Assembly (NCBI GenBank): GCA_964017195.1
Contig: OZ024890.1
Location: forward strand, 18,537,201-18,601,200
Reading direction: 5' to 3'
Source: Siderastrea radians
Lineage: Eukaryota; Cnidaria; Anthozoa; Scleractinia; Rhizangiidae
Length of the DNA stretch: 64,000 nucleotides
Under the pieces are notes generated by a model. It was not told where the DNA came from. It searched no databases and worked only from the letters and a program-made list of their open reading frames with translations. How positions within the stretch are numbered: the stretch's first letter is position 1; each line of letters starts with the position of its first letter. The position numbers and the translations under genes were made by a program. Shown piece by piece: positions 1-64,000 of this stretch.

Positions 1-49
1 TTTCCTGGTCACCTTTATATCAGTTTTCTGAACTTCTATACCATGCAAC

Positions 50-1249
50 TTAAGAACATGCTAAGAACATTTTAGGCTCAAAACCTGAAAAAATAAGAAC
101 ATTCAGTTTCGGTTGAGCCTCAGCCGCAAAATTAGACGTTCTGATTAAAAAAAAGAGTGTATTCCACATATCTGCACCAATGAATCCAAGCAGAAGAGTG
201 CGATCAGAAGAGGGATGGATATCATCTCGCCCGTGACTTACACGGTGGTTATTGAAAATGGCAGCCGTTCCTTCCTTCAGCGGAAATCTTTGTTGATTCG
301 CAGGATCATATAGCTTAGAATGAAGCAGCATAAATGCCTCGTAGAACTTCTTCATGGCTGAGTGATCTTTGAAATTGCTTAACTCCATACCAGCTTGCTT
401 GTTGGAGATGTATACCGTCGGGTGCCGATTCTCTAAACGATTATAAGAAATGATTTCCCTTTCGATTATAGTGTCAAATTGATAGATGTAGACCATTTCT
501 GGATCACACTTTTCTTGAACAGTCATTCTTCGTCTTGCAAAGCGAACTGGGATTGTACTGAGAAGCTCGTACGCTTCTGGATCTTCGCGGCGCAATTGCT
601 CAATGACTGCAAAGTTATTAACCCAGAAGTTGAACGTGTCTTGCGTTGGAGCAGAATAGCGAGTGGCAACTAAGCAAGACAACCTATTTAGGGAGTCGTA
701 ATAAGCGGTGTCTATGTGAACAGGATGCTTTTCTGGTGCGTAGATATCCCGGTCGATTTTCTCTTCGTTCGTCTTATCCTGTGATATTACAAAGGTGTCA
801 GTCGGATGTGTGCGTTGCTTTGGTTGACCCACGCAATGTAGAATCCCCTCTAAGCCCGCTTGGCTTGGAGGCACTCCCTGGAAGAAAGCCACGCCATGTC
901 TTACTAGGTCAGTCAACCAGCTCTCCAATTTTTCCATCCGCTCCGAGTAATTGTAAACGGGAAATTTGAAGTTGGCGTCCCATTGTGTTATCTCCCACTT
1001 CTTACGGAGCGAGTAGTTGATTTTCATGTCTTGTGCGCGAAGCCAAGAGGCATTGAAGTTACTGCGATGGTCTTCCCACTCGACAGTGACATTTTCGCTT
1101 CCACCCTTTTCAACGCGAACAATTGGTGACTCAGTAGCTATAAAGCGAGCATAGTTGTTTTGGTGGTAGACCAAGCTGCTAGGGGCGAAACATCTAGGGC
1201 CCCGCACTGAAGAACGCAGCCAAAGTGGGAAACTCGCTTTTCGCCCCAT
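50..1249 (-). CDS. Gamma-butyrobetaine/trimethyllysine dioxygenase-like protein (5' part disrupted)
   Basis: A single 399-codon open frame resembles Fe(II)/2-oxoglutarate dioxygenases of the BBOX1/TMLHE family, which hydroxylate gamma-butyrobetaine or trimethyllysine in carnitine synthesis. The iron-binding residues are visible: H178-x-D180 (VHIDTAYYDS) and the distal H339 (VSHGR), with R350 as the likely 2-oxoglutarate contact. The stretch FAVIEQLRREDPEAYELLST is typical of the family. Residues 54-70 (VTVEWEDH..WL) match the small N-terminal domain, but the usual Cys-rich WLRDNCxCxxC site is reduced to WLRSSVRGPRC with one Cys. The listed ATG is probably not ancestral: just upstream, another frame reads WRDGAKSEFPT, the normal lead into LWLR, and is cut by an inserted element. 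The last ~35 codons do not match the family, so an intron or decay at the 3' end is possible. Decaying gene or diverged paralogue; family assignment is firm, function is not. Confidence 0.72.
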   Translation of the reverse strand: MGRKASFPLWLRSSVRGPRCFAPSSLVYHQNNYARFIATESPIVRVEKGGSENVTVEWEDHRSNFNASWLRAQDMKINYSLRKKWEITQWDANFKFPVYNYSERMEKLESWLTDLVRHGVAFFQGVPPSQAGLEGILHCVGQPKQRTHPTDTFVISQDKTNEEKIDRDIYAPEKHPVHIDTAYYDSLNRLSCLVATRYSAPTQDTFNFWVNNFAVIEQLRREDPEAYELLSTIPVRFARRRMTVQEKCDPEMVYIYQFDTIIEREIISYNRLENRHPTVYISNKQAGMELSNFKDHSAMKKFYEAFMLLHSKLYDPANQQRFPLKEGTAAIFNNHRVSHGRDDIHPSSDRTLLLGFIGADMWNTLFFLIRTSNFAAEAQPKLNVLIFSGFEPKMFLACS

Positions 1250-1261
1250 CTCGCCAGGTTA

Positions 1262-2206
1262 GGGAAGGTACGTTTTTCTTGTGGGGGGGGGGGGGGCTGG
1301 GGAATTTTGGAATTTTTTCCCAAAAAAGTGTTGGCCCTCCCTTGCGTTTTAATAAGAAACTCCTGACCCCCCCCCCCACCTTTAGGTGACTGACAAAAGT
1401 GCGACCCTCCCCTCACTACTACACGGTATGTTCCATGCTGTAGAAACCTCAGAACGTTTCGCTTGTGAACGTAAAGTGTTTGAATATGAATGTATCTCGA
1501 TATGGAATGTGTGCACGCTGAAACAAGGAAAAAGCGAAGTGATCATTGTGGGATATTTATGTTTTATAGCTGAAGTTTGAATATGGAAGTATTTGAGTAT
1601 TATAAATGAAAGTTTTGAACATAAGATATCTAAGGAAAAATACCCGCACTTCTTTCTCCGACTAGCCGGCATTGCTGTTGGTTATTTTAACAGAAAGGTT
1701 TATTTGTTTAGCATGCGAAATCTGCCTCTCAAAAACAAATATTTCCTACATTTCCGACAAGGTAGAGCACATCGTTGGATCTACTAGTATCTATTCAGAA
1801 CTAAACGACTCAGGAGATCAGGCAGCGGATAGCCAACAGCAAGAAGCTGAAGATAGAAGAAACGATACCTGAGTCAAGTACTTCTCGATACGGACGGAAA
1901 AGGACACGGGTCCTCCGAGAAAAACTATGTGCCAAGGCATAATATACATGAAGAAATGTAACCTAGTACCTATAATAAAGCACTAAATTAAATCAAAGTA
2001 GGTGAAAAGAAAAACGTAATCTGTAAGAAAAATGGAAAGCAACACCACAAAAGTTCTCATTAAAAAATTTTGGAAAAGACGTGTGACCCCCCCTTGAATA
2101 GCTCACATGAGGTATGGCCCTCCCCTTTTGGTGCTCACTTTCACCGTTGACCCTCCCCTCTGAGGCCCCTGCCCTCCCCCCTCCCCAAGAAAAAACGTAC
2201 CTTTCC
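1262..2206. mobile_element. 945-bp inverted-repeat element with TTA target duplication
   Basis: The ends GGGAAGGTACGTTTTTCTTG (1262) and its near-perfect complement ending at 2206 form terminal inverted repeats. TTA flanks both sides (1259-1261, 2207-2209), the duplication expected of PIF/Harbinger-type elements. Long C/G homopolymers follow both ends. No transposase frame is visible inside, so it is non-autonomous. It sits inside the 5' coding region of the dioxygenase gene. Confidence 0.7.
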
Positions 2207-2276
2207 TTATCTTCAGCAGGTCTCTACAGTGAGACAAAGCAGCTATGCGAAACGGTGCCCGGAATATTGCAGCCAT
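2207..2276 (-). pseudogene. Probable detached first coding segment of the dioxygenase gene
   Basis: On the minus strand an ATG at 2276 opens MAAIFRAPFRIAALSHCRDLL, a basic, Ser/Ala-rich stretch like a mitochondrial presequence. It runs to the edge of the 945-bp inserted element. If the element and one TTA duplication are removed, the frame continues directly into TWRDGAKSEFPT at 1258-1225 and then needs a one-base shift to reach LWLRSS of the main frame. It is therefore read as the old 5' end of the gene at 50-1249. Inference from frame and motif continuity only. Confidence 0.5.
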
Positions 2277-2698
2277 TTTTTAAAATCAAGGGCTCTGAGC
2301 TTGGTCAAAATTACTGAAAAATCGCCGTCGAGCTGTACTTTGCAATGAGCACAGGAGCAAATGATGACAGTGATCCTGTCAGTGTGTTTTTATTTGATAA
2401 ATCATTTGGTGTTTGCACATGCAATTCGCACGTGTCCGTATTTTCACATCGATCACTTGCATCTCACTGCGTCGAAGGAAGGAATGGGCTGACCGCATAT
2501 GTTACCCGATATGTTACTTATCTGGGGGCCGGGGGGGGGTCCGGGGGCGGGATAATGCCAAACATAAGCTATATGGGTATATGTCGATGTAAAGGGTATG
2601 AGTTTCAAGCAGTTTAGTCTGTGTTTGGGTATATAAATCAGAGAGTTTTGGTGTAGAATTGGGTATCCTTGTTAGCGAATCTTAACGGTTGTGTAAAG

Positions 2699-2699
<1 letters not shown>

Positions 2700-2741
<42 letters not shown>
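2700..2741. repeat. (ATC)n microsatellite
   Basis: About fourteen uninterrupted ATC units in the dioxygenase-HERPUD1 intergenic region. Confidence 0.95.
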
Positions 2742-4700
2742 GACAACAACCTTATTTAAGTGTCATAACTTCTAGCAAATCACAAGTAATTCACTAACTG
2801 GAATGTAGTTGTCTAGAACAGGGATTGACGGTCGGTGAGTCTAGTCTAGAATAGGGTTGTACAATGCAGCTGAGTATAGTCTGATATAGGGTAAGGGTGT
2901 CATGATCAGAGTCCCAATGGCACATCCCCACCCAAAAATTTACAGGGTGACCCCCAGGGAAAACAATGGAACTAAAACTCACTGGAATCACTCTAAATCG
3001 CTCCAGAAACCACGTGGGAGACATGCAAGTAAACAGGCAGAAGAGTCCAGGTTGAAATTTTGTTATTGAAAACTCGTTTGTATTTTTAAATTGAAGTAGG
3101 GATCGTTTTTTCCCTTATAATTTCGCTATAATGCAACGGTCACCATGACGCTCAAATAACAACACACAACGCTGAATAAAGGTTACATGGTCTATACCGT
3201 AAAGCTTGGGGTACCTGTGCTTATTCCCCTCAATTTAAATATCAATTGCTTAGATAGTCAGATTTAAACCGAAATTTCTCTGACCTTGGCCAAAGACCAC
3301 CTTGAATGGTTAACGTTTATAGGACCAATTCTGGATCTTACTGATTTATTCCCCAGTTCTAGGTTATGGCTAGTACTTTATCCTAAAATTTTCCCGTGTT
3401 TTTAATTGTGTTAAGATGTCATTTGTTGCGCTTGTTCGGTTGGTATATTTTGGTGTTTTGATCAAGTGCTCGTTGAGATGGCCAAGTTCTTGAGGTTAGG
3501 AAGCCCAAACATGTCTACAGTGACGGTATATAATTGGTTGTATATCAGCGCAGGTCAGCGGTTGTGGTACAGTAGTAGAAGACGTAGTTGCGTAGAAGCT
3601 GTCAGATTAAGTTGTCACTAGTCAGTTGTCAATAGAAGCATAGTTGCTGTGAGACGAGTTTCCAGTCCCGTTTCGTCTTTCTTTTTGAAAATACAGCATT
3701 TTGAATTTCTGCATTTTCACCTTGCTTGACACCAAGAAGCTGGCTAAAAGAAAAGGTCTCGCGCACTTTTTGAGCTTACCCGAATGCAATGCGAAATTTG
3801 ATAAGTTAATTTGTAATACACATGGCTACCTGAGTCGGCCGTCAGTGGCTAAGATAAAGAAAATGCGTCATCTGCTTGTGTGTATTGATCAGTCACCCGT
3901 AACTAATTTCCATCCCGTCCTGTTTGGGGTAAAGGCAGCGAGTCTCGTCTCCAGGCTCTCGTGGTTCTTTAGAACGCTTAATTAAAAGGTTTGAAGACGC
4001 AAGAGGCAATTTCCCTTCATGCTTCTCTTTGAAATGTTTTATTCACTTTCTACTATTCACAGAGTCCTCCCAGTCAAGGGAGTTGGGCCGCGTGGAAAGG
4101 CATTCATTTACTCATTCCATTCATAAACTTTCTCAAAGTTAAGTGGGATAAAACACTGTTAAAGGAAAGCTACACAAGGTAATGTGGATAAATTAGTGAG
4201 CACTCATTACTTAAGAATCACATCAGTTCAAATCATCTATCAGGGCTTCACTGAGATCTCATGGCTTTATATTTGAAACAAAGCTCAAAGCGCCTTTTAT
4301 CCCATATCCGTGTCAAAGGTTGCAAATTGCGCTTTGTTGGAATGCCAGGAATAAACTGTTGTGTATTTCTGTTCTTAAGTTTGTATCAAACGACTTGCAT
4401 CGAAACAACTTAGTATCGAAACGACCTGACTCCTTTCTCAATACTGAAAGGCAATGTCGACGGTGTCAAAGTATTTACTAGAAACTCTAATTTTTTGGCC
4501 AAAGCAATTTAATTTCCTAATTATTTAGTGATTGTAGAGAAACAAAACAAAGCGCGAAACACACGCAGCCCGAGACAAGGCCATTTTTAGAGCACGCTTT
4601 TCGTTCAAACTTTGCAGCCAAATCAGGAATGTGAGGAAATTCACGAGCTGGAAGTATTACGTAATAAACGTTACTCGTGACGAATCATGGGTATGGATGG
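2742..4700. other. Intergenic region between divergent dioxygenase and HERPUD1 genes
   Basis: I see no convincing gene here. The open frame at 3701-3985 has no recognisable motif, and its neighbourhood shows no splice-linked coding continuation. Confidence 0.6.
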
Positions 4701-4719
4701 CCAACCACTCATTGCCACG
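4701..4719 (+). promoter_or_regulatory. ER-stress-response-element-like site upstream of HERPUD1
   Basis: CCAAC-N9-CCACG matches the ERSE consensus CCAAT-N9-CCACG except for one base, with exact spacing, 68-86 bases before the chosen start codon. A CACGTG core with an overlapping TGACG follows at 4725-4732. Human HERPUD1 is known to be induced by ATF6/XBP1 through ERSE sites, so placement at the orthologue is suggestive. The site could lie in the 5' untranslated region if transcription starts further upstream. Confidence 0.5.
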
Positions 4720-4786
4720 ACATCACGTGACGAAATTGTTGAGAAGAAGGCCAGCTCATCCGACATCAAAACGACGAAGTAACGAG

Positions 4787-7700
4787 ATGGCAAGTTTGGC
4801 TTTCGACTCGCCTGTAACTTTAGTTGTAAAGACTCCCAACCAAAAAGTCGACGATTTAAGAATAGATTGTGCTTTGGAGTGGTCGGTAGAACAATTAAAG
4901 CGCCATCTTTCTAGTGTATATCCAACCAAACCGGTAAGGTTTTGACTTCCGTTTTCGCTGTAGCCTGGTGTTTGATATGCTACTGCTGTAAAATAGGTGA
5001 ACTTTTACGCTGATTTTGTGGATGTTTTTTTCTAGGAAAGCCAACATCAGAGACTTATTTATTCAGGAAAGCTACTCAACGATAATTTGATTCTTAGAGA
5101 TGTGCTTCGAGAGGTAAGAATTAAGTTTTACTGTACGCTTGAAGATTGATTCCTCATCGAGAGGGATTGTTTCACTTCCTTCGTCAACCTCTTTTGTCCG
5201 CAGCTGTTCATACATTGCAAGGTTGTATCACTTTCTTGCCATATTCAAGCAAGTGTAATAATTTGAGAGACTTTTCACGTTTGAAAACCGAATCTGACAG
5301 TAAAATTATTGACGATAAATAATTTTGTTACTCGCAAGAACGTACGACTAAATAATCGTACGAACAGGAAGGGAGCTTACGCTTATTTATTTTGTTCTCA
5401 TTTACTAGAGTTAATTTCTTTTCGCGGTATCTTTCACCAGTTCCCACGGCTTACTGAAATCCATAGTTCTTTTATTCCTTTACAAATCTTTGAAATAATG
5501 TATGCCGCATTTTCTTCTTATGTGTCGTGGTTTCATAGTGTTTACAGTGGGCAATAAAACTTCCAAGCTCAATATAATATTGGTCACTTACAGAACGTTT
5601 ATTTCAATTCAAATTCGGCTATTGTATGCTAAAGCTCACATTCAGTATTATGAGTGGTAAGATTTTAATGGTTTCAAAATTATTCAAATCATACTATTCC
5701 TGTAAATAGAAATGGTATATTTATTGAGAGTTTGTGGTTAATTTAAAATAGACTATGTGCACCACAAGACCTCATCACCTGTCCCAGTAAAATAGTTTTC
5801 CTGCTAAATGGTTTAATTTTAAAAGAGAAAATGTATCAAAACATGTGTGGTAACACATGAAACACAAGAAACTGTAGGACCACAGGACACCTTCTTTATT
5901 CTGGGTTGGCATTGGCCTGTGAACAGGCTCCTTAGTTAGGCACCTGGTGCAAGAAAAATTAGCAAGTGGAGTATGTGGTGGGAGACTTGAGGGGGGGGGG
6001 GGGACAAAGGCTGTGAACTCAGCATCAGTGCCACCTTTATAGTGCACTCTGTTGTGTACCAGATTCTGGTGCAGCCTTCAGTTTGTCATATCATTGATTG
6101 GTTACAAGTTGCAATTAAGTTGACTTTCCCCACTGCACAAAATGTGAACTGAATACAAAAAAAAAATCATAAATATGTCGGGCAAATGGTTTCAAATAAT
6201 CAGTTTGGGCCATTCACTGAGGAATTTAACATTCCACATTTGTCCCAATGGTTTCTTGTGTCCTGATCGCTTCTTAGTTTTTGGAAGACTTGCATCAGCT
6301 TAACAGCAGTACACCCAGCCTCTTGAGCAAGTTTATGACTTAGCTGGTGTCGTTGCAACCAGTGCTGCTTGGTCACATGGCATATTGGTTACTTGGCATA
6401 TTGTACACATTTAAGGACGGTGCCCCTTTTTGTTACTGCACATGCGTTCTGTGCATCTCGGGTCTGGTCTGAGGTATTCAGGTTTCATAAGGGATTTGCC
6501 TACTAATTTAATACAACAGTGTTTTTGTGCAATTATGACTACGTGTACATGGAAAAAGCAGGTCTTAGTAAGCTGGATCAGAATCCAAAGAGAAATTGGG
6601 GGTAACCACTCATTTTTTCAGAGACAATTCAGCTTAAATTTGGATAAAAAATGCCGTACATTGTTTGTATTTTAAAGCTGCTATATCTCTGAAAAATGCA
6701 TGGTTACCCACATTTTTCTTTTTAGATTCTGATTGGTCTTGCAAAGATCTGCTTTTCCCCCATAGTCATAACCTTTGCAAAAATACCTCTGTATTAGGAC
6801 CCACCGTCCTTAACATCTGGTACTCTTGCATTCAAATTAATGTATAGATTTAGCCAAGCCTAAAAGTGGAACTCCCTATCTACCTGGTTACCATCGGCCG
6901 CCTATAAATTCTTCAGAATTTCTTGTTTACTGTTGTTAACCTAGGTACTTGACCTCGTTAATTACTTTATAGTTTTATTAAGCGTATAATTTTAGTATAA
7001 ACTTAGAGTTATAATTCTGTTTCGTGATTCAAGCAAATCTTAGTAGTTTTTCTACTTGTGCTTTCACTTTAAGTTCACTAGGCAAATTCATTTAATCATT
7101 TATCGGCATTTTTCGTTTGTTTTGATTGCTGTTATTTTACTTGTCGCTTTGTATTTTGAAATTCACAGGAGATGCATGTTTGCTTCGAAACTACTAGAAA
7201 TTCTCTTTTGGTTTTGTTTACAGATTATTGCACAGTGTTGCACACATTTGACACATTTTGTCGTAATTTCAATCTGTTTATTGTGAATAACTTTGATTGT
7301 GTTTTACAACTGTCAATTGGAAAGCTATGTTCTTCTAATTCTGTTTGGTAAACGGATATGCTTCATTGGTTTTAAAATACAAAGGTCATGCTTTAGGTCA
7401 GAATTATTTGTTCACAAATTAGTACTTTTCTGCTTGACTTATAAGCTTGGTTTTGCTCTAACCTTACATCCTTGAATGTAGAATCCTGTTTTTCATCATG
7501 TTATGGCCATTGGATACCATTTTACTGTAAAATTATCCACTGTTTTCAAGAGTTATTTTACCGCTACGTGAGTCGCTTGTGCGACACGCGTCAAAAGACT
7601 TACGCGATTCCTCGCACGCCATTGGCTAGAAGCTGGGCAAAAATTGCCTCGGGTAAGAATGTCATGAAATGCAATGGTCATACGGCGCGCGCGCCCACGA

Positions 7701-10700
7701 GCCATTCCGCTTGCCATGACCATAAAAAAAAACCAGCATGCCTCTTAGTATGAGAATGGGGCTCCACTCTTGCGGCCTTCAGCTGCAAAGGAGTTCCGCT
7801 AAAAACTTGTTCATTGTTGGCATGCATCCTTTAAGCTTTAGGTGCACACGGAGAGGTTAGGTGGCACAACAGAAGCACAAGAGTTTCTCACAGTTATAGC
7901 TGAGTCGGGGAGAGTAACTCTATCTTACTCGTGCTTATGTTTGGCAGAAGCTGTTTGTACTAAATCATTGTTTTTTGTTGACAGCACGAAGAGGGCAAAC
8001 CTCACACTGTTCATCTCGTATGTCCAATGAGGGTAGAAACAAAGTCAACAGCTGTGTCTCAAGCAATGGTAAGTTAAAAAACTGGGATTTAGTCAGATTG
8101 CCCACATATATCTATAAAATGTAGCTTGTTTAGTCAGTCACACTACTGCTTTAATTCACACTACATCAAACTTTGATTTCAGAATGAGCCCAGTGTTGCT
8201 ACCACCAGCAGTAGCATGTCGACAAACACAACGCCCACAACGCCCGTGTCACCGCAAACAGACAATGATGGACTGCGATACAGGGGAGCTAATACACCGA
8301 CATACCCACAGTTTAATATGTACCAGTGAGTGCCCCCTAAATCATTTTTATTGTTACAGTAATTTTCTTATGTTTATCATTTTAACTCTATTAACAGTCG
8401 GCTCTTTATAGCCACCATGTTTTATGTATGACATTAGTTAGTTGGGACACTTGTGGCAATGGTGATGTGGTACTCTAACCACTCCTCCTTACCCCTCTCT
8501 ATGTTGCTTGTTACAATTATGATAGGAAATTTTGCATACCAATATAGGCAGAAAAGGGTGAACAGATCTGTCCCAGAAGATGTGCCTTGTATTGCAGCTG
8601 CCAATCCTCAAACAGTCAAACTTAAATACTCTTATTGAAACCTCACTGATATGCTCCACGTTCACTTACCCTCTTAGCACCAATTTGGTCATTATGCCCT
8701 GGCCAAAGAAAGTTGCAAGTCAATGCAAGTTTGGAAATGCCAGCTTGCATACACAGACTTATAGTGGGTGGCCAAGCAGATCCACAACTAACCTCAAGTT
8801 AAACCTGGTTTGCAAGGAAGTCCTTTCAGGGTAGTCTTGCATGCACCCCTGTAGTAAAGATAACAGTACGAAGACCAACTTGTGTTGTCTTGCTTTGGGT
8901 GGCCAAATGGTTAAAAAGTTGCATTCACTTGCATGCCTTGCAAAATTGAGTTCAATCAAAGTGGATGCAAGCCATTGTAACCATTGCAAGTACTTACAAG
9001 TCATGGCCAGTGCTTTCAATTAGCACAGATGACTGATGAAAAGCGTCTGCAAATTCGCTCAAAAAAGTTGGCTACTATTTTCTCTACATTGAAGTAATTA
9101 AAGAAAGATTTCTTTCAAGCCTTGTTGATACAGTCAGCTACTGTACTCAAACCAGCTGCCTACTTCAAATTTTATTGAAACCCCTGGAGTCAAAACTTAT
9201 GGAAAGTTTTCAACTTGTGGTAACTTGCAACTCCATTTGGCCAGAACCTTAGGGCTCCACTTGCTACCACAGCCCATTAATTCAGACTAACCCATGGGAT
9301 ACCCTTCATAGTCTGTCTTAACTGTTTGAACAATCTAGTGTCTTGACAAAATGTCTGTGTAGCATCCATTTAAGCAGTGGAAAGCTTCAGAAAGCAGCTG
9401 ACGACTGAAAGTGCCACTGTCTTCCTGTTTAAAGCAATGACCCACACTGTAAGAAACAACCATAAAATATTATGTAAAAATGTGGATAAAAGATTTAATA
9501 CAGTGAACATGAAAAACTATTGCAGTTATGTATGTGCGTATGTGTTATGTTGCGTCATGTTAGTGCATACAGTTACAGTTGCATGTTTCACTTTTTAACT
9601 TTTCAGAGGCACTGCCTGATAGATTAGCACTAAATACAACTGTATACAGTCATGTAAGGGGGTTTGCAACAGACTCTACCTTTAAGTTACTCACAGAGTA
9701 GTAACAAAGTTTTTTTTTTGACAGCCAGCAGATGACAAATGTGCCTTACAATTTCCCTGCCCAAGGACAAGGGTATGCAATGCCTCCATTTGTGGCACCT
9801 CCCTACTGGATGCAGCAGATGATTGCTCATCAGATGGCAGCAGGGAGAATACCTCAACCTTACATGTAAGTGACATACAGACCTTTAACCCCTTAAGCCC
9901 TAATATGAAAATATTGTTTTATACTGTATTTCACTGTTCTCCATACAGTTTTTATGGAACTAGTAAGGAGAATTTGTCTAAATATCAAGTTAGACATCTG
10001 ATCCTCGATGATCACTTTCTTTGTTCTCATCACTTGAATTTTTGAACAAGTAGTGATAATGTAAACAGAAATTTCATGTTCGTCGCTGTTAAGGCTTAAA
10101 GAGTTAAACCTTGTACTTGTAAATGTATGTACAGTGTAATTTTTGTTCCTAGCAGTTACTAGTTTTCTTATCTAGATCCAGCAATCAATCTGCATGGTGG
10201 GACATGTTCGTTTTTATGCCAAATTTGTATATGACCCATGGCTGCACAAATTGTTCTCAAGATTTGTGGTGCACAGGCTTAGAGCTGTACATGTACATGC
10301 ATGCTTGTTGGTCTAGGTGGATGGGCCACAGCTAAAAAAACAAAGTACATCCCTTGGAAAACTCCCTGCTACATTTTCATTATGCATGGCTTGTTATTTT
10401 AGCTGTTTCTACTACGTTTTGATTCCTTCTCCATTTCGCACTACATGAATGTGTACAAGCTAGACTCTTGCTGGTACATGAACAGTGTTGGCATCTTGTT
10501 GGACATGCACCAATTCCATGCCCCTTCTTGTGGGGCCATATTCTGAGTGTATCTATAGTACAGACTGTCTTAAATATTTCTAGTGGATGCAAAGGTGACA
10601 GGTTTTATTCTTCTATCTGCAGTGGTTATCCTCAAGTGCCCTACCCCTGGTACCCACAGGCAGGAAATGTTCCACCACCTCAAGCACCATTTATGTCACC

Positions 10701-12650
10701 ACCACAGACTCCTCCTCCCCAGCAGGCACCCCAGGCAGCACAGGAACCCCCGCCACAAGCTAATGAAAATGTTCAAGCAAATGCAAATGCAGGACCTCTT
10801 TTTGACGATGATGAAGATGAGGATAATGCCAACCGTGATTGGCTGGACAAGATTTACACCCTTTGTCGTATAGGAATCTTGTTGAGCATATTTTGGTTTT
10901 ACTCATCGACCAGTCGTTTTGTGGTCCTAATTATCACATTTGTGTTGATCTACCTGTATCAGGCTGGTATTTTCCACATCTTCAGAAGAAACAGAGGTAA
11001 ATGTTTAATCTTTTTTGTGGTCACTTATTTCTTTCTGCAGTGCCCCAGTTTACTACATATACCTATACAGTGCTAAACACAAAATTGATCAATACTTACA
11101 TGTATTTGAAACATCTTTGCCTTGTGGATGCAAAACAGGGATTTGTGTCAAGGGCATTTTATCCCTGAGTACTTGTGTTGCTGTAGTGCTGTTTGAAACA
11201 TTTTGTTAGAAACAATGTTTAGCATGGACGCTGCTAAACAGAAATTTACCATCTGGTACACATGCACCAAGAATCTCTTGTTGTCTGTAATATGAACCCA
11301 TTTCCATTGGATACCATTCATCGAGTGCATTGGACTCGCAACTCAGAGGTCCCGAGTTTGAGTCCCACTCCGACCACGACCTGAATTTGTTTCAATCTCG
11401 GTACTACTGAGTTCAACTCCTCAGCCACACCCTTAAATAGCCTTGACTGGTTTGCCTGTCACCAGTTGTGGTTTTTAACCTTTTTTATGTTGAATTTGAG
11501 TATTTGTTTATGATTATTTCAATGAAGTGCCTGTGAACTAGCTGTACAATATTTAGCCAAGTGCACATGTTTCCACTTTTTAAACAATATTGTTTGTACC
11601 ATTTTCCGTTGTACAGTAATATTTTCTTTGTTCTACTGGGTTTCTCCTGTTTTCCTTTCTCATTGTTGTGCAGCATTTAAATATTTGATATCTCAAACTT
11701 AACATGATCACAAACAGAAAACTGTGTCATCTTAAAGGTATGCTCCCACCTTAAAATTTAGACCAGTAGGGATCGACCATGTTCTCTTCCTTTTTATTTG
11801 ACACAGTGATAGTAAATCATTATTGGGCATTTAATTTTCAGATAATAATCGTCAGCAAGTTCCACAACCGGCACCAGAGCCACAACAACAGGACCAAAGA
11901 CAGGATGCTGATGTAAGTATTCCTAAATTTAACGTGCCTGTGATGACTATGCTTTTGTTATTGTGGATGGAGTGGTGGCATAGAGTGATTTTCAGGTTGC
12001 GTGCAGACCTGTACACATGCTGCAAAACTGACTGCATTGAAATTTCAGTGTGACATCGACTGAATCATTTACTAGACACACGTTCATGTATGCTGTACAT
12101 CAGAAGTTAGGTCTGTTCACTAGTAAGAGTTTCAAGGGTAGATGCACTGAACAATCAAGCAATCGTACATCATGTTGCTAGCGGTGTTGTACCTCGTTTC
12201 TTGGGAGCAGGTGACAGGGAAGAGGTCCCAGCACTCGCCTCCAACCAGTGTGGCATGGGTATTTGAACTTATTGACAACAATAAGTGAGATTCTGCCATT
12301 AGCTTATTTTTCTCCTGATGAATAGTGTTAAAACTTCTGTTTAGTTTTCAGCTGGCTAAGCCATTATGGATTGGATTTTTCTGGCAGTATTCAAATTATT
12401 TCACAAGCAATTGATTTTATCTTGTTTGATCCACATTGTACAGGCAGTAAACAGAGCACAAGAAGATGGAACAGATGGGAATACAGGACAGAGTAGTGAA
12501 GGCACTGACCAAAATGATGCTGGTGATGATACAGAACCATTGTCTCCTCCCTCCCCTCCCCCAGGACCATCTGCTGCAACCGTAGCCTACAACTTCGTCA
12601 CTTCGTTTTTCACATCACTGTTTCCAACTGGACCAGGCGTACAGAACTGA
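4787..12650 (+). CDS. HERPUD1: HERPUD1 orthologue, ER membrane ubiquitin-like protein (8 exons, 414 aa)
   Basis: Exons 4787-4933, 5036-5113, 7985-8068, 8183-8325, 9725-9865, 10623-10996, 11842-11912 and 12444-12650 all have GT/AG borders and join in frame. HERPUD1 is an ER-stress-induced membrane protein that organises the HRD1 degradation complex. Residues 8-86 are the ubiquitin-like domain (VTLVVKTPNQ, RLIYSGKLLND, HTVHLVCP). A Pro/Gln-rich stretch (about 200-250) leads to an acidic patch (DDDEDEDNANRDWLD) and two close hydrophobic segments (275-315, IYTLCRIGILLSIFWFYSS then FVVLIITFVLIYLY), the ER hairpin. The C terminus TSFFTSLFPTGPGVQN matches the vertebrate ending. Length is close to the human protein (391 aa). 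An in-frame upstream ATG exists at 4631, but homologues start near residue 1 of the model used here, and this ATG has a good context (GAGATGG). Confidence 0.95.
5114..7984 (+). other. HERPUD1 intron 2
   Basis: A 2.9-kb intron with a G12 tract near 5991 and one 395-bp TTAA-flanked element (6415-6809, listed separately). No coding signal of its own is visible; frames such as 7056-7286 are hydrophobic AT-rich noise. Confidence 0.75.
6415..6809. mobile_element. 395-bp MITE flanked by TTAA
   Basis: The ends GGACGGTG and CACCGTCC are inverted and each is bordered by TTAA (6411-6414, 6810-6813). The subterminal sequence (TTTTTGTTACTGCACATGCG, CATCTCGG) recurs in reverse orientation at 17941-18322. 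No open frame of note. Confidence 0.7.
8326..9724 (+). other. HERPUD1 intron 4 with TTGCAAGT-rich repeat zone
   Basis: From about 8690 to 9260 the motif TTGCAAGT/ACTTGCAA and TTTGGCCA recur many times in both orientations, suggesting a decayed inverted-repeat element. I see no gene in the intron. Confidence 0.5.
11300..11480 (+). repeat. SINE-like repeat with tRNA-type B box
   Basis: In HERPUD1 intron 6, 'ggactcgcaactcagaggtc' is followed by 'gagtttgagtccc', resembling the 3' half of a tRNA promoter. The 5' half is poor and no tail is clear. Confidence 0.35.
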
Positions 12651-14001
12651 TTCCTCTAGAGTGACTTTTTTCAAAATTATTACCAGTGTTTCTTCTCAAT
12701 TTCTATAATACATGCAGATGCAAAGTGGAACAAGCTGTCTTTGTGGAGTATTTATGAAAATAATATTTCTATGGACTATGAAGATAAAGAAAAAAGAAAT
12801 AATTCGTGCTCAGTGACTGGCGTACATTTTAAGCATGGATATATTTAGGGTTTATTGAAGTACTTGTTAAGTTCAAAGAGAACAGAGATATTTTTATACA
12901 TTTGTAAATAACATAAAGTGCCATGTACTGGTAATTCTTACATCTAGGTTACAATGGCCATAGTGTACATGTTAGGTTAAACTATAATTTGCACCGCAAA
13001 TGTGTCGGGTCACATCACTTTTGTTGTCTACATTTGTAGAGCAACTTGTTACTGGAAGAAGCGGTTACTTAAGACAAAGTGCCATAGTAATTTGCCTGTG
13101 AAATGTGATTAAAGGAACAGTCGGGGGCCCTGAAAGTGTAGCTTTGTTAGCAGTCAGGGATCTTTGCATGTTTCGAAGAAAAGAGAGAACCTCTCTCCAC
13201 TGTGTCCTGCAGCCACCAGCACCAACATGTACAGAGCACATGTGCGTTGCTTTGGCTCGGGAAGAAATACTGTGTAGGGCGCAAAGTGTTATTGCGTGTA
13301 GGAAAATGCGCCTTTCCTTGGTTGCACAAGTATTTTTTTTCCAGTCTGGCTTGTTTGGCCCTTAATGTTTCTTGAGCTTTCATAGATTTTGTTCAATTTT
13401 TCCCAGGAGGATTTAGTTTTTATTAGGATCTCCCTTTTATAGTGATTTATTCTGATACAACAAAGATGAAAGGTGTACAACCCAAAAAGGGATAATAATT
13501 TTGTGTTCTTTTATTCTGCAACATAAATTGCATGAAGGGTTATTGTGATGGGGAGCTAGTCGTTTTCTTTTGAGTTCCTTATTACAGTAGTCTGTAACGG
13601 AGGGCGGAAATAGCCGAACAAACCACTCCTAGAGTTTTACTTTACCTACAGAAGGCTTTGATATTGCAGACACAACCTCTTTTTATCAGTGATCAGCGGT
13701 CGACTACCACACTCTCAAATTGACAAGAGCCCGACCTTGCAATGATGAAGCTTCTGTACTTTTGGTTTCAGTGAAAATAGCTTTTCCCCTCTTCGTTTCA
13801 TTCACTGGTTGTTTTGATTATGTTGGTTAAGGTTGGGTTCGAGTCAGGCGGTTAGGTATTAATGAGAGACCTTACAATTTAATAGTTGTATAGATACAAA
13901 TGATGTATATAGGGTTCGTAAATTATAATTGTGTAAATAACAAGGGAAATGTAACAGCAGATTTTCAGTGAAGTAACCAAAAACGTGCCTTTAAAAATAA
14001 A
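12651..14001 (+). other. HERPUD1 3' untranslated region
   Basis: No gene follows the stop codon. The first convincing polyadenylation signal is AATAAA at 13996-14001, giving a ~1.35-kb 3' UTR; earlier AT-rich candidates are weaker. Confidence 0.6.
13996..14001 (+). terminator. Polyadenylation signal AATAAA (HERPUD1)
   Basis: Exact AATAAA about 1.35 kb after the HERPUD1 stop, with a T/G-rich stretch (tttgtctc, tttttgttttgtcttgtg) just after it. Confidence 0.6.
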
Positions 14002-14093
14002 CATTTGTCTCTAGCTTTTTGTTTTGTCTTGTGCCGTTACACATCCCGGAGATGATAGAAAACGCCCGCTGTCAAATTTTAATTTGCTGGAAG

Positions 14094-14153
14094 CCATTCT
14101 CGTCCCCAGAGCCGCCTGGTCGTCCTAGGCACGGGCGTCTCTGGGGACGAGAA
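14094..14153. mobile_element. 60-bp foldback element with 9-10-bp target duplication
   Basis: ATTCTCGTCCCCAGAG and its exact complement enclose a ~26-base loop. TGCTGGAAG occurs on both sides (from 14085 and from 14155). It lies between the convergent HERPUD1 and mosaic protease genes. Confidence 0.7.
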
Positions 14154-14458
14154 TTGCTGGAAGCTGGACAATACCTGCCTCGTTCCCACGCTTCTTTCAT
14201 TGCGCAAACGTGAGTTTAATAAATGATCTCGCATTAATCTCGCATTGACGAAAACGTACTCGATCTCAAAGCCCTCAGTTTCCCGACCACGCAAGCCTCG
14301 CCGTTTGGGCATGCGTAAAAGAGTGTTTGTTTACGTTCAGTTCTGGTTTATCCCAACTTGTATTCCTAACAAGGATGCCTGCCAGGTTAGACTAGAGTCA
14401 CGTTAGATGGAATGAAAAGTAACCACTAACAGATGTGGTATTCAAAAGACGTAAATCC

Positions 14459-14464
14459 TTTATT
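14459..14464 (-). terminator. Polyadenylation signal AATAAA (mosaic protease gene)
   Basis: TTTATT on the plus strand reads AATAAA on the minus strand about 305 bases after the stop codon at 14769. With HERPUD1's signal at 13996 the two genes end tail-to-tail about 460 bases apart. Confidence 0.5.
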
Positions 14465-14768
14465 TTCTCGTCAGCATAGAAAACCAATACAAAATAAAAT
14501 GTGAAAGTGTAATCCTCCTTTTACGAACTTGTGTCTCTTGCTAATAAATCCATAGGTCCCCACGGGTAGTTTTTCAAGACACCTTGGGTATAACCTGTTG
14601 CAGGTTGGAAGATAATGGGGAAAGCCCGATTTGAGAAAAAGAGCGCGAAAAACGGGTGGTGATCGATATCCCGCGCGTCTTATTTTTGCGTTCCCTTTCT
14701 AATCGTCGGGCCGTCCCTACTATCTGAAAACCTGCATGGAACAGGTTACCCTGGATATCCTGCGTTAA

Positions 14769-16577
14769 TCAAGCATCGCAACCATACACCTCTACTCTCA
14801 TGCATACGTAGGTGTACGTCACCGGATAAAATCTGACGTATCTAGCAGTGACGCCATGTTCTAATATGTTCACGACAGGTGTAAAGTGATCACAGTTGCC
14901 ACTGAAAACCTGAAAGTACAAAGAGGAGATAACTGAATTGAATAAATTGAACATTTAATAGCAGCTCACAATAGAAAAGACAGCCCAAGTTCAAAAATAG
15001 ACAAAAACCCCAAATTTCCAATCCCAATTATTTTAAGGCTCGCCACACTAAGGAATCGACACCTAGAATTATTTTACTTTAACCAAGACTTCTGTTCGAG
15101 GAGAGTTATCTATTGGAGCGAAAACCGTTTCATCCACGATAAAGCAAAGAGAGTTGACAACCAGGGCCCCATTCCCAAGTAGCTTTCATTTTGTCATGAC
15201 GTGGACGTGTAGCGTACAGACGGTAAAGCGTGCGTTGCATGTGTGGACCCCTAACATTGATGCGCGCAATATTTTACGCAGCTGAAGAAGAAGAAAAGCT
15301 AGTGTAGTACAATCAGGAGTGTTTCACTAGCGTGATTTGGGCCTGAAACATTGTGTGCACTGCCTAAGTTGCAGCGTGTGATTAACCTTTTGTACAATAC
15401 TGCGCACAATAATACAATAGTGTTCTACTTCTTTAACATTGCAAACAACAATTTAAAGGGTTGGCGCGCAGTATTGTACAGTGCGTCCGGGTTTTGTGGC
15501 GTGCTATACTATTTCCCACCTTGTGTTCTCCGTTCTTTTTGTAGTAGTTCCAAGTGGCTCCGTCCTGGCTGAAAGCAAGTTTGTACGATTTCACGTGCTC
15601 ATAGTACTTGTGTCGACCTAGAATTTGAACCAAAAAAGATTACTGCAACTTCTAAAGCTAATCGTTAGTAGCATTTAAGGGCAGGTTGATTTGGGGCATT
15701 CCGGCCCGTATACTTTTCGTCTTTTACCAGGCCGTTAATTTTATTTCCCACCATAATGCCGGTCGACTAAGGATCACGCTTCGCAGAAAATAGCGACCTC
15801 AAGTAACCAGGAAGTTGAAATCACGGAGTTCACCTTCGGTTACCTGAAGTCCTATGCTTTTCCTTTCGATGCGTTTTGATGTCATCACTGATTACGTCAA
15901 AAAAGTCCAATTCATCCTTGTTTATACAATTGTGGATAACAGAAACTTTCGGCTATACTGTTTCACGGACTAGGGATAACACAAAATCAATATTCGAAAC
16001 TATTTCGCAAAGGCCGAGGAGAAAAAACAGCCATTTCACATCACCCAACGAAACCAAACAGCATTTCAAGCGCTCTCAAACTGTCGATCTCGCAACGTTG
16101 AAAATTTTTTAGTGAAATAAATTTTTCGACAAAATTATTTGAATCTGCCACTGAAGTACAAGCGCATTTTCACCTACTCAAGGACTCACTGTTCAAATAA
16201 ATGAAGAAAAGAAATGAGACGAGAGAAATTAAATAAAATGTTAAAGATACCTTGAGTGCCGACCGCTGTTATGTATCTGTTCATTCCCAGGTCTACTTGT
16301 AGCCACTGGTTTCTAGGTGACGCTGCGCACCAGGCCCCAACTCGTTTAGTTTTGAAATCGTCAGTAAAATACATTCGCGCATTGCGAGCACCGCAATCCC
16401 ATCCTGCACCTGAAAAACAAAGGAATAAAAAGATTATAAACCAAATAATTTTTCACAGTTACACAGTCAAAACGTTCGTAGTAGCTTACTTACCAACGTT
16501 AAGCACCGAAGACGCAGAAAAAGCACTGTCTGGTAGGTTGAAATTCCATCCTATTCCAAGCGGAATAGAACAAGGAG
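14769..16577 (-). CDS. Second F5/8 type C (discoidin) domain and C terminus (exons 18-21)
   Basis: Residues 1003-1158: CSIPLGIGWNFNLPDSAFSAS, KRVGAWCAASPRNQWLQVDL, YITAVGTQG, SYKLAFSQDGATWNYY, VTARYVRFYPVTYTYVCMR, VEVYGCDA then stop. Exon phases mirror those of the first discoidin domain (Q-G split by a phase-1 intron after the GTQ/ATQ block), consistent with duplication of a multi-exon module. Confidence 0.92.
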
Positions 16578-19500
16578 CTACACGAAAAAAGATAAAACAA
16601 AGGTTCAGTGAACATGATACGATTTTAAGCAGTTAAGAAAAGATTTCCTTATACAATATGCCACCAAGGAAGATCCAAATAGCCCCCTTTTCATAAGGGA
16701 TAACTGAATGGAAGTAACGAACACGTTTATCTCAGTTACCGCTCCTCTTTCGGGTCGGTTCAGACTTGAGCCTAAAAGCTTATTTTCCCTGCCACTTCAC
16801 CCTCCAGCGTCACTCCTTGGTCAAGTACGGCGAGCGTGGATATCTGGTACTGCGACTAATGTCAATCGCAAAGGGGCCCGCAACTATGTTTTTCCGCTCT
16901 CTTCGTGCGAAATGAAATACGCTTGGGCAGCGAGCAAAGGAAATCACCAACACTCGAAAAATCGACGCAAGCCCGGAGCAGTTGCCGTTTAGCTTCTCAC
17001 TCGAGAGACTACTATTATAGATAATTACGCCTAGTTAAACTTACCCAGGGGTTTGACGGGATGTTTGTCGCATCGCTTGGACTTACAGCTCTTTTTGCAG
17101 TTTTCCTCCATCCAGCCTGGGTTAGCAGAGCACTGGCCTGCTTTGGCAAACTCTGGGCAACTTGGATGGCGGTCCTCGCACTTCATGCCTGTGCAAAACA
17201 AGAATGCAACAAAATAAAGATGTCAAGAAGACAACCTGCACATTTTATATTTTTGGTCTCTCTTTTTTTTTCTCTGAAAAAAAAAAAACCTTAAATAATT
17301 GAACAAGCCAATTGACCAACACTGTACACTGGAACTAAGTAGATCATCGTTTGTAAATTATCTTGGCGTGGAACATAAGCCTGCATTGCTGGCGCAAAAA
17401 GAATACGGGACAAGAATACGGGGGATTAGAGCACGAAGCACAACAAGGAGAGAACACGGAGAGCGATGGTGGAAAAGTACCGAGAGGGGAGGGGGGGAGG
17501 GCTCCCCTCCCCTCCCTCCACCGCGCATTGGCCTCTGTCCTCTTTCTTGGCACACAAATTCTCCCCTCCCCTCCGCCATTTTTTCTCCAACCACGTACGT
17601 TTAGCAGACCATCATGGGATATCGCTCAATATAGTAAACAGGTCCATGAAACGTGAGGTACAATTAACTTTACCTGTGGGTTTTTCTGGTGTTGTAATCG
17701 GTGGACGAGGCTTGGCTGTCAGTGGCGGTTTGACTGTGAGTGGCTTCGTCGTTGTAGACACTTGAGGACTAGTCGAGGGAACCTCCCTCGTTGTGGATGG
17801 CAGAGATGTTGTTGGCGGCGTCGCTGATTTCACTAGATAATAAAAGTGAAAAGCGATAATAATAACTTTAACTTTTAAAACACTAAAGAATTTAAGAAAG
17901 TCTGCAAACAAGCTTAGAGACCATTGTAGTAATTAAAAATAAGGACGGTGCTTCCTAATACAGATGTATTTTTGCATTTAGGTTATATGACTATGAGGAA
18001 AAAGTAGATCTTATCAAGGGTTATTGGAATCCAAAAAGAAAAATGTGGGTAACCGTGCATTTCTCAGACACAATTTAGCAACCATAATTCCAAAAAAGCG
18101 CCAAGATACAAATAATGTATGGCAATTGCTTTCCAAATTGAAGCGGCTCTTTTATCTCTTAAAAATGCGTGTTTACCCCCAATTTTCTTTTTGAATTCTG
18201 ATAACCCTTACTAAGATCTACTTTTTCCACATAGTCATAATCCGCGCAAAAATATTGTTTTATTAGGGGGCAAATTCCCGAGATGCGCAGAACGTAAGCG
18301 CAGTAACAAAAGGAGGCACTGTAACGCAGTAACAAAAGAAGAACCTTAACGTTTTACAAAAACGTTATGGTGCGTGCAGACGATGATAAAATGGTCTACG
18401 AGCATACTAGAGGCTCGATGAAGACTAGTCAGATAAAGAACGTGCACCACAGGTGAAGACCGTAAAGTGATACGAATTTCCAGTATAGTGTATTGGAGAT
18501 TATTTGCTGATCGACGAAGAATGGGCCGGTAAGGACGTATTATGTTAGCGGCTTAGAGGAATTGAAGAACTGAAATGAAAGTCTAAAATGCCGAGAGATT
18601 TTCGGTCTTCGGTCTTCCCTATTCATCCAGAAATTTTAGGCCCCATTCTCACTGATGCGTTTTCGTTTGAAAACTGATATCTTTTGATACGTTTGTTTGC
18701 CTGTTGTCCACACTAAATTGATCGAAAACAACGATAAAGACGAACACTTCCGTAAACAGACTCGAAAGTAGATGCATTTAAAAACGCATCGTGACCCCGA
18801 GGAGACGGGTAAAAACGCGTCCTTTTATAAGCAGAGTGATGCGTGGAAGACGAAAACGGATGTTTCCGGAAACGCAGACGTCATTGAGGACAAAAACAAT
18901 TAAATCTATGTATCCGTTTTTAAAAGGAGATGTATTAGAGTGTACAGATGAAAAAGATGGGAAAACGTTTGAGTGAACGAAAATATTTTTCTACGTTTGC
19001 GGGCAAATGCAAAAAAGACTTTTGAAAACGTATTTCGTGGACGGTGCCTTAGTCCACGTGCCGAATGAAACCAGCACATTTCCCGGGAAGCTGGGCCAAC
19101 CGATTCCACCCTGCTTGGAAATCTACTGAGCAAAAGTGGGAAAAGAAATAAACAGTTGTAGTAAAATTCAAAGGAACGGCAAATTTCGGTCAAACCATTT
19201 CGATTAATATATCGAAATATGAGGTCCACCTTCCGAGAGTTCGGAATTTTGTCTGCATGAAAAGTGGCTTAGTTCGGAGTATTCGATTTTTTTCAGTCCT
19301 TACCTTCACAGCCGTAAAACTCGGTCCTGAGACAGATGTCAGTCTTCCAGGCAGTTGGGTGAATGCGAACATATCTGGCAATTACAGGGGTGGCCAGTGG
19401 ATTCCTCTTTACTGAAGACATGTCATTGTTACCAACAAAAACCTGTTGAACCAATAGTAGACTCCTTATCAAGTGTCGCTGCTCAAGTTCCAGGATGCTT

Positions 19501-22500
19501 AACTGGCAGCATTGTTAGCGATAAACACAACATGTGCAACTAGCGTCGAAGCAGTTTTTCTCAGTCGCATAAAGGCTTGTTTTGAGCCTTTGCGAATAAC
19601 ACTAGCAACATTTTTTTTTCACAATCACACTCAGGCAATCCGAGGTCCATTTTGGTATTCTTTCGTTTCATGTTCAACTTTTTCAATTTGCTCTGTTTCT
19701 TTATTTCATTCCAAAAGTTTGTGGTCCTAGAATAAACTTCATCTTCGCGCAAAAAACTTTCTTCCTTTAAATAATATGTTATCCCTTGCAACCTTTTCAC
19801 GCTACTCATCACGTATCATCACATGTTAACTAACCACGTTTTACCTTCGGATACATTGTCCAAGACTTGCCGTCATCACTGTAGGATATCCCGTATTCTT
19901 TCACAAATTTCGCAAATTTGCTCACTCGACCTGATGACAGGATGCGAAAAGCAAAAATGAATTTCTTATTCATCAAAAAATATTGAATTTTTGCGGACAG
20001 AGCTTAACTTCACTTTTTTGCATGATGAAGCAGCCAGCCCGGTTGTTCGAAAGCCGGTTAACGCTAACATGGGATTAAAATTTAACCAGGGACCCTGTTT
20101 CTCTTATTTTAAAAACGGTTTCCACAGCAAATTCCAAGTGATCATTTGAAAGCAAATAAAAAGTCAAAATGTATACACTGGAATCCGTACTGTTTAGCTA
20201 TAAAATGGAATTAAAAGTTGATGCTAATCCTGGGTTAGCTTAACCCTGGGTGGAGTACTTTGCAGGGTTCTATATTCAACTTGCTAGCAAAGAGGGTTTT
20301 ATAGCGACTGATTGCTGAATTCACTCGATCCCAAAATCCATAACCTTGATGTACCCTTGACTGCTGGTATTCTCAGACAGAGCAGGTGGCCTGACAAGTA
20401 TCCTGAGTGAGTCTGGTACTAGGAATAAGTGCTGAGTAGAGTCATGTCGGATATGAGATCTCTGGCGACATGAATGCACGCCAAAATCGAGAAAGCTGGA
20501 AGAGAATGCCTTGACACCGCGTCCGAAGCAGTTAAATGTGCGACGCATGCACAGTGCCTACAGAGATCTTGTTACAGTTTTACAATTAAAGGGGCATGTC
20601 ACCAATTTTTAGCATTAATTTGAGAAGACAAAAGACAAGTTAGTAATCAGTGATGGAACCCAAAATAATGGTCTAGTTTTGGTTAAAACTACTCTGCTAG
20701 TGCACTTAAACTGTTAATAAATGCCTTTGGCCACGGACGGTCAGGATGAATACGGATTGCAACTTGAAAAAAATCGGGCCGCTTTTTTTCAAGTTTTCCC
20801 TTCTGTCTAACAAAAAGCATTATAGACTTTTTACATTTTATTCTCCTTTCAAGAATTCACTTCATTTCTTCTTGGAGTTCTCAGAAAACCATTTTGTAGA
20901 TAAGAAAATGTCACCAATGTGACAAAAATAACTATGGCATAGACCGTTTCACCTACAGACAAGTATGAAATCTATCTCATTAAACTTCAAATTCGGGGCC
21001 GTTTCCGAAAACTTGAGTTTTTACGTCGAGTATCCGTGCAAAAATGACTTCGTTCGCCAATGGTTTCGTCCGCTTGAGATGTGTCACTGTTTTTCTTGTA
21101 ATGGTTTTGTTTCAAACGTTACACCCGTAAACTGTGTACTAACAAGTTTCAAAGCACTTGAAACCCAAAACTTTATTGACTTTTTCCACTTGTCCCCTGT
21201 GTGGGTATTGTGCTTTCTTTGGCCTACTTTTTAACCCACCCCAATTTCCTAACTCGAGCACAAAGGTGTCCACTACAGGATGAATCCAAGGCAATTATTT
21301 ACGCTTTTTAACCGATTCGAAAAGAAGAAACAAAAATAGCTCTTCTAAGTACGCTAATTCTCACCTTGCGTTGCAATTCCGGTAATAATGGTTCTCTTCA
21401 AAAAATCAACTTGCAAGTATTCATCATTACTCGGTCGCCCCACGCACCAGGCTCCTACTCCAGTTTTGCCGACAGGAAGGTTGAGACGGGCCTGGTGCGG
21501 ACCGTGAAATCTGCCAGAAAGGTCATATTTATTAGGAGAGGCGCTTGTTATTAATGAGTGTGTTAGAGCGGTTTTCAATTGAGTGTCGAAAGTAATTCGT
21601 GTTTTGCTTTGGTTTTGCTTTACTTCGTTCTGTGATTGGTTAAAAAATCTCGCGCCACTTTCTCGACCAATCAGGAGTAAAACTCAAACCAATCAGTCGC
21701 GACTTGCTCGCGCTCGCACGTTTTTTCCCGCGCTTGACGCCAGTAACATGTACTTGCTTCGAGTTCTGATTGGTTCATTGGGTAATTTGTGTCTGTTGTG
21801 ATTGGCTGGGGTAATTACTTTGGTTTTGGTTTTACGACACTCATTTGAAAAGCGCTCTAATAAGATTGTGCATTAACTTTCATGAGTAAGATAACTTAAT
21901 TGACGTCTTGTGAGCACAACTTTCTGACAAAAACGTACCTGTTCCAACTGTTAGACGCTGTTATCTGGCTGTCCTTGATCGTAAAATCTTCCATTCCAAG
22001 AGCCTTTGATGTCAGACATCCTGGTAATGGAGTATTTGGTGGCGGAGGAGTCTGGGGAGGAGGTGGCGTATTTGGTGGGGGAGGGGTCTGGGGAGGAGGT
22101 GGCGTATTTGGTGGGGGAGGGGTGTGGGGGGGAGGTGGCGTATTTGGCGGGGGAGGCGTCTGGGGAGGAGGAGGTGTGTTTGGTGGAGGCGGAGTCTGTG
22201 GAAGAGGAGGAGTCTGAGGCTGGGGTGTCACTGGTTCTTGTCCAATGTATTTCCGGACCCAGGATTCAAATTCACTGACGCGTGCAAACACAGTGTATTC
22301 GTTACGACCGGCGCTGCAGGTGCGAGTTCCCCAGCTGACGACACCATGCAGTTCATATTTTCTTCCGCTCTGTTGACAAACGAAAGGACCTCCTGAATCA
22401 CCAAAGCAACCACTGACTGTACTCGTACCGCCAAAACCTCCACAGATCTAGGAAAAGAAGAAAACAAAAAGGATAACCGATGCACTCTTCGAGAATTTTG

Positions 22501-25500
22501 CAAGCGTGATCGATCACAGGGTTACAGATATACCCTGTAAACACACTTGACATCTTGCGTACACTACTACTTAGTATTACTGTCGCATAGATTCATACGC
22601 TAAAGAGATGATTCTAGCTGCAGCTCACATATATGCACCACTAATGTAATCAATATAAAACACAGCCCTACCATTTTACTGGTCACGGTACCCCAGTACC
22701 TCATGTGATTCTTGCACGTGTCTTGTTGTGCCACTGGAAGGCTAGCCTCTTGAAGAACTGAAGCTCCCGGACGATTGTAGCCAGTTCTACCCCACCCTTA
22801 AAAAGTAAATCTGTGTTAAGAAGGAAGGCAAGCATTATTTGGAATGAGCAGCAATTTAAAGTAATTTTGATCACAAACTTACCAGTTATTGAGCAGTATT
22901 TTCCAGCAGATACGCTTTGTCCTTGTTTCGGAAGGCAAACCAAAGCCACGGCCTTGTTTAGAATTGCTGGACGATCCAACTCCAAAAGAGCTTGAAAATG
23001 AAAGAAACGCATAAACTGTTTAAGCATAAGTGAGTAATTTTATGAACGTTTCAAGAACAGTTTGGTTATTTTGGCTTCCTGTAATTGTGCCAGTAGCAAT
23101 CTCGTGGCCAGAGCCCGCAGGTTTCTTACTTAGCGCAGGATCCTATGTATGGTTACCAGACTTTGGAGACAGACTCTGTGATAAGAGACTCTTAGATAAT
23201 CAAGAAAAATATTTTTTTTTGATTGGCTGCTCTTGAACTTTTGATATTGCTCGTAAAAACGAGCGGTCAATGAAAAAGTCATTTCTTTAGGATTACTCGA
23301 GAGTCTCGCCAGACTACTATCCGCTGACCGAAAAGCACGCTGACTCTGGGTACGAGACTTTGCAGAAGAAATGAGAATGCAAATGAAAGGAACAATGGCG
23401 GTAAATAATTTACAATAGTATCCCTTTAGAACCATTTTCTTTTGCATTTTTCACTGACATCAACTTTTTATAATTACATTTTTAATTTTCTTTTATTGAA
23501 ACCGAAACCCACCCCCTCTCCGGCCCCAGGTCCTTAACATTTATTTCTGGAGCGCCATTGAAGGAGCAAAAAGTCTCTGAAAATGAGGTTGTCTTGAAAT
23601 CTTTAAAAATAACTTGTAGGCATATACTTATCAGTAAACCATTCGCTGATCAAGGAGATCGTAGGGTATTTCTGTAATCAGAATAATGAACGGTTTTTAT
23701 ATTACTTACCCACATCATTATTGACCGTTGCGCGTTGATAATATGGATGCACAATTACTCTCTTCACCGAGAAAAACTGTTCACTGCCTTCACGCCTTCG
23801 AACATCGTGCTCCCCTAAAAAGAACATAGGATCATTTGAAATCCAAAGAAGAATTTACGATTTCTAAAATTTTTACTGATTGAAGTTCCTGAACACAAGG
23901 AAGGAAATTGAATCCATGAATTTTTAAGTGCGAAAATGTGACATCGTAGGGGTAAAAAAATGTTTTTTTAAGTGATATTGTGGCTTCTCAATATTTTGCA
24001 CTCTACCTTCCCCCTCCCTCGTTTTTACCCCGACGCCCTCCTTGTGAGCAAATCAAGATTTGTTTCGCCACTGAATGCTTGGTAGAAGTTAAAGTTCATT
24101 TATTTATGAACCTGTGGTTAATGCTAGTTGTTGCTGATTGAAGCAGAACTTTTTAGAGGTCTTTTATCAATTAAGTTATCCACCTAAAACAACAGCACAA
24201 CTTAAGACTTCTTTGGAAATATCTGCATTTTGCACGTACCTAAGGTAATTCGATAGCCTGGGTTATAGGAGCTTCCTCTAACACAGTGCGCAGCGGTGAG
24301 TACCCAGCGAGGTGCAACCAGAGAGCCCCCACATTTGTGAGCCCCGTGCAGTGTCATCCGAGCCTGCCATGGCCAACTGTTCTTGACAGCAGTCTTACCG
24401 TTAACAACACGTCCAGGGGAGCCATAATGCCTTACGCCACAGTTACCACCTGTAAATGGAGTGTCCGCAGAAAAGGGTCAATTAAATCGTCATTGTGTGT
24501 TCGCATGTCGACCAAATTCAAGTGTCCTCATCAAAGTTTAAATCAAACGGAGACAAGGGCTACGGTACGTACACTCAGTGCAACATGGTGAGCCGAAATA
24601 AACCATGTGTTTACTACAGAAGCTGTTTAGCGTTTGTTGCACACATGCAACATCAATCTGCGCGTGTTTCAGGTCAATTTCTAAATATCTGTTTATTCGT
24701 GTTTGAGTCAGACTAGCTAATTCCACCCAAGGCTACGCTTTCGAAATAAGGCTGTGGAGTTCCTCATCAACGAACTCCCAAGAAATTAAACCAACTACCC
24801 AGATTATTCATTTATTCGATTCAAACTGGCCATAAATTACTTAGAAACCCCGTTATTCTTCTACATTAACAATCCTTGGGAAACGATTAGAAACCGCTCT
24901 TACTTGAAATAGTTGGCTTTATTGTTATGGGCTTTTTTGTCGTGGACGTTGGTCGTTCTGTTGAGGGAGTACGTCTCACGGTCGGTGGCCTGGGTTTAAC
25001 TGTCGGAGGCCTCGGTTTGACTGTTGGTGGCCTAGGACACAGTCCACAGCTTTTCTTGCAGTACACCCTCATGTATCGTGGATTTGAGCGGCAATAGCCT
25101 AGTCTAGACCAGTAATTACACTGATTGCTCTGATCTCTGCAAACGGATCCACCTGACGAGGAAAGAAAACGCAAAGCGACGGTAAGAATGGAAGAAAGTC
25201 AATCCACAATCAATCTGTTTTTAATTTTGGAGTCTCGGCTATGAAGGCCCTGAAACTGTGTCCATTCAAACGAAGCTACTGAGCAGTAGTTTCCTATTAT
25301 GCTGTTTATCAACATATTTAAAAATAACGTGACTTAAATTAACGCGAATTGAAGGGAAAATTACTCCCCAATAAAGGAAATTAACGCAAAAGACGGGGTA
25401 AAGTTTCAAAATGAGGAAAATTAACGCGATTAGCACAAAGCAACGCCTTGTGGTCACAACTGGAACAAATTTATTTCTAACTGAATATAAAGATCATGAT

Positions 25501-28500
25501 CAAAACAGGTCTACAGGTGTGTGAGGCAATTTCTATACAGACAATGTGCGCTAAATTTTGCCTAAATGTAGGAAAGCTATTGTTTTGTGGATGTCAAGAA
25601 TGTCTGGACTGTATCCAGAATATGGGATTAAAATGATGGAAATTAAGGTCGCGGAAATTAACGCTCCACTTAATCAACAACGCGGAAATTAACGCTCACA
25701 GAAATTAAGGCGAATTTTTACAATTCGCGTTAAATTCATGGAGCGTTAATTTCCTATAATAAGGTATTACGCGAGAAGGATTCTAACGGTTTGAATCTGA
25801 GTTTGAGAGCCTGTTTAGGAATTGCAGCAGTGATTCTAACTTTTGTGTTTGTGGTTAAAAGCAGAAAGTGTCACTTTTCAAATGACACTGAGGAGTTGTT
25901 TAGGAGGTGCGTGGGGTCTTTTGCTATAACCTAAAGGATATGTCCATTGAAATGAAACTTCCTCACCTCCGGCTTAATTTCTTTCTTGTTTTCAAATGTA
26001 TCGTTCTCGTTTTAACCTGACATATTACGCGGGCTTATACTTTTTAATTGTTAAAGTAACATTTTCCCTGAATTCTTGGAGCGATTTTCAATTGAATGTC
26101 AGAAGTGATTTACGTTTGCTTTGCCTTTGCTTTACTCCGTGATGGGCTGAAAAACTCGCCCCATTTCCTTGGCAAGCTTTTTCCCGCGCATGACGCTAGT
26201 TACATGTATTTGTTCCCAAGTTCTGATTGGTTTATTGGGTTGTTTGCTTCTGTTGTGATTGGACTTACGACACTCAATTACAAACCGCTGACCTCACTTC
26301 ATTTCTTGAGTAGTACTTACATAATCCACAGCTTGCTTTACAGTATACGTGCATGTATCTCGGGTTACGCTGGCACTCTCTCCTTCCAGCCCAATCAGCA
26401 CAGTATCTGTTATAATCTCTGCAAGCTGTTAGCAACAAAAACACGGCCGGTTGCAAAGTTATCCAACATTGTTTGTAGGTATTAACTTGAAAATTTATCC
26501 TCGGGCATTGATACCGTATTAAGGCACTATACAGGAAACCAAAGTGTGCAAGCTCGCAAACTGGAAAACTTGGGAGGAAATAACAGAAAAAGGTGTGGAA
26601 AACGGCATTGTGTATTTGCTCCCCAACACAATTGCATTCCTGCAAATTTTTATACCTGAACTTACCGTGACATTGAACTGTTGTACATGTTCATACAAAC
26701 GTTGCATTGAGCGTTATGTTTGCACCAATAATTAGAAATGGCGGATGGAAATGACCAGCGAAACAACAAAATACGGTGGAACCTCGAATTAACGAAGTTC
26801 CAAGGGAATGAGGAAATTGGTTCGTTATATGAAGGTTCTTTTCCATGCATTACACTATCACTGGGCTGAAAAGTATCGTTCTTTATACCGAGGACTTCGT
26901 TCTAAAGAGGTTCGTTAAAGGAACTATGTCACGGTATTTTCATTCATTTTTTTGATCTGACAAAATTATTTTCTTATTGAAGGGAACCTCAAAATAATAG
27001 TTTTCTTATAAAGAAAAACACCAAAGAAGTGATAATGAACAAAAACTAAACAAGGATGGTTACGACTGAGGGAGATTAAGACGGACTTCGAATAACAAAC
27101 TTGAAAAAACTTGCCAATTTTTCAAGATGCGTTATCCGTGACGTAGCTCCTTTAAATCGAGGTTCCACTGTAGAAATGTGTTAAAATTAACACCTATACG
27201 ATGGAACCTGTACAAGTGCTGACAACTTATTCAAGCGATTTTAGCTATTTCATGTGGATTAATGGCCAATTAGACTAAAGAAACCACTAATGACTAGGGT
27301 AATTGGCGGAGATATTTGTGAAATGTATTTGCCGCCAAAATACGAATCTTAAGGAAGGGCAGCTTGAGCACAGCTGCCCACCCTCCTTAATATTTTTCTT
27401 GGGGAGAGGCAGGCTAAAGAAATGAATTTATTTACCAGTCTGTCTTCGTTTCCTTCTGAAAGGATCAGTTGAGCTGCATCCGTACATCTTGTTAGTCTGT
27501 TCAGCGTCCAGATTACTCAAAGCCTGGTATGGTTTCTTTCCATTCAAAGGCTGCAGAGCTCGTAAAGTTGGCTGGCCGTTTTTCGAGAACGCGTTGAACG
27601 GATAATGCATAATGGATCCATAGTCGTACGGCAAGCCGAGTGAGTCGATTTTATCTCTACCATACTTAGCGAACGCGCTTTCGTAACCTAGAACAAAACG
27701 GGAACGAAGAAATTACTTTACGATTGTAGGTTCAAAGTTCATTGAGCAATGGGCTTAATTTTACTCGAAAGTTAAACATTTGGGGTATTGAAATATATTG
27801 GTGTTATGCTTAAATGCAATTTTCGAGATGAATATTGTAGAAGCTGGTAGAATTTAATTAGTCGTTTTCTTTTGTTCCTGAACTTACAAAGCGATATGAA
27901 AAAGTAATAGTCCCTGATCGTACTAAATTGACGGAAAAGAAAAACGCCCCCTGCTATCAGAGGCTTGCCAACGAAGTGATGGGAAAACTGGCCGAGTAAA
28001 AACTTGCGACGAGGTGGAAGAGGACAACTACGCCCGCACATTTCAAAACGTTAACGTTCTCTCTGATACATGAAGGAAGGGGGCTTTTTTCAGTTTCGTG
28101 TTATCATGAACAAATAACTTACCAGGTAGTATGTTCTGCTTTTGCACCTGAACGTAACTATCTCTGTCTGGTCGACTTTGTTCATGCCAGAACCCAACAG
28201 CATGCCCAATCTCATGCACCATCACATGCTTGTACTCACAGCCAAACCCGACAGACAGGGACGTTTTGCCGCCAATACGGCCAACGTTACACCAACACCT
28301 AAAACATTACATAGTAAAGGTAAAGGCAAAGTTGCACACGAGCCAAGGACGCATACACGGCCGGAGCTTATCCCGGTTTCTGTAGCATGAAGTTACTGAG
28401 AGTATTGCTACTCCCTCCTGGATGGGATGCTAGTCCATCGCAGGGTTACACCCAGCAGTATGTCACCGGTACCCATTTATACACCTGGGTGGAGAAAGAC

Positions 28501-31500
28501 AATGTGGGGTAAAGTTTCTTGTCTGAGGAAACAACACGATGGCAGCAGGGACTGGGCCTCGACGCACCAACCTTCAGATCTGAAGTTCCAACGCGCAAAC
28601 CACTACACCACCCCTCCCCCACATACGTCATCAAAAGTCTTCTGCACAACTTCAAACGACATGAGCCGTTGTGGTTATGCTAAATTGTAACTGAGCTTAC
28701 CTCTCGCGCTATGGACTGACTCAAAGTGATCAAACTAATTTACAATTGCCTTTATTCTAGAGAAATACAGTTAAAAAGGTTTATAACACCTTACGGCTCA
28801 TCAATGGCCCCTTCGCTGGTTCGAGACTTCTCCTTTGCATCAACTGGATTTGTATCTCGGCAGTTCCAATTTTATCCGGGTTTAAACTTTAAGCCCCTAT
28901 TGTGATCAGCATCAGATTTCTCCTCATGATATCAGTGCATTATGACACATCTAAGTCATGGGAATTAAGGAAATGGTCACCAAAGATGAATTGAGTCACT
29001 GTTTCGACAAGTTCTCCCAACTAGTCCTCAATAAAATACATAGATACCAATAAGGAGAATTTGCATAATAACGCTGGGCCTATTGGCCATGATGGAAATG
29101 AACGCATGAAGACTAACTTACGTCGACTTGCTTCGGCTGGCCAAATTTTGGAAACCCTGTGCCGCACTGAATTGCATACGAAATTGCGCTGTATTGGAGA
29201 GAACGAAACCGAGAACTGAAGTCGCAGTCAATACAAGTGCAGTGGCCAAAACGAGTCGCACTTCATCCGTTTAAGTGTCCTTGACTATTGTTTCAGCACA
29301 TAAATACTGAATACATCGATGCTTAATTACATTGTTTCTATTTGTTACTAACCCCTTTTGTCTGAAGAACCACAAGTAATCTTTCTCAGATGTTCTCTTC
29401 ACGAATTTTATGCACGTTTTGCTTTCCCATTCTCTCATGGCTGACGCAATGGCATTCAACGCCTCGGGCATGTTCTCTGCAAATATGTTAGAAAAAATAT
29501 TCATTGATTTCACTACGTTACTATTTCTCCTTTATAACACAACTTTAGAGCATCGAAAACGATTCGCGTCTGCGTTGATTACTACACCGTCCCATCAAGA
29601 CTCGCGCCATTTTGTCAACCAGTTATCAGTAATTTATAAACTCACAGTTAACACGACTAAATGATCGAATACACGTCCAATTATCAAGAAACAAAGTAAA
29701 AGCGATATAAATTTCTAGTAAAAACTAATTATCGCGCATCAAAAACCCGATTAAGAACAAAACTAATGATAAAATCTAAAGACTACTGACAAGCTTTCAT
29801 ATGACGTTTTCAACCCATTATTGGAATCTAGACAGCGCAACGCACCTCCCCTGGAAGAGAGTTCTATGGCTAGGACGTAGCAACAGCACACACCCTTTCA
29901 CTAAGTGTTGTCTTAGCTCTCACCGGAGTGACGCTGAAGGGTAAACTGCTAGATGATCCAAGATTATACGATGAAGACTTGATACTAATTAACTGACTAG
30001 ATACTCTAAAGCTTGGCCATGAAGCGCTTCTAAGAAATTAATAAAACCTTATAATTATCGTGTCGTGCTTGCACGCACTTTACCTCGCTTGACACCGTCT
30101 ACATCTATTGGCTTTGAATTCTGATTGGTTCATTAGTTTGTTTGTGTCTAGAGGATTAGTCGGTGTGATTAGTTTGATTCTATTTTATGACACTCAACTG
30201 GAAAACGCTCTAATAAGAAACCGCATTTACTTACTCAAACTGCAGTCGATCTCGTACGGTATGATCGCATTCGGCCACCGAAGACGATTGTCCCCTCCTG
30301 CCGCTCGACTGGCGTTGCCTCTGACGTCACCATAAATATCGATATTCATGAGCTGTTCTTCAGTTAAATTGATATCTCCTTCAAACACGTTATCTGGCAG
30401 GGGTGGACTGGAAAAATCTGCAAAGTAAAAGAGGTTTTTCATTCGCGCTCAAATGCAATAAATACACTAATAGAGCACAAAATCCACATAAATGTTTAAA
30501 TGCATTCTACTACTAACCGTGAGGATTATTCGGAACTAAACTATCGATTTTCACACAGTTGGGTTACAATCGTGTCATTTGCCGAATTGATATTAGTGAC
30601 GGAAAACCGTCTTGAACGGGAAAGTCATCTTCAGACCAGGGCAAGGAAAAAAAACTCCTTGCGATTTTCGCGTCTAACATGAATTTTAAGACAGTTTTCC
30701 GTCTAAGACGAGTTTTCCGTCCAATTTTGCTATCGGTTTAGACCGAAAAATAGACGGAATTCCGTCTGTGACGAGTTTCCGTCTTCTAATATGAATTAAT
30801 CGTGGGGAAAATAGAAACCAGTAGACGTGGGCATGGCGCGCGCACTTATCATAGCGCTTAATGACGTCCTTCTGTTTTTGTATTACTGACAACAAAAGTG
30901 GATGATTATGACATGTCTGTTTGCGCGCGCAAAAAAAAAAGAACAGAAAAAAGGCAGACACGATTCAAGGCTATTGAGAGGCAAAAGAAATATTCATATT
31001 CTCGACGAAGGTAAAAACTACTGGTAGTCGAAACACTTTGATTGTTATGGAAGAAGGAGTGAACAAAGTTCAAGAGTTGTTAGGGCAACTTAAAGAACAT
31101 ATTGGAGAACTCATTCCTTCATTTGAGGAAACTGTGGAGCAACAGGCAGAAAAGTTAGCAAGTAAGCAGAGGAAAGAGCTGCGAAAGAAACTTAAGACTG
31201 AACAAGACGACGCCAATAACGAATGTAAAAAGATAAGACTTGAAACTGAGGAGATCATCAGAGACATTGGCAGAGTAACAAGAAAGGAAGCACAAGATAT
31301 CAGAAGCAAACATGGCGCAAACCTGAAGGCTATTGCACACAAAGAGAAGCTTATTAAGAACAGTGAAGAACTTGAAAATATCGCTCCAGAAACTACAAAT
31401 CATGATACTATGGTTGAAGTAAGTTATTTTAGTGAAATCCAACCCATGGAAGTATCTGAAAACCTGGTCTCGCATTCCTCCGTCTCGCCACAGTGCGCCA

Positions 31501-33583
31501 CTTGTGGAAAAGAAAGTGTTTGGTTATATTTCTGCTCAGCTTGCAAAGATACAAGATATTGTGACGAAAGTTGCCAAACAAAAGACTGGAAAAAGCATAA
31601 GCAGACTTGCAGTCGATTATCCCACAACTAGTTTAGCTGCAGGAATATTTTTTTAAATTATAGTAATCAACGACCCTTGTTAAAATTAAATTCACATTTT
31701 TTTCTCAGTGTACCGTATGCTTTATGTTTCCTTCCGGTCTTCCGACAAATCGATTTTTCTCTATTCCGATTTGCATAAATTGCAACTTGTTTCTTTAGCG
31801 GTTGTGGCATTCTTTGTATATAGTCCTCGTTGACTCAACAAATAAATTTTAAGACGCGTTTTTGTGATTTAATTCTGAAACGAAGGCCCCAGAAAAATTC
31901 CGCTTGCAATTAAACGGTACAATTGATCGAAAATGACGTTTTTGGTGGTAAACTGGAGTTTCAAAAACTCCGTTTCGTAAACACAAGTTGCCATCACAAA
32001 AACAGTTTGCAAACATGTCGGCAAACTATTGTCGAGCAATAAAACTGGCTTTATTTTTGCGAACACTTTCAACAATCTTATTCTGCTCGAAACACGCATT
32101 TGACGAGTCGATGTTTCTGAGGCTGGCGACGTAACAGAGGGCATCCGCAAGTTCGATGCGCGCGCTGGTGACACAACCATTTTTCAAAAGGTCAGTCGCA
32201 CGCATCAACTGGAACAGCACTAAACAATACGTTTAACAAGCAAAACAACAACTCTGCACATATGTTACACATTTCGGTACCTTTCTTAGTTTTGCCGTCC
32301 TCTGGAACTGAAAACAACAACGCGAAATGACCAAATTTTTAGTTACATGGAGAAAAGTGCCTTTTCTTTGTCAGCTTGTAAGCCGTCCCTACCAGTTCAG
32401 TTTCTGAATAATTCGGTCACATCGATTGTACAAGTTGAACAATTAAAGTCGGAATAATCGCTAAGTAGATCAAGTGAATAAACAATATAGCCAAAAAGCC
32501 AGCTCCTTTCTGAATTGGACTTTCAAGTACCCAGTGAAAGCTGTCTTTTCCACCACTTTTCTTTTTTTTCACCACTCGTCCGCCATTTTTTGAACAGCAA
32601 GCGTTCCGTCACTTCGCTGCTTGTCTCTGATCGGTTAACTTAAAATTTGTCACAATTTCATCCCTTGCAATGACACACGAATTGTATTGCACACATCAAA
32701 CTTCAGTCAACGACTTCTGCGCGTGTAATTTTTATTTTAATGCAGAAGTAGTATATCTACAACGTCATCCAGCATCTCCCATGTGGTCTAGTGGTTAGGA
32801 TTCGGCGCTCTCACCGCCGCGGCCCGGGTTCGATTCCCGGCGTGGGAAGTAGATGTTTTTATTCTTTTCTTTGTTTTTGTCTTTTTACTCCTTCTCGACC
32901 TCATTCTTTTATGACCTTTCTTTCTTCATTGAATTTCGCGTTTGATGTTTAGATTAATTGACTTATTTAGACAGTTAGGGGCTAATGCTTTTTGGTCTAT
33001 ACTTTTCGATTGCGCAGATTATAACGCGGTGCGTTTCGTAAGATCGATTGCCAAATCAAATTCGAGGCTAGCTGTCAGAAAACCAGCTCAACTTCACTAG
33101 CGCCCTTGAGTTGGCTTCTTAAAAGCTATCGTGGGATTATTAGATTGGCACGAACTGAGTATGCCAATTTTAATGGTACGGACTGCAAAACAGTGGCTTT
33201 TTTACGCGGACACTCGTGAGGCGCAAAGCGCCGAAAACGCGAACTGTCGCGCACGATTCTCGCACGCCCGTAGGTCCCCAGTCTCATTCAAGACCGCCTT
33301 TTGTTCTTAGACCGCGCGCTGTTCGTACACCGGATCTCGGATCAACTCACGCAAAGATACGGAAAGTATTGCAGTCTATGGTCACACTCTCGATACAAAG
33401 CGAGTGACATCCTAAGGCGATAAACAGAAACTTACAATCACGCTCTATCTCCATGTTCGCTTGAAGAATCTGGTCAAAAGCTGCCTTGGAATCTGGGTTG
33501 GGAATGCTGGGTGATGCCGTAGTCAGCCCGGAAAGACTGGTAACCAAGGACAGGAGAAGGGTTGTCCACAGCTGGACAGGCAT
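14769..33583 (-). CDS. Secreted mosaic astacin/ShK/serine protease/discoidin protein (21 exons, 1160 aa)
   Basis: Exons, 5' to 3' on the minus strand: 33583-33436, 30417-30235, 29476-29353, 28298-28123, 27687-27436, 26425-26321, 25152-24904, 24449-24240, 23814-23710, 22990-22883, 22796-22672, 22447-21939, 21543-21365, 19930-19845, 19442-19304, 17832-17674, 17188-17045, 16577-16494, 16409-16251, 15617-15520, 14909-14769. All 20 junctions have GT/AG borders and matching phase, most of them phase 1, and the total is 3483 nt. Residues 1-23 are a signal peptide (MPVQLWTTLLLSLVTSLSG). Domain order: pro-region, astacin, ShK, ShK, linker, S1 protease, Pro-rich linker, F5/8C, linker, ShK, F5/8C. Extracellular location is expected. 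No stop codon or polyadenylation signal in coding context separates the two protease units, but symmetric phase-1 exons mean two genes or alternative forms cannot be excluded without transcripts. I recognise no named orthologue with this architecture. Confidence 0.85.
17045..17832 (-). CDS. Thr/Pro linker and third ShK domain of the mosaic gene (exons 16-17)
   Basis: Residues 900-952 are a Ser/Thr/Pro stalk (TTSLPSTTREVPSTSPQ, TKPLTVKPPLTAKPRPP). Residues 956-992 form the third ShKT domain with six cysteines (C956, C963, C972, C983, C987, C992) and the family signature NPGWMEENCKKSC. A basic tail (DKHPVKPL) leads into the second discoidin domain. Confidence 0.9.
17941..18322. mobile_element. 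Second copy of the ~390-bp TTAA-type MITE, reversed
   Basis: GGACGGTGCTTCCTAATAC at the left and CAGTAACAAAAGGAGGCACT at the right correspond, reversed, to the two ends of the element at 6415-6809. Interior blocks (AAAGTAGATCTTATCAAGGG, CCCGAGATGCGCAGAACG) also match. Flanks are decayed. It lies in intron 15 of the mosaic gene. Confidence 0.65.
18640..19050. repeat. Possible inverted-repeat element in intron 15 of the mosaic gene
   Basis: GGCCCCATTCTCACTGATGC...TTTTC at the left resembles the complement of the right end (GAAAACG...GTGGACGGTGCC). Homology is imperfect and no target duplication is clear. No coding content seen in the intron. Confidence 0.35.
19304..21543 (-). CDS. First F5/8 type C (discoidin) domain, main part (exons 13-15)
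   Basis: Together with the end of exon 12, these exons give residues 739-898: GVGAWCVGRPSNDEYLQVDF, TIITGIATQG, FVKEYGISYSDDGKSW, ATPVIARYVRIHPTAW, LRTEFYGCE. These are the standard discoidin blocks, with bounding cysteines C739 and C898. Such domains bind glycans, lipids or collagen; the ligand here is unknown. The exon 13 acceptor (AACAAG|C at 21544) lacks a good pyrimidine tract and lies only 19 bases from an inverted-repeat element at 21563. Confidence 0.9.
21563..21860. mobile_element. 298-bp inverted-repeat element, copy 1 (intron 12 of mosaic gene)
   Basis: TTAGAGCGGTTTTCAATTGA at 21563 pairs with TCATTTGAAAAGCGCTCTAA ending at 21860. The interior has repeated CCAAT/ATTGG boxes (TGATTGGTT, ACCAATCAG) and GC-rich blocks. 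Two relatives lie at 26076 and 30058 in the same gene. Confidence 0.75.
21939..24449 (-). CDS. Chymotrypsin-fold serine protease module plus Pro-rich linker (exons 8-12)
   Basis: Residues 413-664. Activation cleavage would fall at GR426|VVNG. The triad is complete: H467 (LTAAHC), D516 (NNDVALL), S613 (GDSGGP). The residue at chymotrypsin position 189 is S607 (VSGCFGDSGG) and 216 is Gly, so the pocket predicts chymotrypsin-like rather than Arg/Lys specificity. The domain is followed at 665-737 by about nine TPPPP[NQH] hexapeptides, encoded by a 36-base DNA repeat (22031-22210), which separate it from the first discoidin domain. The final 28 codons of exon 12 already begin that discoidin domain (C739, SKALGMEDFTIKDSQITAS). 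Confidence 0.93.
24904..26425 (-). CDS. Paired ShK domains plus Thr/Pro linker of the mosaic gene (exons 6-7)
   Basis: Two six-cysteine ShKT domains lie back to back at residues 296-330 (CRDYNRYCADWA...YCKASCGLC) and 334-368 (CRDQSNQCNYWS...YCKKSCGLC). The splice junction falls inside the last Cys codon of the first, so T|GT joins the exons exactly; this ties the exons together. The following linker (369-412) repeats PRPPTVK three times, then turns Ser/Thr-rich, likely O-glycosylated. ShK domains are common in cnidarian secreted proteases. Here they are structural modules; no channel-blocking activity is implied. Confidence 0.92.
25285..25770. repeat. Repeat zone built from GGAAATTAACGC motifs
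   Basis: GGAAATTAACGC or one-base variants occur near 25375, 25416, 25655 and 25683, and inverted near 25741 (AGCGTTAATTTCC). Edges TTTCCTATTATG and TTTCCTATAATAAGG resemble each other. Probably a decayed MITE in intron 6 of the mosaic gene. No gene seen. Confidence 0.45.
26076..26291. mobile_element. Inverted-repeat element, copy 2 (intron 6 of mosaic gene)
   Basis: GAGCGATTTTCAATTGAATG at the left and ACACTCAATTACAAACCGCT at the right match the copy 1 ends. The interior TTCTGATTGGTTTATTGGGT and CCCGCGCATGACGC also match. Internally deleted relative to copy 1. The right end is about 30 bases from the exon 6 donor. Confidence 0.7.
26774..27170. mobile_element. 397-bp pogo/Tigger-type MITE with TA duplication
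   Basis: Ends CGGTGGAACCTCGAATTAA and TTTAAATCGAGGTTCCACTG form inverted repeats flanked by TA (26772-26773, 27171-27172). CAGTGGAACCTCGATT is the terminal type known for pogo-like mariner elements. It lies in intron 5 of the mosaic gene, with no transposase. Confidence 0.75.
27436..30417 (-). CDS. Astacin metalloprotease module of the mosaic gene (exons 2-5)
   Basis: Residues about 50-294 of the 1160-aa protein. The pro-region carries FEGDI (61-65), the aspartate-switch motif that blocks the zinc in astacin zymogens, then SR87|AAGG, a plausible tryptic activation site. The catalytic domain has RLRWPNAIIPY (94-104), TCIKFVKRTSEKDY, GRIGGKTSLSVG and the full zinc site H180-E-x-x-H184-x-x-G-F-x-H190-E191. 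The Met-turn is SIMHY (235-239), with Y239 the fifth ligand. C108 and C281 fit the long disulfide. C155 (GCWCNVGR) is an extra cysteine. The module ends in FRRKRRQT (287-294), a proprotein-convertase-like site. All catalytic residues are intact. Confidence 0.92.
28400..28640 (+). repeat. SINE-like dispersed repeat
   Basis: The block GGATGCTAGTCCATCGCAGG followed by CCCATTTATACACCTGGGTG and GACAATGTGGGGTAAAG recurs near 46385-46510, and its first part occurs inverted near 38050. A multi-copy retroposed repeat in intron 3 of the mosaic gene; the open frame 28427-28690 is not a gene. Confidence 0.6.
30058..30213. mobile_element. Inverted-repeat element, copy 3, left end missing (intron 2 of mosaic gene)
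   Basis: TTCTGATTGGTTCATTAG and ATGACACTCAACTGGAAAAC...GCTCTAATAAG match the right half of copy 1. No left inverted repeat is found. The right end is about 22 bases from the exon 2 donor. Confidence 0.65.
31038..31631 (+). CDS. MYND zinc-finger protein with N-terminal coiled coil (intronless)
   Basis: A 197-codon uninterrupted gene lies inside intron 1 of the mosaic protease gene on the opposite strand. Residues 10-115 are Glu/Lys/Gln-rich with heptad-like hydrophobic spacing (QELLGQLKEHIGELIPSFEE), predicting a coiled coil. Residues 153-191 form a complete MYND finger: C153, C156, C166, C169, C175, C179, H187, C191 (ending YCDESCQTKDWKKHKQTC). MYND fingers bind proline-rich peptides; partner and function here are unknown. 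A second Met at codon 4 is an alternative start. Lack of introns and nesting suggest a retrocopy, though the frame is intact. AATAAA follows at 31841. Confidence 0.85.
   Translation: MIVMEEGVNKVQELLGQLKEHIGELIPSFEETVEQQAEKLASKQRKELRKKLKTEQDDANNECKKIRLETEEIIRDIGRVTRKEAQDIRSKHGANLKAIAHKEKLIKNSEELENIAPETTNHDTMVEVSYFSEIQPMEVSENLVSHSSVSPQCATCGKESVWLYFCSACKDTRYCDESCQTKDWKKHKQTCSRLSHN
31841..31846 (+). terminator. Polyadenylation signal AATAAA (MYND gene)
   Basis: Exact AATAAA about 210 bases after the MYND stop codon. Confidence 0.6.
32026..32315 (-). CDS. Possible small two-exon coding fragment, unidentified
   Basis: On the minus strand, TTTTCAG|TTCCAGAGG...AAGAAAG|GTACC gives a short exon (VPEDGKTKK). 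After a TTTAG acceptor, a second exon reads VLFQLMRATDLLKNGCVTSARIELAD...FIARQ then stop (32026). The two join in phase 1, which also matches the mosaic gene's first exon, so an alternative 3' end of that gene is conceivable. An ATGGCGGACGAG start near 32586 does not join in frame. I do not recognise the protein. Confidence 0.3.
32777..32848 (+). tRNA. tRNA-Glu (anticodon CTC)
   Basis: All arms fold: acceptor TCCCATG/CGTGGGA with one G-T pair and discriminator A, D arm with A box TGGTCTAGTGG, anticodon stem CGGCG/CGCCG with loop CTCTCAC (CTC at 32810-32812), and T arm CCGGG-TTCGATT-CCCGG. It matches the conserved animal tRNA-Glu(CTC). A T5 terminator follows at about 32855. It sits in intron 1 of the mosaic gene. 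Confidence 0.95.
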
Positions 33584-33849
33584 TTCTGAAAATAAACTGC
33601 AAAGAGATAGCAGTTAGTTTTGTTGGAAATCTTGCAATTGCCTTCCAACAAAAGAGGAAATCTTTGACTTCCAATAAAACAATACATTATTCAACTCCAT
33701 CTCCTTGCACATGGTCCACATGAAACCATAATCATAGCCAACTCGACGCAAATCGTCTTTAATTCTTGAATATAAGACGGGCGTTTTACGCCAATCAAAT
33801 AAAAAGTAAGTAAGTAAATAAATAAATAAATAATAAAGGCTGTTACAAT

Positions 33850-35135
33850 GGGCGTTAACAAAACCCGGAACATGGAACATTCCGGAACATCCCGGAATAT
33901 TCCGGAACATTCTGGAACATCCCGGAACAGGGCAAATTATCACAAAAGAAATGAAAAAAAAGAGTGAAAGAAAGATTTCAAGAGAAAGCGATTAAAGAAA
34001 CAATCAAAAAACAAACGAACAAACAAACAAACAAACAAAATTTAAAGTAAGGTGTAACAGTAGTACTTTCCCGCCAATTTTATCATGAGATTTTCTACCG
34101 TGTTGGTTTCTTGCCTTATTCTTGGCCTCCCCATGAAATTAAAAAAAAATTGATTAAGCCACATAGTAACCAGTGAGAGTTACCAGATCTGTGACAAAGA
34201 TCTGGATTTGCAGAAAAACTGAACAAAAGTAAAACTACATCAAATTAACTCATCATTACGGCGGAGAAAAGACAAAGGCAAGAATTTATAAAAATAATAA
34301 ATAAACTAAAAAACTGATATAATTTTTGTGTCGGATATTTCAGTTTGAAACACAAACCTTCACCGAAAGCGGTGCTTTTTTTCAGTTGCAGCGTAAGAAA
34401 GGGAGGGAAATTTGTTATCTTAGAAGGTGCGATCCCCAAGTGTAGAACAGCTGACTTTTGGAACGAACAGAAGAGATTGTGTAGACGAACAAAGAGAATA
34501 ATTAGGAGCTGGTTTGACAAAAGGTATTTAATGTAGGGTGGACTCCTTTTTTTTGGTTAGTATAATTTACGTTCATTCATCTCTGCACACTTTTACTTTG
34601 GAAATCAACTTAAACACAAAACGTCCTTAAACAACCGAATAAACATGAGACCAGGAAACTCAAAAGCGTACCAGGAAAGTGGAACTGCGTGACTGCATGC
34701 GTAGTCTCCTATGCAGCCGTTCTTAGTGTCGTCATGCGACGCCAAAGGAGACTACTGCATGCGTGACTGAGAAAATGCTTTAATTTTCTCATATCAAGTA
34801 AACCGTCTCTCGATACCCAAAATAAAGCCTCAATGTTATCCGAGATATTTTTGAATTCAAGAAATGAGACGCATTTAGCCAGAGTTAGCATATTCGTTCA
34901 TTTAGTCACAGATTTATCCATTTATTCTATATCGTTTATTTTATTTTATTTCATTTTATTCTATTTTACTTTATTTATTATCTTTTATCGAGGATCAGAA
35001 TTTTTTTATTACCTTTTTTTTCATTTATTTTGTGATAATTTGCCCTGTTCCGGGATGTTCCGGAATGTTCCGGAATGTTCCGGGATGTTCCGGGATGTTC
35101 CGGAATGTTCCATGTTCCGGGTTTTGTTAACGCCC
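33850..35135. mobile_element. 1286-bp Mutator-like non-autonomous element, 9-bp target duplication
   Basis: Inverted repeats of about 110-120 bases begin GGGCGTTAACAAAACCCGGA and consist largely of tandem near-palindromes GGAACATTCC/GGAACATCCC. Flanks TGTTACAAT (33841-33849) and TGTTATAAT (35136-35144) form a 9-bp duplication with one mismatch, typical of Mutator-like elements. The interior is AT-rich without transposase and holds a nested 53-bp foldback element. Reading frames across the ends (CSGMFRNVPE repeats) are translations of the repeat. Confidence 0.8.
34702..34754. mobile_element. 53-bp foldback element nested in the Mutator-like element
   Basis: TAGTCTCCT at the left and AGGAGACTA at the right, with CTGCATGCG duplicated on both sides (34693-34701, 34755-34763). 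Same family as the 89-bp element at 41608-41696. Confidence 0.75.
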
Positions 35136-35144
35136 TGTTATAAT

Positions 35145-37644
35145 ACCTGTATTGTTGGATAATGATCACTTTATCCTTATTTCGCATTCTGCTATTTACT
35201 ACAAGAAGGTAACTCAAAGTGCTGTTAATTTACAAGAAGCTGGGAAATATATGTATCGATTTTCAAAATAGAAGTGTAATTCTTTGCCCAAAATGGTAGC
35301 AAGGGAAATAGCGCGTCATTCAAAAGATTACTGGCGATCTTTCTTTTTCCATTTATGCCTGTAAAACAAGGCTTCCGTTTGTTGTAACGTTCGTCGCTTG
35401 TGTAGGAAGCAACACCCTATGAGTCATTCAGGGATCGCTCTGCACTGAACTTCTAAAGTGCATACTCAGCCAAGACCAACAAACGCTGAGTTTACAACAA
35501 AAATCCAAACATCTACTTTCAGTGAGATATTCCCGATATTTCATTGAGTGATTATTTTGTCCCCAATGGATAAGGTTTGCGGGACAAGGCAAAAGTACGT
35601 CGCAAAGACGTGTCTGCCTAGGAGCTAGAAGGTGTAGTAGGGTAAGATTTCAAATTTTTATACTAATCGCCCAGCGAGAATGTAGTAGTTTTGCATTATG
35701 ACGAAAAGAGAAACAAAAATGCAAGGGGATGGCTGTGAAAAGCAAAGCAGCGTGTAAAAACTGCTAAAAAACGTTTTAATGTCAGAACAATGCCAAGGAG
35801 AAAGGTGACGAAAACAAAAGAACAATTAAGAAAGAGATATTGTCTTGATTTGACAATAAATGCTCACAACTGAAAACAAAAGGAATACAATGGAAATAGG
35901 TGAGAAGTTGTCAAAAGTCACTTGAGGAAATGCGGGGATGAAAGGTTCTCGTGTTAAGCTTAAGAGATACTCCGGGACAGAAATCACAGTACGAGGTGGA
36001 AAAAAAAATGTCTTAATATTTTCATCTAAATTAAATGAAACTGGAAATTTGAAAAAAAAAATGTTTTTGTCATCCGACGGAGTTGTTCATCTGTATTGCT
36101 GCTGGTCAATAGGTCACGTTTACACGATCTGCTAGTGACACTAATCTGTTTTGTCAGACGGTGTGTTTCTCAACTTACCCCGGGAACATGCCCAGAAATA
36201 GTAAACTTGATACACTAAATGCGCTATTTTATGCTCTCTCTGCTCTCTCGTCTTTCTTCACAGCTATATACAAGGTTAAATTTCGTCTGCGACGCAGGCT
36301 ATTCACAGCATGACGTTATGTGTTTTAAAAAGCAGCATGGCCAAAAATACAGGCTTGCAGCTCTAAACGAAGTGCGCGAAAATACTATTACGAACGGTAA
36401 AAACCAAGGGACGCTACTTTTTATGCTTGTACGTCAGTTGAGATTTTTTCCTTCTCGCGCGCTTATTTCGCTCCTCTTACCGACGACGTTACAAAAAGAA
36501 ATCATGAATTTCCAATGGTTTCCTCGCCCCCAAACACGAGTGATAGCGTCTCCTTCCAAAAATAGTTTTCTCGAAAAATTTTCTCCATTCCTATTTCAAA
36601 TGCTATATGTTCTATAGAATTTCAATCAAAGCCTTTCCATATTCTTCACAATAACTCCCCCCTCTTCTTGTAAAATACAATAGTGTTGGCACGAAAATAT
36701 CTATATACAGAACCGTTCAGTGACCAGGAGTTTGGAAATCTTTTACTAAGGCCTTTGACTATATAGACACTGTTTTAACCTCTTCACTGTCTCAGCAAGT
36801 CTAAAATTGTCAAAACGCTTTGATTTCCAAGCCATAATAAATGATTCACTTATGATTCAAAGTCAATATATGTTCACATACCTTCAGTTCTGTACCTTGT
36901 GGTTTACGGTCGTATTTCCTGGCAGTGATCAGTAGGTGGTTTGATGGCAGTGTGCTCGAAGATTACTTATATCTGCAGTTATTCAAAGTGCTTTTCTGTT
37001 GCTTTCGAGTTTAGGCCACTTTTACAAGACAGACACAGCTGTAACTAGCCGAGATTTGCGCAAGAGTATATATTCGCACTTTTATAGTCTGCGGACTTTC
37101 TGAGGATCGTGACAGATCGTGGGACTGGGGTCATAACATGTGCGTCATGTAATCTGATGATACCAAATGACGTCACACATCGTGACATCACTCTGGATTC
37201 ATTCTTCCAGTGCATTTCGCAAAGCAAGTGTTCATCTATTTTTTTCTCATTCTGCATTCAAACACGACTCCACAAGCTGAAAGCTTTGATTTTATCGTGT
37301 ACAAATAAAGTTGTATGCATGTATTTGATTTCCCTTCTAATAGCAAATTAAAAATGATAAAACTGAAATCTTACAACTACCACGCTTGAGAATCACGGTA
37401 GGGACTCCCCTAAACAAAGTGACGGCGGGTTGTTTTCCACTTTTTGAAGGTTAAAAGTAGGGGTTTGGTACAGCATGAACTGTTTAATTCTTAAGTTAAC
37501 AACGTTAACGGCGGATAACTCGGTCCTGGTAACTTAAAGGGTTTTTGCCAAAATGCGGCACCATTAGCCAAAATTGTGACAGAAAAAGGCAGACAGGGAT
37601 GAAAATCCAGCCATCTGGGTCATGTTTTGTGGGTTAAAACGCGG
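35145..37644. other. Gene-poor intergenic stretch
   Basis: I find no supported gene. The 132-codon frame at 36219-36617 and the minus-strand frame at 37045-37257 show no motif, no homology I recognise and no splice partners. Confidence 0.5.
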
Positions 37645-37653
37645 AACCCAGAA

Positions 37654-37897
37654 TAGACTACGAGCAGTCTCTCTTTCCGTTCAGGGATAGTCGAGGAAAA
37701 CTAACAAGCGAGCGAGCGCGAAATCGCCTTCCGCGTAGAAACGTGTCGCGTGTATTGATCAAACTGCTAGTGTAGTACACACTAGCGGCTTGATACGCAC
37801 GCACGTTTCAACGCTAAAGGCGCGGACTTTCGCGCTCGCTCGGTTGTTCGTTTCTCTTGACTATCACTGATCGGAAAGAGAGGCTGCTCGTAGTCTA
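37654..37897. mobile_element. 244-bp foldback MITE with 9-bp target duplication
   Basis: TAGACTACGAGCAGTCTCTC pairs with the complementary right end GAGAGGCTGCTCGTAGTCTA, and arms extend over about 45 bases. AACCCAGAA is duplicated exactly at 37645-37653 and 37898-37906. Confidence 0.85.
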
Positions 37898-38183
37898 AAC
37901 CCAGAACTCTCTCCGCGGTCAGGTGTTTCTCTACAGTAGCAGATGTCATTTCACAGGCAGAGGCGGGAGGGGGGGGGGGGCGAGGGTTGACGGTCTTGTC
38001 GAACGTCTTCCCGTTAGGGAATCCTAACAAAATTGCTGGAGGGGGAGGGGTAACCCTGCGATGGACTAACATCTCATCTAGTTAAGTAGTGATGCTCCTC
38101 TTCGCTTCATCCGTCAGTGTGGAGGGATGCTTTCAATCCGATCCCTAATCCCGTAGCTATTTTTGGTCCCATCACGCTAGCAT

Positions 38184-38338
38184 GTGAACAGGCTCTCTAG
38201 TCGGGGAAAGGGCGAAGAAAACAAAGGGCGAGAACGAGCTAAGAGAACGGGATCGAAGGGGTGGGGTCTCCCCCTCTCCCCAGTCTCCCCTCGCTCTGCT
38301 CGCGGCCCATCCCCGAGGCCAAAAGGAGCCTGTTCATA
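38184..38338. mobile_element. ~155-bp foldback MITE
   Basis: TGAACAGGCTCTCTAGTCGGGG and the complementary CCCCGAGGCCAAAAGGAGCCTGTTCA form the ends. Target duplication unclear. A lone TGAACAGGCTCC end also occurs near 5919. Confidence 0.55.
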
Positions 38339-39945
38339 GACTACCATCACGCCATCAGTGCCACTTCCAAAAAATTAATTAATCGCGATCTCGCATGGTT
38401 TAGCCTGGTTTTTATTCAAGCAGTTTCGCAGTTTTAGTTGTAAATTCGTAGTCTACATGATACGAAAATTACACTGTAGGTAAAAATAATAAAGTTAAAG
38501 TGGGAGTACGCCGTTGTTGTTAAAAACCACAAGCGGAAACTCCATCAAAGAATTACTTCGAGTGCCTGGAATCGAACTAATGAACCCATTGCAGGGTTAC
38601 AAATGAATTAAGAATTGTGCTGGGTCCATGGAAATGTGATTACCTGTGCATGCAGTAATAAACAGTTAAAAAAGACATCTTAAAATACATATTAAGAAAA
38701 GCGCTGAGTTGTTGAAAAACTGCGTCCGCAAAGAACGTTAAATGGAAACAGTCCTACAAGTTCGACAGCAGAGGATATTCACAACAACGGACTTGAACAA
38801 ACGATCTAAGCACAAAGAACAAAACTCTCACCAGTTTTAATACATGGGTCACCGAAAGCATTTTCAAAGACAGAAGAGCGACAAGCGATGAACAACGAAG
38901 TTACTTTTTGTCACGGAGTCGAAATGTTAACTCAGTACAAATTGGAGAAACTGAGTACGTTACACGAGTATTTTGATCGACATTTCCCTTTACAAGTGAA
39001 CTAAAAATCACTGCAATACAAGTTGACAGCTTTGTTACGAATATCACATACGAACATTTACGTATACTTTTTAGCTGCAACAGAATGTACAAAGTTAGAA
39101 AACAGTGTTGTCGGCTTTTTTCACTGTAAAGGCTGATAATAGACAGCCAGCAGAATTTCTTGTGTCACGTTAAAAAGTTGACAAGTATTTTAAATTACAA
39201 TTATGCTCCAGTTATACCTATTGTGCATAATGAAAATATCACAAGTTTCAAGTGCTTAGCTTCTATTGGTTCTCGGTCTGTGACGCCACTCGTTTATTAT
39301 TGGCCAGTCGTCAGGCCTTGTCAAAACCTTATTCCTTCTTAGTTTTCTTATTTAGCGCGTTTTTTCAAACATTTTCTTGCAAATAAAATAGAACATAGGA
39401 TTGATAAAAAAAAAATGGTAAAACATAATGAAGGTAAAAATATAGGATTCTTTGTATCTCATTTCACAGCTAAGGATCTTAGCGAGTAGATGCGGTTACA
39501 TGCTAAAGTTACCAGCCGCTGGCCAAATCTGCAAGGGGTCACTCCCGCATGGAAAATCTCTGTTACAATTCCCTGGCTATAAGCCCACCAGCTTGCTATA
39601 TATATTCGGGTGATAATAGCTTTCGGATATAAGTCCCTTCTCCTCCACTGCACCGCTTAACAATCAAATGTGACGTCACCCGACGAGCTCGGCTGGAAAA
39701 TTCGCGCTTGGTTCCAAGCCTCCATGAGTCACTCGATAGCGCATAAAGACCTGGGGACAGGCAACAGCTGAAGTTGAAGTTCCTCGTAACAGCGAGATGC
39801 AAATAAAAGTGTCAAAGCGACAAGTGCCAAAACTTACGTTTGACTGTTGTCACCTTTGCACGGCGTCAAAGACGGTATTTGATGCCTCTTTCATTTATCT
39901 CACCACAAAACTTTGTCTAAGGTGCAATCAAACCCTCTGTGATTC

Positions 39946-40105
39946 CAGCCTAGTACCCAGGCGTTCTCTTCTCGCTCACACGACTTGGCGCGAAATTTCA
40001 TGACGTCACCGAATGGCATACCGGGAGCCTCATTCGGTGACGTCACGACATTCTGCACCAACTCGAGTCGAGTGAGTGGGAGGAGAACGCCTGGGTACTA
40101 GGCTG
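39946..40105. mobile_element. 160-bp foldback MITE with 9-bp target duplication
   Basis: CAGCCTAGTACCCAGGCGTT and its complement at the right end bracket the element. CTGTGATTC is duplicated at 39937-39945 and 40106-40114. Confidence 0.85.
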
Positions 40106-40115
40106 CTGTGATTCC

Positions 40116-40187
40116 TGTCAAAACTGAAGTCAGAGACGAAGCCAAACATTATGTCAAAACTGAAGTCAGAGACGAAGCCAAACATAT
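40116..40187. repeat. 36-bp direct tandem duplication
   Basis: Two adjacent copies of a 36-base unit starting TGTCAAAACTGAAGTCAGAG, right after the MITE target site. Confidence 0.85.
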
Positions 40188-41598
40188 GTCAAACCCGCCT
40201 GCGATTCTTGTAAAGGCGTGTCAAAGGTGTAGTCAACTCCTTCTTCGATTCGTATCAAAGGTGTGCCAGCCGGAGTAGCACACTTTTGGTGAGCTACGCA
40301 CTCTTTAGCACACCAAAAGTGTGCCAAATCCGCTGAAACGTATGCTTGATCGTGGCAACCCAACCGGTGCCACAATCAAATCCGCTGAAACGTATATATT
40401 GTTTTCGAAAAGATTTCCAGTATTTGCATTAAAGTGTCTGGGTGTGACACCGGTGTAAGGAAGTGGTTATCACACTGAACAAGTAGATAAATTAACACTG
40501 ATTTAATTTCAGATTGATTTTCAAACAATGTGAAAATACCACTTAAATTAACTCATTTTTTAAAAGACAGAACTGAGTCTAGTGTTATCGAAGGAGAGCA
40601 AACAGAGTGGGTTATGCGATGTTTTCGACTGCAACCCACTGCTTGGGAACAAGCAGCGATGGAAAGACCTGTACATCCTCTGATCATAATGGATTTTCGA
40701 ACTGGTAACTCTCTTTTACAAACACCATCGTCCGGTAGGGATCGCGAGCTTTCACACTTCCTGACAAATTTCTCCATACTTAATAACAGAGGCGCTGTGC
40801 TCTCAGAGGAACAGAGCCTTTGAACTTCTGGTTACTACTGGTTTCACAAACACCTTAACAAGTTATTTGTCTCCTTTGAAAATGTCGTTAAAGTACCCTT
40901 TATCCACCAATTCCTGAAATTCAGAGTCATATCTCTGACAGTAGAATCGTTCATTTGTCACTGCGGACAAACATTCCCCTGATTTCGATTCCATGATTAC
41001 ATATGATTTTTAACTATAACTTTGCGTCATTCGTCAAACTGAAGAAGGACCCCGAAAGTAGTCAAAATTACCTGTAAGGAATAACACTGCACAAAACACC
41101 AATTTCACGATGACTTTAAGCTCACTATGAGGATTTACAATAGATATTTTGTTTTCTTCTTTTCTGCTGAATCACCCATCATGACAGTCACGAACAGGAT
41201 TTGCACAGAACGTGGTCGCACAACAAGTGAGTTGCACACAGTCCTCCTGACCAGCTCTTTAGAAATGGGTTTCCTGTGATTGGCGAATCGATATCCCCGG
41301 AAAAACCCCGCCTTCGTTCCCGGTTCTAATCAAGTCTACATGTTTACCCGACACGTCGCAGCATCATACTCGTAACATGTCGAAAAGTTTTAACGGTAAT
41401 GGACTGTCAAAACCGTGTAAACGCTCCTATTTTCCCACCTTTCAATAGCCTTCACCCAGTGACCACACTATTATGTATCCGTGATATTATCACATTGCAG
41501 GGTGGTAACGAGGAATGTTTTTTCTTCGCTGATCCCATTTTCGTACGCAAATTTCTGATACTTGATTCCAAAAGCGTGACCCATATTCGTCCCTGATC
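40188..41598. other. Intergenic stretch without supported genes
   Basis: The frame 40530-40823 (97 codons) has no recognisable motif and no clear splice context. Nothing else stands out. Confidence 0.45.
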
Positions 41599-41607
41599 CC
41601 ACAAATA

Positions 41608-41696
41608 TAGTCTCCTACGCAGCCGTTTTTAGTGGCGTCACGTGGGGGGGGGGGAGCGTTGCGTGACGCCACTAAAAACGGCTGCGTAGGAGACTA
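41608..41696. mobile_element. 89-bp foldback MITE with 9-bp target duplication
   Basis: TAGTCTCCTACGCAGCCGTT and its exact complement form long arms around a G12 loop. CCACAAATA is duplicated at 41599-41607 and 41697-41705. Relative of 34702-34754. Confidence 0.85.
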
Positions 41697-41962
41697 CCAC
41701 AAATATGGTACAGCCTGATCCCTGATTCCCGATCCCATGGTCTGAGATCCCTGAGCCCAGGGTTGTGATCTCAGATCCCATCCTTCTGATCCCTGATCCC
41801 ACCCCTTTGATCCCTGATCCCACATAGGAGACTACCACAAATATGGTACAGCCTGATCCCTGATCCCCGATCCCATGGTCTGAGATCCCTGAGCCCAGGT
41901 TGTGATCTCAGATCCCATCCTTCTGATCCCTGATCCCACCCTTTTGATCCCTGATCCCACAT
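41687..41962. repeat. 138-bp tandem duplication of a GATCCCTGATCCC-rich unit
   Basis: Two near-identical 138-base units (starting at 41687 and 41825) are each composed of TGATCCC/TGAGATCCC motifs. Each starts with the right end of the MITE at 41608-41696, so the duplication followed the MITE insertion. Confidence 0.85.
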
Positions 41963-42916
41963 ACCCCGTTACGACCCTGACATTGAGTTAACGGCCACGC
42001 AAGTTCACGGTCATCCCTTGTCCGAATGCATGCGGCGACGGATTTTGTTGCTCGTCTGAGTCTTAGAAACGGCAACTACCACAGAACAGTATACCGGTAA
42101 CGGTAAAAGTAAGGAGAATCTAAAAGTCATGCCGAGGATTCTGAATACAACCAATACAGAAAATTAATTTAAGCCGCTAAAACAACATCTCCGAAGCGTG
42201 ACCTAACGCAACTTTAGTGACATTTGAGGAAAAAAAAAACAAAAACAACCAGAACATCAACAACAAACAAAACAACAACAACAGCAGCAACTGGACAGTT
42301 AAACCAAGTTCCCAAAAAAACTTGCTGTGCCGAGTCGCAGCTGGTGGCATTTCCATTTTTGTGACATTGAGGTGTACGTGGTACCGCAACATCTTTAGTA
42401 AGGAGCAATCGACAACTGGTCAATAAGAGCTGAAACGGTTAACAATACGACATCGATCACTAATATAGTGTTTTCAATTTCGAAGCTGAAACGGAACTTA
42501 AAATATGACATCGGTCAAAACAATGTTGTCAACTGAGGGATGGGGATGGAAAATTTCAACAGAAAAACAGCTGATTGCGAAATTTTTAGGTTCTATCAGA
42601 AAAAAAATCAGCCAGAATTTTAACTATTTTATGGCTCATCGAGAGCAGCTGTCCTATCCAGCAATTACTGTATCTGTGGGCTCCTGTTTGCAGGCGATCA
42701 CGTTATTCCTAGCACGTGCCGACTGAATACTGTTTTAATATTGAGAAGCTCTCCGTTGGTATAAAAAATTACTTGCGTTGCGTGTAGAAGGCTTGAAACA
42801 TCTTCAAAGCACACACCCAGTTTTTGTGTACATTGAAAAGATCAAAATACATGCTAACTTAGCACATTCCTGAAAGACGTGTAATCGATCGTGAACTGAA
42901 TTAATTTGTCTTTCCG

Positions 42917-43198
42917 CTAGATTATGCAAATGCACTCAATCTTATAAGTTTTGAAGAAAGCTAAATTACCTTTTGTTACTGCCAGAAGCTCAAAGGCGAT
43001 AACTAAACAGCCGTGATCGAATTCTAACAAAAGCTCTCTTACATAGCCGGGGTTTGTCCCTAAATTGTTGTAAACCGGCAATGACGTCATCAGATCGCGG
43101 GATTTGCATCCTATAAATTCGAATGACAGGGCGACGAGCATGATACTACGTGAATCGTAGATTTGGTTGTCATCCTTTCTGTAAGCGATCAAGCACAT
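42917..43198 (-). CDS. Unidentified 93-codon frame upstream of the CD109-like gene
   Basis: The minus-strand frame contains a protein-like stretch (SLPVYNNLGTNPGYVRELLL, FDHGCLVIAFELLAVTKG) and a GTAAC donor-like sequence after ELLAV. It lies 290 bases upstream of, and divergent from, the CD109-like start. I do not recognise it. It may be an exon, a repeat-derived sequence or chance. Confidence 0.25.
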   Translation of the reverse strand: MCLIAYRKDDNQIYDSRSIMLVALSFEFIGCKSRDLMTSLPVYNNLGTNPGYVRELLLEFDHGCLVIAFELLAVTKGNLAFFKTYKIECICII

Positions 43199-43487
43199 TT
43201 CACGAAGTTTGGTGAGATCGAGCTTTCATTGTTATGTGTTTTTAAACTCAAATGCAATGCTCCAACTCTGGCCTTCATTGTTAAAGCGGAAATTTTCATC
43301 CTCGCGGTAGCTCAGTTCGCTTGAGTTTGCGGGGGATACTTTATAGATCAGAGTTTATTTTTTGTTGATTTTAAAATAGTACTTAGAGCTTTCCAACTTT
43401 AAGCAGAACAACGGTAGTTTAAAGTGAGTGTCTTACCCCAATTCAATCGCTTTCAGGTCAAAACAGGACACGAAAGAAATTGCAGCC

Positions 43488-46400
43488 ATGTTTGTCCTAA
43501 TTTTGGTGTGCACTGCATTGTCCTTGACAGCTGCTCGCGAAGTAAACAAGTAAGTTTTAACACAAAGTTTACTATTTCTTCGATTTAACATTAACACTTG
43601 TTTTTGCTAAATGCAAACTCTGAAGGTGAGTGATAAAAGCATCTGTCGAGGGGAAGATTTTTTTGCTTGTTTACCCTGGAATTGTTATCAGTTGAATCCC
43701 GGATTTGGATCACTTCGATTCCAAATATCGAATTCAATCATCATCATTTGCATGATAAACCCTCGTTGTCATTTATTATCTATTAAACTTGTAATTTTTT
43801 CGCTCAAGTGACTTAAAATAATTATTTAAATCAAAATCTAAGCTGGGTAAGACGGTCTAAGACGTAGATGCAATGATTTCATTGACAGATGCATATGTTT
43901 CGTGCGCTTTTACAGCTGTGGAAAAACGTCCTGGTCGATTATTCAACCTTGAAAGCTCACTGTTTCAGTGTCATCATTATACTTCTATGCGAGGGCCAAA
44001 AAAAGATCATTATCATAACAGATACCGCTTTTCACGAGGGTATTTCTTTGCGATTTCAGAGAAAATAAGGTCTTGCAAGCTTCATTGGTTTGCCCCAGGG
44101 GTTTGCCCCTTGGGTTGTCCCAAGGGATAATAATTATTGTAAAGGAGTTAGTGGAGCAATATAGAAACTTTTCTCCGGGGTGCCCCTACCCAAGGTCAAA
44201 GAATCGTTCTAACCCCTTGTGTTCTCTGGGGGCAATCCAGTGGCATGTGTATTAAAGTTTTACAGAAATGTAGTCTTTTTTTCATTGGAAAACTCGGGTA
44301 CAATAGATTGGTCTCAAGGACATTCTAGATTACCATAATGATTATAGTTCCAAATTAAGGATCTGTTACCAATGAACGTGCAATGATATGAGAGATATTT
44401 TAATTCATAATAGCAAACTGGTATCCTAGGGGGAGAGACTTGGACATGAAGTGACAGGGGTGTTTGCCATACTATTTGAGAGTTAAAACTTGTGGTTTGG
44501 TACATGTACTTCTTAGATATATTCAACAATGTGTAGTTTCAGAAGAAAATCCATACCCACCCCATAGAAGGTCATCAGAAATTCCTAGGGAGAGGGGAGT
44601 CTTAAAAGCCAAAATTTTAGAAACAAAGTATGAAGCTAAGCTGGAATTTCTTGGGGGGAGGGGGGGGGGTGCAAAACAAAAAACCTTCTGTGGGGGCTGT
44701 ATGGATATTTTCTGGAACTACACAATTTATTATTCCGTGAGCATGAGTTTGATATGAGATGGCAAATAATGCGCCAAGGTAATCACCACCTAGGTAATCA
44801 CCTTATATCCAACGAGTGTAAGTTGGTTATTGTTTTATGAAATTCTCAACTTTGGTAAACATTGCAGTTTTTTGTGCTTCATTTTTGGACAAAACATTTG
44901 CTTTGCCTTGAGAACTTCTGAACACCGTAGCACCTGACATGGTAATATAAGGCAAAAAAAAAAAGGGTTATTTGCTGCGGCATGATAACCTGTGTGCAGT
45001 TAACCAATAGGAAAGTTGGAAATTCAAAAACCAAGATTGAGAATTTAATGAAAGGTATGAAAATCTGAAATGACCTTGACTAGAATATCTTGCACAATTG
45101 CAGCTTTTAGGCTAAAAGCCAGGAAAAATATGACTGGAGATATAACTAATTGTCAGAATTGATAGGCCAGTTTAAGGGGTGAAAATGAATTCAAACTACC
45201 ATCCCACAAAACAAGATTCTGGTACATGTCCACTTCAACGTTTCTGACAAAGCACCTCTGTCACTTGTGTGTGGAGTCCTGCCCTGGGAACAGGCACGCC
45301 TACCCTTCATAGCTTGGCTGTCTTTTATAAACACTGGTAGCTCTTTTCCTGCAATATACTCTACATTCTAAGCAATTTTTATAGAAAAAAATAGATTGAA
45401 TAAACTAGATGAGAGTTATTGTTTACTGCAGTGGCTTTATTGTGATTGTTTTCCTTTACAGCACATACTTCATAGTGTCTCCTAGTGTGTTCAGACCAGG
45501 GCAGCCTTACAAACTGCGAGTGACTTTAAGCAGTTCTGTCAATGCACCAGTAAACATTGATTGTGCTATTATTATAATGAATACCAAGCAGAAACTCATG
45601 ATTGCAAGTCAGAGTGGTGTGTTCAACCCAGGTGAGTGGGTGCACACTGCTTAATAGTAAGTAAATAAATCCGGTCCTATCATTGCACTTGTGTAACCGT
45701 AAGGGAGAGACCTCTCTCATATTGTAAGCCTGGTGGTCCCCAGAGGTCTCCTTGCCATTCATTATTTGAATGATTAATTTGTAATATATGATACATGAAC
45801 ATGTAATTAAGTCCTTACTGTGTGAATCAAAAACCTGTGGACAGTTTGATGCGATTTTGAGTTTTGTAGCCACCAATCAGATGCAAGGTGAAACAAACAA
45901 GGGTTTTTTCCATGGAAATAGTTTGTTGCATTCCTGTATAATTATGTAATCTTTCCATTGTTACGGTAGTTTACCTATCTTCTTTTGTACGTGAAGTGCA
46001 CATTTGAATTGAGTGATTTGGAAAAAAAAAGAGAGAGAGAGAAGTTTGAAACTGCAGACTTGAAGTTGCCCCTAACCACAGCAGCTTTCAAACCAGATAG
46101 ATTTGGCTTTCAGACCAACACATTATTCCTTATAATGGGTGTCGGAAGGACAAGTGCATCACTGAATTTTTTCTGATTCTGCATGTCATCAATAAACTGT
46201 TTTGTTTTGTTCTATTTTTGCAGGAACCACAGATGAATTAACATTACAGGTATCTTAATACTGTCAATAGAAACTGATTGAGTAAATATTGCACTCCTAC
46301 CCTACAGTGTTCAGGTGGCTCATATGGTCAGAGCTTAAACCAGTTAATGTGGCATGAAACAACTGAAAAGAACTACGACTCACTATGGGTGGGGTGTTAG

Positions 46401-49400
46401 GGCTACCCAAGCATTATTTTGTTGCCAGTTCCCATTTATACACCTGGGTAGAGAGAGACAATGTGGGGTAAAGGTTCTTGTACCTAAGGAAACAAAACAA
46501 CGATGCAGAGACTAACCTACAATCAGTGTCAGTTTGTTGGAACACTGTCAGTATGAATTAATTGTCTCCCTCCCTCTCCCACTAGGCAATGTTGTAAAAA
46601 CGTTTCAACCAAATAAATGAAGGCAAGCACTCACAACACTATGCAACACTGAATGAGGTATGAGGGGAGGGTGTTCCAATGACTTGCGTCACTGATTGTA
46701 GCTTTGAACCTGATTAACATCCTGATTGACAGTTTGACATGCTAGCCACTACATCACCACATAATTTGATCATGAGTTACCTGACTCAACTGTACGTGTA
46801 ATAGGCCATTTCCAAGTTGTCTTGTGCCTCTTTTTTAAAGCGAGTCTTAATGCTCAGCCTTTTGTATCCAAATGAGTTTTCATTCACATGCAAAATAATA
46901 TTCATTTTCATATGAAAGGATGTGCACCAGGCCTCACTCTGAAAAAGAGGCACAAGACAACATGGAAATGGCCTATTTATAAATCAGGTCAAATGCACAG
47001 TCATACTCTTTGTTGTTGTTGTTTGTTTTTAGATTCCACATGGTGTAGCCTCCTCATCTGTTGGCTATCAGTTGTCTGTAAATGGGACAGGTGGTATCAA
47101 GTTTTCTCAGACAAGGTATATTCGTTTCATGGAAAAGGGTTTTACCATTTACATACAGACGGATAAAGCCATTTACAAGCCAGGACAGAATGGTATGTGT
47201 ATGTTGAAAGAAAAAGCTGATTTTGAATTCCAGACAACTGAAATACTACATACTACATATGTATGCTAGGGACATTTACTTACATTATTTTGTACAGGTC
47301 TTAGTAATCTTATTTATTTATTTATTTATTTATTTGTTAATTTATTTATTTATTAACAATATTTAGGCAGAGATGCCCAGTTCAGCATATGCTGGTTTAA
47401 ATGGGGCTCTGTAAACTGTCTAACAACCACCTAGACAATAAATTCGAAATGATCTTGAAGAATAAATAAATAAATAAATAAATAATTATATAACACACAC
47501 AGAGAATAAACAATAAGCAATAAAAGGCGTATTGATGATCACACTTTTCAGCATCTGAAGTGCTTTTTTAGGCCTGATTTGAAAAGCGACATATCGCGCA
47601 CATTTCCTAAGTCTGACAGCAGTGTATTCCATATTTTAGCTCCACTGTACCTAAAGGATCCCTGGTACTTGGATGTCCTTGCCAGGGGCAGTCGGAGCAG
47701 ATCTCTGTGTCACGTGTTATATGAGTGATACTCACACTAGCGGCTAAAATTCGTTATGTAAGTAAGGTGGTGCTAAGCCATGTAATCTTTCCTGGAATAC
47801 ACACATAACAATTCTTCCACAAGTATGGACAGTAAATTTGTCAGTGTTATGGGTGATGAGAATATTAACTATAAATATCAGTGGAAGCAGACTAAAGGTT
47901 CATTCTTTCTTTATTTCAGTTCTAATGCGAATCTTTGGAGTACACCCAGACCTGAAAGTTTACACTGGCAATGTAAGAGTTTGTAGTTATTTTATAATTA
48001 TATATATTTGTTTTGATGAGAAAGTTCACAGTTCATCATCAATGAAAAGTGATGATGTCATGTGTGTGTATTAACTTTAACTGTCCAATCATGTTGTCTT
48101 CCATGCATGTTTCAATGACATAATAATTTGTTATTCTTAGCTATAAGGGTGGGCCCAAATCAATACCAAATACTTGATAATTAAAAATAATTATTGATTT
48201 TGGGTTTGGTTTAAAAAATATCCATATTGGCGAGCATTATCATTGATAGATTTCGATCCTTTTTGACACTGCTCATTGACCACCTGGAAGAAAAATGTCG
48301 CATGTGTATTGCGCAGTGTTCTCAGAAGTTTTGTTTCTGTGAACATCAAGTGGAATCCTTTCAAGCACAAGCAGTTAATTATTGCACTTGATCAGTTAAC
48401 ACTTGATTGTATAAGATCGTCCCACCCTTACCTGACAGTACCTATCAGTTATTTAATAGCTGACTTTGTGTCAATTTTAAAATAATAATATTGGTTTCAC
48501 TGACGAAATAATTGTGCTTTCTGTTTTTATCAGATGACAGTGGATGTTTTGGTAAGTGCATGGTGCTGATGCATTTGTTTTATAATAATTGAATATCTGA
48601 CTCGCAATTTAATCCTTTGATTTAATCCGCTTAATAATCTTTTGATTTAATCCGGTTTAACAGTTTATCATATAGTGAAGAGTTTATTTAGGAAATAGAA
48701 AATGGTGTCGCATTAGTACATAACTTAATACAAATACAAGAGGGAAACTGGAAAAATTCAAAAGTAGTTTACGTGTACCCAAGCCACAGCCACTGAGGGC
48801 CAGGGCTCGAGACTAACGGTAGCCAACTAGTCACAGACTAGTAAAAATTCCGTTTTGGCTAGTAGGTTTGTGGCTTTCACTAGCCATTTTGGCTAGTGAA
48901 AATTTCAAAGCACTAAAGCACCGGATGGAAACCAAACTGACTATTACTTCTGATGATCGGATCCCAAAAGCAAATTGAGTAAAAGGATATCATAAGTTCG
49001 TATGATACTGTCTTGTTTTGTCCTCTCAAAGTTTCTCCCTACTAATTCTCAGTTGGCAACGTTTCTCTGTCATTACTAGTCGTTCCAACGAAATCAGCCG
49101 TCTTCAGAACGTCTCACCTCAGTTACGTTTCCTTGAAAGGTCCGTTAGTGCGTTCATATGAAATTAGTCTAGTTTCGTACGTTCACACAATTCTTTAGCC
49201 TTCTCTTACTGATCGACTTTTTTCCATTCACTACTACGTTCGTACAATATCAATTTATCTTCCCATGAAGCGTTCCTCTCTAGGAAACGTTGTTCGTATA
49301 ATCTTAGTCTTGTCTTCACAACGTTTCTCCGTATGTACGTTCGTCGACTAATTAATCTTGCGTTCTCAAGGTTTCTCCATACGCCATTAGCACGTTCGCA

Positions 49401-52400
49401 CGATACTGGTCTTGTCTTCTCAAGGTTTTCAGTGTCTTAGTGCATTTGTACGATAGTCTAGGCACTTCTTGGCGTTTCTCAGTACGTTTGTATTTCATAC
49501 GGTATTAGTCTTGTCTTCTCTACGTTTATCCATACGTTAGTGCGATATTAACTGTATCCCCTACATTTTCCAGTAATTTATTGTCCCACCGTAATAATTT
49601 TGTCTGTTCGGCGTTCTTCCATACGTTACACGTTCTTACAGAACTAGTTTTGTCTGACAACGTTTCTCCGTAAGTTAGTAGTTCCAGATACAGCTATTTC
49701 AATTAACGTTGTCGGACAATCTTCGCGACAAGACTGCAAGGTGACATGGGTAATTTATTAATAAATATACCAAACTTAGGCTATTGCTCACCCCTACAGA
49801 AAATAGATCACATAGACAAGTGTTTCTGGTACTTTTACCCATCCTATGGCAGTGACAGCCGCAAAATTACAGCCGAAACACAGAAGATGTACAGCTACCC
49901 ATACTAACTTTCGGTCTTGTCGTGTAAGCTCGAGGCTTTAAAATCCGACAACGTTAATTGAAATAGCTGTATAATTAGCCTCAGTGTCTCCTCAACTTGC
50001 CTCTGTACTTGGGACGTTGGCAGTGTGTCTCCCTACTTTAGTGCATTTGCAACTAACGTGTTCGATATGACGTTTCTACGTACCTAAGTAAGTTCGAACA
50101 AAAAACGTCTGGCTAGTAAAAATTTATTATGGCTAGTGAAATCAAACCTCTCACTAGCCACTAGGCTACTAAGCTGAAAAGTTAGTCTCGAGCCCTGGAG
50201 GGCTTAATGCTAAGTACTTTCAAATTCTTCACTACATTTGTTATATTTTAATACATGCTCTGACCAATTGCATAGCCATTTGAGATGAAGTTAGTGTTAT
50301 TATTAACACTAGTGTGAGATCAAACAACATTTGTTTGGCTTTATTTTGGGAGAAATAGCAAATAGGCAGTTATACTAGTCTTCTGTTTATAGCCATCTCA
50401 ATCCGTGTCAAACAGATCTCCTCAGTAAGAAAAAGTGAGGATAGTGGGGTTGAACAGGGTTATTTAATTTGTGCTTATACAACCCAATCAGTCAAGGCAT
50501 ACATGACAAGAACTTTTGAAGTATTCATATATTGTATGACACCTGATTATGTTGCTGAAATCATTGAGGAAATTTATTATTAATAATGAGCCAGATGTCT
50601 TACAGCTGTGCATTTCATAAAATCCGGGAAATCAGATGTCAGTTAAATTTTCACAGGAGTTAATATAATAGCTGTTGGGTGCCAGGGATTTCCAGAGGCC
50701 TCCACTATGGTCTGTTACTCTGTTGCTGTCAAGTCCCTGCGACCCAGCCATGAGTCCCACATGCACTGGGCACCCATCACACTGACAAAAATACCTTGAC
50801 AATTGGTGTTCTTTGTTTCATGCTTGCAGGATCCTAATGGAAACAAAATGGCCCATTGGGTCAATCTGAACAGCCAATCAGGTTTGTATTATAGATTTAA
50901 GCAGCCTTCACATGCCAAACTAATGTTGGCCAACTCGTGTTGGCAAACTCAAATTGGTGTGTGCAAACAACACAACAACATGTTGGCAAACTGTTGGTGA
51001 GAATAGAGACATGTTCTATTTGTCGCCAACAGTTTGCCAACATGTTGTTTTGGCGTTCACACAGACCAATTTTGAGTTTGCCGACACAAGTAGGCCAACG
51101 TCAGTTTGACGTGTGAAGGCTGCTTTACAGTCATGCAGCTGCTTGAATTTCATTAAGCAAATAAATGTCATGGCATAAAATTATTTGACAAGAATATAAG
51201 CAATATGTAAATGAAATAGACAATAAAAGGAATTAAAGGGCTTAATACCGAATTAGAAAGTCCACAAAAATGTACTGTCTAAATGTGTTGACTGAATTCC
51301 TAGACTCACAGAAGTCACTGCTTTGCAATGATAATAGGGATAATTGATAATTTTTGATGAATAAATTAGTCCTGACTAATACAAGACATCGTAATAAATT
51401 GAAATAAAAATCCTTGGTTCAATTTTTATTTTCCTTTGTTTTAAACTTGTTAGATCATACATTACCTAGCATGCACAGAAACAAAGGAAAATAATAATTG
51501 AACCAAGGATAAAATCAAACCATGACTGATATACATTGACTTTATGTACTTTCTGTCATTTAGCAGTCTCATCTAGGAGTTCATGCTGTAGTTAGATCTC
51601 GTTATGAAATAAACTAAAATAAGGGCGCATCTTCCACTGTGCCCATTTTTATTTACTTTTTGTAAATTTTGTGGTTCAGAATTGCAGTTTACGACCGTGG
51701 ATGCCATTTGTAATTCCCACTAGAATTATTTTGTAAAAGCTTGCCAAACCTCAAAGGGGCCATTGTCCTGCCTCATACCTCAACAAAGGTCAAAACTCGA
51801 TAGCAGCATCAGTGGCCTTTCCAACAGACAGTGACATTTCTGTGCTTTTTTTTTTCACTGTAGGTGTCATCAAAAGAGAATTTCTCCTTTCCACACAGCC
51901 AGTTGAGGGGAACTGGAAAATTTCTGTTTTGGCAGCAGAGGTATATCATTTCTGGATACAGTCATTTCCATCAGTTTATTATATTATTGCAATCATTAGT
52001 AACTCGCCTTCTTCTGCCATTTGTTTTAAAAGAAATATTGTTCAAGTGTCTCTTGATTGTCTTTTCAAACTGTTGTGATCCATATTTAAAGACGCTATGT
52101 CACACTATTTTAGTATCTTTTTAAAAAGCTAACAATTGTCTTCGCTTCAATTGAATTCCAAAAATAAGGGTACTGGAATTATATGAAGATCATCGCAGTG
52201 AAGGTGTTTCAACTTAAGCAGTTGAAAAGAAGAAACCTGAAAAAATTCAGGCTTGAACGGGCATCGAACCCATGACCTCTGCGATACTGGTGCAGCGCTC
52301 TAACCAACTGAGCTATCAAGCCAACTGGGAGCTGGTCAATTGTGAGTTCGTACTTGTGACCTCACACGGGAAAACGTACACTTAAACGCTTATCCGTTAA

Positions 52401-55400
52401 ACGGGTAAAATTCTAACGGATAGAAAACGGCTTTTTAAGCGTTCTAACGGTTTGCAAAAGCATTCTAACGGTTAGCTCAAACCGTTAAACGCTTCGGCAA
52501 AGTCATCTAACGGATGGCTCAAACCGTTTAACGCTTTGACAATTTAAGCTAACGGATGGCTCGAAGCGTTAAACGCTTTGGCAATTTAGGCTAACGGATG
52601 GCCTTAACGGTTTAACGGTTAAGTGGGAACAATGCTAACGGATAATCTGAAAAGCGTTAAACGTTTATCGAAATTTGTACTGGCACGTAGCTAGTGGCCG
52701 GCCTTTAACCCATGAAATACGCATTTGAACGAGTCAGCAAAATAAGCTTACATGTAAAAGTGCGAACAGCTCCAAGAAGTTAAGCGAGCACACATTTGAT
52801 ATCTTTTAAAATGTGTAATTATCATCAAGATAGGAAACTAAACACGCTAACTAACTGGTTAGCTTACTTGAATGGTCCGTAAGAAACTCAGATAAAAGAG
52901 ACAACCGGTTTCTCTCACACTACAGAGATCGGAAGGTTTGGACTTCTTGGCCAGTAGTTCCATCAAGAAAGCGGAATTTTCCGCCGCGGTTTCGAAAACA
53001 TAAAACCACTGGACCAAGAACGAGTGAAAACTAAACGAATCATCTGAAAAAACGACTTAAATTCGAAAGAAAAAGACATACAAACATGAATAAGAACGAA
53101 ACGACTTGAGGCCGAGCGATATGAAAACAACACGAAGGCCGAGCGCCATGAAAAACAACAAATGTCACGTGAACAAATTCATGCTAATCCACACGTGTGC
53201 AAACACGTGATGGCGGGAGCTCGGGATAAAGCTGAAAAGCCGCTGAAAAACTTTACGAACAAAAGAATAATATGCATAATCACTGACTTGTAAAATCTCA
53301 CGAGACTACTACACATTACAGATCGTCTACAGTTACTTTCGGCAAATTTGCGTATGATTTTGGGTAAACATTTTAATTCTGATTTGCTAATTGGGGGCGT
53401 CGGGTCATGATTATTTTACATTTGACAAAAGTAAAAGAACAAGCCATGAAATCCATGAACCTCTTTATTGACATAATGATAACTAAAATTTTACAAAACA
53501 AAAATAATGCTATCACAAGATTACAACCTTAGCCCTCCCTAGCGACAGAAAATTTACTGGCACGACACCTAGCGTTTATTTTTCCTTTAATGAACCTCCA
53601 GGTTTTTTCCTTTTCCGCCGGAGATTCGACAGGAAATTTACTAAAAACTAAAACTTTAAGCGAGTTTAATTTTGTTATGTCTAAACTTCCTTTGTTGTGG
53701 CTTCCTTCCGTGTTGCTGGTACCGAGTTCTTGTCTAGTGAAGAAGTAGGGAAGCAGCTTCACTGCACATCTGTGTGGTTCTTTCTCTGACTCCAGGACTG
53801 ACTGCACACCTTTGACTTTCCTTGGGGTCACACAGGTACGGACAACTTCTTCGCTGATTGGTACAGGGCTTGCCATGGCACTTGACGTACTGCAAGAGGC
53901 AGGTGTCAGCGGCACTGATGGCGGTATTGGAGATGGACTGCATTCAACAGAGCTGAGGTCTGAGTGGTTAATGAGAAAAGAGCTGCGGTGTCTATGGTCT
54001 GAAGGTCTGATGGCAACTCTTCTGTCGCTCTCGAGCCAGTCATCGTATCAGGTTGATTACCACTGAACTATGAATAAAAAGAAATGCGAGACTCAAAAAC
54101 TGAACCGAGCGGAACTTAGAGATTTTAACGATAATTGTTGGGAGATTACTTTAATTTTGACTTGAGACTACACCGACAGTAGATGTAAGGTTTTGCCTAG
54201 AATTGATGGAAGATAACTACGAAGAGATAATTTTTTTTATTTGAGACTACTCCGAACGAAGCTTAGAGGTCTTAGACGCTTTGACGAGAATCGGTGGAAA
54301 ATCTTTCGCAAAGTGAACAAAACAGAGAACAAACTTACCAAAGTACAATTCGTGGATGCTAGGTTCTCCAGTGACTCCAGTCGCTGCTCTATCCTACTCA
54401 GTGCTTTTGACATGTTCTCCTCCATCCCTGCGAGGGAATCCTCTACATGCTCCATCATCTACAGGAAAAAAAGGGAGGTCAGCACACTGTGTTGAGATAA
54501 ACAGAAGAGTAGAAGAGGACTTTGCATTTCTTAAAGCAGCGATTAAATTGGCGGCAATTAGAAGACGCTAATAATTATATTACACTGTTCAATTGTGCAC
54601 GAACTTTTGTGCTTACCTTAGACATGGTTTCTTGCATTTTCTGTTGACTTCTAATAGCGACAGCATTGGCTTGCTGCAGATCTCGAAGCTGATCTTTTAA
54701 AGCTGTGCACTCTTTGTTTCTGGCATTTAACAGCTGTCTGATGGAGTCAATTTCCCGCTGCTCCTCCTTGTCCACGTGGGGTGTATTGGTTCCGACTTCA
54801 GTACTGTCAAGCCTAATCTTCTTGGCTGCTCGATTGGATGCCCACTCGGCTTCTCGTACCCGCTGTTCTGCCAGGAAGTCTTCGTAGGGGTCTGTTTGTC
54901 TCGGCTGACGATCAGATGGTCCTGGCTCGTCGGCTTTCTCTCTCGGCTGATGATCGGATCGTCCTGGCTCGTCGGTTCTCTCTCTCGCATGGTTGACAGA
55001 TTGGCACTGAGTTCTTTTCACTAGAAATCAAAACGATACAAACTTTATTAGTTAAATGATAAGTATCATGGAGTTCGTATACGTAAAAAAAAGAGTTCAG
55101 GCTTCAACTACTTCGGTATTGTACCATCTTGTTCCAAATTTAACTTTAACAGCGTCTCTAGGCTGAAGAGGAGCCAGTGTGTCGGTGTCATCGCCAGTAG
55201 CCTTGATCTCTTTCCTTTTTGGCCAGTGGGGGTGATCGCACCACCCATCAGAAGTTTTCCAAATAACTTTAACTTTTGCATTGACAGACATGTCTAATTT
55301 GATTGTACGATAATTCTTACAAGCTTCTTGTCTAGCAATTGACAAATAATCAATTTACCATGCGTGGCAAATACGTGTGCTGAGATGGACCTCTTAGGAA

Positions 55401-57166
55401 ACAGCGTTTTTTTCCTCATTAAAATGAATAATCAATAATGAGGATCGAAATGCGCCAATCACAACCAATCAACAACTTATGGCGAATTAATAAACGAAAT
55501 GGACCGCCGAGGGAACAGCTTAGAAATACGCCAACAACAGCCTACCAACAACTTACTTACTTTGATTTCACTTGTTGAGTTAAAAAAGAAAACTTTCTAT
55601 CATACCTTCATTGTAATGTTTGAGGTGTTCTCGCCGAATCTCTTGTTTCTGTCATATTAAATAAAAGCTCGAAGAAATAACTGGCACCTTTGTCGCACAT
55701 CTCGTGCATACGCTTTCACTTTTCGCCAATTTGCCTTTGTGGACGTCACAACTTTGTCGCGTGCGACTTGCTTACATAACGCAAGCAGCGCGTGCTGCAA
55801 AAGCCACATATAGCAGTCGTCTGTAATAAAAACATGAAATACAACAGTGATGTTTTAATGCCACTTTTATTTACTTACACATGAAGGAAAGAAGAGGTAA
55901 CAATTTAGGCCTCTATTTTCGTTTTCCAGTTATTTACAATAATCAATTAAAACTTATTCATAAACAGTTTATAAGATCAAGGTGCGGGAGCTACCAAGTC
56001 CTCTGTGCCGGGTTTACAAAATTGTCTTATCTCCTGGTACAGATAGTTCTTACGCTCTTGAGTGAGACCATCGGGTCTGATCGTGGGTGGAAGGACTGAA
56101 GAAGGAGGAAGAATCACTTGATCCTTTAACAACATAAACGTTTGTTCCGGGCTTGTGACGAACTCTTTGCAGAATACTACTCCAGGACTGTCCTTTGAAA
56201 ATCGAAAATGATGGTATTTCTTAATATTTGGGATCTTCTTGAAGTACCTTTCCAGAAAGGCAGCCCAGTTGTACACGGGAACGACTACTCTTCCATCATG
56301 GGTTCCTACGAGTTGTGCTTTGTTGACACCAACACTGCTCGAGTTTTCCACAAGGCGTGTGAGTTCATACAGGGATGAGACGTAGGTGACCTTATAGGCT
56401 TTCTTGATGATCCCAAAGCAACGGTCTGGGCCAAATTTAGTATGCCCAGCAATAAGAAACGAGTAAAGAATTGTATTATGAAGGTTCAGTAAAGTTCTCC
56501 GTGCTAAATACCACAGGAAATAATTGTTTTTATTTTGTCCAGCGCAGTTATCGGCGTTTAGATGTGCGTCGGTCTCCCCTAATCCATGATGCGCAAAATA
56601 GTAATGTACGTAACTAATTGTCGCATTCGCTCCTTTCCCAGCCGAAGCAGCTTCGTCAATCAATAAATTGACCTGTTGTGGAATTGCCTCACACATAACT
56701 CCAAAAATCCCGCATTTTCGGGGAGTTTTAAAATAAATAGGTCCCGGTTGCAAGGGATTGCTTGGGAAGTGTACTTGTTGAGCATAGTCAAATGAGTAAT
56801 GCATCGTGGCCTTCAATGAACAGGCATTTGGATTTGCACGATTCAAAGCTACGTCTGCTCCCATTGATTCTAGTGTTTTCTGAGAGTTCGTGCAAGAGTT
56901 CCTGTAAAATTCTCTTTCAGCTTGCGCACAGTTTATGTGATCCTGATGAGTCCTGATACATTCCGCTTTTTCACGTTCCGAAAAATTAGCAGCTCATTGA
57001 AGTTTGTTAGTGTTTTGTTGACAGGTCATACAAAGATCTGACATCGGCTTTGAGACAACTACGTCAGGGTAAAAACGGTTTGATCTAACGCTATAAACGC
57101 TTTGCATGAAGCGTTTTAACGGAATGCTAGCGGATTACTAATGCTTTCAGCCATTTAACGGATAAG

Positions 57167-57201
<35 letters not shown>

Positions 57202-60200
57202 ATCCCGTAGATGGAGAAATGAATATGAATATATGAAATAACCATGTATTTGAACTGCGGATAAAGATAGAATCATATGAAGATCATCGCAGTGAAGGTG
57301 TTTCAACTTAAGCAGTTGAAAAGAAGAAACCTGAAAAAATTCAGACTTGAACGGGCATCGAACCCATGACCTCTGCGATACCGGTGCAGCGCTCTAACCA
57401 ACTGAGCTATCAAGCCTGCGATGATCTTCATATAATTCTATCTTTATCCGCAGTTCAAATAATGGTTATTTCATATATTCATATTCATTTCTCCATCTAA
57501 GGGATAAATACGAACTCACAATTGACCAGCTCCCAGTTTGCTTGATAGCTCAGTTGGTTAGAGCACTGCACCTTGAAACACCTTGAAACACCTTCACTGC
57601 AATGATCTTCATATAATTCTATCTTTATCCGCAGTTCAAATGTATGGTTATTTCATATATTCATATTCAATGAGGGTAGTATAGCTTTGTTATTTAGGAC
57701 TATCTTACGCCACTGAAACTCATGTTTCCTGTTGTCTGTTGCTACCAATGGCAAGGATAGAAATGGATTGAAACTTGAAAAAATTGGGCCAATGTTTTCA
57801 AGTTTTGATGCCATGTTCTCAAAAATCACCAAAAAATTATTATGGTTACCTCTCCCGGACAAAATTCATTTGATATCTTTCTCATAGATTTACAGGAGCA
57901 CTTTGTGCATGGGTAAAGAAGGCACTAGGTAACGATTTTAGCATAGAACTGACCTAAACTAGCAAAATCCTCGTGACGTAGCCCCTTGACAGCTCAAGAC
58001 TAATTCAAGAGTACAGTTTCTCTGAAAGCAATGGATTTTCTCATTGTTTCTCCTTGGGGTTGCTAAAGTATGAATTTATTTTGGGTCCTTAGTGAGGGCG
58101 TAGGCCAGTGAATGCTAAATTGATCTATTTTTGAGCTATTTTGTCTACAAAATAGCCTCATAGTCGGCATGCAGCCTCAAGTTTCTGGGAAGGTTGGTTC
58201 TTTGGTTGGTTGGTTGGTTTTTGGGTGGACCATGTTCGGCGTTCCCGATGACTGTCGAATTTTACCGAAAGCCTAGTTGTCGGGGCCGGAATGAAAATGA
58301 GGAAGAGAACGTACGGAAAATTCCCCTACTAAATCCACACGACGAGAGTGTCCGAATTTTAATTGCTAAACGTTGGGTATTTATATATCAAATAGAACTG
58401 GCTGGCTTCCTTGTGGTAGACTTCCTCAGAAAACGAAACGTTAGCACAAACCTGGTTTACACGTAAGCGAAAGCAAGTTCTAGTAAATAATTCGTGGGTT
58501 ATCCGATATTTATGATGTTCGGTCTAAGAAATATTTGTAAGCTTCGTTTGTTTTGGTAGATAAGAAGTGGAACAAATCCTTTGTACGCATGCGTATAACG
58601 TACGTTTGGGGTTACATGGTTCAACTTTAGAGTGTGAGAAATAACGTGACTTCTGTGCAGGGATGTCCCAAAGTAAATGATGGTAAATAGATGGTAGAGA
58701 GCTTGACGATATAAAAAGGGCACAATCGTGAATTTCGAACTAAAATGAATTGTTGTTCGCACCTTTGGTAGGTTTTAAAATTATCGCCCACTCGTTCACT
58801 AGGTCCGACAAGGAAAAAAGTGTATCCCTGCGTGGCATAAACGTTGGTCGTACGTGCGACTAGCTAAGCGCAAAGTTAGAGGCGACTTAACAGAAGAATG
58901 GGGTTCTGGTTAGGCTGTGTGGAGGTAGCGGGATTGTTTGTGCAAAGTTTGAGTGGAAAGAGCAGCACGACAAGGAGCAAATCAAAACAATTATCACTTG
59001 CAATACGAAGACTAACACGCAATAGCTCCATGCAAGACTTGTTTCACAGTTTACAGACACAAAAATCGGTTATCATTTTTCAGATTACAAAAACACATAA
59101 ATTTACTCATTCCCAGCTTCCTTAGTTAAGTTTCTCTCTTTGTGTAATCCACAACTACAGCTGCCACGAAAGCCAGTAAAAAGCGCTGAAGACGAACTTA
59201 TGACAGTCTCGTGACTTGCCATTGAACTTTGTCTCATCACATGTTTGTACGTGACAAAACCCCACTTGTTTACATAAAACAGTAACCTGATCTCACGCTC
59301 AATCAACACATCACGTTCTTTACACGTGAAACGACCCACACTAAACATTTATCACATGACTGCCTGCCCGTGTGGTAAAATCCTGGGGTTCCCCAGGCGG
59401 TAAGTTTTTAATTGTTTACCGCAAGCTACATGTTTTCTTCCATCTCCCAACATAACTCCCTTTTACAACAACTCTGAACTACTATCTATCTAAAGTAATA
59501 TAGCCTTGTAGGTATGAAAATTTCACTTCTGTTTTACCGCTAAACAACCAGATATACAATAACGCTATTAAAGCAAAATTTGACCTTTACCTGATCACAT
59601 GTACTCCACGTGTTAAAATTCACGTTGTTTGCCACACAGGTGAGCCTCTCCATTATTCTCAAATTTGCTCGTTTCAAATTCCAACGATTCGTTCCCCCAT
59701 TTCCACCTGTCTACGTAACAAAACATCCCTTAAAAATGTTTTCACCCAATTTCGCATCTTACTTTCACATCAAAACGCTCATCAAAACAAAATTTATTCG
59801 CTGAACACAACCACTGATTTTTGTGTGGCGTTAGCCGCATGTGCGATGTTTCTGGCTTTTTTGACAGTTTGCTTCGTGACTAGTCACGCAAGACTTGCAT
59901 AGGTCACACAATGGTATGATCTTTTCTAACAAGGCAAGCTTATTACTCGTTTTTAGCCGTATGTTCCAAAATGTGAGTCCGTATGAAATAATGTGAAAAT
60001 AGAACAGAGCTTATTTATTTATATATTTGTCTGAGCACGGAAGTTGCCACGTTCGTCAAGCATGATGTCACGCAAGAAGCGAAGAGACAAGTTAGTACCA
60101 ATGACGGAAGACGTGACTTTCAAGATCGGCTATTCTCTTCTGGTTCAAACATTAAAGAATTACTTTTTGTGACAAGTTACGCTCCCTACTAGATCCAAAA

Positions 60201-63200
60201 TATTTGTTCGTGGAAAAAATCTTTATAATAGAAAGCCACAAATTAAATTTCAATCCGTTGAGGTTACGAGGAACATCTGAGAATGGGCTTCAGAAGGGAC
60301 GTTTTCTATTATTTTGTTTGTCCCATTTCTTAGTGATATGCGTCAGCACGCGACTAATGTGAGAACATTACTCGAACTATCTATCTAACATTCACACTTC
60401 GTCTTACGTAAATTTGCAAAATCAGCCAAAGTGCACGCTTTCCAAACATTTGTTATATTTCGCACGTATCATAACAAGAAAACGTGTTTCTCAACCATAT
60501 TCCGAGAAATCGTCCTGTCAATATGACGGAACTAATCCAAGCCGTGCTCACGGGCACGCTTATCCCAAAAAGTCCAACTTCGCTCTGGTAACTAGGCAAC
60601 AACGTTAATTTTCGACTGGTGTCAGATTTTTTCTCACTTTTGTCTTATTTTGTCGTAATTTGAAGCCACACTTGTACGCATTAGCGTACCATTTATTGAT
60701 CAATCACGTATACGCAATCACTAACATAACCCCATTGGCCGACTCAAACATTGATGTTTGATCATCTTCAAATCTGGGAAAGGCCGGAAACGAGGTTGCA
60801 CAATATTGGACACAGCTCCACTTATAAGGTAAACTCTGTCTAAAAACCAATACTTTTCGAATGCTCAATGCTACTCAAATAAAGAACATCACAACAGTGT
60901 ACCTTCGTACTCGCACGTTCATTCAATAGCCATTTCCGTACCTCTCCTTGACAGCTACAAAATAGCTCACGCACGCTATGCGTGCCTATGTTTTTATTTG
61001 TTTCTACAGGATCAGAAAGCAGAACAAGTCATTGAAGTGAAGCCTTATGGTAGGAACAAATTTTGTGTTGGATGTAAATAATGCATGTACATGTGGGATG
61101 CTACACTATAATAAGTACACTATAATATGCATACATGACCTTGCTAATAGCAGCAGTAATAAAAATTATTTTTCATGTCATTTCACGTCCATGTCTATAC
61201 TGCCATTAAGGATTATTTAGTCTGTGATTTCTTCCCTTGCAGTACTTCCTAAATTTGAAGTTAAAGTAGAGCTGCCTCCATATGTACTTGAAAAAGAAAG
61301 TCGCCTCCATGGCAAAGTGAATGTCAAGTTAGTGTCTGTTCTGTTGTTATCCCATTTCTATTCTTTGGACATCATTTCATAAGGCTGGTTTTCACTAGTG
61401 ACAGAGTCGGAGTCGGAGTCGGAGTCGTAATCAGAAGCATAGAGCATTATGATCTTGACTAGTGAAAATCAAACAACAGAGTCGTAAGAAGAGTTTCCTA
61501 TTGCACTTACGCTTCTGTCACTTACGATCTAGTAAAAACTAAATTGTCGAGTCGTAAGCAGAAGCGGAAGAACTAAACCAATCACAAAGCGCGGGAAGAG
61601 CACTGTGATTGGTTTATCCTTCCACTTCTGCTTCGGACTCCGACTATCTGGTTTTCACTAGATCGTAAGTGATGGAATTGTAAGCGAAGTCGGAAGAAAA
61701 TGGAAACGTTCTGATTCTTCCGACTCCGATTCTGTCGAGCTTATGACTCCGCTTACGACTCCAAGTTTTGATTTTCACTAGGTCATAAGCGCTCTTACGA
61801 CTCCGCTAATGACTCCGACTCCGACTCCGTCACTAGTGAAAACCAGCCTATAGAAACCTTCTCTGAGTACCCTGTTGAGGACTTTTCCTTCCTAGGGTCC
61901 TCTTGTTAGGTCTTTTCCTAGGGCCTTCCCTGCAGGAACTTGCTTGCTAATTGTGTCCTCCCTTTGGCACCTTCTTCTCTTAGGATCATTCTTAGTGACC
62001 CTCTTAGAAACCTTTTCCTGAGGACTAGACCCAGGGTATCTCCTAGCTATAGGGAACTCCTCCAAGAATCTTGCCAAGTGTCTCTGTTAGGACTGGATGT
62101 TGCCTAGAACTTCTCCTTAGGGCCACTCCTATAACCAACTAGAGAGAGAAAACTCCCCAATCCTAGGGACTTCCTAAATAAGGACCTTGCTTTGTGCCAC
62201 TGAAAGGGACCTTCCTTAAGAATTGTTCAGAGCACTTTCTTGTGAACCCCCCTTGTTTACCTTGCCTAGGGCATTTTTGAGATCTACTTCAAGGACCTGT
62301 ATAATTACCCTTCCCAGGGTCCTCCTCTAAAGATGTTGCCCTTTTCAACAGAAGCCTTTTTCGACGAGCTCACCTGTAACTAGGGACCTTTGAGGAGGTT
62401 TCCCCAGAGCCTCACCTTTGGACCTCTGTTGAGCACATTTCTTACACATTGCCTTGCTTACCCAGGGATGTCCCCCAAGGCCATTATCTACCTCCTACAA
62501 GGATCTTCCCATAAAAACTTTTGATGGGAACTCTTTTAGTGTCCTCCCCAAAAGGACCTCCAAGGACCAAGGTGCTTTCCCAGGACCTCTCCTTTTAGGG
62601 ATTTAAATAGATGGACTTTTTATTCTCTTGCTTGATGTCACAGCAGTACTGATAGAAGATTTTTTCCCTTTGAGGTACACCTATGGCAAAGGAGCTAATG
62701 GGAGGGCAAATGTTCAATTGTACTTTTCCTCATATTATTGGGGAAAAAGAAACACGCTGGCAAAAGACATTCCTGTAAGTGCATATTACAATGCATTATT
62801 GTTTATTACAAAATGTAGAGACTACATCAAGTGCATAATTTAAAAACAAGAGTGAAGTGGTTGCAGAAGCACAAGCTAGGGGCTGCACATTTTGTACTTT
62901 TTTAAACTTTTGTCACTGACTATTATTTTACACGTTTATTTTACACATTAAGTGAATACAATAATTGTAACCCATCTCTTGTGTCCTACTGGGCATGAAC
63001 TGTGAAATATTCCACTGTTTGCTACTGAATACATGTTATAGGTCGGTAAATTATGATCGTCCAGGTGAGTGTAGTCCTGAGAAGGACTATTTGTGGTGAC
63101 ATTGACTGATGTTTTCGACAACCTGAGCAGAAGTCATCATCAGAGTCAAGTGAGCTGTGAATCGTCAGTAGATGTTGTAAGTCTCTGTTCGTTGTCCTGA

Positions 63201-63924
63201 TTGGTCAATGATCTCGTGATGTTATTGGTCGTTTGTCACGGCATAACATCACGGCTTAACTGGCAGACAAGCAATAACATCACGAGAACATAGACCAATC
63301 AGGACCTACACTCACCCGGACGATCATAATTTACTCATGGTAAGACTCCTTCGTTCAAACCGTTTACATTGAATACATGTCTTTCCTACATGTTTTTCCT
63401 GTCGTTATTTAAAAGATAATTATTGAATAAATGAGCTCGAGGTTCCACCGACTATACTTTAGTTTGCAATCCAGTGTACGTGTAAATTATAAGTTAAATG
63501 TAAATTAAAGTTAAAATATGTCATATGCATTGAGAGTTGGTTTTGTTCATTGTGGTATTGATGTAGATAGATCTAAGACAAACAATTATACACAGTAATT
63601 ATCTGCTTATCAAAAATAATAGAATAATAATATGGGATTTGTTTTTGTTTTAATTGGCAGGTTGTTAATGGGGAAGGATCTTTTTCTTTTGACAAGAAAT
63701 TTATTCTTCAACTATTTAGACAAACCTTCCAATATGTCCGTGATGCAAACATTCTTTATGGGTCTCACTACCGAGTTGATGTTAATGCAACTTTTCATGA
63801 GGACCTCACTGGAAAAGTTGCCAGTGGCCAGGGGAGTGTTTCTTTTTATGAGACAGATGTGACGCTTAAATTTCCAGATTTCAATCCTGGTTACTTCAAA
63901 CCAGGATTACCCTTCAAGGTTTTG
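43488..63924 (+). CDS. CD109/alpha-2-macroglobulin-family protein, N-terminal part (12 exons, incomplete)
   Basis: Exons 43488-43549, 45462-45631, 46224-46249, 47033-47192, 47920-47972, 48534-48551, 50830-50881, 51864-51940, 61010-61049, 61243-61327, 62675-62774 and 63661-63924 join in frame (369 codons) and the gene continues past the window. Residues 1-16 are a signal peptide (MFVLILVCTALSLTAA). The macroglobulin domains show family hallmarks: YFIVSPSVFRPGQPYKL (MG1), IQTDKAIYKPGQ (127-138, MG2), YVLPKFEV (219-226) and KYTYGKGANG (248-257, MG3), then an MG4-like stretch ending GYFKPGLPFKVL. CD109 fits better than complement C3 at these motifs, but the bait and thioester regions that would decide lie outside. 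Such proteins trap proteases or tag surfaces in innate immunity. Exon 6 is only 18 bases. Confidence 0.9.
43550..45461 (+). other. CD109-like gene intron 1
   Basis: Contains G/C homopolymer patches (around 44655) and AT-rich sequence. No embedded gene or clear element is recognised. Confidence 0.6.
46370..46530 (+). repeat. SINE-like dispersed repeat, second copy
   Basis: CCCATTTATACACCTGGGTA and GACAATGTGGGGTAAAGGTT match the repeat at 28400-28640. In intron 3 of the CD109-like gene. Confidence 0.6.
47309..47735 (-). mobile_element. LINE 3' end (CR1/L2-like) with (AAAT)n tail
   Basis: On the minus strand 47698-47548 encodes LRLPLARTSKYQGSFRYSGA then KIWNTLL and a stop (47548-47550), the usual C-terminal tail of non-LTR reverse transcriptase proteins. 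An in-frame stop upstream shows decay. AAAT/TTTA microsatellites at 47462-47487 and 47309-47360 follow in the 3' direction. Short truncated copy in intron 4. Confidence 0.7.
48534..48551 (+). CDS. 18-nt microexon of the CD109-like gene
   Basis: TTTTTATCAG|ATGACAGTGGATGTTTTG|GTAAGT gives MTVDVL in phase 0. It supplies the beta strand before DPNGNKMAHW of exon 7, which matches the place of similar strands in CD109-family proteins. Confidence 0.75.
48801..50197. mobile_element. 1397-bp inverted-repeat element with internal minisatellite
   Basis: CAGGGCTCGAGACTAAC and its complement GTTAGTCTCGAGCCCTG form the ends, with GAGGGC duplicated at 48795-48800 and 50198-50203. CAGGG ends recall hAT elements, but the visible duplication is 6 rather than 8 bases. 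The interior (about 49000-49700) is a degenerate ~60-base tandem repeat (variants of GTCTTGTCTTCTCAACGTTT plus CTCC.TACGTTCGTACGATA). No transposase. In intron 6. Confidence 0.75.
50900..51124. mobile_element. 225-bp near-perfect foldback MITE
   Basis: AGCAGCCTTCACATGCCAAAC and the rest of the left half pair with the right half over roughly 110 bases, so almost the whole element is a hairpin. TTA flanks both ends (50897-50899, 51125-51127), as in PIF/Harbinger elements. In intron 7. Confidence 0.8.
51410..51510. repeat. ~100-bp inverted repeat
   Basis: ATCCTTGGTTCAATTTTTAT at the left is mirrored by AATAATTGAACCAAGGAT at the right, with TTTCCTTTGTTT/AAACAAAGGAAA inside. Small MITE-like hairpin in intron 8. 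Confidence 0.65.
52178..52322 (-). repeat. tRNA-Thr-derived SINE, copy A
   Basis: The minus strand reads GGCTTGATAGCTCAGTTGGT, an anticodon-like AGT, and GGTCATGGGTTCGATGCCCG, then a tail GAATTTTTTCAGGTTTCTTC...AAACACCTTCACTGCGATG. A and B boxes are intact, but the anticodon stem has a mismatch and U33 is C, so it is not a functional tRNA gene. Confidence 0.75.
53529..55020 (-). CDS. BEN-domain protein of the transposon (coiled coil plus BEN)
   Basis: Minus-strand exons 55020-54617 and 54458-54339 join in phase 0. They encode a charged leader with repeats (REKADEPGPSDRQPR), then coiled coil (IDSIRQLLNARNKECTALKD; MSKALSRIEQRLESLENLAS). The terminal exon, ending at 53529, encodes a BEN domain: KLLPYFFTRQELGTSNTEGS, SLDITKLNSLKVLVFSKFP, TWRFIKGKINARCRASK. 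Its 5' border is unresolved because the obvious acceptor at about 54065 is followed by a stop in the BEN frame. An upstream frame (55291-55097, KVKVIWKTSDGW...TRWYNTEVVEA) may be a first exon but does not join in phase. AATAAA lies near 53470. BEN domains bind DNA or protein; here probably accessory to transposition. Confidence 0.6.
55977..57049 (-). pseudogene. DUF7869-like transposon protein, N-terminally truncated with one internal stop
   Basis: The long frame (56864-55977, 295 aa from its first Met) contains FDYAQQVHFPSNPLQPGPIYF, HHGLGETDAHLNADNCAGQN, AGHTKFGPDRCFGIIKKAY and AQLVGTHDGRVVVPVYNW. I recall these from a multi-copy family of cnidarian and fish proteins, which I believe is DUF7869; the conserved Asp/His pattern suggests an RNase-H-like nuclease fold. 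Coding similarity extends upstream (FSEREKAECIRTHQDH) through an in-frame TGA at 56996-56994 to DLCMTCQQNTNKLQ. It stops at the subterminal repeats, so any earlier exons are gone. Likely the transposase or its relic, not proven. Confidence 0.65.
57225..57660. repeat. Nested tRNA-Thr SINE copies B (-) and C (+, truncated)
   Basis: Copy B (about 57418-57280, minus) repeats the tRNA-like head with anticodon-like GGT and the CTTCACTGCGATGATCTTCA tail. Copy C (57540-57660, plus) has the head CTTGATAGCTCAGTTGGTTA joined to the tail after an internal deletion. Tail sequences (TATCTTTATCCGCAGTTC, ATATTCATATTCATTTCTCC) appear on both strands. Confidence 0.7.
57661..61009 (+). other. Remainder of CD109-like intron 8
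   Basis: No gene or clear element recognised. A short GGTT microsatellite lies near 58200. Frames such as 59610-59804 and 60414-60608 carry no motifs. Confidence 0.55.
61382..61849. mobile_element. ~468-bp foldback element rich in GAGTCG/CGACTC
   Basis: AGGCTGGTTTTCACTAGTGA and its complement form the ends, with ATA on both sides. The arms contain tandem GGAGTC/GACTCC hexamers and repeated TTTTCACTAG blocks. In intron 10 of the CD109-like gene. Confidence 0.7.
61855..62600. repeat. Degenerate minisatellite of CCTAGGGACCTT-like units
   Basis: About 750 bases of short variants of CCTAGGG(A/T)CCTT, TCCTCT and AGGACCTT at roughly 18-25-base spacing, almost free of other sequence. No coding signal. 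Confidence 0.55.
63047..63333. mobile_element. 287-bp foldback MITE
   Basis: TAAATTATGATCGTCCAGGT pairs with ACCCGGACGATCATAATTTA. The second tier GTGTAGTCCTGA pairs with TCAGGACCTACAC, and TAACATCACG occurs inverted inside. Target duplication not clear. In intron 11 of the CD109-like gene. Confidence 0.7.
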
Positions 63925-64000
63925 GTAAGTAGTTAAATATAGAAATAATATAGCATATTAATAGAAAACATTTGTTGAATTTCTATTGAGTCTTCCTCCA

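What the first reader, a model, noticed from the sequence alone, without database searches (positions are those of the whole stretch)
14769..33583. One predicted chain with two complete, unrelated protease active sites
The sequence shows a zinc metalloprotease (HEIGHAVGFWHE with Met-turn SIMHY) and a chymotrypsin-fold serine protease (H467, D516, S613) joined through two ShK domains. A tail of discoidin, ShK and discoidin follows. All 20 hand-traced splice junctions keep phase, including one that splits the last Cys codon of the first ShK. Astacin-ShK and trypsin-ShK proteins are known separately in cnidarians. I know of no described protein with both enzymes plus paired discoidin domains.
Basis: partly seen in the sequence, partly recalled or inferred. 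Interest (0 to 1): 0.88.

Follow-up and report, generated by a model that had tools for sequence, protein, structure and literature searches.

The report
Anthozoan gene encoding two different proteases
A gene in a coral-like animal appears to code for one secreted protein holding a metal-dependent protease and a serine protease; such pairings are already known in several animals, but this one seems to have been put together separately and carries a possible cut site that could release the two enzymes from each other.

Summary
The sequence observation holds. A 22-exon model on the minus strand (33583-14769) gives an unbroken 1158-aa chain: signal-like start, astacin prodomain, astacin, ShK, ShK, chymotrypsin-type S1 protease, Pro-rich repeat, F5/8C, ShK, F5/8C. 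The novelty claim does not: 19 of 344 listed relatives carry astacin plus S1, 12 of them with ShK between, and a 2019 paper places the trypsin-astacin association at the origin of Cnidaria. One of the 19, an Actinostola gene model, also has F5/8C. What is distinctive is history and probable processing. The outer domains (astacin, last F5/8C) belong to an old astacin-ShK-F5/8C family reaching amphioxus; the S1-F5/8C middle is a phase 1-1 exon cassette between them. AU tests reject grouping with the coral astacin-ShK-trypsin genes, one of which lies in the same genome. A furin-type RKRR site follows the astacin; such motifs recur in 7 of 15 family rows against 0 of 24 controls, so the mature product may be two enzymes, not one. 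No RNA or protein evidence was available.

The parts
33436..33583 (-). Exon 1: start codon, signal-like N-terminus, start of prodomain
   Evidence: hydropathy 2.02 in a simple scan
32281..32307 (-). Exon 2, 27 nt, doubtful micro-exon (phase 1-1)
   Evidence: no counterpart seen by eye in P0001
30235..30417 (-). Exon 3: prodomain FEGD motif (30374-30385), putative maturation site R96|A97 (R at 30305-30307), start of astacin
   Evidence: roles of the motifs from knowledge of astacins
29353..29476 (-). Exon 4: astacin
28123..28298 (-). Exon 5: astacin, zinc site HEIGHAVGFWHE at 28181-28216
27436..27687 (-). Exon 6: astacin C-half, Met-turn SIMHY 27602-27616, furin-type RKRR 27443-27454
26321..26425 (-). 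Exon 7: ShK domain 1; last Cys codon split with exon 8
24904..25152 (-). Exon 8: ShK domain 2 and Thr/Pro linker
24240..24449 (-). Exon 9: S1 protease start, putative activation site R435|V436 (R at 24409-24411), His476 at 24286-24288
23710..23814 (-). Exon 10: S1 protease, Asp525 at 23714-23716
22883..22990 (-). Exon 11: S1 protease
22672..22796 (-). Exon 12: S1 protease
21939..22447 (-). Exon 13: S1 C-terminus with Ser622 (22394-22396), Pro-rich linker (36-bp tandem repeat 22028-22207), start of F5/8C domain 1; joins serine protease and F5/8C in one exon
21365..21510 (-). Exon 14: F5/8C domain 1
19845..19930 (-). Exon 15: F5/8C domain 1
19304..19442 (-). Exon 16: end of F5/8C domain 1; end of the phase 1-1 cassette (exons 9-16, 1428 nt)
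17674..17832 (-). Exon 17: Thr/Pro linker
17045..17188 (-). Exon 18: ShK domain 3
14769..16577 (-). Exons 19-22 (16494-16577, 16251-16409, 15520-15617, 14769-14909): F5/8C domain 2 and stop

Best explanation
A single gene of an anthozoan (probably a stony coral; species not identified) encodes a secreted double zymogen. It descends from an old astacin-ShK-F5/8C gene into which a phase 1-1 exon cassette (chymotrypsin-type S1 domain, Pro-rich linker, F5/8C) was inserted ahead of the last ShK, before the lineages of the window's animal and of the anemone Actinostola parted. Proposed working: (1) the chain is secreted with the astacin held latent by the FEGD prodomain; (2) a furin-like convertase cuts RKRR301|Q302 and frees the astacin from the ShK-S1-F5/8C part; (3) tryptic cleavage at R96|A97 activates the astacin and at R435|V436 the serine protease; (4) the serine protease stays tethered to its ShK pair by a C425-C545 disulfide and to the F5/8C-ShK-F5/8C tail by the peptide chain, which would anchor it to glycans, collagen or other matrix; (5) its pocket (S189, G190, G216, T226) predicts hydrophobic rather than Arg/Lys specificity, so it is not expected to activate itself or the astacin, and co-synthesis gives a 1:1 dose of two complementary proteases, most likely for extracellular digestion or matrix remodelling. 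Shown here: splice model in frame, domains, domain ancestry, cassette symmetry, motif recurrence. Inferred: transcription as one unit, secretion, every cleavage, disulfides, substrate class, role.
For: Intact 22-exon frame and domains. The window's astacin lies in the AST-ShK-F5/8C clade (15 rows, 99/96) and F5/8C-2 in the matching clade (15 rows, 96/97). S1 pairs with Actinostola P0001 (100/98), and F5/8C-1 groups with P0001 and Stylophora P0002 (95/87). Cassette exons 9-16 = 1428 nt, phase 1-1; in a trypsin-less paralogue on C14 the likely splice sites after ShK2 and before ShK3, picked by eye from the candidates, are also phase 1. Three loci in the same genome show astacin, ShK and F5/8C exons without S1 matches in the stretches fetched, one tail-to-tail about 24 kb away. 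RX[KR]R between astacin and next domain in 7 of 15 AST+F5/8C rows including the window, 1 of 18 AST+TRY rows, 0 of 24 AST+ShK controls. Ten S1 cysteines at the places of the five chymotrypsin disulfides; pocket residues read from the alignment to chymotrypsinogen and the same in P0001 and P0015 by sequence. No signal-like ATG between exons 6 and 9. Among the listed own-genome S1 matches (150 of 422 candidates scored) none outside this locus exceeds 61% identity.
Against: No transcript or protein evidence. The furin motif is absent from P0004, P0009, P0016, P0267 and all four amphioxus rows, the rows that have it are related and so not independent, and its use is untested. P1 of the S1 activation site is His in Actinostola (GH|VVDG), so tryptic activation is not conserved there. 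Stylophora P0002 has F5/8C-1 but no S1 domain. Actinostola P0001 lacks the astacin C-half and ShK pair ahead of its trypsin, and the full astacin that I put in the tree belongs to its second unit, which has no trypsin in the model. P0267 (astacin plus two F5/8C) falls outside the family in both trees. A cysteine without a known partner (C117) could tie the astacin to another part even after cleavage.
Confidence: 0.55

Rival explanations
1. The chain stays whole: a permanently joined two-headed protease, in which the ShK pair and F5/8C tail position both active sites on one substrate surface.
For: Other animals have astacin-S1 chains whose linker after the astacin lacks a furin motif (17 of 18 rows), so joined dual proteases are plausible products in general. 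Total cysteines even (44), with C117 and C164 of the astacin unassigned.
Against: The window gene itself has an RRKRR run just after the astacin; such motifs recur in related genes and are absent in 24 of 24 astacin-ShK controls.
Confidence: 0.25
2. The locus mainly makes separate isoforms: astacin-ShK1 alone by read-through of the exon 7 donor, and/or a cassette-skipped astacin-ShK-F5/8C form; the double chain is minor.
For: Read-through of exon 7 completes ShK1 and ends at a stop after a short tail, with AATAAA at 26236; skipping exons 8-16, 9-16, 8-17 or 9-17 keeps frame. Stylophora P0002 is annotated without the S1 domain.
Against: AATAAA occurs in 12 other introns of this gene as well (13 of 21 in all), so this one is not special; completion of the T|GT codon is automatic at any such donor. 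P0002 lacks other exons too, so it is likely an incomplete model.
Confidence: 0.13
3. Two genes misjoined by hand splicing: an astacin-ShK gene followed by a serine protease-discoidin gene.
For: No RNA. Exon 8 onwards could be a separate unit in principle.
Against: The first and last domains belong to one gene family, the middle is nested between them, no signal-like ATG precedes the S1 exons, and the order is the same in the Actinostola model.
Confidence: 0.05
4. Assembly or gene-order artefact that brought unrelated exons together.
For: None found.
Against: The whole stretch lies inside one 71.5-Mb contig, the frame is intact throughout, and an anemone annotation gives the same domain order.
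Confidence: 0.02

Closest known systems
Actinostola sp. cb2023 hypothetical protein QZH41_012870 (P0001)
   Same: Astacin, S1, Pro-rich linker, F5/8C, linker, ShK, F5/8C in the same order; 62% identity over S1, 52% F5/8C-1, 66% over part of F5/8C-2, 73% over the first astacin part.
   Different: Annotated without the astacin C-half and ShK pair before the trypsin, and followed by a second astacin unit; P1 of the S1 activation site is His.
Stylophora pistillata zinc metalloproteinase nas-15 (P0002)
   Same: Astacin, furin-type site, ShK, both F5/8C domains; 74-87% identity by domain, 52% over the second ShK.
   Different: No S1 domain in the model; prodomain, ShK1 and part of F5/8C-2 also missing.
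Astacin-ShK-F5/8C proteins without trypsin (Nematostella LOC5519420, Montipora, Oculina, Porites, Pachycerianthus, amphioxus 'TLL')
   Same: Nearest relatives of the outer domains.
   Different: No S1 domain; one F5/8C by my profile; two to nine ShK by a crude pattern.
Astacin-ShK-trypsin proteins of corals (Oculina G002411, Pocillopora, Montipora and Acropora nas-15-like), with similar chains in Hydractinia, Owenia, Styela and a Ciona 'plasminogen'
   Same: Two protease domains with ShK between.
   Different: No F5/8C; no furin-type site in the linker after the astacin; the coral ones belong to other astacin and S1 clades (AU tests).
Trypsin-Astacin association of Babonis et al. 2019
   Same: Published category of proteins with both domains in Cnidaria (PMC6767649).

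Membership tests
Astacin family (M12A) | HExxHxxGxxHE zinc site and SxMHY Met-turn | tested here: met
   HEIGHAVGFWHE 189-200, SIMHY 244-248; Pfam Astacin E 2.7e-61; best solved match BMP1 1.2e-41
Astacin family (M12A) | Prodomain with FxGD aspartate switch | tested here: met
   FEGD 70-73; meaning of the motif recalled
Astacin family (M12A) | Signal peptide | tested here: inconclusive
   Hydropathy 2.02 in a simple scan; no dedicated predictor available
Peptidase family S1A | His-Asp-Ser triad, GDSGGP, five chymotrypsin disulfide positions | tested here: met
   H476, D525, S622; ten cysteines 425-648; pairing inferred from chymotrypsin
Trypsin in the strict sense | Asp at position 189 (Arg/Lys specificity) | tested here: not met
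   Residue 189 is Ser, 226 Thr by alignment to chymotrypsinogen: chymotrypsin/elastase-like
Coral astacin-ShK-trypsin lineage | Astacin and S1 domains share ancestry with P0019, P0237-P0240 | tested here: not met
   AU p 7.2e-114 and 2.4e-4 (astacin), 2.0e-4 (S1); groups were named after the first trees were seen
Astacin-ShK-F5/8C family | Astacin and C-terminal F5/8C group with the family | tested here: met
   99/96 and 96/97 clades
Furin-processed precursor | RX[KR]R in a linker, and cleavage there | tested here: inconclusive
   Motif present and commoner than in controls; cleavage not testable here
Dual-protease chain | Both active sites in one mature molecule | not testable with these tools
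   No RNA or protein data

The most novel reading that the evidence does not exclude
Two-protease precursors were assembled repeatedly by exon shuffling in animals, and the one in hexacorals is a 'split' design: a single gene delivers a freed astacin and a matrix-tethered, hydrophobic-specific serine protease in fixed ratio, cut apart by a convertase at a kind of site also found in trypsin-less relatives, with in-frame cassette skipping able to switch the serine protease on or off.
Probability: 0.25. Interest if true: 0.55.

Novelty: new variant of a known kind. Interest (0 to 1): 0.37.

Why it matters
Chains with an astacin and an S1 protease also turn up in an annelid and two tunicates, which the passages I saw of the 2019 account do not mention. 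On one astacin tree the dual state needs 9 changes, at least 3 forced by well-supported branches, although gain cannot be told from loss. That makes a test case for repeated exon shuffling. The window gene adds a before-and-after pair: a relative without matches to the serine protease stands about 24 kb away in the same genome.

Tried and rejected
Two-gene reading: rejected because the outer domains share one family and no signal-like ATG precedes the S1 exons. Common origin with the coral astacin-ShK-trypsin genes: rejected by AU tests. Activation by the serine protease of itself or of the astacin: set aside because both activation sites have Arg at P1 and the S1 pocket is not tryptic. The promoter scan uses bacterial patterns and says nothing for an animal gene. 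The first splice model was out of frame at exons 7 and 10 and was corrected. One search found no neighbouring loci because I named the files wrongly, so it saw the window alone; one search stopped on a file-format error. A GFP search meant to hint at the species did not complete. Papers: PMC6767649 passages and section 10; PMC9848320, PMC1867822 and PMC12549020 passages only, the last two adding nothing on two-protease chains; all others as search listings.

Full report
Observation. The final model has 22 exons, 33583 to 14769, every intron GT-AG, and one open frame of 1158 residues. The first attempt failed at two of 21 junctions; the exon 7 acceptor and exon 10 donor were then chosen to keep frame and homology. 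Pfam finds astacin, three ShK, trypsin and two F5/8C domains with very strong scores. Both active sites are complete.

Is it one gene. There is no RNA here, so this is inference, but from several sides. Exon 13 encodes the serine protease C-terminus, the Pro-rich linker and the start of F5/8C-1 in one open stretch. The astacin sits in a clade of astacin-ShK-F5/8C proteins (15 rows, 99/96), and so does the last F5/8C (15 rows, 96/97), so the two ends of the model come from one ancestral gene with the serine protease nested between them. On the minus strand between exon 6 and exon 9 no ATG is followed by a signal-like stretch, against 65 on the whole 64-kb strand by the same rule. The Actinostola protein P0001 has the same order apart from missing exons. 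The stretch lies inside a 71.5-Mb contig.

Origin. The cassette of exons 9-16 (S1, Pro-rich linker, F5/8C-1) is 1428 nt and phase 1-1, the usual form of shuffled extracellular modules (established knowledge). In the trypsin-less paralogue on C14 the likely donor after ShK2 and acceptor before ShK3, picked by eye from the candidates, are also phase 1. The genome of the window (805 Mb; window = C4:18537201-18601200) holds loci with astacin, ShK and F5/8C exons and no S1 match in the stretches fetched on C14, C3 and, tail-to-tail about 24 kb away, C4. It also holds an astacin-ShK-ShK-trypsin arrangement on C3 at 49.14-49.15 Mb, 77-93% identical to Oculina P0019 by exon, and astacin and trypsin exons on one strand on C1, nearest to Desmophyllum P0244 and Oculina P0132, whose gene boundaries I did not work out. 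The S1 domain of the window groups with Actinostola (100/98) and then Dendronephthya P0015 (100/97), and among the listed own-genome S1 matches (150 of 422 candidates scored) none outside this locus exceeds 61% identity. Holding the window's astacin, or its S1 domain, together with the coral astacin-ShK-trypsin group (P0019, P0237-P0240) is rejected: p 7.2e-114 with P0001 and P0002 included and 2.4e-4 with the window alone for astacin, 2.0e-4 for S1. The groups were named after the first trees had been seen, which weakens these p-values.

Choice of rows. Astacin tree: 57 rows, being 17 of the 20 dual proteins including the window (P0132, P0243 and P0244 dropped for partial astacins), the 14 astacin+F5/8C proteins and 26 other astacins picked by hand. 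The P0001 row is the full astacin of its second unit, which has no trypsin in the model. S1 trees: 81 rows; 65 rows after I left out P0122, P0131, P0196, P0251, P0270, P0272, P0319, P0327 and P0330, most of them long branches. F5/8C tree: 50 rows; P0267 falls outside the family there and in the astacin tree.

How unusual are two proteases in one chain. Three protein searches listed 120 best rows each, 344 different proteins in all; further hits (256, 353 and 251 in total per search) were not listed and not examined, and only proteins of 0.55 to 1.75 times the query length were candidates. Of the 344, 19 have both astacin and S1 by my own profiles, 12 of these with ShK between them by a crude pattern; one of the 19 also has F5/8C; 14 have astacin and F5/8C without S1. 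The 19 are from Actinostola, Oculina (2), Pocillopora (2), Montipora, Acropora, Desmophyllum, Paramuricea, Hydractinia (2), Owenia (2), Styela, Ciona and four entries without an organism name. On the astacin tree (17 dual of 56 labelled rows, P0002 left out as uncertain) the dual state needs 9 changes, at least 3 forced by well-supported branches; gain cannot be told from loss. Babonis et al. 2019 place the trypsin-Astacin association at the origin of Cnidaria (PMC6767649, section 10). A 2023 review mentions trypsin-like domains in helminth astacins (PMC9848320, passages).

Working. The astacin has an FEGD prodomain motif and a putative maturation site R96|A97 that makes the conserved Trp the tenth residue of the mature chain, as in crayfish astacin (numbering recalled). 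The S1 domain has R435|V436 and ten cysteines at the places of the five chymotrypsin disulfides, including the pair that would hold the propeptide side to the enzyme after activation. Its pocket reads S189, G190, G216, T226 against chymotrypsinogen, the same in P0001 and P0015, so it should cut after hydrophobic residues and not activate itself. In Actinostola P1 of the activation site is His, against the tryptic activation step. Just after the astacin stands RRKRR. An RX[KR]R motif between astacin and the next domain occurs in 7 of 15 astacin+F5/8C rows including the window, in 1 of 18 astacin+S1 rows (P0242, inside a long unrelated linker) and in 0 of 24 astacin+ShK controls, some of which have long linkers because the ShK pattern is crude. 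P0243 and the partial first astacin of P0001 were dropped because the astacin end was missing. The motif is absent from the four amphioxus rows and from P0004, P0009, P0016 and P0267, and the rows that have it are relatives of each other. If used, it frees the astacin from the rest, and the striking feature of the finding exists only in the precursor.

Limits. No transcript, no protein, no species name; taxon labels such as coral, anemone or annelid are recalled from the organism names. The Stylophora and Actinostola models are visibly incomplete. Read-through of exon 7 would also give a finished astacin-ShK1 protein, and several cassette skips keep frame. Substrate, tissue and role are inferred.

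Verdict. A well-formed predicted gene, a new variant of a known kind.

Noticed in passing
window 30978-31631 (+): Open frame of 217 aa with a C-terminal MYND zinc finger, antisense inside intron 2 of the protease gene (zf-MYND E 2e-10); possibly a retrocopy.
   Followed up: partly
window 32777-32848 (+): tRNA-Glu (CTC) antisense inside intron 1 of the protease gene.
   Followed up: no
window 50-1258 (-): Open frame with a TauD-family dioxygenase domain, resembling gamma-butyrobetaine/trimethyllysine dioxygenase (recalled).
   Followed up: no
window 53529-56993 (-): BEN-domain (53529-54047) and DUF7869 (55977-56993) open frames near each other; may be a mobile element (inference).
   Followed up: no
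window 33874-33929 and 35046-35111: Two arrays of a 10-bp GGAACATTCC-type unit, both upstream of the protease gene's start codon.
   Followed up: no
window 22028-22207: The Pro-rich linker is a 36-bp coding tandem repeat, 5 copies, so its length may vary between individuals.
   Followed up: no
L015-L020 (own genome C1:20.066-20.126 Mb): Astacin and trypsin exons on the same strand, repeated along 60 kb, nearest to Desmophyllum P0244 and Oculina P0132: perhaps a third kind of two-protease gene in this genome; gene boundaries not worked out.
   Followed up: partly
P0272 (Ciona): A Ciona protein named 'plasminogen' by its source has an astacin, four ShK and a trypsin domain; the name looks misleading.
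   Followed up: no
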